From positions 1 through 50,944 of IMG/VR virus record IMGVR_UViG_3300030060_005619: a stretch of 50,944 nucleotides of DNA; one strand, 5' to 3'. Below the pieces are notes generated by a model, which saw nothing but the letters and a program-made list of their open reading frames with translations, was not told the origin of the DNA and made no database searches. Every line of letters starts with the position of its first letter. Positions within the stretch are counted from its first letter, which is position 1. Positions 1 to 50,944 of the stretch are shown one piece after another. Source of the DNA: a virus. The translations under genes and the position numbers were made by a program.

Positions 1-87
1 ACAATGCCGCCATGTGGGCACGCGGACGGCGCGCGCTTGGAGGGGAGTGATAGGCCCCAACCCAAACTGGTTTGCCCCAGATCATAC

Positions 88-987
88 CTAAAAAACGTTG
101 CCGATGACGTCCACTCTTAAACCAACGTAGACTTCTGTGTCCGGTATGCCTCCGCACTTACGGTACATTTTATCAATGGCTTTTGCAGCATCGGCCACCA
201 ACGCAAAATTTTCCGCTCTGACTTGGTCGCGGCGGACGTCGAATTGCTCCCTTGATTCAACCACCACAGATCGTGCAGGGATCGTGTAACCTTGCGATGT
301 AACCGTCTCCGGTGCCTCCCAAACCTCACCCTTATCATTTTCACTGATCTTTACGTAGTCTGGGTCCGGTATCCAATCGAAATTATCGTCCTCCTTTTCG
401 CCACGGATGTGCGGTACTTGGCCCCGATGTAGGAGCATGGTCGTGTCTGGTATCGGGATGGTGCATACACGGTTACGCTCAGCGGAGTCTTCCCAATCTT
501 TGCCAGTGGTATAGATCTCGATGTACATATCACTGTGAGTCATCCAGTAGCTGTTTTCGGGATGCACCACTTGATATTGATCGTGGAACTCAGGGTCTTG
601 GGCCTGCACGCTTTCAAGCTGTTCGCGCACTTTCACGTAACTTAACCGTAAATCCTCACGGTCATTGTCTTTGCGCTTGATCTCTTCGTGCATCTGCCGG
701 ACCTTTGCTTCTAACTCCGAGATCTTCGCGTCTCGCGGATCTTCGACCACGCTCTGGCAGTCCCCATTGTCGCGCAAGAACGTCCGCACACGGTCCACGG
801 TGCGCTCTGAGGGCCTTTTGATTGTGCCAAACACGAAACCCTTCATGGTGGCGTAGTCCACGCCTACCGCTTTAGAAACCGCTTTGATGCCCCCAGTAAT
901 TTTACTGCCAGACTTCTCCGCTGCGTCTACCGCAAGGGCGTTCATTTGTGTCTGCATCTCATGCAGTTTTAAGTTATTTACTGTCAT
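88..987 (-). CDS. putative HTH and coiled-coil DNA-binding protein (299 aa)
   Basis: Last gene of the minus-strand cluster. Residues about 30-75 (GGIKAVSKAVGVDYATMKGF followed by a basic KRPSERTVDRVR segment) look like a Cro/repressor-type helix-turn-helix. Residues about 85-125 are highly charged and predicted coiled coil. The C-terminal half is acidic and of no recognised family. The start chosen is the ATG at 987, because a strong Shine-Dalgarno AGGAGATAGTG lies directly upstream; the GTG one codon earlier would overlap it. The start overlaps the end of the preceding 73-aa gene by 14 bp, so the two are probably co-translated. It could be a transcriptional regulator or a replication-associated DNA-binding protein. 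No enzymatic motif is visible. Confidence 0.7.
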   Translation of the reverse strand: MTVNNLKLHEMQTQMNALAVDAAEKSGSKITGGIKAVSKAVGVDYATMKGFVFGTIKRPSERTVDRVRTFLRDNGDCQSVVEDPRDAKISELEAKVRQMHEEIKRKDNDREDLRLSYVKVREQLESVQAQDPEFHDQYQVVHPENSYWMTHSDMYIEIYTTGKDWEDSAERNRVCTIPIPDTTMLLHRGQVPHIRGEKEDDNFDWIPDPDYVKISENDKGEVWEAPETVTSQGYTIPARSVVVESREQFDVRRDQVRAENFALVADAAKAIDKMYRKCGGIPDTEVYVGLRVDVIGNVF

Positions 988-1195
988 CACTATCTCCTAT
1001 TCCTAAAAATTTGCACATTGCTTTGAACTTCAAAAAGTTCACGGTGTTTATCGGCAACATCGCAGTCAGATTGCTGACGATGTCGTTCAGTTCTTTACGC
1101 TCCGTCTCTGTCTGATCCGGAAGCATCTGCATCACCAGCCCTTGGTACAGGGCTTCTTCTGCGGTTTCTGGATTTTTTTCCATGCTGTAGTTCAT
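974..1195 (-). CDS. small hypothetical protein (73 aa)
   Basis: Short, mostly helical, acidic protein with no recognised family. It is supported by an excellent ribosome binding site (GGAGAAAGTGA immediately before the ATG at 1195), the same extended leader used by neighbouring early genes. Its end overlaps the start of the 299-aa HTH gene. Its first third overlaps the C-terminal part of the 75-aa gene upstream in another frame (1095-1195), which is an unusually long overlap. Confidence 0.6.
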   Translation of the reverse strand: MNYSMEKNPETAEEALYQGLVMQMLPDQTETERKELNDIVSNLTAMLPINTVNFLKFKAMCKFLGIGDSDDSK

Positions 1196-1322
1196 TCACT
1201 TTCTCCAACAGCGTTTCTATTTGCTGCTCCATAACGGACAGCCGCTCATCAAGACCAAGAAGCAGCGTTACGATTCGCTCCGCCTCTTCTTGATCAAAGA
1301 TTATTGTCAGTTCGCCTTTCAC
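1095..1322 (-). CDS. small coiled-coil hypothetical protein (75 aa)
   Basis: Starts with GTG at 1322, overlapping the TGA stop of the alpha-CTD fusion gene as GTGA, a classic translational coupling junction. Residues 1-46 form a plausible amphipathic coiled coil (TLLLGLDERLSVMEQQIETL). The last about 30 residues are Arg/Ser/Asp-rich and low in complexity. They coincide with the out-of-frame overlap with the 73-aa gene, so this tail may be merely tolerated. Function unknown; the coupling to the regulator gene suggests a partner or modulator role (inference). Confidence 0.55.
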   Translation of the reverse strand: MKGELTIIFDQEEAERIVTLLLGLDERLSVMEQQIETLLEKVNELQHGKKSRNRRRSPVPRAGDADASGSDRDGA

Positions 1323-2197
1323 TTGTGGCCTTCGAGTTCGTTAATACGGATCTTTTCAGCCGCTTTATCGAAAATCTGTTGTGCCCTTGTTTTGGTGACA
1401 CCAAACGCGTCACCGATTTCACGGAACGTCTTACCGGATTGGCGCATCTCAAAGATTTGTCGGCTTCGATTGGTAATTTTGTACCTTGGTTGTCTGTGCG
1501 GTTGCTTGAGCGTCAAGTTGTATCTAGCCAACCCTTTTTTGATATCGGCCAAGCTGCCCTTGCCAAGGTTAGGGATCTTTAGAAGATCAACCTCGGTGCG
1601 TTGCACTAGCTCGCCGACGAATTCAATGTTGTCTCCCCGCAAACAATTTTGCGCACGGTAAGGCAAATCCAAAACATAAATGGAATTCAAAAGCACTGGG
1701 TTAGTCGGATCGACAGTCGTGTCCTCAACCGCGATTGTCTCTACGTTCACTACGTTGTCAGACCACGTCATTTGATCTCTGGCCCACGCACAGGCTTGTT
1801 CTGCCGTCCGCGCTTGCACGTTTTTCACAAGACTCGTTTGGATGATCGTGACGTCCCAGCTTTTTGAAGCTGCGCGGAGCAAGCCATTGACTTCAATTCG
1901 TTGCTCAAGGGTGCCGTTCCAAGACACCGACAAGCCCGAGTCGTTCAATTCCTTGCAAATTTTTTTGCCTACCCAAAGGCTCGATCCGAAAGCCAAGTTA
2001 CAGATTCCGGTTTCTTTCAGATCTTCCGCGTCTTGCTCGTGATAGAACACGAACCGCGATTCTTTGTTGCGAGGTATCTCAGCCACCCCATCGGACAAAC
2101 AAAACGTATGATGGGCTTTCGCAAAGAACCCCTCATCGCGGAGCACGGAAAACGCGTCGTCAATGCGACGTGCGATTTTGTTGGCGTCTTTATGCAT
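1319..2197 (-). CDS. RNA polymerase alpha-CTD / sigma region 4-like fusion protein (292 aa)
   Basis: The ATG at 2197 is used because GGCGGAGG lies upstream and it overlaps the stop of the 59-aa gene; an in-frame extension to 2323 would only reread that gene. Domains: residues about 11-105 resemble a DUF6891-like domain (FFAKAHHTFCL then FVFYHEQDAEDL then SVSWNG). About 112-165 is a small alpha/beta segment. About 169-231 clearly matches the RNA polymerase alpha C-terminal domain: the equivalents of E. coli R265 (R181), N268 (N184), G296 (G212) and S299 are kept, while K298 is Gly. About 243-284 resembles a sigma-70 region 4 helix-turn-helix (TFREIGDAFGVTKTRAQQIF). Known role of alpha-CTD: binds UP-element minor groove and activators. 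Known role of sigma region 4: reads the -35 box. Joining both in one phage protein suggests a transcription regulator acting with host RNA polymerase (inference). Confidence 0.85.
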   Translation of the reverse strand: MHKDANKIARRIDDAFSVLRDEGFFAKAHHTFCLSDGVAEIPRNKESRFVFYHEQDAEDLKETGICNLAFGSSLWVGKKICKELNDSGLSVSWNGTLEQRIEVNGLLRAASKSWDVTIIQTSLVKNVQARTAEQACAWARDQMTWSDNVVNVETIAVEDTTVDPTNPVLLNSIYVLDLPYRAQNCLRGDNIEFVGELVQRTEVDLLKIPNLGKGSLADIKKGLARYNLTLKQPHRQPRYKITNRSRQIFEMRQSGKTFREIGDAFGVTKTRAQQIFDKAAEKIRINELEGHK

Positions 2198-2369
2198 CGT
2201 CAAAAACCTCCGCCACAATGTCCACGGTGTACGTGTCGTCGCCCGTTTGGTCTTCATCCCAGACCCTATCTTCAATAGCCGCAAGCTTTGCTTCCTCAAT
2301 GCTTTGGGCTTCATCGTCCTCAATCCAAAAGACGTTTCGCTGAATCACTTCCACTTTATATCTAGGCAT
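2190..2369 (-). CDS. small acidic protein (59 aa)
   Basis: Reads MPRYKVEVIQRN and ends VDIVAEVFDDA. It begins 3 bp after the stop of the 110-aa gene, with GGGGGAGC as ribosome binding site, and its stop overlaps the start of the alpha-CTD fusion gene by 8 bp. The pattern of one beta strand, a helix rich in Ala/Glu, then another strand resembles the middle segment of the fusion protein and small phage proteins of the DpnD/PcfM type, but this is only a fold-level impression. Function unknown. Confidence 0.65.
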   Translation of the reverse strand: MPRYKVEVIQRNVFWIEDDEAQSIEEAKLAAIEDRVWDEDQTGDDTYTVDIVAEVFDDA

Positions 2370-2371
2370 TA

Positions 2372-2704
2372 TTAGCTCCCCCTATGAATTGAGATTCGAG
2401 TGGGATCTTCACGGTAGGCGAAGATCGTGATGCCCAGCTCTTCGATCTCATAGCCGGAGCACGGACCGTGGTCCGAATCCTCGGTCTGAAAAACATTGCA
2501 AGTCCAATGGCCTTCTGCGTCAGCAATGGTTGCGTCGGGTTTTACTGACCGCAGTCCTTCGAGGTATTCATCGGCCTCCTGCTCATCATCGAACCAAGGC
2601 GTTGAACACGTAATAAAATTAAGGTTTTCCAAACTCTTGTTTGCACCGTAGGCGTACTCCAAGTCGCCTAGATAGTTTTCTAGGTAGTCCATTACTGTCG
2701 GCAT
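2372..2704 (-). CDS. hypothetical acidic protein, first gene of minus-strand cluster (110 aa)
   Basis: Strongly acidic protein with no recognised domain. It contains three Cys (ITCSTPW, HWTCNVF, GPCSGY) that are too scattered for a confident zinc site. The start at 2704 has the extended leader TTGGAGAAAGTGAT just upstream. It is the first gene after the divergent promoter region at 2725-2763 and heads an operon of six overlapping genes running to position 88. Confidence 0.65.
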   Translation of the reverse strand: MPTVMDYLENYLGDLEYAYGANKSLENLNFITCSTPWFDDEQEADEYLEGLRSVKPDATIADAEGHWTCNVFQTEDSDHGPCSGYEIEELGITIFAYREDPTRISIHRGS

Positions 2705-2724
2705 ATCACTTTCTCCAATAAAAG

Positions 2725-2763
2725 TTGAAATGCGAGGATATGCGAGTTATCTTAGCTTTGCAA
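2725..2763. promoter_or_regulatory. candidate overlapping divergent promoters
   Basis: Plus strand: TTGAAA (2725-2730), 17-bp spacer, TATCTT (2748-2753), which would start transcripts near 2760 for the 88-aa gene. Minus strand: TTGCAA (2758-2763), 17-bp spacer, TATCCT (2735-2740), which would start transcripts near 2728 for the 110-aa gene. Each is four to five matches in each hexamer to sigma-70 boxes with optimal spacing. The two overlap, so they could not fire at the same moment, which would make a simple mutual-exclusion switch. Consensus matching only. Confidence 0.45.
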
Positions 2764-2781
2764 CACCCGATTGGAAAAAAA

Positions 2782-3048
2782 ATGATCGAAATAGAAAAAA
2801 ACATTCCCTTACCGCCTAAAGGCAAAAAAGGGCGGCATTTAAAGTATCAACACTTTGACGAAATCATAAAAAATTGGCAGGTGGGAGATAGCATTGCTTT
2901 TGCCCACAAACCAAAAAAGAATGAAAAGTACGCACGACCGCCTAAAGAAATGACCGCCTTTTTGGGCAGGGCACGGACGGCGGGCCAGAAAGTTGCAACT
3001 CGTAGCGTGTCGGCAGAAGGCGTGATGCGGGTGTGGAGGATCGAATAG
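2782..3048 (+). CDS. DUF7303-like small phage protein (88 aa)
   Basis: The ATG at 2782 preceded by TTGGAAA is chosen over upstream TTG/ATG codons, since those lie inside the candidate promoter. The protein has the layout of a small phage family I know as DUF7303: an N-terminal IPLPP motif, a central VGDS segment (WQVGDSIAF), then basic residues and a C-terminal VWRIE. Function of the family is unknown; members are usually in early or replication regions. Basic and probably a nucleic-acid or protein-interaction factor (inference). Confidence 0.6.
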   Translation: MIEIEKNIPLPPKGKKGRHLKYQHFDEIIKNWQVGDSIAFAHKPKKNEKYARPPKEMTAFLGRARTAGQKVATRSVSAEGVMRVWRIE

Positions 3049-3192
3049 CGTCGATCTTGTCAACCCCTCATTGAAAAATAATTGGATTTGTCTAAGTTGT
3101 GTCTACATTTTGCTCAAAATAATGCTGGCTTTGAAAGGTCGCATATGAGAGAATATGCATACGGGTCGAGGGATCGATCCGCTTTTGGGAAA

Positions 3193-3208
3193 TGTTCCAC
3201 GTGGAACA
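3193..3208. promoter_or_regulatory. parS: parS-like ParB-binding palindrome, copy 1
   Basis: TGTTCCACGTGGAACA is a perfect 16-bp palindrome. It equals the bacterial parS consensus TGTTTCACGTGAAACA with one compensated change at positions 5/12, the variant I associate with Pseudomonas chromosomes. It lies in the 192-bp non-coding gap between the 88-aa and 113-aa genes, 32 bp upstream of the latter's start. An identical copy occurs at 14292-14307. In bacteria ParB loads on such sites, binds CTP and spreads; no parA or parB gene is visible in this window. Confidence 0.7.
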
Positions 3209-3240
3209 ACCCAGTTCTTTTACAACTTGGAGATAGTGAT

Positions 3241-3582
3241 ATGCGAAAAGGCGAATCAATCGTCTATCGGTGGTGGGTCTGGTCCGACTGCAAGGATCAC
3301 AATGATCGCTCTGGCAGTTTCGACGAGCACGATACCTACGCGGAGGCTCACTTCTACTGCAACTACGCAGAGGGGGAGTTCATCGAGCTAGTCCGATCTT
3401 ACTGGGGCGATGAGGATGACGGTCTACTCGACCGCGACCACGCCACAGTCGAAGACGGCAAGCTTCCAGAGACTTATGACAATGGAAGCCAACCAATAGC
3501 GAAGAAGCTACACGCAGAGGTAAAAGCGGTTCACAAAGAGGTGCTCGTGCCTCTTGGTGCGGGCTTTTACCTCAAACTTTAA
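3241..3582 (+). CDS. hypothetical acidic protein (113 aa)
   Basis: No recognised family. Trp/Asp/Tyr-rich N-terminal half (YRWWVWSDCKDH), acidic middle, basic C-terminus ending GAGFYLKL. The ATG at 3241 is chosen because TTGGAGATAGTGAT sits immediately upstream, matching the leader of other early genes; in-frame upstream codons would run through the parS site. A rho-independent terminator follows at once. Confidence 0.6.
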   Translation: MRKGESIVYRWWVWSDCKDHNDRSGSFDEHDTYAEAHFYCNYAEGEFIELVRSYWGDEDDGLLDRDHATVEDGKLPETYDNGSQPIAKKLHAEVKAVHKEVLVPLGAGFYLKL

Positions 3583-3589
3583 AACCAAC

Positions 3590-3610
3590 AGGGGCTTCGG
3601 CCCCTTTCTT
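3590..3610 (+). terminator. rho-independent terminator
   Basis: GGGGC stem, TTCG tetraloop, GCCCC stem, followed by TTTCTT. Ends the transcript of the 113-aa gene; the next gene's ribosome binding site follows directly. Confidence 0.8.
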
Positions 3611-3627
3611 ATCAACGGAGAAAGTGA

Positions 3628-3837
3628 ATGAAATTATATTTAGCGCGTGTTACGTGCAATGAGGGTGGACACCACGTAGTTCAAGTTTTTAAAACGGCAA
3701 AAGAGCGCAAAAGATACATCGACGCCGTCCTAGACCAAGACGGTTCTTTTGAGATCGACAAACATACCTGCGAGTTCCCCGCGACCAAAGAAGGGATCGT
3801 CGCATTTTTTAATCGGAACGCGTGGCACATGCAGTAG
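3628..3837 (+). CDS. small hypothetical protein (69 aa)
   Basis: Compact alpha/beta-looking protein (MKLYLARVTCNEGG, then a Lys/Arg helix, then FFNRNAWHM) of no recognised family. Start supported by GGAGAAAGTGA directly before the ATG. It lies 11 bp upstream of the 64-aa Cys-containing gene, probably in one transcript. Confidence 0.55.
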   Translation: MKLYLARVTCNEGGHHVVQVFKTAKERKRYIDAVLDQDGSFEIDKHTCEFPATKEGIVAFFNRNAWHMQ

Positions 3838-3847
3838 GGGGCCGACA

Positions 3848-4042
3848 ATGACCGGATTCAGTTTTGAAAAGCCGAGCGGCAAAACAAGCGTTGAACGCCT
3901 CCACGCTCAGATGGACGGGCGGATGGCCGCGCTTTGCGGCAATGGCAGCGACAGGGTGATCCCCAGAGCGAAATTTCTGGAAAGCGATAGCCCTGATCGG
4001 TGCAAGCGTTGCGTTCAGAAGTTAGAGGGGGACGGGGAATAG
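3848..4042 (+). CDS. small protein with possible zinc site (64 aa)
   Basis: Starts at ATG 3848 with GGGGG 6 bp upstream. Contains ALCG and a CKRC pair (RCKRCVQKLE) plus one His upstream, which could form a small zinc knuckle. Such one-site Cys proteins are common in phage early regions. Function unknown. Confidence 0.5.
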   Translation: MTGFSFEKPSGKTSVERLHAQMDGRMAALCGNGSDRVIPRAKFLESDSPDRCKRCVQKLEGDGE

Positions 4043-4086
4043 GGCAAAGAACGCGGTTCGCGGCGCTTGGTGCAAAAAACGCGCTT

Positions 4087-4316
4087 CTATATAGTACTTT
4101 TCCCAGAAAAATATTTTTTGAAAAAACAATTTCAAAAAAGGCGGTACAGGCGGTACAGCGGTACAGCCCTTATAATACGTGGCCTGTAGCCGTACCGGCA
4201 GTGTACCACCGTGATTCACGCCGTTACGGGCTGAGGCAAAAAAGCCGTAACTACATAGCACTTTTCAGCAAAAAATTTTTTTCTTTTTTTTTGTTTTGGG
4301 AAAAAGTTCTATATAG
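4087..4316. other. AT-rich control region with iterons and an imperfect inverted repeat (candidate origin or operator)
   Basis: Part of the 354-bp gene-free gap 4043-4396. Outer arms CTATATAGTACTTTTCCC (4087-4104) and the inverse complement of CTATATAGAACTTTTTCCC (4298-4316) flank the region. Inside are three tandem GCGGTACAG/CGGTACAG units (4141-4166) abutting a perfect TATAAT (4171-4176). Two oppositely oriented GTACC elements follow (4192 and 4203), then long A and T tracts. Each arm begins a similar tract (ACTTTT then A-run), repeated again at 4255. Iterons plus AT-rich tracts are typical of replication origins; iterons at a -10 box are typical of repressor or activator control. The sequence cannot decide between them. 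Confidence 0.45.
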
Positions 4317-4340
4317 GAACCCGAATTAAGGAATGGGGTA

Positions 4341-4369
4341 TTGACAGTGCGCGCCAGCGTGTTGTTAGG
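4341..4369 (+). promoter_or_regulatory. candidate promoter with consensus -35 box
   Basis: Perfect TTGACA at 4341-4346, with a weak -10 (TGTTAG) after about 16-17 bp, 28 bp upstream of the ATG of the 119-aa gene. The -10 match is poor, so this is tentative. Confidence 0.3.
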
Positions 4370-4396
4370 CTGCGAGAAATCGCATAGGTGCTTGGC

Positions 4397-4756
4397 ATGT
4401 TTTTATTGTTCAAAAGACACTTTCAACTAGGGCAGCGTGAAAAAGAGCGTAAGGCGGCGCTAGCAGAAAAAAATCGTCGCTACTTAAAACAAGGGCAGGC
4501 TTTCGTCAATCATTGGAACGCTGTAGCCCAAACCAACGCAAGGCGGCAAGCCGAGTATGAAAAAACTTATGGGCAAGCTCATACTGCTTTCCTCGCCGCG
4601 ATGCGCTTACAAGCCAGAAAAAAAAGAATTGGGACCTTGTTTGCTGATCTAGAGTATGCGACATTGCGCGTACACCTAAACAAGGATGCGAATGATGAAA
4701 CTACTGAACACGACCGCCAGCAACACGAAGATCAAAAAAACGCAGAACAAACCTAA
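4397..4756 (+). CDS. basic helical hypothetical protein (119 aa)
   Basis: Lys/Arg/Gln/Ala-rich helical protein with a short hydrophobic start (MFLLFKRHF). The ATG at 4397 has AGGTG six bases upstream; a GTG three codons earlier is possible. The C-terminal 20 residues overlap the next gene in another frame. No family recognised; the composition suggests a coiled coil or nucleic-acid-binding helix. Confidence 0.5.
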   Translation: MFLLFKRHFQLGQREKERKAALAEKNRRYLKQGQAFVNHWNAVAQTNARRQAEYEKTYGQAHTAFLAAMRLQARKKRIGTLFADLEYATLRVHLNKDANDETTEHDRQQHEDQKNAEQT

Positions 4757-5414
4757 CAATTACTTCGGTAAACCGGTGCGTATGGCTAGCCTCAGCATGC
4801 TACCGGACCGCATTATCTGCGCCGGTAGTAAGGCCGCCGGATGCATGGATTTTTGCCTCAAAGAATCTGGACGCGCCCAATACAATCCTGATATCAACAT
4901 AGCCCGTCAAAAGAAAACCGATTATTGGCATTCCGACCAAGCCGGATTTCTCGCCCAACTCACGCGCGAATTATCAAACTTTCAAAAAAATGTCTGCGAA
5001 AGGCAAAACGTGCAAGGCGTGGTACGGCTTAACGTGCTATCCGATATTCCATTTGAAGATCACAACATACCGCAGCAATTTCCTGACCTGTTCTTTTACG
5101 ACTATTCAAAACGAGCAAACCGGCTAGGCAAAACGCCAGACAACTATCGCCTGATGTTCTCTTACAGCGACCGCCCTCAATACCGTAACCAAGTAGCCGC
5201 CGCGCTGCCGACGGGTGTCCCGATTGCAGTAGTTTTTAAAAATTCTATGCCGAGTGAATACCTTGGCCGCCGCGTTATTGATGGTGACTTGTCTGATCTT
5301 GATAACGTCATGGCCGGTCCGGTAGTGGTCGGGCTTACTGCCAAAGGTCCAGCACTGCACGATGATTCGGGTTTTGTTGTGGACGGGAATATGATCGTGA
5401 GGTTAGCGGCGTGA
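4692..5414 (+). CDS. GP88/DUF7227-like phage protein (240 aa)
   Basis: The features I associate with the mycobacteriophage gp88-like family are present in order. A Cys pair in GSKAAGCMDFCLKESGRAQY (about residues 46-65) is followed by an AR-x-KKTDYW segment and AGFLAQLTRELSNF. Next come VVRLNVLSDIPFED, FPDLFFYDYSKR, NYRLMFSYSD and a final GPALHDDSGFV. Family function is unknown; members are found in phages and plasmids. AAGG lies six bases before the ATG at 4692 (an in-frame ATG at 4686 is also possible). The start overlaps the end of the 119-aa gene by 65 bp. Confidence 0.7.
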   Translation: MMKLLNTTASNTKIKKTQNKPNNYFGKPVRMASLSMLPDRIICAGSKAAGCMDFCLKESGRAQYNPDINIARQKKTDYWHSDQAGFLAQLTRELSNFQKNVCERQNVQGVVRLNVLSDIPFEDHNIPQQFPDLFFYDYSKRANRLGKTPDNYRLMFSYSDRPQYRNQVAAALPTGVPIAVVFKNSMPSEYLGRRVIDGDLSDLDNVMAGPVVVGLTAKGPALHDDSGFVVDGNMIVRLAA

Positions 5415-5608
5415 TGCGTATGCGAATGCAAATGGCGCAGGTTATTTATTTAAAATCAGACGACTCTGATAAGGGCATGCGTCAGCAACAACGAATGGCG
5501 CAAAAGCTTGGTGATAAATCCTACCTAACGTCGGAATCCAAAACGGCGCTGATCGATATGCAACTCGAAATCAACAAAGCCGACCGGCTGCTGAAAACAA
5601 ACTTTTAA
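5414..5608 (+). CDS. small hypothetical protein (64 aa)
   Basis: Begins at the ATG overlapping the stop of the GP88-like gene (GTGATG), so it is probably translationally coupled. Met/Arg-rich start, then a mixed helical region (RQQQRMAQKLG) and a C-terminal NKADRLLKTNF. No recognised family. Confidence 0.45.
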   Translation: MRMRMQMAQVIYLKSDDSDKGMRQQQRMAQKLGDKSYLTSESKTALIDMQLEINKADRLLKTNF

Positions 5609-5698
5609 AAAAGCTTGCGCGGACGCACCAATATGCGATTATGCGCATGCGGCAAACATTTAGGGCGCACCGCACGCCCCACAATTGGAAAAGTGATT

Positions 5699-6832
5699 AT
5701 GCTAAATACCACGTTAGAGAACGCGAACGGAACGCTGGAAAACATCCTTCGACAGATCAGCGAGCAAGCAAGCCGGAAAGCCGACTACATTGCGCCGACC
5801 GATCAGTTGCAGGTGCAAACCCGCGACGGAAATACCAACATTGTGCTCGAGGCGAATGGCGGCATGCCGACTCAGCAATTCACCACAAACGAGATTGCAT
5901 TCCAGCAACTGGCTAGCAACTGCGATATCGACGTGAGGACCGCCCGCCGGTTACGTGATAACGACAACTATGCGCCGGAATTCGATAACCTAATTAACAA
6001 AATTCTGGTAAATGAACCGAAAAGCAAGATGCTCCGCACGTTTGATGGTGAGCAGCCGCTAGTGCGCGCCATCGTCAGCGATAAATTTAAGACGTTCGAC
6101 AATGTTGATCTGGTAGAAGCCGCGCTTCCGCAGTTAATGGAATCAGAAGCCGATTGGCAGATAGTGAACGGCACAGTCACTGACCATCGCCTGTATATGC
6201 GCCTGAAATCTGAGAACCAAGTAGCCGAGCCAGCCATAGGCGACGCCATGGCGAACGGGATTATGCTGCGAAATTCTGAGGTTGGAATGGGTAGCGTCGA
6301 GGTGATGCAGATGGTCTGGACCCTATGGTGCCTAAACGGATGCAGTAGCGAAAAGAAAAGCCGCCACACTCACGTCACCAGCGCACGCGGGACCGAAGAC
6401 TGGTCTCTACTGACTAGCGAAGCAAAAGACGCTGACAATCACGCGCTGCAATTGAAACTGCGCGACGTTGTCGCCGGTTATACTTCCCGCGACAGTTTTG
6501 ACGAAGCCGTCGAAATGTTCCGGATCGCGCACGGGGACATTGTCCCGAATGGTCTGGCGAATCCCGCCGCCGTCGTGGATAGCGTCGTCAAAGTGTTAAG
6601 TCTCCCGAAAAAATCGTCGGGGGATATAATGGCCGGATTGATGCAAACGATCCAGCAGAGCGGATACCGTGACAAGCCTATCAGCCGTGCAACATTAGTT
6701 AACGCGGTTACCGCCGTCGCGCACACTGCCGACGCGGATAGCGTCGACGATTGGTACGCGAACGGACGGGCCGTGCTAGATCTGCCGCGTAACCAATGGG
6801 AAACCATCGCGCAGACGCCACTAGCTGCCTGA
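5699..6832 (+). CDS. DUF932-like phage/plasmid protein (377 aa)
   Basis: Matches the DUF932 family layout. It has an N-terminal segment with the sequence IAFQQLASNCDIDVRTARRL, an LVRAIVSDKFKTFDN strand-helix core, and a central RLYMRL followed by GDAMANGIMLRNSEVGMGSV. A WCLNGC segment and a helical C-terminal domain follow. DUF932 proteins are widespread on plasmids and phages and of unknown biochemical function. The ATG at 5699 is chosen because TTGGAAAAGTGATT lies just upstream; the in-frame upstream extension reads a Cys/Arg-rich stretch unlike the family. A terminator follows 24 bp after the stop. Confidence 0.75.
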   Translation: MLNTTLENANGTLENILRQISEQASRKADYIAPTDQLQVQTRDGNTNIVLEANGGMPTQQFTTNEIAFQQLASNCDIDVRTARRLRDNDNYAPEFDNLINKILVNEPKSKMLRTFDGEQPLVRAIVSDKFKTFDNVDLVEAALPQLMESEADWQIVNGTVTDHRLYMRLKSENQVAEPAIGDAMANGIMLRNSEVGMGSVEVMQMVWTLWCLNGCSSEKKSRHTHVTSARGTEDWSLLTSEAKDADNHALQLKLRDVVAGYTSRDSFDEAVEMFRIAHGDIVPNGLANPAAVVDSVVKVLSLPKKSSGDIMAGLMQTIQQSGYRDKPISRATLVNAVTAVAHTADADSVDDWYANGRAVLDLPRNQWETIAQTPLAA

Positions 6833-6855
6833 TCAGGACCACCCACAAGCCCAAC

Positions 6856-6884
6856 AAGCCCGCCGCCGTGCGGGCTTTTCTTTT
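6856..6884 (+). terminator. rho-independent terminator
   Basis: AAGCCCGC / GCGGGCTT 8-bp stem, loop CGCCGT, then TTCTTTT. Same stem is reused at 7238 and 8238. Ends the DUF932-like transcript and abuts the TATACT promoter of the next gene. Confidence 0.85.
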
Positions 6885-6888
6885 GCAT

Positions 6889-6926
6889 GGGATTAATCTT
6901 ATACTGAGCGCACGCCATACCGGCGC
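6889..6926 (+). promoter_or_regulatory. repeated phage promoter/leader cassette, copy 1
   Basis: GGGATTAATCTTATACT (TATACT at 6900-6905), then CACGCC ATACC GGCGCA, a hairpin with a 4-bp CGCC/GGCG stem in the predicted leader, then TTGGAG. Highly similar to the cassettes at 7271 and 7868. There is no good -35 hexamer; the terminator T-tract lies in that position. Confidence 0.65.
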
Positions 6927-6945
6927 AGCATTGGAGTAATGAAAC

Positions 6946-7218
6946 GTGAACATAATGAAAAAAGAAAAGTTGTACCCGATTTTAGAAATTGAAACTGGTC
7001 GAATATTTTATTGGTCAATCGATCAAATTTTAGAAGAGATCAACAGAGACCACTCTGACGATTACACGCCATATGACGAGAATGATTGGCTGGATGGCTG
7101 GCGAGAATGGGTGGATGATCCGAAGGCTCAGGAAGGGGAGGCGTTCCTTAGGCTCCTAAGTGACGTTCATTGGTGCCGACAAGGTTCTGCGGGGCGCGAC
7201 GGCTACGCTCATACGTGA
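6946..7218 (+). CDS. small acidic hypothetical protein (90 aa)
   Basis: Acidic and Trp-rich (NDWLDGWREWVDDP). The start could be the GTG at 6946 or the ATG at 6955; the Shine-Dalgarno TTGGAG at 6930 favours the former. First gene downstream of cassette copy 1 and followed by its own terminator, so it is a single-gene transcription unit. No family recognised; small size and acidity fit a host-takeover protein (inference). Confidence 0.5.
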   Translation: MNIMKKEKLYPILEIETGRIFYWSIDQILEEINRDHSDDYTPYDENDWLDGWREWVDDPKAQEGEAFLRLLSDVHWCRQGSAGRDGYAHT

Positions 7219-7237
7219 TCGATCCCCCGACCCGAAC

Positions 7238-7264
7238 AAGCCCGCCGCCGTGCGGGCTTTTTTA
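7238..7264 (+). terminator. rho-independent terminator
   Basis: AAGCCCGC / GCGGGCTT stem with loop CGCCGT, then TTTTT. Nearly identical to the one at 6856, including the flanking AACAAGCCCGCCGCCGTGCG. Confidence 0.85.
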
Positions 7265-7270
7265 TTTGTG

Positions 7271-7312
7271 GGATTAGTCTTATACTCCCCGAACGCCACA
7301 AACCGTTGGCGC
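7271..7312 (+). promoter_or_regulatory. repeated phage promoter/leader cassette, copy 2
   Basis: GGGATTAGTCTTATACT (TATACT at 7281-7286), then AACGCCA ... TGGCGCA with a 5-bp stem (7294-7298 with 7307-7311), then TTGGAG. Same order as copy 1. Confidence 0.65.
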
Positions 7313-7331
7313 AATATTGGAGCGACGATAT

Positions 7332-7814
7332 ATGAATACCGATCACAAACTTGATACTGGCACGGCGCAAAATTTAAACTCATTACTTGAGAATAACGCC
7401 ACCAATAACATCGGAGACACGACGAAAGAAAACGTCTTCATGCCCGATTACCTAGACCGACTCGCCGCCGATCACGTGGAAGCCGGACTAGAGGCGACTG
7501 CTGCGGATATCAAAGCTGCCGCCTCTGAAATACGCAGACTCGAAAACCGAGCCACCTATTTAAAAGTAGCGGAAGAACTCGCCGAGCAAAAAATCGGCAA
7601 CTTGGCCGAGGCGCTGATAGCAGTGATGGAGACTGAACTGGATCAAAAAATCGAGGAAATTCTCGATAACAAAATCAGCGATGCGTTAGACGATTACGAC
7701 CCGACCGACCATCCCGACTTTGGTGATGCCGTTGATCGTCAAGTTCAAAATTCCAGCGTCGAGGACACGGTTCGCGATCTACTCGACAACGCGTCGGTTA
7801 GCATCAGCATCTAA
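7332..7814 (+). CDS. acidic coiled-coil hypothetical protein (160 aa)
   Basis: Very acidic, mostly helical (residues about 40-120 likely coiled coil, including ATAADIKAAASEIRRLENRA), ending in a short Ser/Ile tail. The start ATG at 7332 has TTGGAG upstream. Own promoter cassette and own terminator. Acidic helical proteins of this kind can be DNA mimics or host-factor inhibitors, but nothing here proves that. Confidence 0.6.
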   Translation: MNTDHKLDTGTAQNLNSLLENNATNNIGDTTKENVFMPDYLDRLAADHVEAGLEATAADIKAAASEIRRLENRATYLKVAEELAEQKIGNLAEALIAVMETELDQKIEEILDNKISDALDDYDPTDHPDFGDAVDRQVQNSSVEDTVRDLLDNASVSISI

Positions 7815-7833
7815 CCCCCAACAGCTCGCAACT

Positions 7834-7859
7834 AACCCCGCCAAGCGCGGGGTTTTTTT
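7834..7859 (+). terminator. rho-independent terminator
   Basis: AACCCCGC / GCGGGGTT stem with a short loop followed by TTTTTTT; different stem sequence from its neighbours but same position between gene and cassette. Confidence 0.85.
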
Positions 7860-7867
7860 ATGTCTGC

Positions 7868-7908
7868 GATAAAGCTTATACTTTCCGCACGCCGAGACGT
7901 TCGGCGCA
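7868..7908 (+). promoter_or_regulatory. repeated phage promoter/leader cassette, copy 3
   Basis: GATAAAGCTTATACT (TATACT at 7877-7882), then CACGCCGA GACGT TCGGCGCA, a 6-bp hairpin (7890-7895 with 7901-7906), then CGGAAAGAG as ribosome binding site. The upstream GGGATTA part is diverged; the -10 and the hairpin flanks ACGCC/GGCGCA are conserved. Confidence 0.6.
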
Positions 7909-7928
7909 ATCAATCGGAAAGAGTGAAA

Positions 7929-8219
7929 ATGGAAAACTTTAGAAAATATTTGGCAGACAATGGAATCGCTGGTTCGCGCACTTATTCGCTGGCTCAAGCT
8001 TTTAACCAAATGCATCGCGCATATTGCGAACTCGATTATCAAAACCGATATGCTTTTGATCTGATCTTTGGCCCTGACATTCGAGAAGGGCTAATCAAGT
8101 ACGCCGATCATTGTCCTTATGCGAACGCCGATCTTCGAGAGCACGTGCAAAAGTCTGTCGACGTTGAGATTGTTCGCGATGCGGATGTAGAGGATATCAA
8201 CGGCGTGATTCATTCTTAG
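7929..8219 (+). CDS. small hypothetical protein (96 aa)
   Basis: Starts at ATG 7929 after CGGAAAGAGTGAAA. Aromatic-rich middle (YCELDYQNRYAFDLIF) and acidic C-terminus; no recognised family. Third single-gene unit behind a TATACT cassette, ended by the terminator at 8238. Confidence 0.55.
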   Translation: MENFRKYLADNGIAGSRTYSLAQAFNQMHRAYCELDYQNRYAFDLIFGPDIREGLIKYADHCPYANADLREHVQKSVDVEIVRDADVEDINGVIHS

Positions 8220-8237
8220 CGAATTACCGGTTCGATC

Positions 8238-8265
8238 AAGCCCGCCAATGTGCGGGCTTTTTTTT
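8238..8265 (+). terminator. rho-independent terminator
   Basis: AAGCCCGC / GCGGGCTT stem with loop CAATGT, followed by eight T. Marks the end of the early region; a GC-rich gene-free block begins right after. Confidence 0.85.
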
Positions 8266-8280
8266 GGATTTTTTCCCAGT

Positions 8281-8570
8281 GCAACATGCGGCGCCCCGCC
8301 GCCCCCTTCCCTTGCAAAACGTACCGCGCACCGCGAGCCGTGCGCCGTGGGACATTTGCACCTGGTCAAAGAGATATCGCATACGATCCGCGCACCGTGG
8401 ACCGCAGCAACTGCGCATCGATCCGCGCGCCGCGATCCGCCGCCGCCGGTCGGCGATCCGCGCGCCATGGGCTAGGGTCCCCCCGCCAATAAAGGTTATC
8501 CGCGCAGCAAAAGACGCCGCCCGCGCTCCGCGCGCCGCGCGCCGTGGGCACGCGCAGCCAGCCGCGTACT
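8281..8570. repeat. GC-rich non-coding block with imperfect GATCCGCGC repeats (candidate packaging site)
   Basis: Most of the 457-bp gap between the 96-aa gene and terS. The core GATCCGCGC(A/G)CC(G/A)TGG or close relatives occur near 8333, 8385, 8419, 8454 and 8526. The block is far richer in G+C and CpG than the flanking coding sequence and is bounded by an AT-rich stretch at 8600-8670. Open frames through it are present on both strands but have Arg/Pro/Ala-only composition, so they are not genes. Its place directly upstream of the small terminase gene is where many phages keep cos or pac. The motif GTGGGCACGCG recurs at 14-24, at the very start of the window. Confidence 0.5.
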
Positions 8571-8635
8571 TGTGCAGGTTTCACGCAAACAATACGGCTC
8601 TGAAACAAATCGCTTTCACTGAATAAAAAAAGTGC

Positions 8636-8641
8636 TATATT
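8636..8641 (+). promoter_or_regulatory. weak candidate late promoter -10 box
   Basis: TATATT within AGTGCTATATTTCGC, 36 bp before the terS start, in the AT-rich stretch following the GC-rich block. No convincing -35 box. Offered only because a promoter for the late operon is expected here. Confidence 0.25.
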
Positions 8642-8676
8642 TCGCAAAATTAAGCGGTTTTTATGGGATTTGACGC

Positions 8677-9231
8677 ATGGCCGAAGTGCAGAAAAAAATA
8701 GAAACTCGGGGGCGCCCCAAGCTTTCTGAAGATACAAGATTGACCGGCAAGCAACTCAAGTTTGTCGAACTGGTCGCCACACGTGAGGGACAGGACACGT
8801 TACGAAATCTGGCCGTCGAAGCGGGATTCAGTATCAACGGCGCTCATACACGTGCCTACGAGATGCTCAACCCTAGAAAATCACCTCACATCGTAAAAGC
8901 ACTCAAGGCACGACGGGCCGAGCTTGCTGAAAAGTACGAAGTGAGCTACGCCCGACACATCCGCGACTTACAGCATATCCGTGATCAAGCAATCGCGGCG
9001 GGGGCATACTCTGCTGCTGTTCAGGCAGAAAAAGCGCGCGGCTTGGCCCAAGGCGATATTTACGTGAACAAGTCTGAGGTCCGCCATGGATCGATTGATC
9101 AGATGAGTAAAGCCGAGGTCAAGAAGGCTTTGGACGAACTGAAGCGCCAGCTTGGCGAGAAGGTGATCGATGTCGAACCAGACAGAGTCGAGCTTTTGGA
9201 GGCAGATCAAGACGGGGCTATCCAGCACTGA
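8677..9231 (+). CDS. terS: terminase small subunit (184 aa)
   Basis: Residues about 25-90 match the Terminase_2-type small subunit: LTGKQLKFVELV, then NLAVEAGFSINGAHTRAYEM as helix-turn-helix, then a basic linker. The C-terminal half is helical and suited to oligomerisation. TerS recognises the packaging site on concatemeric DNA and regulates TerL. Its gene sits right after the GC-rich repeat block and upstream of terL, the canonical order. A small nuclease gene is inserted between them and overlaps its 3' end by 62 bp. Confidence 0.85.
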   Translation: MAEVQKKIETRGRPKLSEDTRLTGKQLKFVELVATREGQDTLRNLAVEAGFSINGAHTRAYEMLNPRKSPHIVKALKARRAELAEKYEVSYARHIRDLQHIRDQAIAAGAYSAAVQAEKARGLAQGDIYVNKSEVRHGSIDQMSKAEVKKALDELKRQLGEKVIDVEPDRVELLEADQDGAIQH

Positions 9232-9574
9232 TGTGGTTTGCACGCGGATCGAGAACAGTAGCACGCAGGGCATACCGGACTTGTTGTTACTCGACCGACA
9301 AAGCCAGTTTCACCTAATCGAACTCAAAGTAGCGAAGGGCAATAAAGTTTTGCTCAGTCCGCATCAGGTTTCGTTTGCAACGCGGCACAAGGACGCTCGC
9401 TTGTGGATCGTGGTCAAGAAGGATGACACCGTGCATTTGTACCGCGCGGACCAAGCGATAGACGTTTTTGAAGACGGCCTACGGGTCGCGGCCCACGGCA
9501 CGTTCACCAAGCCCGTGAACTGGTCAGATTTCCTCACCACCATTGAAACGCATAGGGTCCCCCTTGAACCTTGA
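9170..9574 (+). CDS. VRR-NUC / PD-(D/E)XK-like nuclease (134 aa)
   Basis: Shows the small VRR-NUC-type core: GIPDLLLLD with Asp37, then FHLIELK with Glu51-x-Lys53, then Gln66 in SPHQVSF, followed by strand segments LWIVVKKDDTVHLYR. These are the catalytic residues expected of the PD-(D/E)XK fold. Phage members are thought to act as Holliday-junction or branch nucleases clearing DNA before packaging. It is embedded between terS and terL, overlapping both, which supports a packaging-linked role (inference). Confidence 0.75.
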   Translation: MSNQTESSFWRQIKTGLSSTDVVCTRIENSSTQGIPDLLLLDRQSQFHLIELKVAKGNKVLLSPHQVSFATRHKDARLWIVVKKDDTVHLYRADQAIDVFEDGLRVAAHGTFTKPVNWSDFLTTIETHRVPLEP

Positions 9575-11036
9575 CACTCAAACAGAAGCGGACATTCAGG
9601 AACTTCGATTACAGCTTCGTTTGAAGCAATTAGAAAAGGTAGAAACTTGTAAAGCTGAATTTTTACCATTTGTCCGATCTATGTGGCCGGAGTTCATTGC
9701 GGGTCGGCATCATTATTTGATTGCGGAGAAGATGGAGCAGATTGCTTCGGGCAAGTTGAAGCGGTTGATCATCAACATGCCGCCGCGTCATACGAAGAGT
9801 GAGTTTGCTTCTTATTTGTTTCCGGCGTGGATGATTGGTCGTAACCCGTCGATGAAGATCATTCAGGCGACGCACACCACCGAACTGGCGGTAAATTTTG
9901 GCCGTAAGGTCAAGAATCTGCTCGAAACGGACGAATACAAGGAGATTTTTGACGATACGAAGCTATCTGCGGACAGTAAGGCGTCTGGCCGGTGGGACAC
10001 AAAGTCGGGTGGTATGTATTACGCGGTGGGTGTGGGGTCGAACTTGGCGGGGCGTGGTGGTGATTTGATCATTATCGACGATCCGCACTCGGAGCAGACG
10101 GCGATGTCGGCGAGTGGTTTCGAGAATGCGTGGGAGTGGTACACGGCGGGTCCCCGACAACGTCTCCAGCCGGGTGGTGCTATCGTTTTGGTGCAAACTC
10201 GGTGGTCAGAAAAAGACATGACGGGCAATTTGGTGCGTCAAATGACTAAGGACCCCTTTGCAGATCAGTGGGAAGTCCTTGAATTACCTGCAATTTTCGA
10301 GTCTGGTGAGCCATGTTGGCCTGAATTTTGGAAGAAGGAAGAGTTGGAGTCGGTAAAAGCGTCGATTCCTGCGTATCAGTGGAACGCGCAGTACCAACAG
10401 AACCCTACCTCCGAGACTTTGGCCATTTTGAAGCGCGAATGGTGGAATGTTTGGGAAAAAGACACGATTCCGAACCTTCAATACGTGATCCAGAGTTACG
10501 ATACGGCGTTCAGTAAGCGAGAAACCGCTGACTACAGTGCGATTACGACTTGGGGCGTGTTTTATCCCGAAGAAATTGGTGGTCCGGCGCATTTAATCTT
10601 GTTGGATGCCAAGAAAGGGCGGTGGGACTTCCCTGAACTGAAGGAAATCGCGCTAGAGCACTACAAATTTTGGGAACCAGAGACGGTTATTGTGGAAGCC
10701 AAGGCGTCAGGGACCCCTCTGACTCAGGAATTGCGTCAATTGGGCATTCCGGTGGTCAATTTTACCCCAAGCCGTGGTAATGACAAGCTTTCTAGGGTAC
10801 ACAGTATATCTCCGCTATTTGAAGCTGGTATGATCTGGGCACCTGATGAGTCTTGGGCGCACGAAGTGGTGGAAGAATGCGCTGCTTTTCCTAACGGGAC
10901 TCACGACGACTTGGTGGACAGCACCACACAGGCGCTGATGCGCTATCGGCAGGGTAACTTTGTGCAGTTGCCTACTGACGATTGGGAAGACAGTGACGAA
11001 TCGGTGAGTATCACGGCTGGGGCATACTATGGCTGA
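9564..11036 (+). CDS. terL: terminase large subunit (490 aa)
   Basis: Packaging ATPase/nuclease. Adenine and Walker A region INMPPRHTKSE (about residues 71-81), Walker B LIIIDDPH (Asp172/Asp173), coupling segment LVQTRW, then an RNase H-like nuclease domain with Asp at SYDTAFSK (about 313) and DDLVDS (about 448-449). Length is typical for the family. A TTG start at 9564 with AGGG upstream is preferred, giving an 11-bp overlap with the nuclease gene; an in-frame TTG at 9543 is possible. The last codons overlap the start of the polyvalent protein gene by 8 bp. Confidence 0.93.
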   Translation: MNLDTQTEADIQELRLQLRLKQLEKVETCKAEFLPFVRSMWPEFIAGRHHYLIAEKMEQIASGKLKRLIINMPPRHTKSEFASYLFPAWMIGRNPSMKIIQATHTTELAVNFGRKVKNLLETDEYKEIFDDTKLSADSKASGRWDTKSGGMYYAVGVGSNLAGRGGDLIIIDDPHSEQTAMSASGFENAWEWYTAGPRQRLQPGGAIVLVQTRWSEKDMTGNLVRQMTKDPFADQWEVLELPAIFESGEPCWPEFWKKEELESVKASIPAYQWNAQYQQNPTSETLAILKREWWNVWEKDTIPNLQYVIQSYDTAFSKRETADYSAITTWGVFYPEEIGGPAHLILLDAKKGRWDFPELKEIALEHYKFWEPETVIVEAKASGTPLTQELRQLGIPVVNFTPSRGNDKLSRVHSISPLFEAGMIWAPDESWAHEVVEECAAFPNGTHDDLVDSTTQALMRYRQGNFVQLPTDDWEDSDESVSITAGAYYG

Positions 11037-14000
11037 ACGCAAGTTTGAATTTGGACGAATTCTTCCAGCAACGGAAGAAGAGCGTTTGCCAATTGAAAGT
11101 TTTGACCCAGACATTCAAGCACTGCTTGCAAGCGGTGACGCAATCCAAGGTTTTCCTGCGTCGATGGTATCAGACCGGGTTGGTCTGCCCACGGCTCTGG
11201 CCCGTGGCGCTGCGGACCTTTTCGACACGAGCCGCCGCGAAGTTTTGATTCCTGCGGCCCGTGAGCTAGGCGACGCGATTGAATCATACAACCCTGAGAC
11301 ATTTGGCTTTGAAGAGCGAATAGAAGAACGCCTTCGTCCGGGCGTCTTTATGCGTCCAGAGGAGGCAACTTCGGGGCCAGAAGCTCGCGCCAATATGCCC
11401 TTGGCCCGTGGTGTTTCCCAAGCCGTTGATTTTGCTGGAGATTTGATCAGATCTCCGGAGACACGAGCGCAGGCAATAGAAACGCTGCGCACGGTGCCTG
11501 AAACGTTAGCAGAACAAACCAAGCTTTCTGGTATTGCAAGCTTACGCGGTGAGCGTGTTATTGACCCCGAAACCGGCATGACGGGCATGCCTTATGACGC
11601 CTTTTTGTCGGCAACGACGCCTTTGGCTGTTGGGCGTGCGGTTAGCGACGTGCCCAGAGCCAGCTTTGGTATTTTTGGCAGTGGCGGCGGCAAGTCTGGC
11701 AAGCAAGCAGAAGAAACTGTCGCTATGTTGGAAGAAGCGGGTCTTGACCCTGCGGAAGGTTGGGAAAGACAAGCTGGTGCTAATACCTACCAAGCCTATC
11801 GCTCCAGCTTAGACGGCAAGGTTCGCTATGAAATACCCATGCAAAACGCCAAGTTTTCGTCAGTGGTGCGTGTAACCGAAGACCCCGACGTAGAAATTGG
11901 TAAAATTTTAGACCCTGAAACCCGAACTGAGCAACGTTTGCTTAACCTGCAACGATTGCGTATTGAAAAAAATCAGTTTGACGATCAAGAGTATATAAAA
12001 CTACCCGGATATTCGGACTACAACGAAAAAGAACTCAATACTTACGGCTTCACAAAAAGACCTGAACTAGCTGGCAAAGACGGGTTGCAACTCTTCCCAT
12101 CCCCGGCTTTAGATCAAATTTTAGATTTCCCTGAACTTTTTGAAGAATACCCACAACTCAAAAACATCCGGGTTGGACCGACGAGTCCACTGCAAATTTT
12201 TGTACGCGGGTCGTACAACCCGGAAGAAAAAGTGATCCAGCTTGCCCGTCAAAAAAATACGCCCGACGGGCGCAGGCAGATGATGAGTACGTTGATGCAC
12301 GAAGTGCAGCACGCCATACAAGACATTGAAGGGACTTACGGTGGCGCTAATGTGGGCATGTTTCAGCCTTTTGACTTTGACAAAAGACGTAGCGTAAATC
12401 GCGAGGCGCTGTCGGATTTAGAAAAAACTTTGAAGCAAGATTTGCTCAGTGTGGAGTTTGACCTGCCAGAAAAACCCGGAATAAAAGATTCTATGAAAGC
12501 TTTTATTCGGCGCGGATTAAGCCTAGCACCCCTGCAAAAACTACAAGATTTGCCAGTGCCAGAAGATTTACGTCTTACCCAAAACAGAATTGTGAGTTAT
12601 TTCAAGTTGCGGGCCGAAGAAGAAAATGATTTAGCACGCGGGGTTTTATCGCAAAAAGAAATTCAGCGCCAAACGCGAGCAGAAAAATTACAAAGGCTCG
12701 AACCGGAAGTGTTTTTTGCCGACATGCCAAAAGACTTTGTTCCTAGAGAAGGGATTTTGCAGCAACTTCAAAAACGGCGAGAGCTAATATTATCTGACCC
12801 TGCAAATTATGGTGGATCTGATAAAGAATTAATTCGCCTAAACCGCGCCTTGAGAAAGTTGGGAGTAAAGAATTCAGAGCAAATTACAGAACAGTTGAGT
12901 GGTGCGTTTGATGATCGCATTCAACAACTACGTCCGCTGATCAAAGAGCAAGCAGAACTCCGAGAGGTAGAAAGCCAAGCTTATCAAATGTATGCCGGTA
13001 ATCCGGGCGAAGTCGAGGCCCGCAACACTCAGCTAAGATTCGAGGGGGTATTGGGTAGAGACAATTTCGGGTCCAACCGCACCGTTTACCGGGACGCAGA
13101 AGGCAAAGCGAGGTCGTCTGATCGCACGATTACACCCGAAGAACTTCAGCGCACTTTCCCTGAAGAAACTCAACAAATGGTGTTACCTGAAGGCGGGCTT
13201 GTTTATTCGCTCGCCGAAGGCCGTAAAGGCCAGCCGTCTTTTTCAATGGACCCTCCCGGTAACGGTGGCCTCGAAGCAAAAAAAGCAAAACTACAGCAAC
13301 AGCGCAGCACATATGACAACCGTAATGCGCAGCTTTTTGAGAGCACCGCCAAGCCTTTGGAACAATCCACCGTGGATCGACTCAAAGCAGAAAGGGCTAA
13401 AGCTGGGCGTGAAGTAGTTCGTTTACAGCACGAAATCGACTTGGAGGAAAATGAGCCTAATCTCCCTGATAGCATCATCACAAGGGATTCGTCGGGTCAA
13501 TTGTTGCCTCGTAATGATTTTTACCAAGCAAACGAATACGCGTTTCACGGCACGCGCGGAGCCGCTGATCGAATCATAGAAGACGGCGGTGTGCATATGA
13601 ACACCGACGAACCGGCTTTCTTTATGACGGAGAGTCCTGCGGAGGCAATGACTTACGGGGCTGGCGGTCTTGGTGACTTGGGCACCGTAATACCAATGCG
13701 TATTGATACCAGAGGTTTCGCAGAAATCGACTACGGTGGTAGAAGCTACGGAGAACTGGATGAGGGCGGGGTAGTTTCTGTTGCTTTCCCAAGAAAGACG
13801 ACTTTTTACGGTTTTGAGGGCACGGATTTCGAAGTAGAGGTCGATTTCGATGATCTGGTCACTGTTCGCGTGGATGGCGGGAAACCGACTAAAGTTTCAG
13901 AAGATCTTCTGGAGCAATATCACCCCATGGGATCTGCTCTTCTGAACGAAGAAGCATTCCTAAACGCCGTTAAAGATGCCGGTGCTCCCGGCGCAAGGTT

Positions 14001-15594
14001 GATGTCGATACGTGATTTGGACCCAACCGGGGCTATGATGTTGCGTCGAACAACGAAGCTCAACATCCCAGAAGAAAACGAAATTCTTACTGTCTTCGAT
14101 AAATCAAGGCAGCGTTTGGCAAAAGGTAACCCAGCAAAAGCAGACGACTTTGGACAAATCGGCATTGCTCGCAATCCTTTCAAGGGGTTTGCAGTCGGTG
14201 GTATGGTGAACAATATGAGACGAAGAAACATCAGCGGTCTAACCAACTTGTTCAGCAAGTACAATGCGTCGGGACCGCTTGCCGGGGCTGGTGTTCCACG
14301 TGGAACAATGCCTGTGCAGATGAATCAGGGCGGTGATCCAGACTTTGGTGGTCGCCCTGACTATTCGCAGTTTGATCCTAGCGATTATGTCCGGTCACAA
14401 GATCCTCGTAGGCAAGTAGCGCCCGAAAACGTTGGTTTTATGAACCCCGGTTTTACTTTCGGCACTCAGCAAGACGACATTCTAGACGCGATTTATCGGT
14501 CGCAAACCACGGAAGCGCAGCCTTTTTCGCCTCCCTTGTCGAGCGCACCGATGTCCGTGCAACAACAAACTGCTCCGTTTACACCCTCTAGTGGAATTGT
14601 TGCGGGAGGACCGGCACCGGGCGAAGTAAAGGTGGTTGACACGGGTGACGCTTACACCGGGCAAGCTCAACTACCGCAACCCGATCCTTTGCCGCCACCT
14701 CCCCCTCCACCGGTAGTGGATGTCGTGCAACCTCCGAGCGAGCAGGTAGCCCCGCCGGCCATGTTGCCTCCCGCTCCAGATTTACCTCCGGCAGTGTATC
14801 AGCCACCGCAACCAACCGAGGTCACGGTGCCCACAGAACCGATGTTTACGCCTCCGCCTGTAGCGGCGACACCCGAGCTAATTGACCCAGTAATGTTGTC
14901 CGGTCAAACGGTTGATTTTGGTATCGCGGATCAAATTACGCCGCAAATCGGGGGCTATGCCACTACACAGGGTATGAACATTGCGGCTACGGGTGATCCG
15001 TTTGCTGACGCGGTTGAAGGTCAATATCAGATGCCAATCTATCGGCCTCAAGCTGCCGGTGCGATGCCGTTTTTGAGTTTAGATTTTGCACGGCCCAGCC
15101 AGCCTTCTGATGCACCGCCTCCTCCACAGTCTGAGGATTATTCTACGGGTAGCTATGGCCGCTTAGAATTTGCCGAGGCGCTTGCAAATTATGAGCGCAT
15201 GTATGGACCGGTTGAGGACTATCAAGCGCCGGATACTGACGCGGTCATGGAGGACACCAGTACCACTGGGTCTGCGGCCAGTTCCGTTCCGTCTGGTACA
15301 CGATTTTATCCGGAGCCTCCGCCAGTGAAAGGCAGCGGCGGCATTGGCGCAACCGCTAAGTTTCTAGCCGAAAAACTCAACTGGGAAGCAAAATACGGCC
15401 CCATAGAGGACTACTACGCTGCGCAAGAAGCGGCACGAAACGAGGATATTAATGCATACCTCAGTCGTCAGGGTGAAGAGGCCATAGCGGCTCAATATGG
15501 TATGACCGTTGAACAACTTAGAGACGTTAACGCGCGTCGGAGAGAGCAGGGGTTACCTCCTCTTGGTGATATAAACCTCCCCGATTATCGGTGA
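11029..15594 (+). CDS. large polyvalent protein with LPD23-like/HExxH and ADP-ribosyltransferase-like domains (1521 aa)
   Basis: Residues about 235-445 match the phage polyvalent-protein domain I know as LPD23. It contains KVRYEIP, DFPELFEEYPQLKNIRV, then TLMHEVQHAIQ with HEVQH at 424-428, a zinc-metallopeptidase-like motif. Around 838-900, AFHGTRGAADRIIEDGGVH followed by FFMTESPAEAMTYG resembles an ADP-ribosyltransferase of the ART-PolyVal type (His840). Residues about 1215-1280 are Pro-rich, and the C-terminal part carries two copies of a Y-GP-EDY motif. Polyvalent proteins are packaged or injected multi-domain effectors. The position directly between terL and portal suggests a virion-associated protein (inference). 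A perfect parS site lies inside the gene, encoding residues VPRGT at 1089-1093. Confidence 0.75.
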   Translation: MAERKFEFGRILPATEEERLPIESFDPDIQALLASGDAIQGFPASMVSDRVGLPTALARGAADLFDTSRREVLIPAARELGDAIESYNPETFGFEERIEERLRPGVFMRPEEATSGPEARANMPLARGVSQAVDFAGDLIRSPETRAQAIETLRTVPETLAEQTKLSGIASLRGERVIDPETGMTGMPYDAFLSATTPLAVGRAVSDVPRASFGIFGSGGGKSGKQAEETVAMLEEAGLDPAEGWERQAGANTYQAYRSSLDGKVRYEIPMQNAKFSSVVRVTEDPDVEIGKILDPETRTEQRLLNLQRLRIEKNQFDDQEYIKLPGYSDYNEKELNTYGFTKRPELAGKDGLQLFPSPALDQILDFPELFEEYPQLKNIRVGPTSPLQIFVRGSYNPEEKVIQLARQKNTPDGRRQMMSTLMHEVQHAIQDIEGTYGGANVGMFQPFDFDKRRSVNREALSDLEKTLKQDLLSVEFDLPEKPGIKDSMKAFIRRGLSLAPLQKLQDLPVPEDLRLTQNRIVSYFKLRAEEENDLARGVLSQKEIQRQTRAEKLQRLEPEVFFADMPKDFVPREGILQQLQKRRELILSDPANYGGSDKELIRLNRALRKLGVKNSEQITEQLSGAFDDRIQQLRPLIKEQAELREVESQAYQMYAGNPGEVEARNTQLRFEGVLGRDNFGSNRTVYRDAEGKARSSDRTITPEELQRTFPEETQQMVLPEGGLVYSLAEGRKGQPSFSMDPPGNGGLEAKKAKLQQQRSTYDNRNAQLFESTAKPLEQSTVDRLKAERAKAGREVVRLQHEIDLEENEPNLPDSIITRDSSGQLLPRNDFYQANEYAFHGTRGAADRIIEDGGVHMNTDEPAFFMTESPAEAMTYGAGGLGDLGTVIPMRIDTRGFAEIDYGGRSYGELDEGGVVSVAFPRKTTFYGFEGTDFEVEVDFDDLVTVRVDGGKPTKVSEDLLEQYHPMGSALLNEEAFLNAVKDAGAPGARLMSIRDLDPTGAMMLRRTTKLNIPEENEILTVFDKSRQRLAKGNPAKADDFGQIGIARNPFKGFAVGGMVNNMRRRNISGLTNLFSKYNASGPLAGAGVPRGTMPVQMNQGGDPDFGGRPDYSQFDPSDYVRSQDPRRQVAPENVGFMNPGFTFGTQQDDILDAIYRSQTTEAQPFSPPLSSAPMSVQQQTAPFTPSSGIVAGGPAPGEVKVVDTGDAYTGQAQLPQPDPLPPPPPPPVVDVVQPPSEQVAPPAMLPPAPDLPPAVYQPPQPTEVTVPTEPMFTPPPVAATPELIDPVMLSGQTVDFGIADQITPQIGGYATTQGMNIAATGDPFADAVEGQYQMPIYRPQAAGAMPFLSLDFARPSQPSDAPPPPQSEDYSTGSYGRLEFAEALANYERMYGPVEDYQAPDTDAVMEDTSTTGSAASSVPSGTRFYPEPPPVKGSGGIGATAKFLAEKLNWEAKYGPIEDYYAAQEAARNEDINAYLSRQGEEAIAAQYGMTVEQLRDVNARRREQGLPPLGDINLPDYR
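14292..14307. promoter_or_regulatory. parS: parS-like ParB-binding palindrome, copy 2 (inside a coding sequence)
   Basis: Exact second copy of TGTTCCACGTGGAACA, 11.1 kb from copy 1, within the polyvalent protein gene (codons GTT CCA CGT GGA ACA). Each of these codons has synonyms that would break the palindrome, so exact conservation suggests selection on the DNA. In many bacteria parS sites are also found inside genes. Confidence 0.65.
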
Positions 15595-15616
15595 CTTTGC
15601 ACCGTAGGAAAAAATT

Positions 15617-18058
15617 ATGGCAAATGGCGATAGACCACCTGTCTCGTTGATGGACAGAGAAGGTATGAACCTCGACGAAGAAAACGTGCTAGCTGTCGAG
15701 GTAGAGGCGCTGCCAAGCGGCCTTGAAACCAATTCGGCGATGAGCATTGAAGGTGTTGAGATCACGCAGGACGAAGACGGTGGTGTCACTTTTGACTTTG
15801 ACCCGCTGCGTAACAAAGATCGTGAAGACGACTTTTTCGACAATCTTGCGGAGTTCATGGACGAATCAGAGTTGGCTGAAGTAGCCAACGATCTGATGGA
15901 CCAATACAGCGCCAATAGGGCCTCCAGACACGACTGGGAAGAGGCTTATTCCGATGGCTTGGAACTACTTGGGTTCAACTACGAAGAGCGTACAGAGCCT
16001 TTTAGGGGCGCTACCGGCGTCACTCACCCCTTGCTTGCTGAAGCGGCAGTGCAATTCCAAGCACAAGCCTTTAACGAACTATTGCCTGCGGACGGTCCTG
16101 TAAGAACAGCGGTGCTCGGCACGCCGACCACTGCAAAGGCAGAACAAGCCAGTCGAGTAAAAAACTTTATGAATTACTACATCACTAACGTGATGGAGGA
16201 ATACACGCCAGAATTTGATCAGATGCTGTTTAATTTGCCTTTGGCGGGCAGCACGTTCAAAAAAGTGTACTTCGACGACTCTCTGGGCCGTCCTGTCAGC
16301 AAGTTTGTACCAGCAGAGCACTTGGTCGTGCCTTACGAGACATCGGACTTACAAACATGCCCGTGCATCACGCATGTCGTGCGGATATCCATGAACGACC
16401 TGCGCAAACAGCAAGTCGGCGGCTTCTATCGTGACGTACCTGTACTGCCTTCTCAGCCCAACACCGACAGTATTTCCCAAGAAACGGACTACATCGACGG
16501 CATGAGTGCGTCAAATATCGATTACGACTGCACTTTGCTTGAGTTTCATGCGGATCTCGACTTGCCCGGATACGAGAACAAAGACGAAGAAGGTGAAGAA
16601 ACTGGCATCAAAGTGCCCTATATCGTCACAATCAGCGAAGAAAACAGCAAAGTATTGTCGATTCGACGTAACTACGAGGAGCAAGACCCTCTCACGAACA
16701 AGATCCAATACTTCGTGCATTACAAGTTTTTGCCCGGATTTGGCTTCTACGGCCTTGGTTTGATTCATACCATAGGGGGCTTGTCACGCACCGCGACTGC
16801 GGCACTGCGTCAATTGATCGATGCAGGAACACTTTCTAACCTGCCTGCGGGCTTCAAGGCTCGCGGCCTGCGGATCAGGGACGACGATTCACCTCTACAA
16901 CCCGGTGAATTTAGAGACGTTGACGCGCCCGGAGGACAGATTAGAGACAGTTTGATGCCTCTGCCTTTCAAAGGGCCAGACGGCACGCTTTTCCAGCTAC
17001 TGGGCTTTGTGGTGGACGCAGGGCAACGGTTTGCCACGATTACCGACATGAAAGTAGGCGATGCCAATCCCAACGCGGCTGTCGGCACAACTATCGCGAT
17101 GATTGAGCAAGGCACTCGTGTAATGAGCGCCGTGCATAAGCGATTGCACTACGCCATGAAGATTGAATTCAAGATCTTGGCACGTGTCATGTCCGAGAGC
17201 TTGCCTCCGGTTTACCCGTATGAGGTGCCGGGCGCAGAGTCAACGGTGAAAGCTGACGACTTTGATGAAAGGGTAGACGTGCTTCCGGTATCTGACCCGA
17301 ATATTTTTTCTCAAAGTCAGCGTATTGCCTTGGCTCAAACTGAGCTACAGATGGCTATGCAGGCTCCTGAGATACACAACATCCCAGAAGTGTATCGCCG
17401 AGTGTACGACGCTTTGGGAGTAAAGAACGCCGACATGATATTGCGAGCAGATACACCCGGCGACATCGCGCCGAAAGACCCAGCGCAAGAAAACATGGAT
17501 GCCTTGAATAATGTTGCCTTGCAGGCGTTCCGTGGCCAAAACCACATGGCTCACATACAAGCGCACCTTATTTTCGTAACGGGCGGCATAGCCTCCTCGC
17601 TACCGCAAGTCGTTGCCGCTATTCAGAAACACATCTTGAATCACGTGCAATTGATGGCGGAGGAGCAAGCAGAGCAGGTGTTTATGCAGCAAAATCCTAA
17701 CGTTGCGATGGTCAATCCTGCGGATAACGAGCAGTACCAGTCCTTAGTCGCGCAAAATGTAGCTACAATCATGCAGCAAGTGGTTCAGCTTGGTCAGCAG
17801 GTGCAACAAGCTGGCCAGCCGCAACAAGGACCAGATCCTTTGATACAACTCAAGCAGCAAGAGTTGCAATTGAAGTCTCAGCAAGAGCAGAACGACATGG
17901 CGATGGAGCAGCAAGAACTGGAGCTAGATCGCCAGAAACTTGCGCAGCGCGAAGCACAGTTCCAACAACGCTTGCAAAGCCAAGAAAACCAAACCGCTGC
18001 TCGCATCGAAGCAGGTATGCAGCGTGAACTATTGAAACAACAACGAGGTGATGTATGA
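15617..18058 (+). CDS. portal protein (813 aa)
   Basis: Large podovirus-type portal. Typical portal features: DQYSANRASRHDWEEAYSDG near residue 95, the PFRGATGVTHPLLAEAAVQF segment (about 122-141), FKKVYFDD and VPAEHLVVPY in the wing, a long central stem/clip region (RQLIDAGTLSNLPAGF), and a Gln/Glu-rich coiled-coil C-terminus (about 700-813). It forms the dodecameric channel at the capsid vertex through which DNA enters and leaves. AGGA precedes the ATG. Its stop overlaps the next start as ATGA. Confidence 0.9.
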   Translation: MANGDRPPVSLMDREGMNLDEENVLAVEVEALPSGLETNSAMSIEGVEITQDEDGGVTFDFDPLRNKDREDDFFDNLAEFMDESELAEVANDLMDQYSANRASRHDWEEAYSDGLELLGFNYEERTEPFRGATGVTHPLLAEAAVQFQAQAFNELLPADGPVRTAVLGTPTTAKAEQASRVKNFMNYYITNVMEEYTPEFDQMLFNLPLAGSTFKKVYFDDSLGRPVSKFVPAEHLVVPYETSDLQTCPCITHVVRISMNDLRKQQVGGFYRDVPVLPSQPNTDSISQETDYIDGMSASNIDYDCTLLEFHADLDLPGYENKDEEGEETGIKVPYIVTISEENSKVLSIRRNYEEQDPLTNKIQYFVHYKFLPGFGFYGLGLIHTIGGLSRTATAALRQLIDAGTLSNLPAGFKARGLRIRDDDSPLQPGEFRDVDAPGGQIRDSLMPLPFKGPDGTLFQLLGFVVDAGQRFATITDMKVGDANPNAAVGTTIAMIEQGTRVMSAVHKRLHYAMKIEFKILARVMSESLPPVYPYEVPGAESTVKADDFDERVDVLPVSDPNIFSQSQRIALAQTELQMAMQAPEIHNIPEVYRRVYDALGVKNADMILRADTPGDIAPKDPAQENMDALNNVALQAFRGQNHMAHIQAHLIFVTGGIASSLPQVVAAIQKHILNHVQLMAEEQAEQVFMQQNPNVAMVNPADNEQYQSLVAQNVATIMQQVVQLGQQVQQAGQPQQGPDPLIQLKQQELQLKSQQEQNDMAMEQQELELDRQKLAQREAQFQQRLQSQENQTAARIEAGMQRELLKQQRGDV

Positions 18059-18258
18059 GCAGAGTAAAAATCATGGGTGGGCCGATTAAAGAGCCGCCCA
18101 AGCCTGTAAGCAAAGCCGAAATACAAGGCCAAGGCAGCATTCCTTACGCGCAAACCATCGAAGAGCCAACTCCGGATACGATGTTTGCGAAGGTCACCAC
18201 CGGCAAGAAACGAGGCATGGGTGCAGCAGAGCGGGGATCACGCTTCACAAGCGCATAG
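18055..18258 (+). CDS. small hypothetical protein (67 aa)
   Basis: ATGA overlap with the portal gene. Pro/Gly/Lys-rich, probably unstructured (GPIKEPPKPVSKAE, GKKRGMGAAERGSRF). Function unknown; position suggests a head accessory factor. Confidence 0.55.
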   Translation: MSRVKIMGGPIKEPPKPVSKAEIQGQGSIPYAQTIEEPTPDTMFAKVTTGKKRGMGAAERGSRFTSA

Positions 18259-18324
18259 GGCGTTTGATTTCTTGCGATAAAGAAGCGAGAATATCCGATA
18301 TCGTCAGACATTGAGGATACTTGA

Positions 18325-18522
18325 TTGGACGGTATCGATATTGTGCAGTTTGTCCGTAAGACGCTGCTAGATCGCAAGGCCCAAATTACGGCACTTTTGT
18401 CGGAAGGCGGGATAAAAGACATGGAACATTACAGAGAGTGCATGGGTGAGATTCGCTCTTGCGATTACATGCTTGTAGAACTTTCTGAAATGCTGGACAG
18501 ACAGGAATCATTTGATGACTGA
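18325..18522 (+). CDS. small helical phage protein (65 aa)
   Basis: TTG start at 18325 with GAGG upstream. Two predicted helices separated by GGIKDMEHYRECMGEIRSCDY, a pattern I have seen in small proteins beside portal genes of other phages; no defined function. The stop overlaps the start of the GroES-like gene by 8 bp. Confidence 0.6.
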   Translation: MDGIDIVQFVRKTLLDRKAQITALLSEGGIKDMEHYRECMGEIRSCDYMLVELSEMLDRQESFDD

Positions 18523-18958
18523 TGCGACAAAGCCTTTGGATCTTTCCAAAGCATACGTTCCTGAAGAGGAGCGCGTACTTGATCCCACTCTGATAGACGC
18601 CGCAATCATAGACAGATTACCCCAGCCTACTGGATGGCGCGTATTACTGCTGCCTTTCAAGGGCAGGACTCGTAGTAAAGGCGGGATTATTCTCAACACC
18701 AAGACATTAGAGGAAGATGCAATCCAAACAAACGTCGGGTTGGTGCTTCGTTTAGGTCCTGATGCATATGACGACAAAAGATTTCCAAACGGGGCGTGGT
18801 GCCAAGAAAAGCAGTGGGTAATTTTTGCTCGCTACGCTGGCTCGCGGTTTCGTTTGAATGATGAAGACGCTGCTAGATTTGGTAGCGAGGTCCGGATTCT
18901 CAACGATGATGAGATCTTGGCCACAATTCTTGACCCTGATGATTTACACCATAACTGA
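18515..18958 (+). CDS. GroES-like (Cpn10) co-chaperonin (147 aa)
   Basis: Residues about 38-140 show the Cpn10 beta-barrel pattern: TGWRVLLLPFKGRTRSKGGI, a mobile-loop segment with hydrophobic GGIILNTKTLEED, VGLVLRLGPDAY, then WVIFARYAGSRFRL and EVRILNDDEILATI. It is longer than bacterial GroES (about 95 aa) by an N-terminal extension of about 35 residues. GroES caps GroEL; phage versions, such as T4 gp31 and various marine phage examples, help fold the major capsid protein. Its location between portal and scaffold genes fits this. No phage GroEL is present here, so it should work with host GroEL (inference). Confidence 0.8.
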   Translation: MTDATKPLDLSKAYVPEEERVLDPTLIDAAIIDRLPQPTGWRVLLLPFKGRTRSKGGIILNTKTLEEDAIQTNVGLVLRLGPDAYDDKRFPNGAWCQEKQWVIFARYAGSRFRLNDEDAARFGSEVRILNDDEILATILDPDDLHHN

Positions 18959-18969
18959 GGGACATGCAG

Positions 18970-19902
18970 ATGAGCGAAGGGAAAGCTGCCCACGAGGCCG
19001 ATGACGGCCAAGTGGATTTAGATTTTGATGAAGAGGCGCAAGAAGTAGAGATCGAAGCGCCCGCGCAGGCGGAGGCGGAGACCACGGAAGAACAAGTTGC
19101 TCAGGCCGAAGGCGACGACGAACACGAAAAGTACAGTCAAAGTGTTCAAAAACGTATCAACCAACTTACGAAGCGTGCAAAAGAGGCGGAGCGTGAAAGA
19201 GAAGAAGCACTCCGCTACGCACAAACGGTGCAGACCGAAAACACGAACGTAAAGCAACGACTTCAAAATCTGGATCAGAATTATCTGGCAGAATACGGTC
19301 ATCGTGTCGTTTCAGAGCAAACTAGAGCAAAAGAAGAGCTTAAAACCGCTATTGAAACGGGTGATGTAGATCGCCAAATGTCTGCGCAAGAGCGGATTGC
19401 CCAACTCAGCATCGCTGCTGACAAGCATGCGCAAGCTAAGGCGCAACGAGAAGCCCAAGCTGCGCAGCAACAGGCGTACGTGCAGCAGCAAGAAGAGCAG
19501 CAACAATACGTCCCGGCCCCTACGCAAGCTGCCCCAGATCCCAAGGCAGAGGATTGGGCTGCCAAAAACGAATGGTTCGGCACAGACGACGCAATGACGT
19601 TTGCGGCGTTTGGATTACACAAGAAATTAGTGCAGGAAGAAGGGTTTGATCCCTCTAGTAATGAATACTATGATGCGCTAGATTCACGAATGAAAGATGC
19701 TTTTCCGCATAGATTCCCAGATGAATCGGTGGAAGTGTCGCGAAATAATCGTTCTGGTCAGTCTGTAGCGGGTGTATCCCGTGGCAAGTCTTCATCAGGA
19801 CGCGGCAAAAAGGTTCGTCTCTCCCCGAGCCAAGTAACGATTGCCAAAAGATTGGGAGTGCCACTCGAAGAGTACGCAAAATACGTGAAGGAAGGACAAT
19901 GA
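18970..19902 (+). CDS. scaffolding protein (310 aa)
   Basis: Acidic N-terminus, long Gln/Glu/Ala coiled coil (about residues 60-190), and a basic C-terminal end (KKVRLSPSQVTIAKRLGVPL) of the type that binds the inner face of the capsid. Order portal, scaffold, capsid is canonical. GAGG suits the ATG at 18970; the in-frame ATG at 18964 lies very close to it. The stop overlaps the next start as ATGA. No protease domain is visible. Confidence 0.8.
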   Translation: MSEGKAAHEADDGQVDLDFDEEAQEVEIEAPAQAEAETTEEQVAQAEGDDEHEKYSQSVQKRINQLTKRAKEAEREREEALRYAQTVQTENTNVKQRLQNLDQNYLAEYGHRVVSEQTRAKEELKTAIETGDVDRQMSAQERIAQLSIAADKHAQAKAQREAQAAQQQAYVQQQEEQQQYVPAPTQAAPDPKAEDWAAKNEWFGTDDAMTFAAFGLHKKLVQEEGFDPSSNEYYDALDSRMKDAFPHRFPDESVEVSRNNRSGQSVAGVSRGKSSSGRGKKVRLSPSQVTIAKRLGVPLEEYAKYVKEGQ

Positions 19903-20384
19903 CTGATAATCAACAAGATGAAATTGATGCCATCAAGAGAACTTCCCGCGCTAAATCATCACGGGCTACACAGGTAAAAAGAAAACCGTGGAGTCCACCG
20001 TCTAAATTAGACGCGCCCCCTGCGCCAGAAGGGTTTAAACATCGTTGGATACGTGCAGAAGTACGTGGATTTGAGGACAGGACCAATATTTCTTCTCGCA
20101 TGCGAGAGGGCTATGAGCTTGTTCGACGCGATGAATACCCGGATTTTGAGGCACCTACTATTGAATCGGGGAAATATGAAGGCGTGTTTGGTGTTGGCGG
20201 GTTGCTTCTGGCAAGAATCCCGTTGGAAACGGTTGCAGAACGAACTGCATATTTTGAAAGAAAGAATGCGGATCAAATTGAAGCCATTGAAACGGACGTT
20301 CTTCGCGAGAATGCACACTCAACTATGGTGATTGACAAACCAGAACGTCAATCCCGTGTAACTTTTGGTGGTCCTCGTAAGTAA
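19899..20384 (+). CDS. conserved phage head-region protein (161 aa)
   Basis: Basic N-terminus (SSRATQVKRKPWSPPSKLD), then APEGFKHRWIRAEVRGFEDR, REGYELVRRDEYPDF, GVGGLLLARIPLETVAERT and a charged tail. I have seen this motif order next to scaffold and capsid genes of marine phages, without known function. Coupled to the scaffold gene by ATGA. Confidence 0.7.
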   Translation: MTDNQQDEIDAIKRTSRAKSSRATQVKRKPWSPPSKLDAPPAPEGFKHRWIRAEVRGFEDRTNISSRMREGYELVRRDEYPDFEAPTIESGKYEGVFGVGGLLLARIPLETVAERTAYFERKNADQIEAIETDVLRENAHSTMVIDKPERQSRVTFGGPRK

Positions 20385-20401
20385 GCTTTTAGGAGCAAAA
20401 C

Positions 20402-21052
20402 ATGGCAAATCAAGAAACCGCTTACGGGCTTCGTCCTATCGGATTGGTAGGGGCTTCCGCTAATTCAACCGGCATTACTCAATATGAGATTGCCAGCAAC
20501 AACACAAACGCTATTTTTCAATATGGCCTAGTAATACCGCTTGCGGCGGGCGTTATTGATCAAGCAGGCGATACGGCGGGCGGTACAACTGCTGCGCTTG
20601 GTGTGTTGATGGGTGTTGAATACGTGGACTCTGTATCCAAGAAGCCTGTTTTTAGTAACTATTGGCCCGGATCAAACAGCGTTAGCGTTGACACAAATTT
20701 CCCTGTCAAAGCTCTCGTTGCCGACAATCCGATGCAAACTTTCCAAGTCGCTACAGACGCTACAACAACCAACAGAGCCACGGCTTTAGCGGGTGTGTTT
20801 GCGAACGCAAGTCTTGGGACGTCTGCTCGAACGGGCAGCACAGATACCGGACGCTCAAATTCAGCGTTGTCCGTGTCATCAATCGCTACAACGGCTACTT
20901 TGCCGCTCAAAATCATGGGTATCGTCGATGACGATGCTAATAGTGATTTTGCTGCTGCTGGTATCCCGTTGATTGTGCGAATTAATGCACACTACAACTC
21001 TCCGAATGCGCGTTTCGATTCACAAACCACTGCCACAACCACTGGCATTTAA
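20402..21052 (+). CDS. putative head decoration or structural protein (216 aa)
   Basis: Opens with MANQETAYGLRPIGLVGASA and continues as a Gly/Ala/Thr/Ser-rich beta protein with SNNTNAIFQYGLVIPL and PLKIMGIVDDDANSDF. It directly precedes the major capsid gene, with a good AGGAG ribosome binding site and nothing between. This sequence type is common beside the capsid gene of marine podoviruses and is usually virion-associated. Confidence 0.7.
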   Translation: MANQETAYGLRPIGLVGASANSTGITQYEIASNNTNAIFQYGLVIPLAAGVIDQAGDTAGGTTAALGVLMGVEYVDSVSKKPVFSNYWPGSNSVSVDTNFPVKALVADNPMQTFQVATDATTTNRATALAGVFANASLGTSARTGSTDTGRSNSALSVSSIATTATLPLKIMGIVDDDANSDFAAAGIPLIVRINAHYNSPNARFDSQTTATTTGI

Positions 21053-21065
21053 CGGGAGAATCTAA

Positions 21066-21971
21066 ATGGCTATTACTCGCGCACAATTAGCGAAAGAGCT
21101 AGAACCCGGACTAAATGCATTGTTCGGGCTGGAATATGATCGTTACGATCAGGAACACGCCGAAATATTTGACGAAGAAACTTCAGACCGCGCGTTTGAA
21201 GAAGAAGTCATGCTTTCGGGCTTTGGTACTGCCCCTGTGAAATCAGAAGGCGGCGCTATCTCATTCGACCAAGCGCAGGAAACATACACTGCACGCTATT
21301 CGCACGAGACAATCGCGTTGGCTTTTTCAATCACCGAGGAAGCTATCGAAGATAATCTCTATGATAAGTTGGCTGCACGGTATACCCGCGCGCTGGCGCG
21401 TTCTATGTCACAAACCAAGCAGATCCGTGCGGCTAGCGTACTGAACAATGCGTTCAGCACTGGTAGCCCAATCGGTGACGGTTCGGCCTTGTGTGCATCT
21501 GACCACCCGTCTATTTCGGGAGATCAGTCAAACGTTCTAGCGACTGCCTCTGACCTCAACGAAACATCTCTTGAGCAGATGTTGATTGATATTGCAGGCT
21601 TTACCGACGAGCGTGGCTTAAAAATTGCTGTTCGTGGAATGAAATTGATCATTCCAAAAGAACTCCAATTTATCGCAGAACGAGTTCTAAACTCTAACCT
21701 GCGTCCCGGCACTGCGGACAACGACACCAACGCACTGAAGTCTATGGGCATGCTGCCCGAAGGAGCGGTTGTAAACCACTTCCTGACGGACACTGATGCG
21801 TTCTTCGTCAAGACAGATGCACCAAACGGCTTCAAGCTGTTTCAAAGAACCCCCATCAAAACTGCGATGGAAGGGGACTTTGATACGGGTAACATGCGCT
21901 TCAAAGCGCGTGAACGTTACTCGTTTGGCGTATCCGACTGGAGATCCGTTATAGGAACTCCGGGCGCATAA
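21066..21971 (+). CDS. major capsid protein (301 aa)
   Basis: Resembles the Mu gpT-like/HK97-fold capsid group. N-terminal arm MAITRAQLAKELEPGLNALF, then FEEEVMLSGFGTAPVKSEGG, ARYSHETIALAFSITEEAI (spine helix region), GLKIAVRGMKLIIPKELQF, LTDTDAFFVKTDAPNGFKLF, and a C-terminal RERYSFGVSDWR. It assembles the shell around the scaffold. Follows the decoration-like gene by 13 bp with GGGAGA, and is ended by a strong terminator, as expected for a very highly expressed gene. Confidence 0.88.
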   Translation: MAITRAQLAKELEPGLNALFGLEYDRYDQEHAEIFDEETSDRAFEEEVMLSGFGTAPVKSEGGAISFDQAQETYTARYSHETIALAFSITEEAIEDNLYDKLAARYTRALARSMSQTKQIRAASVLNNAFSTGSPIGDGSALCASDHPSISGDQSNVLATASDLNETSLEQMLIDIAGFTDERGLKIAVRGMKLIIPKELQFIAERVLNSNLRPGTADNDTNALKSMGMLPEGAVVNHFLTDTDAFFVKTDAPNGFKLFQRTPIKTAMEGDFDTGNMRFKARERYSFGVSDWRSVIGTPGA

Positions 21972-21994
21972 GTTTGTAAAAACTTGTGAAAAAG

Positions 21995-22024
21995 AAGGGG
22001 CACATTGTTGCCCCTTTCTTTTTT
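21995..22024. terminator. rho-independent terminator after the capsid gene
   Basis: AAGGGGCA / TGCCCCTT 8-bp stem, loop CATTGT, then TCTTTTTTG. The left side also has A-rich sequence, so it may work in both directions. The only clear terminator inside the late operon. Confidence 0.85.
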
Positions 22025-22027
22025 GTG

Positions 22028-22068
22028 TATATTCAACTCATCCCTGACAGACGCATACCGCGTCTGAC
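22028..22068 (+). promoter_or_regulatory. promoter and leader hairpin downstream of the capsid terminator
   Basis: TATATT (22028-22033) after TGTG, then a 7-bp hairpin CAGACGC ATACC GCGTCTG (22048-22066), then ACAGGAG. Same terminator, -10 box, leader hairpin order as at 6889, 7271 and 7868, and the loop ATACC is identical to that of copy 1. Confidence 0.55.
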
Positions 22069-22091
22069 ACTGGCCACGACAGGAGATCACA

Positions 22092-22601
22092 ATGGCTAAT
22101 ACAACTTTTTCGGGTGCGGTTAGATCTGAAAGCACCTTCAAAACCGTCAGCAAAAACGCCACTACCGGGGCATTCACCGAGGTAGCGACGTTAGGCGACG
22201 GACCGGTAAGTTTGTCCGATGGAGACGTAACACTTACTAACGCAACTCATAGCGGAAGAATCTTACTTGTTCCAGACGGTGGTCAAGATAATACTTATAC
22301 GCTTCCGGCTCCTATTGCTGGATCTGTTTTTAAGTTTGTTTACGCTGGTGGCGCTGCTGATGCTACGGACGCGCTTATTGTTACTCCCGGCAACACTAAT
22401 TTTTATATTGGTGGTGTTACTTTCTTAGATACGGACGGTAACGAAGTTAGTTCAGTATTCTCTGATGGAAACTCCAACAGCAGCATACAGTTGAACGTTC
22501 CTGCTGGGTTTGAAGTAACCATAATCGGGCTTAATACGACCAATTATCAGATTTTTGGGAATGTAACGAGCACTACTGCGCCTGCTTTTGCTGACCAGTA
22601 A
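22092..22601 (+). CDS. putative virion structural protein (169 aa)
   Basis: All-beta, Thr/Gly/Asn-rich protein beginning MANTTFSGAVRSESTFKTVS, with GRILLVPDGGQDNTYTLP and TNYQIFGNVTSTTA. Looks like a decoration or head fibre protein. First gene behind the internal promoter, so it can be expressed separately from the capsid gene. No named family recognised. Confidence 0.65.
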   Translation: MANTTFSGAVRSESTFKTVSKNATTGAFTEVATLGDGPVSLSDGDVTLTNATHSGRILLVPDGGQDNTYTLPAPIAGSVFKFVYAGGAADATDALIVTPGNTNFYIGGVTFLDTDGNEVSSVFSDGNSNSSIQLNVPAGFEVTIIGLNTTNYQIFGNVTSTTAPAFADQ

Positions 22602-22613
22602 TAGGAGAGCGAG

Positions 22614-23015
22614 ATGGCTGATACAGTAGCTTCACAAACGCTAGCAGACGGCCCAAAAACTGCTGTTTTGAAACTCACCAACATTTCGGACGGTTCTGGT
22701 GAAAGCGCCGTCACGAAGGTGGATGTTTCGGCCTTGACCGCTAGCGCGGACGGTGACACATGCACGGGTGTAACAATCGAAAGAATTTGGTGGCAGTGCA
22801 TCGGTATGAAAGTGCAAATCTTGTGGGACGCAACCACGGATTTATTTTGTATTGAGCTAGGTGAAAACCAAAGTGGGGATCACGACTACACAAAATTCGG
22901 GGGTTTGACCAATAATTCCGGATCAGGCAAGACAGGTGACGTCAAATTCACCACAGTCGGCCACAGTGATGGTGACACCTACACGGTCATTTTGTATTTG
23001 AGGAAAGATTACTAG
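22614..23015 (+). CDS. putative structural protein (133 aa)
   Basis: Beta-rich, small: LADGPKTAVLKLTNISDGSG, TGVTIERIWWQCIGMKVQIL, SGDHDYTKFGG and DTYTVILYLRKDY. Seen by me as a conserved head or connector-region protein in marine phages; no known fold. Follows the 169-aa gene by 12 bp with AGGAGAG upstream. Confidence 0.65.
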   Translation: MADTVASQTLADGPKTAVLKLTNISDGSGESAVTKVDVSALTASADGDTCTGVTIERIWWQCIGMKVQILWDATTDLFCIELGENQSGDHDYTKFGGLTNNSGSGKTGDVKFTTVGHSDGDTYTVILYLRKDY

Positions 23016-23029
23016 CAAGGGCAAAACGC

Positions 23030-23314
23030 ATGGCGACAACTAAGGACGTTAAAAGACTTCCTTCTGGTCGAATAAAGTACCGGGGTGAAACGTTTGCTGG
23101 TTTCAACAAACCGAAACGCACGCCGGGGAAAACTAAAAAAAGTGCGGTTCTGGCCAAAAAAGGCAGTGAAATCAAGCTAGTACGATTCGGTGATCCGAAG
23201 ATGTCGATCAAGAAAGATCAGCCCGGAAGGCGGGCTAACTTTCGTGCGAGGCACAAGTGTGATACCGCAAAAGATAAATTTTCCGCAAGATACTGGTCTT
23301 GTAAGGCGTGGTAA
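23030..23314 (+). CDS. small basic phage protein (94 aa)
   Basis: Highly basic. The C-terminal part KLVRFGDPKMSIKKDQPGRR then FRARHKCDTAKDK and ARYWSCKAW is a recognisable phage small-protein signature (two Cys, a Trp-rich end) of unknown function. The stop overlaps the next start as TAATG. The block of four basic proteins 23030-24153 could be DNA-associated head proteins (inference). Confidence 0.7.
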   Translation: MATTKDVKRLPSGRIKYRGETFAGFNKPKRTPGKTKKSAVLAKKGSEIKLVRFGDPKMSIKKDQPGRRANFRARHKCDTAKDKFSARYWSCKAW

Positions 23315-23535
23315 TGACTAGAGCAAGTATGCCGAAAGGCTTGACTTATTTTCGGAAAGGCGGCGGGGCGTCTAAAAAAAGCAAAGGCAGTAAGATTTGC
23401 CCAGAGGGCAAAGCTTGGGCCAAACGTACCTTTGACACATACCCGTCCGCTTACGCTAATTTGGCGGCTAGCAAGTATTGTAAAGATCCAAACTACGCCA
23501 AAAAAGCCAAAGGTGGAAAACGGAAAGGCCGCTGA
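23314..23535 (+). CDS. DUF5872-like small basic protein (73 aa)
   Basis: Contains SKICPEGKAWAKRTFDTYPS followed by AYANLAASKYCKD, the DUF5872 hallmark with two Cys, and a Lys/Gly/Arg-rich tail. Coupled on both sides (TAATG upstream, TGATG downstream). Function unknown; basic tail suggests nucleic-acid contact. Confidence 0.7.
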   Translation: MTRASMPKGLTYFRKGGGASKKSKGSKICPEGKAWAKRTFDTYPSAYANLAASKYCKDPNYAKKAKGGKRKGR

Positions 23536-23861
23536 TGGGTGAATTGAAAAAATGGGTCAAGCAAAACTGGGTTCGGATCGACAGCGAAGGCAACATTGTC
23601 GGCAAATGCGGCACCTCTCCCGATAAGAAAAACCCAGATCGCTGCTTGCCGGAGGCAAAAGCTAGATCTTTGACCAAGGCAGAGCGTGCGGCAACAGCTA
23701 GAAAAAAGAAAAAAGCTGGTAAAAAAGGCAAGACGGTGGTGAAAAACACTCGTAAGGCGACGGTCAAAAACATGAGCGTGGGCGGAGAGGTTCGACAAGA
23801 AATTGCTAGAGGGTGCGGGGCTGTACTAGAGAACCGCAGAAAAAAAACTAAGTACTTGTGA
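23535..23861 (+). CDS. small basic phage protein (108 aa)
   Basis: Pattern LKKWVKQNWVRIDSEGNIVG, KCGTSPDKKNPDRCLPEAKA, a very Lys-rich stretch, then a second module RGCGAVLENRRKKTKYL. Each half is known to me as a separate small phage motif, so this may be a fusion of two. Function unknown. Confidence 0.65.
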   Translation: MGELKKWVKQNWVRIDSEGNIVGKCGTSPDKKNPDRCLPEAKARSLTKAERAATARKKKKAGKKGKTVVKNTRKATVKNMSVGGEVRQEIARGCGAVLENRRKKTKYL

Positions 23862-23868
23862 GGTATAT

Positions 23869-24153
23869 ATGTCTGTCGTAAATCTGGGCAACGGTGCCCC
23901 AAAAAAAAGAACAGCTAAGAAAAAAGCGCCTGCCATGAAGTCCAAGGGCATGAAAAAAGGCGGTGCCATGAAGTCCAAGGGCATGAAAATGGGTGGTGCT
24001 GTGAAGTCCAAGGGCATGAAGATGGGCGGTGCTATGAAGTCCAAGGGCATGAAAATGGGTGGTGCTATGAAATCTAAAGGGATGAAAGGCGGAGGCAAGG
24101 TGTCCAAAATGAAATCTAAGGGCTATCGCCGAGGTGGGAAGGTAAGCAAGTAA
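23869..24153 (+). CDS. Lys/Met/Gly tandem-repeat protein (94 aa)
   Basis: About five copies of the 11-residue unit MKSKGMKMGGA (33 bp each, roughly 23934-24095) after a basic leader. A diverged Arg/Gly-rich end follows (KGYRRGGKVSK). pI is extremely high; with no acidic residue in the repeats it should bind nucleic acid, like a protamine or histone tail (inference). DNA repeat copies are almost identical, so copy number may vary between relatives. AGG upstream of the ATG. Confidence 0.65.
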   Translation: MSVVNLGNGAPKKRTAKKKAPAMKSKGMKKGGAMKSKGMKMGGAVKSKGMKMGGAMKSKGMKMGGAMKSKGMKGGGKVSKMKSKGYRRGGKVSK

Positions 24154-24156
24154 TAT

Positions 24157-24834
24157 ATGGCTTACCTCCAGTCTAACATCCCACATTTTAAGTGCTGGGT
24201 GAGGAAAGAATTTACCCATAACCACGAGGCGTATCATGGTGAGTTTTTGCACGCCATGGCCGTAGCCGTAACTACAATGCCTTGTAGATGTCTGAGTTTC
24301 CAGATGATTTTTACGGGCATAGAAGCAGAAGGTGACGAAGAGGACACGGTGCACGGCGGAGCAATGTGGGCAAGGATGCCTATAACCGCTTTGGTTGCGG
24401 ATGTCCCTTTAGAAGAATGGCCAGAGCCTATGGCGGTGCATGACGCACAGCCGTGGGACTGCTCCTCGCATCATCATGCCGTGTACGTTCTGGACCGTGC
24501 AACGCCCTGCCCGTGGATGGCAAAGATTGGTGGAGAAATGTATCCCGCCAAGTATCTTTTCACAGTAGACTACACCGAAAGCGAAATTGCGGATGACCCA
24601 GCACAGCACAAACAAAGTCACGTGCTGCAACTTTTAGATGCGGGGGAGTGGACAGGTAACATCGTTGCATTACCAAACAATCGGGTACGAGTAACGCACC
24701 CAGCATGGTTTGAGACGGGTACAGGCGCTCCAGATTTTAAGCCTTCGGCGCACATACATTACTCGAAGTCTGATTTAGACTACGTACTCGATGTGAACCG
24801 TGTATTCGACAACTTATACAATGACAACGAGTAG
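24157..24834 (+). CDS. conserved phage protein of unknown function (225 aa)
   Basis: Recognisable marine-phage pattern: IPHFKCWVRKEFTHNHEAYH, AVAVTTMPCRCLSFQMIF, GGAMWARMPITALV, then HHHAVYVLDR and AHIHYSKSDLDYVLDVNRVF. Several conserved His and Cys could bind metal. Sits between the basic-protein block and the adaptor genes. It overlaps the adaptor start by 14 bp. Confidence 0.65.
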   Translation: MAYLQSNIPHFKCWVRKEFTHNHEAYHGEFLHAMAVAVTTMPCRCLSFQMIFTGIEAEGDEEDTVHGGAMWARMPITALVADVPLEEWPEPMAVHDAQPWDCSSHHHAVYVLDRATPCPWMAKIGGEMYPAKYLFTVDYTESEIADDPAQHKQSHVLQLLDAGEWTGNIVALPNNRVRVTHPAWFETGTGAPDFKPSAHIHYSKSDLDYVLDVNRVFDNLYNDNE

Positions 24835-25705
24835 CAGCAAAAATTTTGAGATTGATGTAGCCGAGTACATTGAAGAGGCTTTTGAGCGTTGCGGATTAGA
24901 GCTTAGGACAGGCTATGACCTGAAAACAGCTAAAAGATCTATGAATCTGTTGTTTGCTGACTGGGCAAATCGGGGTCTGAATCAGTGGACGATTGATCAA
25001 ACTTCTATCACGGTCGCGTCCGGTATAAGTGAATACCCTGCGGGAACTCTTACGCTATCGGTAGCTTCTTCAGCTAGTTTCACGGTCGGAGAAACAATTA
25101 CGGGTGGCACAAGCTCCGCCACGGCGTCAATCACCAGCAAGCCCACGACTACCTCTGTTGCCACAACAATCCCGGTTGGGACTTTCTCCAGTGGTGAAAC
25201 GATAACAGGTGGCACAAGCTCCGCCACTACCACTGTTTCTGCTGTTCAAGATTTATCTGACGTGCAATCCACAATTGACATACTGTCAACGGTTGTAACC
25301 CGTGACGGCACGGATTTTGCGATTGACCGCCTGAGTCGATCAGAGTTTCTAAACATACCCACTAAGACGCAGACGGGCCGACCCAATCAATTTTTTCTCG
25401 ATAGGCAAATCACCCCGGTACTAAAAATTTGGCCGGTGCCGGACAACAGCACGGACATCTTGAAGTTCAATCGCTTGACTAGGATCGAAGACGCAGACGC
25501 CTTTACAAATACGGTCGATGTGCCGTTTCGGTTTTATCCGTGTTTAGCAGCGGGACTAGCTTATTATCTGTCGATGAAAAAAAATCCACAGATGATGACC
25601 ATGCTGAAAGCAATTTACGAAGAAGAAATGATACGCGCCATGGAGGAGGACCGAGATCGTGCGTCCTTCAAGATCTCACCTCCTACCTATAAATACGGAG
25701 CGTAG
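24821..25705 (+). CDS. head-tail adaptor (P22 gp4-like) with inserted repeats (294 aa)
   Basis: N-terminal helices IDVAEYIEEAFERCGLELRT and AKRSMNLLFADWANRGLNQW are typical of the gp4-type adaptor that extends the portal; VLKIWPVPDNSTDILKFNRL and the helical end also fit. Residues about 75-150 are an insertion with two copies of GETITGGTSSAT, a beta module absent from ordinary adaptors; it may be exposed on the connector. The ATG at 24821 is chosen over a GTG seven codons upstream because it matches the family start. Confidence 0.75.
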   Translation: MTTSSSKNFEIDVAEYIEEAFERCGLELRTGYDLKTAKRSMNLLFADWANRGLNQWTIDQTSITVASGISEYPAGTLTLSVASSASFTVGETITGGTSSATASITSKPTTTSVATTIPVGTFSSGETITGGTSSATTTVSAVQDLSDVQSTIDILSTVVTRDGTDFAIDRLSRSEFLNIPTKTQTGRPNQFFLDRQITPVLKIWPVPDNSTDILKFNRLTRIEDADAFTNTVDVPFRFYPCLAAGLAYYLSMKKNPQMMTMLKAIYEEEMIRAMEEDRDRASFKISPPTYKYGA

Positions 25706-25707
25706 CC

Positions 25708-26010
25708 ATGGGTTTTGCATCGGGAAAAAATGCTTACGGTATCTCGGATCGCTCTGGTTTCCGTTACAAGCTTAATCGCATGCGTAAAGAGTGGAACGGT
25801 AGTCTTGTTGGTTTTGATGAGTTTGAACCGAAACAGCCGCAACTGTTGCCTTTACCGCGTGTAGACGATCCACAAGCTTTGAAGAATCCAAGACCAGACC
25901 GGGTCGAGCCGATGGTTGTTTCGGTAGGCGTGCCTGTGGTTGGAATAAATCCTTTTTTGCCAGTAAAAGCTTCGGGAATCGTAGGTGAAGTAACGGTGGT
26001 GACGACATGA
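25708..26010 (+). CDS. small connector-region protein (100 aa)
   Basis: MGFASGKNAYGISDRSGFRY followed by KLNRMRKEWNGSLVG and a Pro-rich, strand-like C-terminus. This signature is conserved next to adaptor genes in marine phages. It lies between two adaptor genes and overlaps the second as ATGA. Function unknown, presumably connector assembly. Confidence 0.7.
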   Translation: MGFASGKNAYGISDRSGFRYKLNRMRKEWNGSLVGFDEFEPKQPQLLPLPRVDDPQALKNPRPDRVEPMVVSVGVPVVGINPFLPVKASGIVGEVTVVTT

Positions 26011-26642
26011 GTTTTACTTTGGCTACCCTCAAATCAACGGTGCAAGACTACTGCGAAACCGCAGAAACGACTTTCGTCGCAGAATTAGACACTTTTATCG
26101 AAGAAGCAGAAGAGCGCATACTAAAAAACGTTTCTTTACCGGTTTTCCGCAAAAACGTGACGGGTAACGCTACGACAGGGTTTCCTTACCTAGCAACGCC
26201 GTCGGATTTTTTGGCTTCGTACAGTTTGGCGTTGATCATTGATAGCGTGTATACCTATCCTTTGTTCAAACATACGACTTTTATTCGTCAATACACGCCA
26301 AACGCTAATACCACAGGGCCTACGCAGTACTACGCTTTGTTCGATGACAATACGTTTTTGCTCGCCCCCACGCCTGCCTCGGACTACGCGTTTGAGTTGC
26401 ATTACAAGTACCGCCCGGCGTCTTTGACCACCACTTCCGGCACAAGCACGACTTGGTTGTCCGATAACGCTCCGGATGCTTTGTTGTATGGCACGTTGGT
26501 AGAGGCGGCTACGTTCTTGAAGAATCCAGAAGAAGCGGCTCAATACGAACAACGTTTTTCGCAGGCTGTAGCGTCACTAAAGGCTTTGGGCGAAGGTTAC
26601 GGTTCCAGAGATGAATACAGATATGACATTGCTAGGGGGTAA
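26007..26642 (+). CDS. phage adaptor protein (211 aa)
   Basis: Resembles the SU10/T7 gp11-type adaptor: DTFIEEAEERILKNVSLPVF at residues about 28-47, FPYLATPSDFLASYSLALI, then FELHYKYRPASL, LSDNAPDALLYGTLVEAATF and a final helix ending YDIARG. Would join the portal/gp4 ring to the tail nozzle. ATGA coupling to the previous gene. Confidence 0.78.
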   Translation: MSFTLATLKSTVQDYCETAETTFVAELDTFIEEAEERILKNVSLPVFRKNVTGNATTGFPYLATPSDFLASYSLALIIDSVYTYPLFKHTTFIRQYTPNANTTGPTQYYALFDDNTFLLAPTPASDYAFELHYKYRPASLTTTSGTSTTWLSDNAPDALLYGTLVEAATFLKNPEEAAQYEQRFSQAVASLKALGEGYGSRDEYRYDIARG

Positions 26643-26644
26643 AC

Positions 26645-26938
26645 TTGGCTTTGTTTGAGGCATCTAGTTTAGAGATTGGTAGTGTTGTGGTGGCGACAAC
26701 ACAAGACAAAGGACACGATCCCGAGTTTTGGGCAAAGGCTGCGGCGGATAGGATTGTGAGCGTTGGCGGTAACTGCCATCCTTTGATTGCTCAGCAAGCA
26801 GAGGCTTTTAAAGAATCGGTACAAGCAACCACTGTTTTTTACATGAAAGAAGCTATCAAGAGCGACAGAACAACTTTGATCGCGGAACTGGAAAAACAAG
26901 GCCATTCTGACATGGCAAACATAATTAGGAGTCTGTAA
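26645..26938 (+). CDS. small tail-region protein (97 aa)
   Basis: TTG start at 26645. Helical: DPEFWAKAAADRIVSVGGNC, ALxx-type helices, IAELEKQGHSDMANIIRSL. Common in this genome position, function unknown. TAATG overlap with the next gene. Confidence 0.6.
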   Translation: MALFEASSLEIGSVVVATTQDKGHDPEFWAKAAADRIVSVGGNCHPLIAQQAEAFKESVQATTVFYMKEAIKSDRTTLIAELEKQGHSDMANIIRSL

Positions 26939-27369
26939 TGGCGATAACGACAGCAATGTGTACTACTTTCAAAAAAGAGATTTTGGAGGCAGTTCACAAC
27001 TTCAAAAACACGGGCGGTAGCACGTTCAATCTTGCTTTGTACACAAGTTCTGCTTCTTTGGGCGCAGGAACCACGGCGTACACGACCTCTAACGAAATAT
27101 CGGGCACTGGATACACCGCTAAAGGTGCATCACTTACTCGTGTTGATCCCAGCAACGATGGAACTACTGCCATAACAGACTTTTCTGACTTGACGTTTAG
27201 CTCAAGCACTTTGACGGCGCGTGGAGCCTTGATCTTTAATGACAGTGCTTCCGGTGATCCTGCGGTGTGTGCTTTGGACTTCGGGGCGGATAAATCATCT
27301 AGTTCCGGTGATTTTACTATCCAGTTCCCTGCGGCAGATGCGTCGAATGCGATTATTCGCATCGCATAA
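26938..27369 (+). CDS. putative tail or virion structural protein (143 aa)
   Basis: Beta-rich: FKKEILEAVHNFKNTGGSTF, NLALYTSSASLGAGT, GTGYTAKGASLTRV, ALIFNDSASGDPAVCALDFG. This type recurs in marine phages upstream of repeat proteins of the tail. No catalytic motif. Confidence 0.65.
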   Translation: MAITTAMCTTFKKEILEAVHNFKNTGGSTFNLALYTSSASLGAGTTAYTTSNEISGTGYTAKGASLTRVDPSNDGTTAITDFSDLTFSSSTLTARGALIFNDSASGDPAVCALDFGADKSSSSGDFTIQFPAADASNAIIRIA

Positions 27370-27372
27370 GGA

Positions 27373-28068
27373 ATGGCTAATGTCACGGGCTGGGGCAGAG
27401 GCACTTGGGGTGAGGGTGCTTGGGGCGCAGAAGCGCCTATCCAAGTTACGGGTGTATCTGGGACAGGCGCTGTCGGGTCAGTCACAGTCCTCATCAGCAT
27501 CGATGCTGCTGTCACAGGCGTGGCAGGAACCGGGGCTGTTGGAACAGTTACGGCGACAGGGTCGGCGGTCGCCAGTGCTACCGGTGTCGCAGGCACGGGC
27601 GGCGTTGGGTCACTTACGGTCACGGGTACGGCAAATGTTTCCCCGACTGGTGTCGCGGGCACAGGGGCGGTTGGGACAGCTACAGTCTCTGGTGCAGCAA
27701 ACACGACTGTCACGGGCGTGGCGGGCACTGGATCTGTCGGAACGGTTACTGCTACCGGCGGCGCGAATGCTGCTGTTACTGGGAATGCTGGGACTGGAGC
27801 GGTTGGTTCGCTTACGGTCACGGGCACGGCAAATGTTTCTGTCACGGGAGTCCAAGGTAACGCCGCTGTTGGAAACGTTACCGTTGCAGGAGATTCAAAC
27901 GTTTCTGTCACGGGTGTTTCAGCGACAGGAGCGATAGGTTATTTCCTTGTTTATGGCATCATAAATGATGGCCAAGACCCTAACTGGGGTATTATAACGG
28001 ATAGTCAAACTCCGAGTTGGACGGCTGTCACAGACAGTCAAACTCCTAATTGGGAAGAGGTAGCTTAA
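27373..28068 (+). CDS. Gly/Val/Thr 22-residue repeat protein (231 aa)
   Basis: Leader GWGRGTWGEGAWGAEAPIQ, then about eight copies of a 22-residue unit (VTGVAGTGAVGTVT as core; 66 bp of DNA each), then two copies of DSQTPNW-like motif. The even spacing suggests a stacked beta-solenoid or fibre shaft. Probably virion-surface; it precedes the tail fibre gene. The repeats create long spurious reading frames on the other strand. TAATG coupling downstream. Confidence 0.65.
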   Translation: MANVTGWGRGTWGEGAWGAEAPIQVTGVSGTGAVGSVTVLISIDAAVTGVAGTGAVGTVTATGSAVASATGVAGTGGVGSLTVTGTANVSPTGVAGTGAVGTATVSGAANTTVTGVAGTGSVGTVTATGGANAAVTGNAGTGAVGSLTVTGTANVSVTGVQGNAAVGNVTVAGDSNVSVTGVSATGAIGYFLVYGIINDGQDPNWGIITDSQTPSWTAVTDSQTPNWEEVA

Positions 28069-28205
28069 TGCCACGTAAAGTGAAAAAGATTATTAAGGGA
28101 CTAGAGAAAGCCTCTAAAACACACAAGAAACAAGCGGAAGTGTTGAAAAAGCATGTGGCGTCTATGAAGAAGCCAAAGCCTAAGACTAAAAGTCGGAGAA
28201 GATAA
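28068..28205 (+). CDS. very small basic protein (45 aa)
   Basis: MPRKVKKIIKGLEKASKTHK then a Lys/Pro/Arg-rich end. Starts at TAATG overlapping the previous stop and ends exactly where the tail fibre gene starts. Almost half its residues are Lys or Arg. Function unknown, presumably nucleic-acid or virion associated. Confidence 0.6.
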   Translation: MPRKVKKIIKGLEKASKTHKKQAEVLKKHVASMKKPKPKTKSRRR

Positions 28206-31200
28206 ATGGCAACTTACGTTAACGATTTACGGCTCAAAGAGATTGCCACAGGCGATGAATCAGGCACATGGGGCACCAGTACAAATACCAACCTTGAGTT
28301 GATTGCAGAGGCATTTAGTTTTGGCACCGAAGCTATTACGACGAATGCTGATACTCATACTACTACTATTGCTGACGGGTCTACTGATCCGGGCCGCTCA
28401 ATCTTCCTCAAATATACTGGCACTCTTGATAGCACTTGCACCATCACTATAGGCCCTAACACCGTCAGCAAGCTGTGGTTTATTGAGAACGCAACGAGTG
28501 GATCACAGAGCATCATCATCAGCCAAGGCTCTGGCGCAAGCATCACCATACTTAACGGTCAGACCAAAGCAATCTATAGCGATGGCGCTGGATCAGGCGC
28601 TGCGATGGTTGATGCGTTTACGGATCTATCTGTCCCATCGTTCTTTGTGTCAGGCGACTTGGATGTAGATGGCACCACCAACCTTGACGCTGTAGACGTG
28701 GATGGCGCTGTAAACTTTGCAGCAGACGTAACTTTTGCAGACGGTGCAGACATCATCACCGCATCCGCTGGCACATCCAACGTCCGTGTAGGTGTCAACG
28801 CAGGTAACTCCATCACTTCTGGCGGCAACTACAACGTGGTTGTGGGCGATGAAGCGGGTACGGCTTTGACTACGGGGGATAACAACGTAGCCATCGGTTT
28901 TGAGGCGTTAAGCACTGAAGATGCTCATGGTGACAACGTAGCTGACGCTTTTAGCACGGCGGTTGGTTATCAGGCAGGCGTGTCAGTTACGACAGGGGTT
29001 CAAAACTCTTTATTTGGAGCTTTCGCTGGTGACGCTCTGACCACAGGTCAACAAAACGTGGCACTAGGTCTGGGGTCTTTAAGTGCTGAAGTAGCAGGCA
29101 ATTATTCTGTAGCAGTTGGTCGGTCTGCACTACAAAAGCAAGTTAACTCAACGTCCACCGATGTCTACAACGTGGCGATGGGTTTTGAGGCAGGTCAGGA
29201 AATCACCACGGGAACAGGCCATACCTTGATTGGTAGCCTAGCGGGTGACTCACTTACTATCGGAAATGACAATGTAGCTATTGGCCTAAATTCTTTAAGC
29301 GCAGATGTAGCAGGTAGTGGCAGTGTTGCGATAGGAAATGTGGCGCTACAAGATCAAAATTTTACAACAGCCACACAAGCATACAACACGGCTGTAGGTA
29401 GATCAGCGGCTAGGGACATTACCACTGGAATACAGAACACAATTGTTGGCGCTCTTGCTGGTGACGCCCTGACTGATGCTGACTACAACGTAGCGTTGGG
29501 ACATCTCGCTCTTACGACAGATACTTTGGGTAGCACTTCGACTGCTATCGGTACTTTTGCGTTAAAAGATCAAAACTTTACTACGGCTACGGACAGTCAC
29601 AATACAGCGGTGGGGTATAACGCCGGGGGTGATGTAACTACGGGAGTACAGAACACCTTTTTGGGTTCCCTAGCTGGTGATGCAATAACCACAGGTTTTG
29701 CCAATGTCGCCATAGGTTTTCAGGCGCTTAGTTCTGAAGATGTTGGAACCAATACCGTTGCTATTGGTCAGAACGCATTGTTCTCTCAAAATAATGCAAC
29801 GGCAGTTGCTACATATAACGTCGCTGTAGGACAGTCGGCAGGTCTGTCAGTCACCACGGGGCAAATCAACACCCTTGTGGGCGGTCTTGCAGGAGATGCT
29901 CTTACCGAAGGAGGAGGTAACATTGCGATTGGTTATAATGCCTTAACCGCAGATACAAAAGGCAACATATCTATAGCAGTAGGCTATGGAGCATTAGCTG
30001 CCCAAAACTTCACAGGACTAACTGATACTCACAACGTTACAGTCGGATATAACGCAGGAAATTCAGTCACCACAGGGATACGCAATACGTTGCTCGGGTC
30101 ACAATCAGGCACCGCTCTAACTGACGCTGATGAAAACGTAGCGTTAGGCTATTTGGCGCTCGCTTCTGATATTTTAGGTTCAAAAACAACCGCAATTGGT
30201 AGGGGTACGTTAGGCTCACAAAACTTTACAACAGCTACAGATTCACACAATACGGCGGTTGGGTACTTTGCGGGCAACCAAGTCACCACGGGAACTGCCA
30301 ATACCCTGCTCGGGGCCACGGCGGGTGACGCTCTTACGGTAGGAGGTCAAAACGTTGCGGTGGGCCGTAACTCATTGAGTGGCGACACGAAAGGCAGTAG
30401 AGCAGTCGCCGTTGGCGAAGGTGCTTTGTTTGCTCAAAACTTCACTACAGCTACCGAAAATTACAATGTCGCGGTGGGCTACGACGCAGGCGTATCAGTC
30501 ACCACGGGAATTAACAACACCGTCGTGGGTTCTCTTGCAGGAGATGCTCTCACTGATGCTGACCAAGTTACCGCGATGGGTTACGGTGCTTTGAGCAGAG
30601 ACACATTGGGTAGTAGGACGACTGCTTTAGGTTATTTAGCCTTACAAGATCAACAATTCACAACAGCGACAAATTCTAACAACACGGCTGTGGGCTGGAA
30701 AGCAGGTAATAACCTCAGTACTGGGCTAAACAACACCTTTGTTGGTTCAGCGGCGGGCGGTAATGCGACTGTAACTGGTAATTCAAATAATGCACTTGGG
30801 GTAAGTGCCCTTTCTGTGCTCACGTCCGGCGCTAATAACACCGCCGTGGGCGACAGTGCTGGGGTGGCAGTATCATCAGGTTCTAATAATCTTTTATTAG
30901 GTCACGATGCAGGTCGTACAGGAAGTCCCGGTGGAGAAATGTCTACGATAGACAATAGGATGGTTTTAGGCGATGAAAATATCGGTGTCGCCAATATACA
31001 AGTTGCTTTAACAGTTGCCTCCGACGAGCGCGACAAAACTGACTTCGTTAACCTAGACCTTGGATTGGACTTCGTAAAGGCTTTAGAACCTGTCACCTAC
31101 TACTGGGACAAGCGTTCTAAATATGGCGACAAGTATGCTGATGACTACGATCTGAATGCACAAACACCAGACGGCACTCACAAAGAAGACTGGATGGACG

Positions 31201-31412
31201 TTGGTTTTAAAGCGCAATCAGTGCGTGATCTCGAAGAGGCCGCTGGATATACCGCCGCCGCTAAGAAAAACCTTACGGTATCGCTGAGTGAAGACGGTAA
31301 ACAGTACGGATTGCAGTACGAGAAGTTCATACCAATCCTTGTCAAAGCAATTAAAGATCAAGACGCAATTATTACATCACTGACAGCGCGTGTCGCCGCG
31401 CTAGAATCATAG
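28206..31412 (+). CDS. tail fibre with YadA-like head repeats and S74 intramolecular chaperone (1068 aa)
   Basis: N-terminal virion-attachment region (ATGDESGTWGTSTNTNLELI, residues about 12-31). From about residue 195 to 890 come roughly eight super-repeats of about 72 residues built from AVGYNAG, VTTGxxNT, AGDAL, NVAxG, QNFTTAT, as in trimeric autotransporter (YadA-like) heads. Residues about 939-1068 form a Peptidase_S74 domain starting S939-DERDK, followed by LDLGLDFVKALEPVTYYWDK. S74 domains trimerise the fibre and cleave themselves off. This is the main host-recognition protein. Confidence 0.88.
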   Translation: MATYVNDLRLKEIATGDESGTWGTSTNTNLELIAEAFSFGTEAITTNADTHTTTIADGSTDPGRSIFLKYTGTLDSTCTITIGPNTVSKLWFIENATSGSQSIIISQGSGASITILNGQTKAIYSDGAGSGAAMVDAFTDLSVPSFFVSGDLDVDGTTNLDAVDVDGAVNFAADVTFADGADIITASAGTSNVRVGVNAGNSITSGGNYNVVVGDEAGTALTTGDNNVAIGFEALSTEDAHGDNVADAFSTAVGYQAGVSVTTGVQNSLFGAFAGDALTTGQQNVALGLGSLSAEVAGNYSVAVGRSALQKQVNSTSTDVYNVAMGFEAGQEITTGTGHTLIGSLAGDSLTIGNDNVAIGLNSLSADVAGSGSVAIGNVALQDQNFTTATQAYNTAVGRSAARDITTGIQNTIVGALAGDALTDADYNVALGHLALTTDTLGSTSTAIGTFALKDQNFTTATDSHNTAVGYNAGGDVTTGVQNTFLGSLAGDAITTGFANVAIGFQALSSEDVGTNTVAIGQNALFSQNNATAVATYNVAVGQSAGLSVTTGQINTLVGGLAGDALTEGGGNIAIGYNALTADTKGNISIAVGYGALAAQNFTGLTDTHNVTVGYNAGNSVTTGIRNTLLGSQSGTALTDADENVALGYLALASDILGSKTTAIGRGTLGSQNFTTATDSHNTAVGYFAGNQVTTGTANTLLGATAGDALTVGGQNVAVGRNSLSGDTKGSRAVAVGEGALFAQNFTTATENYNVAVGYDAGVSVTTGINNTVVGSLAGDALTDADQVTAMGYGALSRDTLGSRTTALGYLALQDQQFTTATNSNNTAVGWKAGNNLSTGLNNTFVGSAAGGNATVTGNSNNALGVSALSVLTSGANNTAVGDSAGVAVSSGSNNLLLGHDAGRTGSPGGEMSTIDNRMVLGDENIGVANIQVALTVASDERDKTDFVNLDLGLDFVKALEPVTYYWDKRSKYGDKYADDYDLNAQTPDGTHKEDWMDVGFKAQSVRDLEEAAGYTAAAKKNLTVSLSEDGKQYGLQYEKFIPILVKAIKDQDAIITSLTARVAALES

Positions 31413-31421
31413 GAGGACATC

Positions 31422-31682
31422 ATGTCTGAAGAAGCAGTAGCCCGTACCGACGAAGAAAAAGCTAAGATGTATCAAGCGATGCTGGATGGCGCGAATGTTA
31501 TAACCAGTGTGTTGGCATCTGATAACGAGTTCGGCAACGATCTCACAGGTGCTGAAAAGCAAGAGCGTGTGCTACGCAGTGCCGGTTATTTAGAATACGG
31601 CAAGGCGCTAGGCGATTGGGGGTCAGAAGACTTCTCTGCCATCGACTCTGCTGTAGCAGCCGCAAAAGCATATACACCATAA
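31422..31682 (+). CDS. small protein following the tail fibre (86 aa)
   Basis: Acidic, helical, with GANVITSVLASDNEFGNDLT and AGYLEYGKALGDW. AGGAGG lies upstream. Such small proteins follow S74 fibres in related phages; could be an assembly chaperone (inference). Confidence 0.6.
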   Translation: MSEEAVARTDEEKAKMYQAMLDGANVITSVLASDNEFGNDLTGAEKQERVLRSAGYLEYGKALGDWGSEDFSAIDSAVAAAKAYTP

Positions 31683-31694
31683 GGGAAATAGACC

Positions 31695-31883
31695 GTGCAA
31701 ATCAACCTAGACGAAAACGACATCAACGTAATCCTAGCGATATTGGGCGATATGCCAAGCAAAACTGGGACGTGGCCCTTGATGATGAAGATAAAGGTAC
31801 AAGCTGATGCTCAGTTGGTTGAACCTGAAGAAGAGCCAGAAGAAGGCGAGGAAGAAGCTGCTGTCGAAGCTCTAAATGGCTGA
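31695..31883 (+). CDS. small acidic protein (62 aa)
   Basis: GTG start after AAGGGAAATAG. N-terminal MQINLDENDINVILAILGDM is a pattern repeated in small phage proteins; the C-terminal 20 residues are almost entirely Glu/Pro/Ala. Its end overlaps the oxygenase start by 8 bp. Confidence 0.6.
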   Translation: MQINLDENDINVILAILGDMPSKTGTWPLMMKIKVQADAQLVEPEEEPEEGEEEAAVEALNG

Positions 31884-32586
31884 GATCGAATACATGATGC
31901 ACCCGCTTCCGTCAGTATTTCTGATGGAGTTGGACATCCCAGCAGAGTTTGTTGAATCGTGTAACGACTATCTTGATGAGCTAGTTACACAGGACGATAA
32001 GGTCAGCGCAGCGCATACGCTTGTAGGCCAGATCAAGACAGGTGAGCAGCTTGTGATGGATCACGAAGATCCAAGGCTTGCACCGTTTTCAAGGTTCTTA
32101 TGCGAGATGGGCGTGACTTATATCAATCAGTTCATGGCCCAGTCTGGTCAGTTGCTGGACGGCAATCGTAACGTAGAAATGGATGAGCTATGGTCAGTGC
32201 ATAGCTACGAAGGTGACTATAACCCGATTCACGACCACGGCACGAAGACTGTGATGGGTATTAGCTGTACGACATGGACGAAGGTGCCGCCACAGATAGT
32301 GCAGGGGCCAAGACCGGGGTCGCAAGAATATGGGCTGTATAACGCCTCTGGTGAGTCAGATGGCTGTTTGTGCTTCAACTACGGACAGAGCAGCACATGG
32401 GATAGAGAACGGCTGAAACCGACGCAGAATGTCGTAGTGAGGCCGCAGGTGGGACGGTTATATATGTTCCCATCGTGGATGCAGCACATGGTGTATCCGT
32501 TTCAGGGGGTAGGCGAGCGAAGAACAGTAGCCGCCAATATCAATTGTTTTCCTGTAGAGGGACAGCAAGATGGACATAAGCATTAA
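31876..32586 (+). CDS. putative 2OG-Fe(II) oxygenase (236 aa)
   Basis: The putative iron site is NPIHDHGTKTVMG (His119 and His121, of HxH/D type) with the distal His204 in MFPSWMQHMVYPF and Arg in GERRTVAANI for 2-oxoglutarate. This fits the family 2OG-FeII_Oxy_5, with SVHSYEGDYN and LCFNYGQSS as jelly-roll strands. Such enzymes hydroxylate proteins, nucleotides or small molecules. Substrate unknown here; it lies between fibre and lysis genes, so it may modify a virion or host surface component (inference). Confidence 0.75.
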   Translation: MAEIEYMMHPLPSVFLMELDIPAEFVESCNDYLDELVTQDDKVSAAHTLVGQIKTGEQLVMDHEDPRLAPFSRFLCEMGVTYINQFMAQSGQLLDGNRNVEMDELWSVHSYEGDYNPIHDHGTKTVMGISCTTWTKVPPQIVQGPRPGSQEYGLYNASGESDGCLCFNYGQSSTWDRERLKPTQNVVVRPQVGRLYMFPSWMQHMVYPFQGVGERRTVAANINCFPVEGQQDGHKH

Positions 32587-32773
32587 TGACACAGCGAAGA
32601 TCAGTTGGATGCAAGTCGCTGTACAAAAACAAGAGCGATTAAGAACAGGCGCTGAAGGCGAAACTGTGCGCGAGGCGGTGGAAACGATCATACCGACTAT
32701 GTACACCAAAGAAGGTAACAAAGTAGAAGCGCAACCATTAGCGCCTACCCAACGAGTGAATGTATCGGTATGA
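32570..32773 (+). CDS. small hypothetical protein (67 aa)
   Basis: Starts 17 bp inside the oxygenase gene with GAGGGACAG upstream. Sequence ISWMQVAVQKQERLRTGAEG then VETIIPTMYTKEGN. No recognised family. ATGA overlap with the next gene. Confidence 0.5.
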   Translation: MDISINDTAKISWMQVAVQKQERLRTGAEGETVREAVETIIPTMYTKEGNKVEAQPLAPTQRVNVSV

Positions 32774-32958
32774 GCGACAAAGGCGAACAAGCATTAAACG
32801 AAGTCAACGCCCATGAGCGTGAGTGTGCCTTACGCTACCAACGTATCGAAGAGCGCCTTGCAGAAGGCTCTGCCAAGTTTAAGCACCTAGAGCATCTTAT
32901 TTACGGATTGTACGCATTGATTGCAGCGGCAGCATTGCCGCAGTTTTTTATGGGGTGA
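32770..32958 (+). CDS. small membrane-anchored helical protein (62 aa)
   Basis: N-terminal helix rich in Glu/Arg (ERECALRYQRIEERLAEG) followed by one hydrophobic segment LIYGLYALIAAAALPQFFMG at the C-terminus, a likely transmembrane helix. ATGA overlap with the previous gene. Probably part of the lysis or envelope module; too short for a holin of known class. Confidence 0.55.
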   Translation: MSDKGEQALNEVNAHERECALRYQRIEERLAEGSAKFKHLEHLIYGLYALIAAAALPQFFMG

Positions 32959-32964
32959 CCCCCA

Positions 32965-33429
32965 ATGGTAATTGAGTCAATCGCTGCGGCAACAGCTACC
33001 CTCTCGGCCTTGAACGGACTGATAGCTCAATGCAACGAAACTGGGCAAGGCGTCCACCAAGTCATGGGGATGATCTCAGACTTTGGCGAGGGGATAACCA
33101 ACTTCGAGGCTGAGCGTCGTCAAAGTACGTTTAAACCGCTCACTCAAAACGAAATCCTCAAGCTCCAGATGATTAAGCGCCAATATGAGCGCCACTGGCA
33201 GTCCGTCCATGACCTATTATTGGTGGCAGATCCGAAGCTCCTCGATGATTTCAAGGCAGCAAAAAAGCAGCAAGACCTTGACCGACAAGAACACCTGAGA
33301 ATGATTGCTCGCAAGAAAAAAGAGCGACAACATTTGATAAACCAAATCCTAGTTGGAGGCACCACGCTTATTGTGGGCGGAACAATAATCGCTGGAGGTT
33401 TTGCAATTATATTGAGGCTTTACGGATGA
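32965..33429 (+). CDS. putative membrane-anchored coiled-coil protein (154 aa)
   Basis: Long basic coiled coil (about residues 50-125, including RQEHLRMIARKKKERQHLI) and a C-terminal transmembrane segment (LVGGTTLIVGGTIIAGGFAI). Similar tail-anchored proteins lie beside lysis genes in marine phages. Could be an accessory lysis or spanin-like factor; no lipobox is seen. Confidence 0.6.
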   Translation: MVIESIAAATATLSALNGLIAQCNETGQGVHQVMGMISDFGEGITNFEAERRQSTFKPLTQNEILKLQMIKRQYERHWQSVHDLLLVADPKLLDDFKAAKKQQDLDRQEHLRMIARKKKERQHLINQILVGGTTLIVGGTIIAGGFAIILRLYG

Positions 33430-33641
33430 TTATGGCGTTTCTGCTGATCATGTTAGTAGAGGGCGAGCAAGTGGCTGGAGAGTTTCATTTTCGCAATATT
33501 CACAGGTGCAATCAGTTTGCCTACTGGCTAGAACAAGGGACGGTCAAGCCTGTAGAGAGGAGAAAGTTGAACAACCAGCAAAACATTACAGCCTATTGCA
33601 TCCCTGTTAAAGTAAGACCAAACATACGATTCTACGACTGA
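33426..33641 (+). CDS. small protein with N-terminal hydrophobic segment (71 aa)
   Basis: Starts MIMAFLLIMLVEGEQVAGEF, a short hydrophobic signal-like segment, then NIHRCNQFAYWLEQG and a Cys near the end. The two Cys could form a disulfide in the periplasm. ATGA overlap upstream, 1 bp gap to the next gene. Possibly a periplasmic lysis accessory. Confidence 0.5.
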   Translation: MIMAFLLIMLVEGEQVAGEFHFRNIHRCNQFAYWLEQGTVKPVERRKLNNQQNITAYCIPVKVRPNIRFYD

Positions 33642-33642
33642 T

Positions 33643-33969
33643 ATGGCAGCAAAAAAGTTAGAGCAAAACAGTGAGTATGCTGGCTACGACACAGACGGTG
33701 ACGGCGTAGTCAGTGATGATGAATTAGAAACAAGCCAACAGCTACAAGCCTTAAAGCTGCAACATGAAAAAGCTCAGTCTCAAAGGTACATGGCGTGGTT
33801 TGCTCTGTGGGGCATGTTGTTATACCCGAGTCTTGTTGTCGTAAGTAGCTGGATAGGTCTAGAGCAAGCAGCAAATATACTGGGGTCCATGGCTGCAACG
33901 TACTTCGTGGCAATTGCAGGTCTCGTCGCCGCATTTTTTGGCGCCTCAGCATGGCAAAATAGGAAATAA
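33643..33969 (+). CDS. EF-hand plus two-transmembrane protein, holin-like (108 aa)
   Basis: Residues 16-27 are a canonical EF-hand calcium loop (DTDGDGVVSDDE: Asp1, Asp3, Asp5, Gly6, Glu12). Then a helix and two transmembrane segments (about 49-73 and 76-104). The topology and neighbourhood (holin and lysozyme next) suggest a holin or antiholin with a calcium sensor. I know of similar EF-hand membrane proteins in marine phages, without demonstrated function. Confidence 0.65.
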   Translation: MAAKKLEQNSEYAGYDTDGDGVVSDDELETSQQLQALKLQHEKAQSQRYMAWFALWGMLLYPSLVVVSSWIGLEQAANILGSMAATYFVAIAGLVAAFFGASAWQNRK

Positions 33970-33972
33970 ATT

Positions 33973-34356
33973 ATGAGTATTGTTGCATCACTGGTTGGGC
34001 CGGTCACTGGGCTACTGGACAAGTTCATAGAGGACAAGGACCAGAAGAACGCCTTAGCCCATGAAATAGCGACCATGAGTGAAAAACACTCGCATGAGGC
34101 GCTCAAGGGCCAGCTTGAAATCAACAAGATGGAAGCGGCACATAAGAGCTTATTTGTTGCCGGGTGGCGACCTGCCATTGGTTGGATCTGTGCGCTGGGT
34201 TTGCTCTACAACACCATCATTGCCAATATAATTAGTATTTGGGTAGACGTGCCAGAGGTAGATACAACGCTTCTGGTGCCCGTTATGATGGGCATGCTCG
34301 GATTGGGCGCTATGCGCTCCTACGAGAAGGTCAACTCCGTAGCGCGGGAGAAGTGA
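33973..34356 (+). CDS. holin, 3-TM type (127 aa)
   Basis: N-terminal helix VASLVGPVTGLLDKFIEDKD, then hydrophobic FVAGWRPAIGWICALGLLYN, a second segment, and LLVPVMMGMLGLGAMRSYEK. The GWRPAIGW motif is typical of the phage GTA_holin_3TM family. It permeabilises the inner membrane at the end of infection, releasing the lysozyme encoded next. Stop overlaps the lysozyme start (TGATG). Confidence 0.8.
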   Translation: MSIVASLVGPVTGLLDKFIEDKDQKNALAHEIATMSEKHSHEALKGQLEINKMEAAHKSLFVAGWRPAIGWICALGLLYNTIIANIISIWVDVPEVDTTLLVPVMMGMLGLGAMRSYEKVNSVAREK

Positions 34357-34775
34357 TGAGCAAGCTAGTTGATATGATTAAACGCCACGAAGGCGTCAAG
34401 TCTAAAGTTTATTTGTGCTCCGCTGGCTTTGAGACCATAGGTGTTGGTCGCAACATCTCAGAGTCTGGCCTTGGGTTGTCTGATGACGAGATCGAATACT
34501 TACTTGCGAATGATATAGCGAGAGTAAAGGGCGAGCTTGCCGACACATACTTCTGGTTCAACGGCATTAACGAAGCGCGTCAAGACGCAATGATCGACAT
34601 GTGCTTCAACCTTGGTTTGACCCGTCTACGGGGGTTTGTGAAGGCTCTTGAAGCTATGTCGCGCGAGCAGTTTGACATTGCGGCAGACGAGTTTATGGAT
34701 AGCAAGTGGGCGCAGCAGGTAGGCACGCGAGCTATTCGGGTCACTGAAATGATACGCAGCGGTGAGTACATCTGA
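34356..34775 (+). CDS. endolysin, GH24 T4-type lysozyme (139 aa)
   Basis: Catalytic motif E12-8aa-C21-5aa-T27 in IKRHEGVKSKVYLCSAGFET followed by IGVGRN. The Asp20 equivalent of T4 lysozyme is Cys, as in several active GH24 phage enzymes. ARQDAMIDMCFNLGLTRL and the C-terminal helices fit the family, at slightly short length. Cleaves peptidoglycan. No signal peptide, so it depends on the upstream holin. ATG at 34356 is used because an in-frame extension to 34239 only rereads the holin gene. Confidence 0.88.
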   Translation: MSKLVDMIKRHEGVKSKVYLCSAGFETIGVGRNISESGLGLSDDEIEYLLANDIARVKGELADTYFWFNGINEARQDAMIDMCFNLGLTRLRGFVKALEAMSREQFDIAADEFMDSKWAQQVGTRAIRVTEMIRSGEYI

Positions 34776-36670
34776 TGCCCTTGCAGAAGTTTATTTTCAA
34801 CCCCGGAATCAACAAAGAGGGCACTGACTATACTGCCGAAGGCGGTTGGTTCGACGGCAACTTGGTTCGTTTTCGCAAAGGTTTACCTGAAAAGATAGGC
34901 GGCTGGGTTAAATTTCTTACAGCGTCTTTTCTTGGCACGGGTAGGAAAATGCTGGGCTGGACCTCGCTGGAGGGTACAAAGCTACTGGGTTTGGGCACGA
35001 CTTCTAAACTTTACATACAATCAGGCGCAACTTTTAACGACATCACCCCCATACGCTCAACGACTGCGGCGGGAGACGTAACATTTGGCGCCACCGACGG
35101 ATCAAGTTCAATAAACGTCACCGACACGGCTCACGGAGCGGCAAAAGGCGATTTTGTCACTTTCAGCGGCGCTTCATCTCTGGGGGGCAACGTTACTGCC
35201 ACTGTGCTTAACCAAGAGTATGAAATCGATTCCATCACTAGCACCAGTGTGTATGTGATCACGGCGAAAGACACCTCGGGCGCTACAGTCACAGCGAATA
35301 GTAGCGACAGCGGTAATGGTGGTAGCTCAGTAGTCGGTGCATACCAAATCAACGTAGGTTTGGATGTATTTGTCGATGGTACAGGTTGGGGTGCAAGTGC
35401 TTGGGGTTCAGGCACGTGGGGTTCTTCGAGTGCCTTGAGTTCTTTGAATCAGCTTAGGCTTTGGTCTTTAGACAGTTTCGGTGAAGACCTTATTGCAAAC
35501 GTGCGGGCGGGACGCATTTACTACTGGGACACAAGTGCAAAAACTTTGGGGACAGACCGAGCAGTGGATATCGCTGATTTGTCTGGTGCCAACTTCACGC
35601 CCACGGTTGCCCTCCAAGTGCTTGTCTCTGACGTGGACCGTCATGTCATCGCACTGGGCGCAGATCCGATAAACGATGCAGGCACGGCAAGGACGGGCAC
35701 AGCAGATCCTTTACTTGTCGCGTTTTCGGACCAAGAAAACCCCGCAGAGTGGTTCCCGACGTCTACAAACACAGCAGGGTCTCTTCGTTGCTCTGCTGGA
35801 TCACAGATCATTGGCGGCCTTCGAGCTAGACAGGAGACGCTTATTTGGACTGATGTGGCACTTTACAGCCTACAATTCATCGGGCCGCCTCTGACCTTTG
35901 GCCTGAATCTTATCAACGAAGGCGTTAGCTTGGTTGGACCCAACGCTGCGGTCAACACACCTGCCGGTGTTTTCTGGATGGACAAAAAAGGTTTCTACCA
36001 ATACCAAGGCAGTGTGACGCCCGTGCCCTGCAGCGTTCGCTCTTACGTTTTTGACGACATAAATGAAGGTCAATCATTTCAATTTTTTGGGTTTTTAAAC
36101 AAGCAATTCGATGAGGTCGGCTGGTTTTACTGTTCTGCTGCGACTGACGTCATCGACCGGTACGTCACATACAATTACGTTGAGCGAACTTGGGCAATAG
36201 GAAATCTATCGCGCACCGCTTGGCTCGATGAAGGCTTAGAAAGTTTTCCCAGAGCAGCGGGAAAATCCAGCGACACAAGCTATATTTTTTCTCACGAGAC
36301 AGGTTTCGATGACGACGGATCACCGATGGACAACGTTTTTATCGAAAGCGCGGATTTCGACTTGGGCGACGGAGAGCAGTTTCAATTCATCCGCAAGTGT
36401 ATCCCAGACGTCAAATTTACAGGCAATTCGGGCAGCACGCAGACCATAAATTTAGTTATCAAGGCACGTAACTTCCCCGGCGACTCACTGACCACGGACC
36501 AAACCACACCTTTCACTGCCAGCACGACAAAAATAGATACACGTGCTAGGGGGCGACAAGCGGTTGTGCGCTTTGAGTCAGATGACGACGGAGAGGTTGG
36601 TGTAAGGACAGGTGTTGGTTTCCGTATTGGTGGAACGAGACTTGATCTACAGCCGAACGGTCGTCGATGA
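34775..36670 (+). CDS. tail nozzle / P22 gp10-like stabilisation protein (631 aa)
   Basis: Begins NPGINKEGTDYTAEGGWFDG then NLVRFRKGLPEKIGGW, the start typical of the P22 gp10-like/T7 gp12-like tail protein. It continues with beta-propeller-like strands (LRLWSLDSFGEDLIANVRAG, GGLRARQETLIWTDVALYSL). Residues about 100-200 hold a Ser/Thr/Gly-rich insertion. Forms the tail tube below the adaptors. Overlaps lysozyme stop by 1 bp and the next gene as ATGA. The lysis genes are therefore inside the tail gene cluster. Confidence 0.82.
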   Translation: MPLQKFIFNPGINKEGTDYTAEGGWFDGNLVRFRKGLPEKIGGWVKFLTASFLGTGRKMLGWTSLEGTKLLGLGTTSKLYIQSGATFNDITPIRSTTAAGDVTFGATDGSSSINVTDTAHGAAKGDFVTFSGASSLGGNVTATVLNQEYEIDSITSTSVYVITAKDTSGATVTANSSDSGNGGSSVVGAYQINVGLDVFVDGTGWGASAWGSGTWGSSSALSSLNQLRLWSLDSFGEDLIANVRAGRIYYWDTSAKTLGTDRAVDIADLSGANFTPTVALQVLVSDVDRHVIALGADPINDAGTARTGTADPLLVAFSDQENPAEWFPTSTNTAGSLRCSAGSQIIGGLRARQETLIWTDVALYSLQFIGPPLTFGLNLINEGVSLVGPNAAVNTPAGVFWMDKKGFYQYQGSVTPVPCSVRSYVFDDINEGQSFQFFGFLNKQFDEVGWFYCSAATDVIDRYVTYNYVERTWAIGNLSRTAWLDEGLESFPRAAGKSSDTSYIFSHETGFDDDGSPMDNVFIESADFDLGDGEQFQFIRKCIPDVKFTGNSGSTQTINLVIKARNFPGDSLTTDQTTPFTASTTKIDTRARGRQAVVRFESDDDGEVGVRTGVGFRIGGTRLDLQPNGRR

Positions 36671-37011
36671 GTAAGCTTTTACAGGGCCGGTTGCCCTTCG
36701 TTGCAAACGGCGATTCTGTTGACGGAAACACGTTCAACCGCACTATTCGGTTGTTGGAATTGAGTTTAGACTCTTTCGATCCGGATGCGACTCCACAGTT
36801 TGTTACAACCGAAAGAGATCAGCTTAAATTTGACGCAGGGGCTTTGATTTGGAACCCTTCGGTGGGACGATTACAGTTGTACACAGGCAACGAGTGGCTA
36901 AACCTCTCGGACCCTGTGCCTTTCACGGTTTCCAAGCTTGAAGCCGTTGGCCAAGTGGGGGCCGTTCAAGTCATCACAAACGGATCTATCGTAGTAAATA
37001 TCAGCGGTTGA
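36667..37011 (+). CDS. small tail-associated protein (114 aa)
   Basis: Starts MSKLLQGRLPFVANGDSVDG; middle LIWNPSVGRLQLYTGNEWLN (a beta motif seen in needle/fibre proteins), ends with IVVNISG. ATGA coupling to the gp10-like gene. Probably a tail needle or plug component (inference). Confidence 0.6.
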   Translation: MSKLLQGRLPFVANGDSVDGNTFNRTIRLLELSLDSFDPDATPQFVTTERDQLKFDAGALIWNPSVGRLQLYTGNEWLNLSDPVPFTVSKLEAVGQVGAVQVITNGSIVVNISG

Positions 37012-37037
37012 ATTAGTTTTAGTAAATAAAAAAGGCG

Positions 37038-37043
37038 TATACT
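37038..37043 (+). promoter_or_regulatory. candidate -10 box before the internal virion protein genes
   Basis: TATACT in AAAGGCGTATACTGGGGAC, just 6 bp before the ATG at 37050. It lies in the only 38-bp intergenic gap of this stretch. Same hexamer as the early cassettes but no leader hairpin and no clear -35. If used, the transcript would start at about the ATG itself. Confidence 0.35.
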
Positions 37044-37049
37044 GGGGAC

Positions 37050-38951
37050 ATGGGACAAGCTGCACTTAAATACGACGACTTTGATGAACTTGATCAAGTT
37101 CCTATACCCGCAGGCGGTATTGCTACCTTTTTGACGGCGGAAACCGGCTCTTGGGCCGATGACGACGATGACGTGCCACCCAAGGGCATCACGAACGTCG
37201 TAAAGATAGCCGACAAGCTGGCCGAATATGGCCGTAACGAAGACGAATACATGGTTCACGCCGCCGAAGGCGAGACTGTCATACCGATGGAGGTCTTCAA
37301 GCAAAATCCCGCCCTGAAAGACAAGCTTTTTGCAGAAATGCGCATCATGGGCATTGAGCCAGAGCGTTACGTTGTAGGTAACGAGCTAAACTCAATCAAC
37401 CCTGTGACAGGTCAGCCTGAATTCTTCTTGAAGAAGCTGTTCAAGGGCTTGAAGAAGATTGTCAAAAAAGTTTTGCCGGTGGTAGCTAAAATTGTTTTGA
37501 CGCCTTTCGTCGGTCCGGTGGCGGCGTCTGCGATTGTAGATGGCGCAACGGTGTTAATACAGGGTGGTAGCCTAAAAGATGGCTTGAAAGCAGCGGCCAT
37601 AGGCGGTATTTCAAGCTTTGCCGCAGGGAAAATTGGCGATACACGCGGCTGGGCTGCAAATAGTGCCAAACAAGTGGCTACAGAAGCTGCAATTAACACC
37701 ACGCTATCCGGCGGTAAACCTAGAGACATTTTAAAAAGTGCGGCAATAGCGGGAGCGGTTAGCAAGGGCACAGAATTTTTTCGGTCACAAGACCCGTCCA
37801 AAGTTACCGTCGAAGAGGGCGTTAGCGTTGGGCAACAAAAAGCAGATGCATCGTTGCCTAATCAAGTGTACGACGACTTCACCGGACAAATGGTGGATGT
37901 TGCGGCTCCTGCTGCGAAAGGTCCGACGACGCAAGTGTACGACGACTTCACCGGACAAATGGTGGATGTTTCTGCGGAACAAGCGGTGAAAGGTTCGGCG
38001 ACTGAAGCGGTGCCGGGTAGGGCAACCGGGCCGGTTCCGGGCAAGGCAACACAAGTATATGATCCCTTCACCGGACAAATGATAGATGTTGCGTCTCCAG
38101 TAGCCGCAAAAGGGCCAACAACACAAGTATATGATCCCTTCACCGGACAAATGATAGATGTTGCGGCAGGAGCAGATACCGGAGCAGATACCGGAGCAGG
38201 AGCAGGAGCAGATACCGGGACAGATGCGCCGTCACCGGCAAGAGGGTTAGGGTCCGGAGTAATAGAAGCACCCGGTATCGGCAAAAACCTCAAAACCTTT
38301 CTCGGCTTAGACCCCGGCCCGCAGTCTTTGGGTGATCGTTTCACGGCGGCAAAAAACATTTTTGCCCCACGAGGCGCTTTTGATCGCGAAGCTGTAGCAA
38401 AATATCTGACGGACCAAAAAGGCAAACTTATAACCGCAGAAGATCCTTTAGTCACAAAATTTATTAAAGAGTCGACTGGTGCTTTGCGCACGTACGGCCC
38501 CGTTGCCGGCGCGGCTTTGGGCGTTAGCATGCTGAGTCAGCCAGAGGAGCTTGAGTTTACGGACTTAACCAGCTTGCCTAGTTTACAGTCGTACATAGAT
38601 GCCGACCCACAGCGATTTAGAATATATGACGACGACCGCACTTATACGCCGTCACGCTTCACGATCACCAGAGCAGCAGGCGCGGACCTTGGAGCGCCCG
38701 CTTTCCAGCCCACGCCAATCAACACACCGCCTCTCGCTGTCGCTGAAGGTGGTGGCATAATTAATTTCCCGCGCATGAACGGACCTATCGAAGGCCCCGG
38801 CACCGAAACGTCTGATGACATACCTGCCATGCTTTCCGATGGCGAATTTGTGTTCACTGCAAAAGCGGTTCGAGGAGCAGGTAAAGGTAGCCGAGAAGAC
38901 GGCATGAAGAATATGTACAACATGATGCGTCAATTTGAGGCCAGAGTCTGA
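37050..38951 (+). CDS. internal virion / tail-associated protein with tandem repeats (633 aa)
   Basis: N-terminal 150 residues contain AAEGETVIPMEVFKQNPALK and a Lys-rich hydrophobic segment (FFLKKLFKGLKKIVKKVLP) like a membrane-active peptide. Four copies of QVYDDFTGQMVDV or QVYDPFTGQMIDV follow (about residues 270-375). The C-terminus has DDIPAMLSDGEFVFTAKAVR, a motif common in large phage virion proteins. Likely ejected with DNA. TGATG overlap with the next gene. Confidence 0.7.
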   Translation: MGQAALKYDDFDELDQVPIPAGGIATFLTAETGSWADDDDDVPPKGITNVVKIADKLAEYGRNEDEYMVHAAEGETVIPMEVFKQNPALKDKLFAEMRIMGIEPERYVVGNELNSINPVTGQPEFFLKKLFKGLKKIVKKVLPVVAKIVLTPFVGPVAASAIVDGATVLIQGGSLKDGLKAAAIGGISSFAAGKIGDTRGWAANSAKQVATEAAINTTLSGGKPRDILKSAAIAGAVSKGTEFFRSQDPSKVTVEEGVSVGQQKADASLPNQVYDDFTGQMVDVAAPAAKGPTTQVYDDFTGQMVDVSAEQAVKGSATEAVPGRATGPVPGKATQVYDPFTGQMIDVASPVAAKGPTTQVYDPFTGQMIDVAAGADTGADTGAGAGADTGTDAPSPARGLGSGVIEAPGIGKNLKTFLGLDPGPQSLGDRFTAAKNIFAPRGAFDREAVAKYLTDQKGKLITAEDPLVTKFIKESTGALRTYGPVAGAALGVSMLSQPEELEFTDLTSLPSLQSYIDADPQRFRIYDDDRTYTPSRFTITRAAGADLGAPAFQPTPINTPPLAVAEGGGIINFPRMNGPIEGPGTETSDDIPAMLSDGEFVFTAKAVRGAGKGSREDGMKNMYNMMRQFEARV

Positions 38952-40750
38952 TGGTAGAAAGAACCGAAAGTACGGTCATTCAGAAAGAAGACCCGCAAAT
39001 TGCGGCGTATAAGCTAGGGCTATACCAAGACGCACAAAAATACATACGAGATCTGCAACGACAAGGCATACAGCCCCCCGCGCAGGGAATTGCTGGCTTT
39101 ACCTCAGAGCAACTTGCTGCGGGTGATGTCATCCGCAGTGGTATTGGTGGATATGAGCCTTATTTAGGTGGTGCTTTAAGTGCCAACCAAGCTGCGCAGC
39201 AGATGATCTCACAAGGCTCTGCACCTCTTCTGCAAGAATCGCTTGCTCAACAGCAGGCGGGTATATCAGGGTTAGAGCAAGCGCGACAGCTTGCGCTAGC
39301 CCAGCGTCAAGCACCGTTCCAAGTCCGAGATCAGGCTTTTAGGGGACTTTCTGGCGCAGCCACAGATATAGCGCGGGCAGGTGCCGGGGTTGGTAGTCAG
39401 GTATTTGCGGCGCAGCAAGGATTAGGACGGGCTGGGCAACTTGGACGGCAGGCGGCGCAGCAGGCGATGCCAGCAACGCAGCGAGCACAAAGAGAGGCAG
39501 GTCTATCTGGCTTACAGGCCGGTCAAATTGCAGGCCAAGGTATGCGAAGCATTGGTCAAGCGCAGACAGGCATAGCTGGTCAAATAGGTGGCGCACAAGC
39601 AGGTTTAGGTGAGGCAACCGGTAGGGCAAGAGGCATTACGCAACAAGCCATCGGTCAATTGCAAGGAAGCGATGCTCAGTTTGATCCAAGCGGCATAGCT
39701 GCTTTTATGGACCCGTTCACCAGAGAGGTTATCGAAGCGGAGCAGGCTGAGATTGCCAGATTGGGCGAAAAGCAGCTTAACGAAGCGCGTGCGGCTCAAG
39801 CAGCAGCGGGTGCGTTCGGTGGTTCGAGAGGAGCCATCATGGAATCTGAGATTGGTCGCAATGTTTTGGAACAACAAGCACGAACCGGGGCACAGCTACG
39901 ATCACAAGGGTTCCAACAAGCGGCGCAGCAAGCTCAAGCGGCCTTCGAGGCAGCGAAAGGCCGACAACAAAGAGCCGCTGGACAGGTGGGCCAATTGGGC
40001 CTAAGTGCAGAACAGCTTGCTCAACGTGGCGCACAAGTGGGCGGCACTCTTGGGCTACAAGGGCAGATGAGTCAAGCGCAACTGGCGCAACAAGCGGCGG
40101 CGCTGGGTATCTCCACCGAGCAGCTTCAAGCGCAACTGGCGCAACAAGCGGCGCAAACGGCGCAACAGCAAGGTCGTCTAGGATTGTCCGCAGCAGAACT
40201 CGCACAAAGGGGCGCACAGGCAGGAGGCGCGCTGGGCTTACAGGGACAGCAGGCTCTCGCGCAAATGGCCGGTCAGCGTGCAAATATTGCGCAGCAGGGT
40301 GGTCAGCTAGGCTTGCAGTACGGTCAATTGGCGCAACGCGACGTAGATCAACTTGCGGCCCTTGCGCAGCAGCGAGGAGCTATGGGTCAAGGAATTGCGG
40401 GGCTTGCTCTACAGGGCGGTCAATTAGCGGGCCAGCTTGGTAGCCTTGGTGGACAGCAAGCGGCCCTTGGTCAACAAGCGCAGCAGCAACGCGCAGCAGA
40501 TGCCCAACAGTTACTACAGTACGGCGGCATGGGTCAGCAGCAAGCGCAGAACGTGCTTAATGCACAGTTCGCGGCAGAGCAGGCAGCGTATAATCAGCCA
40601 CTAGCGCAGCTTGGCTTCTTGGGCGACATGACAAAGGCTTTGCCATCGTCTCAAAGTCAAATATTCCAACAACAAGCACCGTCACCTAGCTTGGCACAAA
40701 CGGCGGGCGGCTTGGCATTAGGTGCCGCTGGCCTAGCGAGGGCTTTCTGA
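38951..40750 (+). CDS. Gln/Ala-rich internal virion protein (599 aa)
   Basis: After an N-terminal part with DPQIAAYKLGLYQDAQKYIR and IAAFMDPFTREVIEAEQAEI, it consists of very Gln/Ala/Gly-rich helical repeats (units such as LAQRGAQVGGTLGLQGQ). No Cys is visible. Such proteins line the head interior or form an ejection conduit in podoviruses. Coupled as TGATG to both neighbours. Confidence 0.7.
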   Translation: MVERTESTVIQKEDPQIAAYKLGLYQDAQKYIRDLQRQGIQPPAQGIAGFTSEQLAAGDVIRSGIGGYEPYLGGALSANQAAQQMISQGSAPLLQESLAQQQAGISGLEQARQLALAQRQAPFQVRDQAFRGLSGAATDIARAGAGVGSQVFAAQQGLGRAGQLGRQAAQQAMPATQRAQREAGLSGLQAGQIAGQGMRSIGQAQTGIAGQIGGAQAGLGEATGRARGITQQAIGQLQGSDAQFDPSGIAAFMDPFTREVIEAEQAEIARLGEKQLNEARAAQAAAGAFGGSRGAIMESEIGRNVLEQQARTGAQLRSQGFQQAAQQAQAAFEAAKGRQQRAAGQVGQLGLSAEQLAQRGAQVGGTLGLQGQMSQAQLAQQAAALGISTEQLQAQLAQQAAQTAQQQGRLGLSAAELAQRGAQAGGALGLQGQQALAQMAGQRANIAQQGGQLGLQYGQLAQRDVDQLAALAQQRGAMGQGIAGLALQGGQLAGQLGSLGGQQAALGQQAQQQRAADAQQLLQYGGMGQQQAQNVLNAQFAAEQAAYNQPLAQLGFLGDMTKALPSSQSQIFQQQAPSPSLAQTAGGLALGAAGLARAF

Positions 40751-43086
40751 TGAATGTGATGAATCGACCGTTGTTTAGAGCCGCAGGCGGTGGTGCGAGT
40801 AAGTTTCCAGATCTGAGCGGCGACGGCAAAGTCACGCAGAAAGATATATTGATTGGCAAGGGCGTCATTGAAAAGCAAGAAGGCGGCGGTATCGGCAGTA
40901 TGATGGCTGCGGACGACATGGCCATGATGCCTGAACAAATGCCTGCACCTATGGCGGCAGAAGCTCCTTTGGACCCCTTAGCTCAAGATGTGCTGATGGC
41001 ACGAGAGGAGGGAGAAAAGATTGGACTGGATTATCTTGCCGAAACCATGGGTGGCATTGACATGGCTGCCAACACAGAGGAGTTGATTAACTCTATTCGG
41101 GGAAATGATCGTCCTCTTGAAGCCCGCGTCGCGGAACTCGCGACCTTTGTTGGCGAGGCAGACGCGCGTCAGACCCCAGAGTCTGTTCTCACCATGGTTC
41201 AGCCTACCATTATGCTGACTGAAGAGGGTGCCATCGACAGTGGCGTGGGCGGTCTGATTGCTCAAGTTATTGGCGACACGGAGATGGAAGCCGATATGGG
41301 GCAGGGCGTTGGCGCTCTTATGGCTCAAGGTCAACCTGCGCCAGAGATGGCTCCTCCTATGGCACAGCCCATGGCACCACCGCAGCAGTTCGCGGCTGGC
41401 GGGCCAGTGGTATATATGGCGGAGGCGGGTGACCCGTCAAAAAAGCAATTAGTTGAGCAGTTAGCCCGGCAAACGGGCGTTCTGTCTGATGTGCCCGGTA
41501 TCTCTGGATTAAGTGGTTACTACGACGAATATCTGCCGGTTTATCAAAACTTAATTGCTCAATCCGACGAAAACTTACAGAAAGATCGTGGGTTGGCTTT
41601 AGCAAAAGCCGGATTTCAGTTCGCGTCCGGGCGCGATGCCAAAGGTAAAAATATAGCCGGGTCTGGTTTTTTGGCGAATCTTGCAAGCGCGGGCGAAGGC
41701 TTGGTAGGGGACATCAGTGCCCTAGACCGCGAGCAAAGAAAGTTAGATCAAGCGACGAAGACCATGGCTTTACAATCAGCGATTGCGTCTGAGAAGTCCG
41801 ACAAAGAAACCACCGCAGCCTCAAATCTTGCCATGTTTCAGGCGGTCAAAGATTTGACCATAGAAGAAATGAAAGCAAACCGGTTATTTAGGAACAAGTA
41901 CGGCGTCATGCCTTTCACTGATCAGTACGGTCGAGAACAATCTAGGCTATTTATTGAAGAAGGTCCGAACGCGGGCGACATCCTTTATACAGGACGACGC
42001 GATGTAGCGGAGCAAGCGTTAGGCAACATTGAGCAAACGCAAGACGCCGCCGTTGGCGCAGCCCCTGTGACGACGGCTGCGGGGACTACCGCCGCTGATG
42101 CCGCCCCGTCCAGTTTAGAGGTCCCGCTAGACGCCGATGAAGTCGGGGTCGCAGGCATCGTATTTACTCAACCTGAAATGCTGAAGGCTTATGCAGAAGG
42201 CTCGTTTGATGCAGAAAACTTAAATAAGTTTACAGCGAGTTTGACCAATACGTTCCAGCCGAAACAAACAGACACGGGCATCGATTTAGCGACTAATATG
42301 GACCCCGCACTAGCGGCAGCTTTAGTGTTACGTGCGGATAATCCTAATATCGGCCCAGAAGGCATACCTCCCTTGCTATTGCAGAAAGCTCGCTCGCTGA
42401 CGTTTGATGCCAGCACGGGTAAACAATTACCTCCGGAAACACTGGAGTCGTTTTATGACAGGCGACTTGCCACCAACATTCCTTTCTTTGAGCCGGATTT
42501 TGATCCCGTAGCGGTCTACGGCACCACTGCCGCGTTAGGTCGCGCCGTTGCAGGAGTCGGTGAGCAGATTGAAGAAAATATCCCGTTCACGGAAGATCGT
42601 AGTGAGGCTGATCTAAGTGCGCCAAGTGCGCGGTCTAAACGGGACAAGGCGGCAATAGAGGGCTTGTTGAAAGAGTTGGTGCCTCAGCTTGCAAGGGAAG
42701 AATCAGATGGAAGAACATTAGCGGCACTTCTCCAAGCAGCGGAGGATTTTGTGGCTAATTTACAGCCCGGACCCGGTACGACTGACGCACAAGCTTTGAG
42801 AGCCGTGGTTCCTGTTAGAAAACGTTTGGAACAAAAATTCAAAGAAGAACAACAAAAAGTTGATAATCCAAAAATGGTCCCGGCTGGAGCGTTGGCAATT
42901 GCGCAAAACGAGTTGCCAAAGACAAAACAGCTTCTTGACGCGCTTAGAATGATCGAAACTCGGTTGAAAGCTTCTTTTAGCAATCTACCGATGACTCCTT
43001 TGCCCGCAAGCACTCCGAATTCGCCCGTCGTTTCTCCCGCCATGAATGACGTTGATAACATGCTCCAAGGAATCCAGCTACCATGA
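40750..43086 (+). CDS. internal virion protein with dockerin/EF-hand-like motif (778 aa)
   Basis: Near the N-terminus, FPDLSGDGKVTQKDILIGKG carries a dockerin or EF-hand-like calcium loop (Asp1, Asp5, Gly6, Asp12). Next come Met/Pro-rich and acidic segments, a FAAGGPVVYMAEAGDPSK motif frequent in large phage virion proteins, then long helical regions. Likely part of the ejection apparatus. ATGA overlap with the next gene. Confidence 0.68.
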   Translation: MNVMNRPLFRAAGGGASKFPDLSGDGKVTQKDILIGKGVIEKQEGGGIGSMMAADDMAMMPEQMPAPMAAEAPLDPLAQDVLMAREEGEKIGLDYLAETMGGIDMAANTEELINSIRGNDRPLEARVAELATFVGEADARQTPESVLTMVQPTIMLTEEGAIDSGVGGLIAQVIGDTEMEADMGQGVGALMAQGQPAPEMAPPMAQPMAPPQQFAAGGPVVYMAEAGDPSKKQLVEQLARQTGVLSDVPGISGLSGYYDEYLPVYQNLIAQSDENLQKDRGLALAKAGFQFASGRDAKGKNIAGSGFLANLASAGEGLVGDISALDREQRKLDQATKTMALQSAIASEKSDKETTAASNLAMFQAVKDLTIEEMKANRLFRNKYGVMPFTDQYGREQSRLFIEEGPNAGDILYTGRRDVAEQALGNIEQTQDAAVGAAPVTTAAGTTAADAAPSSLEVPLDADEVGVAGIVFTQPEMLKAYAEGSFDAENLNKFTASLTNTFQPKQTDTGIDLATNMDPALAAALVLRADNPNIGPEGIPPLLLQKARSLTFDASTGKQLPPETLESFYDRRLATNIPFFEPDFDPVAVYGTTAALGRAVAGVGEQIEENIPFTEDRSEADLSAPSARSKRDKAAIEGLLKELVPQLAREESDGRTLAALLQAAEDFVANLQPGPGTTDAQALRAVVPVRKRLEQKFKEEQQKVDNPKMVPAGALAIAQNELPKTKQLLDALRMIETRLKASFSNLPMTPLPASTPNSPVVSPAMNDVDNMLQGIQLP

Positions 43087-46000
43087 TGAATCCTTACGGC
43101 GCACTTTTCAGAACGAGGCAGGACGCCCTCGAAAAAGCGCAAGCTATAGAAGATGCGCGACCTTATGCGGGGCCGCCGACAAGAGGCGATTTGATCGTGC
43201 CTTTTGACGATGTGGAGTTGTCCGATGGGCAAATACAGCCGGGCATTTCTTCTATAATCCGTAAGCACGGTTTGCAGGCTACTGTTAAAGGTTTAGTCGA
43301 TAGGCGAGAAGGTTTTGGGATTTATGAAGACTTGCGTCAAAACGCCGGGCAAAATGATTTAGAGATTTTAGAAAATGTCGTCGGGTTACCAAAAAGGCGG
43401 TTGCCCCGTCTACGAGCCATGCAACAAGAAGGGTTGAATATTGACGACATGGCACAGGTGTTTCTGAACGAGCTTGCACTGGATGCGGATGAGTTGCGTA
43501 GGGAGTCAGGCGTGCAGCCTAGAGATGTGTTCATGGCGTTCACTGAAGGCGTGCGAGATATATCGGAGGGTGAAGCGTTAGCCGAGGGTGCGTTGCGTGG
43601 TGGTATAAGCGGCACGGCGTTTACAACTGCTGCCGGTACAGCAGGGCTTGCGGCCTCCCCTTTAGGCCCCATTCCAGCAGTCCTTGCTGGACTTGGCGCA
43701 GGCACCGCTGCCGTGATTGGTGCGGACCAAGCTACGTCTGTCATGTTGCCGAAGGAAGAAATTTTAAGCCCCACGGCGCGTGGGTATATGGAAACCAGTA
43801 AAGTTCTTACCGAGGGCTTAACGGGTATGGGACTGCCTAAAGTACTCCAAAAAGGCACCGCAATCGCTTTAAACGCAGAGTCAGGCTTTCTTAAACAATT
43901 AGGCGACAGTATTCGTAGCCGTGACTTTAATCTGTTTGAAAACCCAAACTTTGTTCAAGGCGTCACACCAGACGACCTTCGATACATTGAAATGACCGAC
44001 CCTGTCGCATTTGAATTAATGCGTACATATCAAAGAAATCCTACAGCTTCGACGTTAGGGGAACTGCCGTCCATTGTAGGCGGTGCCACTGCGGCAGGTT
44101 TTGCAGAGGCTCAAGGTCAGGAGGGATTTTCTAGGATAGCTTCCGAACTAGCCGGTGGACTTACGGCACAAACGCTAGCGGGTGTGTTCAATATCGTACC
44201 GTTTTTTACCGGAGCACGTAATAAACTGCAAGAAACCGAAATCGGGGAAGCGTTCGAGGGAGATCAAGGCCGAGCAAGAGTAGGAGCGGCACTTCGCGCG
44301 ATATTGTTTGAGTTTGGGGAGGGCAAAGTACCAAAGGATGGAAATGAAGAGACGTTAGATCACATCATTGAAACTCTGAGAAACCCTGAATATCAGCAAC
44401 TTTTAAAAGCCAGTAACGAAGATTACGATGAAAACATCCGTCCTTTGTTGGCGGGCCTTAAAGCGGAGGATGGAACCCCTTTGATTACTCCTTCGTCTGC
44501 CACGATTACTGGCAGCGAAGTCTTCAAGGGCATACAAGGCACTCTAGAGGCTCGTAGTGCTACATATCGCGCTCAAATGGAAAAGACACGCGCTGCACAA
44601 GCGCAAGCTGTCGGCGCAGTGATCAACGCTTTGCGAACGACCGGAAACCCGCAAGACATCCAGTACGCTACTTTTTTGACTCAACGGTATTTTGAAGACG
44701 AAATCAACCGCACGTTGCAGGGCATGATCAACAACGCTCAAAGAGTAGGCGACCGATTGCTACCTGACGGTGATGTAAACAACGCCAGCCGTAAAATCAA
44801 CTCGTTAATTTTGCGAGTTTTTGACGACGTGAACAAACAAGAAGCTGCTTTATATGATCTTGTGCCAGACAACATTGAAGTAGGCAGTCAAAACTTTTTT
44901 GAGGCAATTCAAGCCCAGCGGGAAGGGTATGATCCTGCCATGATTTCAACGATTTTCCCGCCTGCTATAAAAGAAAGCGACCAGCAAGCGCGCGACGCTA
45001 TGAGAGCTACTGTCCTGCAAAGTCAAATTGATGCGTTGATATCAGACCTTGGCGCAGTCTCTCGCGAAGCTCGTGTTCGAGCCTTGCAAACCCAGTTAGA
45101 CGATTTATCGGTTGATTTAGACAACCCCACCTATGAGCAAAGAAAAAGATATAGAAGCTATTTACTCAAGTTAGCTACAAAATCTGCGTCTGGCGCAGAT
45201 CCCCAATTAGCTCCTGCGAAAATGTATCGCGAATTAGCAAACGGTATTGAAAGAGACTTGACTGATCTACGGACATTACAGGACTTGAACGGTCCGGAAG
45301 CAGTTGATGGCGATACGTTGTTCCATGTGCAAAACGCCAAAAGTTTTAGCAAAGCTAAAAATGACGTATTTTTGCGAGCTTTCCCTAACATGGCATTGAT
45401 AGATAAAGCTACTGGGGAAGATTACATTGACCCGCAGTTGCTCTATCAAAAGATTTTGGCTGGCGCTGACGATGCCTCACGTTTACGCATGCAAGAAACA
45501 AGAAAAGCGGTGCTGTTTCTAACAGACCAAGCTACACCCGGTGGCTTGGCGGGGGTCGAGGGCGCTGAAATGGATGCGTTTTTGAACTCATTAGAGCTTG
45601 ATCAACAACTAGAAGTGGTCACGCGGTCTTTGTTGGACAATCCACAATATTTCACCAAACGATTCAATGATCAGGGCGAGTTAGAGAGTGTTATCCCAAA
45701 CGGTGAAGCTCTCGAACGTTTTGCTCAAAACAATAAGCAGCAATTAGCTTTGTTCCCCGGCTTGATGGCTGACTTACAAGATGCACGGACTGCAGGCATC
45801 GTAGCTCAACGCAGCATTGCTCAAGCAGAAAAAGCTCGAAAAGATTTTCTGACACCTCTGTTTGTGTCTTTTACGGGCGAAAAACCCTCTATGGGTATTT
45901 CACAGATGCGTGGAGGCAAGAACCCAGAGCAAACGCTTACAAACGAGATCAATCGTATGCGTGAAGCGGTAACGCGGGCTAATCAAGGCGGGCAAATAGG

Positions 46001-47078
46001 AGGATCAAATTTCCGAGTCGTGCAGGACCGGTTAAACGCAAGAGATTTCACTATTGAAAACTTCGATGACGCTTTGCGAGGTGCAATATTTCAATCAGCG
46101 CGAGATTTCGCCACGACCGGAGAGGGGCAAAAACAGCTTATTGCGGGATTGCCCAATTTTACGGAAATACGATCTTATTTTTTTGACCCGATGCCCCAAT
46201 CAAATCAAACTTTGATGAACGTGCTTTTAAAAGAAGGCATTTTCACTGAGGCGGAATCGTTGAGATTGCAACAACTTTTAACGGTTGGCGAGGGAGCACA
46301 GGAAAAAATCAAGGCTGCCAATTTCGATGTTACCGAAGACATAACCACGATGGGCGATGAATTCGTTTCGTTGTTTAGTCGGTTGCTGGGTGCAAAAGCA
46401 GGTACGATGTTAGGTCAAGTTTTGCCCGGTACTGATCCCAACTCTTTGATTACAGCAGGCGCGGGTTCTCGGTTTGTACAAAGAATTATGGAGTCAATAC
46501 CGGTCACATCGACTTACGATATTTTGCAAGAGGCTATCAGAGATCCAGAGGCGATGGCTTTATTGTTAGAAGCGGGCGAAAAATTCAATTTGCCTCCCGT
46601 AGATATGGGCAGTCGGTTTTTTGAAGCGGACGGTTTCGTAGAAAAAGCAAAACAATTTGGCATGACCGCAAAGCAATTTGCAAAAGAACAAGCAGTGAAG
46701 ACAGCCGCCTTAAATTCTTTTTTTAGAAACGCAATCGGTATACGACCAGCGCAAGAATTTGTCATAGAAGACGAAGCCACGTTGGAAGAATTACAAGAAG
46801 TGCGCGACATGAAAATGCGTGGCGGTTTTCAACCACAACGTCGTCAACAACAACGTGAGGACGTTATCGAACGAGCGGTTATCGAACAGCAGCAGCCAGT
46901 TTTTCCGGCTTCGTTGCCTACGCCACCGCCGCCAGTGCAATCTTTTACTCAAGCCCCACCTCAAGGCGGAGCAAACCCGCAACAGCGTCAGCAGTTCGCG
47001 GCCCTGTTCCCTAACGATCCAATCTCTGGGCTGATACAACAGCAGGGTATCGCGTCACTGCGCCAAGCTCCGTCGTAA
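43083..47078 (+). CDS. large internal virion (ejection) protein (1331 aa)
   Basis: Largely helical. A hydrophobic Gly/Ala-rich stretch at about 170-215 (LRGGISGTAFTTAAGTAGLA and LAGLGAGTAAVIGADQATSV) could insert in a membrane. The C-terminal end is Pro/Gln-rich (PASLPTPPPPVQSFTQAP). It lacks a visible transglycosylase motif. Size and place match the largest internal core protein of podoviruses (T7 gp16 analogue in position only). TAATG overlap with the next gene. Confidence 0.68.
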   Translation: MMNPYGALFRTRQDALEKAQAIEDARPYAGPPTRGDLIVPFDDVELSDGQIQPGISSIIRKHGLQATVKGLVDRREGFGIYEDLRQNAGQNDLEILENVVGLPKRRLPRLRAMQQEGLNIDDMAQVFLNELALDADELRRESGVQPRDVFMAFTEGVRDISEGEALAEGALRGGISGTAFTTAAGTAGLAASPLGPIPAVLAGLGAGTAAVIGADQATSVMLPKEEILSPTARGYMETSKVLTEGLTGMGLPKVLQKGTAIALNAESGFLKQLGDSIRSRDFNLFENPNFVQGVTPDDLRYIEMTDPVAFELMRTYQRNPTASTLGELPSIVGGATAAGFAEAQGQEGFSRIASELAGGLTAQTLAGVFNIVPFFTGARNKLQETEIGEAFEGDQGRARVGAALRAILFEFGEGKVPKDGNEETLDHIIETLRNPEYQQLLKASNEDYDENIRPLLAGLKAEDGTPLITPSSATITGSEVFKGIQGTLEARSATYRAQMEKTRAAQAQAVGAVINALRTTGNPQDIQYATFLTQRYFEDEINRTLQGMINNAQRVGDRLLPDGDVNNASRKINSLILRVFDDVNKQEAALYDLVPDNIEVGSQNFFEAIQAQREGYDPAMISTIFPPAIKESDQQARDAMRATVLQSQIDALISDLGAVSREARVRALQTQLDDLSVDLDNPTYEQRKRYRSYLLKLATKSASGADPQLAPAKMYRELANGIERDLTDLRTLQDLNGPEAVDGDTLFHVQNAKSFSKAKNDVFLRAFPNMALIDKATGEDYIDPQLLYQKILAGADDASRLRMQETRKAVLFLTDQATPGGLAGVEGAEMDAFLNSLELDQQLEVVTRSLLDNPQYFTKRFNDQGELESVIPNGEALERFAQNNKQQLALFPGLMADLQDARTAGIVAQRSIAQAEKARKDFLTPLFVSFTGEKPSMGISQMRGGKNPEQTLTNEINRMREAVTRANQGGQIGGSNFRVVQDRLNARDFTIENFDDALRGAIFQSARDFATTGEGQKQLIAGLPNFTEIRSYFFDPMPQSNQTLMNVLLKEGIFTEAESLRLQQLLTVGEGAQEKIKAANFDVTEDITTMGDEFVSLFSRLLGAKAGTMLGQVLPGTDPNSLITAGAGSRFVQRIMESIPVTSTYDILQEAIRDPEAMALLLEAGEKFNLPPVDMGSRFFEADGFVEKAKQFGMTAKQFAKEQAVKTAALNSFFRNAIGIRPAQEFVIEDEATLEELQEVRDMKMRGGFQPQRRQQQREDVIERAVIEQQQPVFPASLPTPPPPVQSFTQAPPQGGANPQQRQQFAALFPNDPISGLIQQQGIASLRQAPS

Positions 47079-48355
47079 TGGCAGAAGGTGTTGAAAGTTT
47101 AGCGGACCCAGACGATCTGGAAATGGCCAGACAAGCATCAGAGGCTATGGCCAATATTGAGATGCAGATGGAATATGACAAAGAGCTTCCCCCCGCTTTC
47201 AGGGCAGGTGGGCAGTACTCTTTGTTTTCTGATTTGGGCAGGTCTGTACCAAATCTTCAGTATCATACTTTTGGCACCGTGCCAGAACGTTTTCGCGAGG
47301 AGTTTGAGGCCACAAGACCGGCGAGAGAGGCTCGTCTTCGGATCGCTCAAGATTACGGTGTATTGGATCGTTTGGAGGACATTAATACTGTTGACATGGA
47401 TGTTGGTTATCCGTTCCACACCATGTCTGGCAGTGCTGGGTCTCCCCTACTTGGTTTGTACATGGCGAAACCCACCACGAGAGAGGAACAAGAAAACCAA
47501 AAATTTAGGGAAAAGTACGGTTTAGGAAAAAGCAGTCGGTCTTCTTTGACGTTTCGCAAAGGTTACAGATCCCCAGAGGACGCCGAAATTTTGGTTGGTC
47601 AGGGACTCGCATCACTACCAGACGCTAAAATTTTCTTTGATGACTTAGAAAAAGGCGAGACTGCTCCCGGCTTTTTGTCTGGTCCGACTCGGCCTTCTGT
47701 CAATATGAAGTTGAGTGAGGTTTTGATTGGGGAGCCTACCTACAGAAAAACCAGAGCAAGCACCTTTCAACACGAACTTGTCCACGCAGGGGTGAGACAC
47801 CCTCGGTTCAAAGAATTTTTGAAAACGCGTTTTTTCAAAGAGTTACCGATTAGCACAAGGGTGAAATTCTCAACTTTGGCAGATATGGATCATTTGTACA
47901 TCGATGACATGGATCGTTACAAAGACGAGTATCAAAAAGCTATAAAAGACGGCACGGTGGCGGAAGGTTTGCGCGAGGGTCCAGCTTTGTTGCCTCAAGC
48001 TTTAGAAAAAATACAAGCCGACAGTGATGCAGGAAAAGTCGATGAAGACTTTGAACGACGTACTTTTACGTTGCAGCGCATGCTTCAAGATGTTGAGCAG
48101 GGAAACGATCCTGTCGACACATATGTCAAAGGCATCGCTCTAGATGCGGATGAACGCCGTCGTTTGTCTGATCTAGAAGAGATGAGTTTGATTTTTGGTA
48201 GCTTTTTAAACCGCACGGCTGACTCGGAACGCGGCAGGCAATTTTACACAGGCGTAGAAGCGTTGAAACAAGCCGATGAATTCGGATTAGTGCCAGAGCG
48301 TTTCATGTCTGATGAACTAAGTGAGTTAGACGTCCCAATCAAAACTGCTAAATAA
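47078..48355 (+). CDS. late protein with HExxH metallopeptidase-like motif (425 aa)
   Basis: Contains STFQHELVHAGVRHPRFKEF (about residues 228-247) with HELVH as a zinc-peptidase-like motif. No third ligand is obvious, though Glu/His occur downstream. N-terminal part acidic, then TMSGSAGSPLLGLYMA. Last gene of the late operon, coupled to the largest internal virion protein, so probably packaged with it. Its final 8 bp overlap the end of the convergent helicase gene. Could be a maturation or ejected protease (inference). Confidence 0.6.
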   Translation: MAEGVESLADPDDLEMARQASEAMANIEMQMEYDKELPPAFRAGGQYSLFSDLGRSVPNLQYHTFGTVPERFREEFEATRPAREARLRIAQDYGVLDRLEDINTVDMDVGYPFHTMSGSAGSPLLGLYMAKPTTREEQENQKFREKYGLGKSSRSSLTFRKGYRSPEDAEILVGQGLASLPDAKIFFDDLEKGETAPGFLSGPTRPSVNMKLSEVLIGEPTYRKTRASTFQHELVHAGVRHPRFKEFLKTRFFKELPISTRVKFSTLADMDHLYIDDMDRYKDEYQKAIKDGTVAEGLREGPALLPQALEKIQADSDAGKVDEDFERRTFTLQRMLQDVEQGNDPVDTYVKGIALDADERRRLSDLEEMSLIFGSFLNRTADSERGRQFYTGVEALKQADEFGLVPERFMSDELSELDVPIKTAK

Positions 48356-49790
48356 GCCAAGCCTTAGCTTCTTCGCCCAGTACCCGCTGGGCCAGATCAA
48401 TCTTATTGCGTAAGGCCGCAATGATCTTCTCGTCTACCGTGTCTGGGCTGACCAGATCTACATACAACACATGCTTGGTCTGACCAATGCGGTGCGCCCT
48501 GTCCTCTGATTGCAGGCGTATCTCTAGGTCGTACTGGTTGCTGTAATACACCATGTTTGTTGCGGCGGTCAGCGTCAGACCGTAGCCCCCGGTCCTTGGG
48601 TTAGCGACAAAGAAGCGTAGCTCGCTATCCGGATCTTGGAACTCTGCCACCATTTGATCCCGGTCTTGCGTTGGCGTGTCCCCATAGAACGTGCAGACGG
48701 ATCGTATACCGTAGATCTTGGCCAGTTCTTCCTTGATCTTGCCAATATCAAACACCCAGCTAGCCCATATGATGACCTTGCCATTCATCTCACTGATCAC
48801 ATCCAGCAGTTCGCTCATGCGATTATTGGGTATGTCCTGTACCTCGCCGTCGTCAGTCTTCAGATGCCCACAACAGATTTCCTGCAAGCGCATAATCTGC
48901 GTCAGAACGCTTTGCGTCGTCGATAGCTCGCCTTTCTCTAGCATGGCTAGTGCCATCTCTTTCATTTGTTTGTAGGCAGATTCTTGCTCTTTCGTCAGCG
49001 GCACATGACGTTGCATGTAAATCTTCTCAGGCAGATCAAGGCAGTCCTCTTTCAAGATGCGGCTGCTAAACGTCTGAAGCTTGGTATTTAGTTCGTCAAG
49101 GTTCCTGTAGCCCGTGATCTCTTGGAAGCTGCGATTACCAAACTTGCGCGTCTTCATTACGGCGTAGCGGCCTTGGAACGCGTAGAACGATTCAAAGCCC
49201 AGCACGTCCGTACCCAAGAAAGCGCACTGTGCGTACAGGTCCATCGGGTTCTTGGTGATGGGGCTACCCGTCAAGATGCGCCGATACTTGGCCGCTTTGC
49301 CCAGTTTGATGATGCTCTTTGTGCGTTTCGCGGTGCGATTCTTGATCGACGTCGACTCATCTACGGCCATCAAGCAGTTGGGGTTACGTTTCATAAACCA
49401 TGCAGCAACGTCAGTACCTTTCTTGGAAGAAAACGCCTCCACGTTCATCACCAATATCTTCAGGTGCTCTTGATCGTGCGTCAGGGCCATCAGCTCTGCT
49501 TTGAACTTCTGCGTAAGGTTTGGCTGCCACAGGACCACGCTGCACGGCACATCATCCGGCATATGCTGCGGTATTTCTTTTGCCACCCAGTTGCCGTACA
49601 CGCCTTTCGGTGCAATGACCACGGCGGCGTTTATTTCACCCTCGCAATAAAGCTTGGCCATGGTGTCGATAGTCACTTTGGTTTTGCCTGTACCCATCTC
49701 TAGAAACAAGGCCCATGACTCGCTGTTCCAACTTGCATCGAAAACTTTGCGCTGGTGCTCGTAAGGCTCAGTTTTGAAATTAAATTGCAT
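48348..49790 (-). CDS. SNF2-family DNA helicase/translocase (480 aa)
   Basis: Superfamily 2 motor: EPYEHQRKVFDASW (motif Q/I region), Walker A MGTGKT (residues 32-37), IAPKGVYGNWVAKE (motif Ia), VDES (143-146, Walker B), RILTGSPITKNPMDLYA (motif III), GKVIIWASWVFDI, FVANPRTGGYGLTLTAAT (motif V) and QSEDRAHRIGQ (motif VI, with arginine finger). The final AHRIGQ and the size place it with phage SNF2-like helicases. They act as DNA translocases in replication or recombination. It is on the minus strand, head-to-head with the replication-type genes at 49888 and converging with the late operon. Confidence 0.9.
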   Translation of the reverse strand: MQFNFKTEPYEHQRKVFDASWNSESWALFLEMGTGKTKVTIDTMAKLYCEGEINAAVVIAPKGVYGNWVAKEIPQHMPDDVPCSVVLWQPNLTQKFKAELMALTHDQEHLKILVMNVEAFSSKKGTDVAAWFMKRNPNCLMAVDESTSIKNRTAKRTKSIIKLGKAAKYRRILTGSPITKNPMDLYAQCAFLGTDVLGFESFYAFQGRYAVMKTRKFGNRSFQEITGYRNLDELNTKLQTFSSRILKEDCLDLPEKIYMQRHVPLTKEQESAYKQMKEMALAMLEKGELSTTQSVLTQIMRLQEICCGHLKTDDGEVQDIPNNRMSELLDVISEMNGKVIIWASWVFDIGKIKEELAKIYGIRSVCTFYGDTPTQDRDQMVAEFQDPDSELRFFVANPRTGGYGLTLTAATNMVYYSNQYDLEIRLQSEDRAHRIGQTKHVLYVDLVSPDTVDEKIIAALRNKIDLAQRVLGEEAKAWLI

Positions 49791-49806
49791 TTGGTGCCTA
49801 AATAGT

Positions 49807-49836
49807 TTGACACATGCGATTTTATGGGATTATTCT
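49807..49836 (+). promoter_or_regulatory. candidate sigma-70 promoter in the divergent gap
   Basis: TTGACA (49807-49812), 18-bp spacer, TATTCT (49831-49836). The -10 area reads GGGATTATTCTTGTCT, which matches the start of the early cassettes (GGGATTAATCTTATACT). Downstream is GCTAACGCCGC but no full hairpin. Would serve the genes from 49888 on; the gap also must contain the helicase promoter. Confidence 0.5.
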
Positions 49837-49887
49837 TGTCTTGGGAAGTGGCTAACGCCGCTTGAAACATGAAAAACGAGGACGACG

Positions 49888-50457
49888 ATGAGTAAATCTC
49901 TCTCTGATCTTATGGCTGAAGACAGCCAAAGCCCTTTGGACTTACCCTCAAACGAAGGTTTGTCGGGTGTGCAAAAGCTGGCCAATGATATCGTAGCTGC
50001 CCAGACAAGGGTAGAAAATATTGAAGCTGATCTCAAAGCAGCGAAGCAGACATTGCTGAAGCTGACTGACGAAGATCTGCCAAGTCAGATGGCCGAAATT
50101 GGCCTGACCAACTTCACCTTAGCTGACGGCAGCAAGGTCGACATCAAAGAAACATACGGCGCAAGAATCAAAAAGGATAACGAAGAAAAAGCCTTCGATT
50201 GGCTGCGCGCGCATGGCGAGGGAGACATCATCAAAAACACCGTGACGGTGCGCTTCGGTAAAGAAAAAGACAACGAAGCAAAAGCCTTGGTCGACGAATT
50301 GACTCAAAAGCAATGGGAGCCAGAACGGAAGGAAGACATCCATCCCGGCACTCTGAAAGCTTGGGTCAAAGGCCGTATCGAGGAAGGTAAGGAGCTAGAC
50401 ATGGATTTGTTTGGCGTATGGGTAGGACAACGAGCAACGATAAGTAAGGCAAAATGA
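49888..50457 (+). CDS. conserved phage replication-region protein (189 aa)
   Basis: N-terminal coiled coil (VQKLANDIVAAQTRVENIEA then DLKAAKQTLLKL), followed by LPSQMAEIGLTNFTLADGSK and IKETYGARIKKDNEEKAFDW, a conserved phage segment, and a PGTLKAWVKGRIEEGKELDM helix. I know this arrangement from phage replication or recombination clusters without a proven function; a DNA-binding accessory role is plausible. GAGGACGACG precedes the ATG. Its stop overlaps the next start (ATGATG). Confidence 0.65.
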   Translation: MSKSLSDLMAEDSQSPLDLPSNEGLSGVQKLANDIVAAQTRVENIEADLKAAKQTLLKLTDEDLPSQMAEIGLTNFTLADGSKVDIKETYGARIKKDNEEKAFDWLRAHGEGDIIKNTVTVRFGKEKDNEAKALVDELTQKQWEPERKEDIHPGTLKAWVKGRIEEGKELDMDLFGVWVGQRATISKAK

Positions 50458-50944
50458 TGGCTGAGAAAGAAGATAAAAAGGTAGCGGAAAAGAAAAAGAG
50501 CGACGTAATGGTCGCAGGCCCTGCGATGTTTGAGGCAGACGCAGGGGTTGGTATGGAGTTGAGCCAAGACGACTTGGCACTGCCGTTTTTGAAGATTGTG
50601 TCTTCAGAACTGCTCCAGCAGGACGAAAAACTGGCAGAGACTGCCAAGCTAGGCGACATGGTGAACTCCGTGTCACGGCAGGTATACAGCGCGAAGTCGC
50701 CTCTCAAGGTGATCCCGTGTCACTACGAGCGACGGTTTTTGCTGTGGGCACCCAGAGGCTCTGGCACAGGCGCACCCATCAAGATCTTCGCGCCAGATGA
50801 AGCACGGCCTCAGACAAAGCGTGATCCGGACGACAACCGCGAATACGTTGAGGGCGGCAAGGGTGAGTACATCGACGAGACGCACCAGCATTACGTGCTG
50901 ATCATGGAAGAGGACGGCACGATGTCAAACGCGTTGATCTCCAT
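50457..50944 (+). CDS. conserved phage protein, partial at right edge (at least 162 aa)
   Basis: Reads MAEKEDKKVAEKKKSD, then a conserved core LSQDDLALPFLKIVSSELLQ, LGDMVNSVSRQV, SPLKVIPCHYERRFLLWAPR and HYVLIMEEDGTM; no stop before the window ends. Similar proteins sit beside helicase and nuclease genes in phages and are often presumed to bind single-stranded DNA. An in-frame ATG at 50454 is the alternative start. Overlaps the previous gene's stop. Confidence 0.65.
   Translation, partial: MAEKEDKKVAEKKKSDVMVAGPAMFEADAGVGMELSQDDLALPFLKIVSSELLQQDEKLAETAKLGDMVNSVSRQVYSAKSPLKVIPCHYERRFLLWAPRGSGTGAPIKIFAPDEARPQTKRDPDDNREYVEGGKGEYIDETHQHYVLIMEEDGTMSNALIS

Follow-up and report, generated by a model that had tools for sequence, protein, structure and literature searches.

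We consider it probable that parS sites of the bacterial chromosomal type are widespread cis elements that lytic phages devoid of ParB have acquired convergently. Such phages would have from one to a few copies, in the variant of the host itself, and upon infection their DNA would be handled, or the segregation of the host disturbed, by the chromosomal ParABS/SMC machinery. The marine phage analyzed here is represented by a stretch of 50,944 nucleotides (IMG/VR virus record IMGVR_UViG_3300030060_005619; hereafter the window). A preliminary description made from its sequence had pointed out two identical perfect 16-bp palindromes, TGTTCCACGTGGAACA, one intergenic and the other within a gene, both of which are exact at the positions given in Table 1. 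That observation was understated: within the phage group the site reappears at unrelated positions, and many unrelated phages have it as well.

Identity of the phage

Judging from its genes, the window represents part of the genome of a podovirus akin to HTVC023P-type pelagiphages. Its nearest TerL and capsid matches were Phage DSL-LC04, 023Pt_psg01 and the pelagiphages HTVC023P and HTVC027P, with a capsid identity of 69-72% to the HTVC023P-type isolates and DSL-LC04. The gene order (TerS, TerL, large mosaic ORF, portal, scaffold-like protein, and capsid) contains the succession of terL, large ORF(s), portal and capsid that, together with capsid/terminase homology, characterizes this type. No named close DNA relatives were found in the phage collection, either for the window or for two other parS-bearing loci (L044 and L014). 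The genome is probably incomplete, since no end repeats were detected in the window, its 50.9 kb compare with 57-65 kb in relatives, and no polymerase gene was found in it.

As had been noticed before, neither parA/parB nor an integrase is visible: the ParB_N domain (PF02195) was absent from the window even at E<=1, its relatives also have no parB, and no integrase was present among the roughly 25 larger window ORFs scanned. A dedicated phage-plasmid state, which was one of the roles initially suggested, found no support, and HTVC027P of this group has been described as obligately lytic with a latent period of 18 h (PMC12753301).

Several other features were seen in the window. The 334-aa protein encoded at 1319-2323 (minus strand) combines DUF6891, an RNA polymerase alpha C-terminal domain and sigma-70 region 4, and is likely a phage transcription-takeover protein of unusual make-up. 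In-frame tandem repeats of 33 bp at 23898-24095 encode Lys/Gly/Met-rich units, and three similar terminator-like hairpins (GCCCGC...GCGGGC, then a T run) are located within 1.4 kb at 6842-6884, 7224-7266, and 8224-8266.

Table 1. Main features of the window
Feature	Position	Strand	Remarks
parS site 1, TGTTCCACGTGGAACA	3193..3208	.	Intergenic; the start codon of ORF 3241-3582 follows 32 nt downstream; exact match
Small ORF	3241..3582	+	113 aa; 3' of site 1; kept in L183-L187 with 74-80% identity
TerL (terminase large subunit)	9543..11036	+	PF17289, phrog_38; sister lineages have parS about 20-60 nt upstream
1521-aa ORF	11029..15594	+	terL-portal interval; holds site 2; mosaic, weak phrog_13543 match
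parS site 2, TGTTCCACGTGGAACA	14292..14307	.	Inside ORF 11029-15594; exact match
Portal protein	15617..18058	+	phrog_1216; sister lineages have parS just before/after portal
Major capsid protein	21066..21971	+	phrog_371; many relatives have parS just after the capsid gene
Mu-gpT-DE RNA (RF03012)	22042-22094	+	Directly after the capsid gene

The two parS sites and their conservation

Both window sites are perfect 16-bp palindromes fitting the chromosomal-type parS TGTTNCACGTGNAACA. The expected count of TGTTCCACGTGGAACA in the 50,944-nt window is 1.1e-5, and the probability of two or more copies is about 6e-11, in agreement with the earlier claim that two exact copies are beyond chance. It is the only 16-base perfect palindrome present twice in the window (another, unrelated 16-bp palindrome occurs as a single copy at 37086), and the next-best parS match, at 45319, has three mismatches, which is at chance level. 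The preliminary description was right in calling the site a bacterial parS and wrong in assuming one compensated change, as it matches the chromosomal parS2 and parS3 of P. aeruginosa in every base (PMC4368675) and is also the parS of P. putida (PMC7022226).

Relatives keep the palindrome at both places, so the outcome that the preliminary description had named as a refutation, its absence from both places in related phages, was not observed. Site 1 was exact in all four relatives spanning it (L183-L186), in each of which the first base of the site lies 48 nt before the start of the homologous downstream gene; in a fifth relative of this region (L187), the contig begins after the site. For site 2, all 16 bases were kept in 15 of 15 viral-contig relatives spanning it, with varying flanking codons; L191, which was found by the parS scan, was excluded from these fifteen. 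Read in frame, site 2 corresponds to GTT CCA CGT GGA ACA (V-P-R-G-T), and these codons are invariant, compared with 3 of 19 other conserved degenerate columns nearby (hypergeometric p = 0.0013, with rows that are not independent). This codon invariance by itself would be modest evidence, the peptide there being highly conserved. In one relative lineage, there is an extra codon directly 5' of site 2 and the site is still intact. Together with the repeated gain elsewhere described below, the conservation in 4/4 and 15/15 relatives indicates that parS is kept as a DNA site under selection.

Site 2 also accompanies a conserved 40-aa module found in otherwise unrelated protein contexts, which would be compatible with neutral sites, either left over or hitchhiking on such modules as these recombine. 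The exact preservation of the intergenic site, the repeated gain at unrelated places and the excess in unrelated phages all speak against hitchhiking, which we regard as highly improbable.

Repeated gain within the phage group

A search by DNA pattern, supplemented with relatives found by protein search, yielded 83 parS-bearing contigs with at least some similarity to window genes, most of which clearly belong to this phage group. In sister lineages, parS is located 20-60 nt upstream of terL, accompanied at a distance of 24 nt by another parS of the TTTC type; further places include the inside of the large ORF, positions just before or after the portal gene, the vicinity of the start of the scaffold-like gene, and the position just after the capsid gene, and relatives with the TTTC variant have additional ones. 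Since sites occur at quite different places in sister lineages, parS must have been gained repeatedly, and the simplest reading of these sequences is a large number of independent acquisitions in which position was hardly constrained.

The region behind the capsid gene offers a separate observation. In some relatives (L075 and L091), parS lies inside the match to the Mu-gpT-DE RNA, where, by reading, the palindrome has replaced the apical stem; in others (L046 and L197), it directly follows a terminator and precedes this RNA by about 20 nt.

A sample chosen independently of parS was also analyzed. Among 80 loci picked by capsid similarity alone (850 kb), 11 exact parS sites were found vs 0.003 expected, and nine control patterns gave none. 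Six contigs of this set are at least 38 kb long, and five of them have between one and three exact sites.

It is conceivable that ParB spreading from these sites regulates nearby genes by delaying or tuning early or late promoters. Regulation of promoters near parS by ParB spreading has reportedly been seen in P. aeruginosa, and several phage sites are found in promoter or terminator regions, such as site 1 before a start codon and others before terL or after the capsid gene. A promoter scan around site 1 revealed nothing exceeding shuffled sequences. Unlike an operator, the sites shift among the early region, gene interiors and late genes and have no fixed target gene, and such a regulatory role is considered improbable.

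Distribution of parS in IMG/VR phages

The 16-mer scan and the scan for the AA/TT-flanked 18-mer together identified at least 207 loci with TGTTCCACGTGGAACA in IMG/VR; all counts in this collection of contigs, which are fragments, are lower bounds (at least 120 each for the 16-mer, the AA/TT-flanked 18-mer, and the TT variant). Two control palindromes of the same dinucleotide composition, the number used collection-wide, had 1 and 26 matches, and the latter were distributed over 13 contexts, with 12 of the sites in one family. When relatives fetched by protein search are included, the CC sites have 165 different flanking contexts and form 121 clusters at the DNA level; the TT sites occupy 121 flanking contexts. 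The genes bearing parS include those for terminase, portal, DNA polymerase, primase-helicase, head-tail adaptor, and baseplate. Chance as a source of the excess is ruled out by the control palindromes, and host contamination by the location of sites in core phage genes on contigs without parB. On the other hand, parS is not universal in phages, because no exact site was found in 13 well-known laboratory phages, the closest being one one-mismatch site in phiKZ.

Among 50 parS-bearing contigs, about three quarters have a single site and the rest two to five, even with one mismatch allowed. Loci selected for the CC form carried 12 further exact parS variants vs 0 for eight controls, and contigs with several sites mostly have one variant (16 pure CC, 17 pure TT, and 8 CC+TT). 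Clusters of sites were also seen: a 28.9-kb viral contig without ParB_N (L106) has five exact parS over about 6 kb (4324-10457), and two other viral contigs (L394 and L421) each have five parS of the TTTC type in a stretch of about 1 kb, which could be host flank or a phage-plasmid with its own parB.

The palindrome might in principle act as an RNA hairpin or terminator element rather than as a DNA site. A 6-bp stem with an ACGU loop is possible, and the location of the palindrome within the Mu-gpT-DE RNA match in L075 and L091, in the apical stem by reading, would suit such a role. However, only the ACGT loop is in excess, other loops between the same arms being at chance level, and mixed half-sites, as they occur in host parS, would break the RNA stem. 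In addition, a control palindrome sharing the CCACGTGG core had one match, which argues against the hairpin and also rules out that an E-box-like CACGTG core alone accounts for the excess. The hairpin is extremely improbable and was rejected on the basis of the loop counts.

A further alternative is an ordinary phage partition system whose ParB-like protein is encoded by the phage itself, perhaps in the part that the window lacks. The window is indeed incomplete, and two relatives without parS (contigs G058 and G063) have weak ParB_N-like stretches, below the curated cut-off, in ORFs of 972 aa (L498, 1130-4045) and 595 aa (L499, 2977-4761). In these two capsid relatives (n = 2), such ORFs are possibly an alternative to parS. 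Nevertheless, the ParB_N domain was found in 0 of the 50 parS-bearing contigs, several of which are 54-350 kb long, and was also absent from the near-complete parS-bearing relatives G053, G057, and G060. Phage partition systems, moreover, normally use their own site type, and the variants here are those of hosts. A ParB of the phage's own is therefore judged very improbable.

parS variant and host class

The variant of parS differed between bacterial classes, as counted by reading tables of sites. Among gammaproteobacterial sites, 28 of 49 were TGTTCCACGTGGAACA, and alphaproteobacterial whole genomes had TGTTTCACGTGAAACA or mixed sites, with no TGTTCCACGTGGAACA (TTCC/GGAA) among the matches listed. 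The CC form was also present in SAR86, Oceanicoccus, and one of two Verrucomicrobia genomes, and the TT form in Pelagibacteraceae, Maricaulis, and Rhodobacteraceae genomes. On the phage side, the SAR11 phage HTVC027P has an intergenic site near terS, CGTTTCACGTGAAACA, with a TTTC core and a single mismatch, located at the outermost base. Four other named relatives have no parS even when two mismatches are allowed, and HTVC023P has only imperfect ones. The best explanation of these sequences is that the parS variant follows the host class, the phage-host match resting on one isolate, HTVC027P.

HTVC023P and HTVC027P share capsid/terminase families and gene order with the window phage, and HTVC027P has its near-perfect parS. 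In contrast to these pelagiphages, the window has a GC content of 50% and a parS of the gamma type, which makes SAR11 an improbable host; we infer that the phage infects a gammaproteobacterium or some other bacterium whose parS is of the CC type. A capsid search of genome contigs returned only MAG/SAG contigs of mixed taxa and no firm host.

Proposed mechanism

Host ParB would very probably bind the phage parS, given its identity with chromosomal sites. The explanation that we favor overall, and regard as fairly probable, is that a nucleation site for host ParB makes the phage DNA a client of the host ParABS/SMC system. Upon infection, host ParB, a CTP-dependent sliding clamp, would load at the phage parS and spread over neighbouring phage DNA, and the coated genome would thereby acquire the molecular identity of the host origin region. 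Phage genomes could then be positioned and spread on the nucleoid by ParA, be served by ParB-loaded SMC, and be kept in both daughters if a slow-growing host divides during a long infection. Accumulating phage copies would at the same time compete with the host origin for ParB. Under this mechanism, it would hardly matter where in the genome the site lies, which may be why lineages gained parS at many different places.

Both outcomes, partition of the element itself and disturbance of the host, are plausible because each has a precedent. The two parS mimics of SGI1 use the ParABS of the IncC plasmid, partition SGI1 and destabilise the helper (PMC10954446), and in Caulobacter, multi-copy parS plasmids are harmful or lethal, being segregated in place of the chromosome (PMC5815017).

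In its pure form, the disturbance would be a decoy: replicated phage parS would draw ParB (and ParA/SMC) away from the host origin, segregation and division would stop, and the gain would be host arrest rather than movement of phage DNA. The 1-3 sites per roughly 60 kb of phage genome are far denser than the 1-2 per few Mb in most host genomes sampled, their position in the phage genome is free, and the harm done by multicopy parS in Caulobacter (PMC5815017) would also fit. On the other hand, a decoy would profit from many sites, yet about three quarters of the contigs have one, and ParB is not essential in several gammaproteobacteria (PMC7022226). We consider the pure decoy rather unlikely, and a role in centromere function or SMC loading fits somewhat better because each genome has one site or a few, at freely varying positions. 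As to the main benefit, we would guess, tentatively, that it may well be the use of ParABS/SMC for the phage's own DNA; titration of ParB as the main benefit appears less likely, which is likewise a guess. Of the roles initially suggested, partition or positioning by means of host ParB is still plausible, as is competition for this protein. That the host silences phage DNA through these sites is unlikely, since phages gain and keep them.

Comparison with known systems

The window sites have the same 16 bp as gammaproteobacterial chromosomal parS bound by ParB (P. aeruginosa parS2/parS3 and P. putida), the CC/GG variant being typical of this class. They differ from chromosomal parS in being phage-borne and far from any parAB or oriC, with one of them inside a coding gene. 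Phage-plasmids such as P1, N15, Mic1, and extrachromosomal mycobacterial prophages also have a ParB-type centromere on a phage genome; however, they use their own ParA/ParB and their own site type (PMC7156551; PMC7157519), whereas the window phage has no parB and a site of the host's type. The phage-encoded ParB of an autonomous P1/N15-type partition system was detected neither in the window, which is incomplete (E<=1), nor in the 50 parS-bearing contigs.

The closer likeness is to SGI1, a mobile element with two parS copies and no ParB of its own that uses the partition proteins of another replicon (PMC10954446), and the window phage likewise has parS copies without its own ParB. SGI1 is a maintained island and its target is the ParABS of a helper plasmid, whereas the putative target of the window phage is chromosomal ParB during an apparently lytic infection, and the phage parS phenomenon is spread over many phage groups. 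No report on host-type parS in ParB-less phages was found in the mainly open-access journal articles covered. Mimicry of parS by a mobile element is already known, and we regard host-type parS in ParB-less phages as a new form of it.

Implications

If this reading is true, lytic phages, among them relatives of the HTVC023P type, tap the centromere machinery of their hosts through a 16-bp site alone. HTVC023P-type phages account for about 7.6% of viromic reads (PMC12753301). The finding would raise questions on the location of phage DNA, the division of infected slow-growing cells and host arrest, and the parS variant may serve as a cheap clue to the host class of uncultured phages.

Follow-up and report, generated by a model that had tools for sequence, protein, structure and literature searches.

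What would keep one set of control signals in front of small genes that are unrelated to each other? The question is raised by the window analysed here, a whole virus record of 50.9 kb (50,944 nt) that encodes a terminase large subunit (9543-11036), a portal and a major head protein, and that contains a Mu-gpT-DE RNA. Between a DUF932-like gene upstream (5615-6832) and the small terminase gene downstream (8677) it holds three units (6856-8260), each running from terminator through TATACT promoter, leader hairpin and ribosome site to a small gene (Table 1). We propose, with a probability of about 0.6, that this is an accessory-gene locus of one-gene units, in which a host sigma70-type promoter would produce an mRNA with a hairpin closing its 5' end, an ompA-like stabiliser. 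The proposal builds on what can be read off the sequence itself: the architecture, the fixed spacing, the compensatory changes in the stem, the conservation in relatives, and a replacement of genes from the start codon onwards.

Layout of the array in the window

A sequence-only reading of this DNA had described three copies of the same ordered arrangement, each small gene having a control set of its own. Motif, terminator and covariance-model scans confirm the order and the places, and all three genes have a predicted promoter, leader and terminator. The motif GGGATTARTCTTATACT, with up to three mismatches, matched three times in the window against a chance mean of 0.11, and none of 100 shuffles reached three. 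For CTTATACTNNNCGNACGCC, again with up to three mismatches allowed, the sole matches were three exact ones, one per site; 8 of 100 shuffles gave three looser matches. The terminator scan returned 6856-6877, 7238-7259 and 7834-7854, plus a fourth hit, 8238-8259, behind the third gene. A 58-position covariance model, whose training set included all three window copies, found these three at E values from 4e-15 to 7e-11 and nothing further under E=0.15.

Table 1. Features of the three-unit array, with analyses behind some of the assignments.
Feature	Position	Strand	Basis
Terminator serving the DUF932-like gene upstream; shares its T-run with the promoter 1 -35 region	6856..6884	+	terminator scan, spacing statistics
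Promoter 1 (predicted): TGCATGGGATTAATCT and -10 TATACT (6900-6905); predicted start A 6912	6884..6905	+	motif scan, copy alignment
Leader hairpin 1: CGCC-ATACC-GGCG, 4 bp, 5-nt loop	6913..6925	+	copy comparison, folding, covariation
Ribosome site behind hairpin 1: CAGCATTGGAG, with GGAG	6933..6936 (GGAG)	+	
Small gene 1: 90 aa, acidic, GTG start	6946..7218	+	
Gene 1 terminator; shares its T-run with the promoter 2 -35 region	7238..7266	+	terminator scan
Promoter 2 (predicted): TTTGTGGGATTAGTCT and -10 TATACT (7281-7286); predicted start A 7293	7265..7286	+	
Leader hairpin 2: CGCCA-CAAACCGT-TGGCG, 5 bp, 8-nt loop	7294..7311	+	
Ribosome site behind hairpin 2: GGAG	7319..7322	+	
Small gene 2: 160 aa, very acidic, helical/coiled-coil-like, slot-gene family 0	7332..7814	+	
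Gene 2 terminator; shares its T-run with the promoter 3 -35 region	7834..7861	+	terminator scan
Promoter 3 (predicted): TGTCTGCGATAAAGCT and -10 TATACT (7877-7882); predicted start A 7889	7861..7882	+	
Leader hairpin 3: CGCCGAGACGTTCGGCG, 6-7 bp	7890..7906	+	
Ribosome site behind hairpin 3: CGGAAAG	7915..7921	+	
Small gene 3: 96 aa, slot-gene family 4, predicted all-helical	7929..8219	+	
Terminator of gene 3, closing the array	8238..8266	+	terminator scan

The GC content of the three small genes (slot genes below) is 0.465, 0.493 and 0.450, slightly lower than the 0.516-0.519 of the flanking genes. An Rfam search of 6700-8300 gave nothing above gathering score, the best sub-threshold matches sitting on the terminators; elsewhere in the window, the Mu-gpT-DE RNA (RF03012, 67.6 bits) was found at 22042-22094, just downstream of the major head protein gene. 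The stretch from the third unit to the terminase genes (8270-8600) looks noncoding, is GC-rich and has many repeats resembling CCGCGCACCG or GCGCGCCGTGGG; it could be a packaging or replication site.

The element in marine relatives

We gathered relatives through TerL in IMG/VR and through pattern scans. These yielded 58 distinct copies of the element, in marine relatives that are metagenome fragments; the copies are not all independent. Two of the 58 (L115 and L132), on contigs of no shown kinship, have a consensus sigma70 promoter with a hairpin at +2; they were excluded from the 56-copy statistics and from the covariance model. The copies precede at least ten unrelated families of small genes, which bears out the earlier claim that the control parts are conserved while the genes differ; conservation of the motif in relatives, set beforehand as a test, was thus found.

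The conserved core is not the GGGATTA that had been proposed. Across relatives it is TATGCG (or TGGG), then 8 nt, then TATACT or TATAAT; TAGACT, or TACAAT in shifted register, also occur at the -10. Downstream of the -10 come six nucleotides, an A, an optional second A, the stem, mostly CA, and the ribosome site, with the start codon 18-24 nt past the stem. The A, seventh base after the -10, is present in 58/58 copies and in the window coincides with the starts that the sequence-only reading had predicted at 6912, 7293 and 7889, and the distance from -10 to stem is 7 or 8 nt only across the 58 distinct copies. The third window copy had been called more diverged. It is indeed a variant, but not a decayed one, for relatives with the same gene (L006, L008, L012 and L092) have preserved this form.

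A terminator lies immediately upstream in 50 of 56 copies. Its stem mostly ends 20-22 nt before the -10, so that its T-run falls at the place expected for a -35 hexamer with 18-nt spacing. Copies with no terminator there, or with a more distant one, have TTGnnn (TTGCGC, TTGTGG, TTGTTC) at the -35 place.

Searches beyond these relatives yielded little. Many matches of the pattern scans in viral contigs were chance matches inside genes and were dropped. The cassette pattern matched six times in 257 Gb of genome contigs, about the estimated chance level, in unrelated MAGs and with nothing cassette-like; there was no cellular match to the element. A TerL search of the genome contigs found no host or prophage, and a nucleotide search with 20 kb of the window found no match among phage records. 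The stretches examined of 023Pt_psg01 and HTVC027P held no convincing cassette. We found no description of the element in the literature searched, a search outside of which most subscription literature fell. In the cultured-record relative phage DSL-LC04 (L142, OR003939.1), a CATACAGGAGAAA leader is repeated ahead of several small genes (3580-6169), in some cases behind a hairpin near a predicted -10; this is perhaps the same design in other letters, and is suggestive only.

Promoter-like sites with TATGCGA or TATGGGATTATTCT were also seen ahead of early-type genes in the window (2733-2753 and 49808-49840, the latter with TTGACA 18 nt upstream of TATTCT), and in relatives TATGCGATATCCCATA lies ahead of a GP88-like gene; in this phage group TATGCG may belong to promoters more generally. 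The window further encodes (1319-2323, minus strand) a predicted protein that joins DUF6891 to an RNA polymerase alpha C-terminal domain (7e-18) and sigma70 region 4 (1e-5). Its relatives are near full-length in the L098 record (G019, with internal stops) and comprise the N-terminal part only in L004 and L092. It is possible that this protein is a phage transcription factor able to read the TATGCG element.

The leader hairpin and its possible role

The stem comprises 4-7 bp. In 58/58 copies it begins one or two nucleotides past the invariant A, at +2 or +3 relative to the predicted start. Among 19 distinct 17-nt hairpins that align without gaps every one of the 114 cells is paired, with 19 double changes against 4.5 in shuffles, and in a wider set of 33 sequences 96.9% of cells are paired, with 29 double-change cells against a shuffled mean of 9.2, a covariation of 0.413 against 0.159 shuffled, and slid partners only 20-57% paired; the shuffle control is inflated by related sequences and the copies were chosen for possessing a stem, so the variety of pairs weighs more. 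Pair 4 occurs as CG, UA and UG, pair 5 as GC, CG, AU, UA and GU, and pair 6 as CG, UG and AU. When arms from different copies are mixed, full pairing results in only 31%. A matrix built from the sequence up to the -10 alone recovered sites nearly all of which have a stem at +2/+3; finding stems without any hairpin sequence, it indicates that the promoter-hairpin link is no artefact of the search. By itself the hairpin has a folding energy of -5.5 to -12.6 kcal/mol, and it is retained in the minimum-energy leaders of 57 of the 58 copies; the 4-bp stem of the first window copy has -6.0 kcal/mol, a modest stability as in 4-bp copies generally.

These compensatory changes make RNA the most likely level at which the hairpin acts. 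The same observation bears on the reading of the inverted repeat as a DNA operator just past the start, bound by a repressor or a phage regulator, like the proposal for the ESAS of Adephagia. A repressor would fit the +2 position, the outer stem bases CGC...GCG are invariant, and a conceivable regulator exists in the protein at 1319-2323 with its alpha C-terminal and sigma region 4 domains; nevertheless the inner stem bases vary yet stay complementary, which recognition of a DNA site does not require, and pairing persists while arm length and spacing vary. We consider an operator quite unlikely.

In its formal make-up the unit resembles the SAS and ESAS elements of cluster K mycobacteriophages, in which a SigA-like promoter, an inverted repeat and a ribosome site are repeated before unrelated small genes (PMC3203893, PMC11373665). 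Both elements combine these three parts, both precede unrelated small genes and both are conserved between related phages. They differ in that the 13-bp GGGATAGGAGCCC at the start codon is absent here, where the ribosome sites are TTGGAG, ATAGGA or CGGAAAG; in that an RNA-type stem of 4-7 bp and changing sequence at +2 stands here in place of the imperfect, conserved 15-17 bp repeat of ESAS; and in that the adjoining terminator is part of the unit here.

How might the leader work as RNA? The -35 region of each promoter would sit in the T-run of the preceding terminator, and the host housekeeping sigma factor would read the promoter. Transcription would start at the invariant A, leaving one or two free nucleotides ahead of the stem. 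The hairpin would then close the 5' end of the mRNA and slow its decay by hindering both the removal of the 5' pyrophosphate and the 5'-end-dependent attack of RNase E, and a newcomer gene placed behind the constant leader would be expressed at once and independently. Stem-loops at the 5' terminus stabilise the bacterial mRNAs ompA and papA; in E. coli, a hairpin at the 5' end hampers RppH and makes bla mRNA more stable, though some mRNAs gain no stability from a closed 5' end (reviewed in PMC3997798). The present leaders resemble those of ompA and papA in having a stem-loop within one or two nucleotides of the start (here a predicted one), followed by a single-stranded ribosome-site region; the compensatory changes seen here accord with pairing conserved as RNA. 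The ompA and papA stem-loops are in leaders of single genes, whereas the present element is a repeated, co-varying phage module known from sequence.

Stabilisation would be the simplest role that needs pairing yet tolerates changes of stem and loop. Against a pure stabiliser counts that the loops, often AnACC, are more constant than that role needs. An RNA-binding protein of phage or host might instead recognise the hairpin, making all slot genes one post-transcriptional regulon. The AnACC loop recurs in most families, the flanking A(+1) and CA are nearly constant, and stem and loop type are alike among copies of one lineage, as if following one binder. Shared ancestry also accounts for similar loops, however; the slot of the 7929 gene has a different loop (GACGT/GACAT), and the stem varies from 4 to 7 bp. 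A regulon of this kind seems to us unlikely.

We also considered an antitermination signal like lambda nut or put, through which polymerase would pass the closely spaced terminators. A terminator does end every unit, and a 4-6 bp stem with a 5-nt loop is about the size of boxB, but the boxA that lies upstream of boxB in a lambda-type nut site is missing: a hairpin at +2/+3 leaves it no room, and none was seen in the leaders inspected. Read-through would moreover be unnecessary because each unit has its own promoter, and we regard antitermination as very improbable.

One lineage dispenses with the hairpin. L031 (420-2190) has three terminator-promoter units with the same promoter and without the leader hairpin, CAACA and CGGAG being kept. 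The hairpin is therefore not indispensable; in this lineage the module works hairpin-free, or another feature substitutes. L031 offers a natural control for the hairpin's role.

Fixed slots and exchanged genes

In relatives, one to four units of differing content stand between conserved flanks, and nearly all relatives that show both flanks have them between the DUF932-like and small terminase genes; L021, arranged differently, is the exception. In the larger records strong covariance-model matches are confined to this slot region. The window has a single gene in each unit, but this is not so everywhere: some units of relatives contain two, for instance family 1 ahead of family 3 in L005 and L098.

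Homology between the window and L113, L098 and L009 spans the upstream gene, terminator, promoter and hairpin as far as 6941-6944; the gene beginning with the start codon at 6946 is unrelated, and homology resumes at 7194 (L113 and L098; 25 nt ahead of the stop) or at 7238 (L009; the terminator). Likewise, L109 and L008 are 95% identical up to 3679, two bases ahead of the start codon, and match again from 4122. That homology breaks off at the start codon and returns close to the gene end indicates that genes are exchanged behind constant leaders, and by this sequence comparison gene 1 of the window replaces other gene families at its slot. The leaders of L109 and L092 are identical over 51 nt and serve different genes, and the first leader of the window is 96% identical to leaders of another family; leaders shared in this way ahead of unrelated genes belong more to the slot than to the gene.

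These boundaries also bear on the earlier suggestion of a mobile expression unit, that is, a cassette able to copy itself into new places. Several near-identical copies per genome would suit it. The copies nevertheless lie within one syntenic region, no inverted repeats flank the units, and the boundaries of exchange fall within the unit, at the start codon. With slots syntenic and strong model matches only there, it is the genes that appear to move, and we judge a mobile cassette extremely improbable. An old duplication of units is plausible, the copies within one genome being alike. Tentatively, and at rather less than even odds, we suggest that leader and terminator act as sockets, short shared homologies that would guide recombination across the phage population so that whole accessory (anti-defence) genes are swapped, between start codon and gene end, and expression is kept. 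If so, this phage group would maintain a stock of counter-defence genes that can replace one another and are each expressed on their own.

Phage morons are accessory genes with their own promoter and terminator, found in lambdoid and other phages; they differ from neighbouring genes in base composition and, in the classical cases, are expressed independently in a lysogen. Like them, the present units are single genes amid conserved core genes, with a predicted sigma70 promoter and terminator, variable presence and likely host-interaction functions. What differs is that in the window and its relatives many units have one standard leader in common, its hairpin placed where the message would begin, and that genes are replaced behind this leader. 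The units would thus be of moron type, in a new form. They are a natural counterpart of a synthetic-biology design, in which exchangeable genes are framed by a standard promoter, a 5' hairpin, a ribosome site and a terminator.

What do the slot genes encode? The downstream proteins, mostly acidic, form ten families without mutual similarity at E 1e-4 by BLAST, a split that leaves very remote kinship between families possible; two further singletons, on the contigs of no shown kinship, are outside this count. The three slot proteins of the window had no informative match, and peptide patterns found no relatives of the 6946 protein in IMG/VR. Weak Pfam/NCBIfam matches of the 7332 protein (Radical_SAM, SafD) were below curated cut-offs and were disregarded. 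One family, found in relatives (L085, L087 and L146) and absent from the window, matches the profile of Ocr-like anti-restriction proteins (PHROG 2568; E 6e-10, 3e-7 and 2e-7), and its proteins are strongly acidic, with a pI of about 4.2. This exchanged family thus resembles the Ocr-like proteins (T7 gene 0.3) in profile and acidity, as a prediction. Structures predicted for the 7929 protein and for the Ocr-like family, each with a mean pLDDT of 69, had no PDB match below E=4. From the one Ocr-like family, together with small size, acidity and turnover, we infer that the slot genes probably have counter-defence or host-takeover functions. As at least one family looks anti-restriction, the contents of the slots are candidate new counter-defence proteins, and the covariance model provides a sequence signature for spotting accessory genes in marine phages that have not been cultured.

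Upstream of the array, the window encodes a GP88 family protein (4686-5414; PF17338, 3e-32), a family well known in mycobacteriophages. The relatives of its neighbour, the DUF932-like gene, among phage records are likewise mainly in mycobacteriophages.
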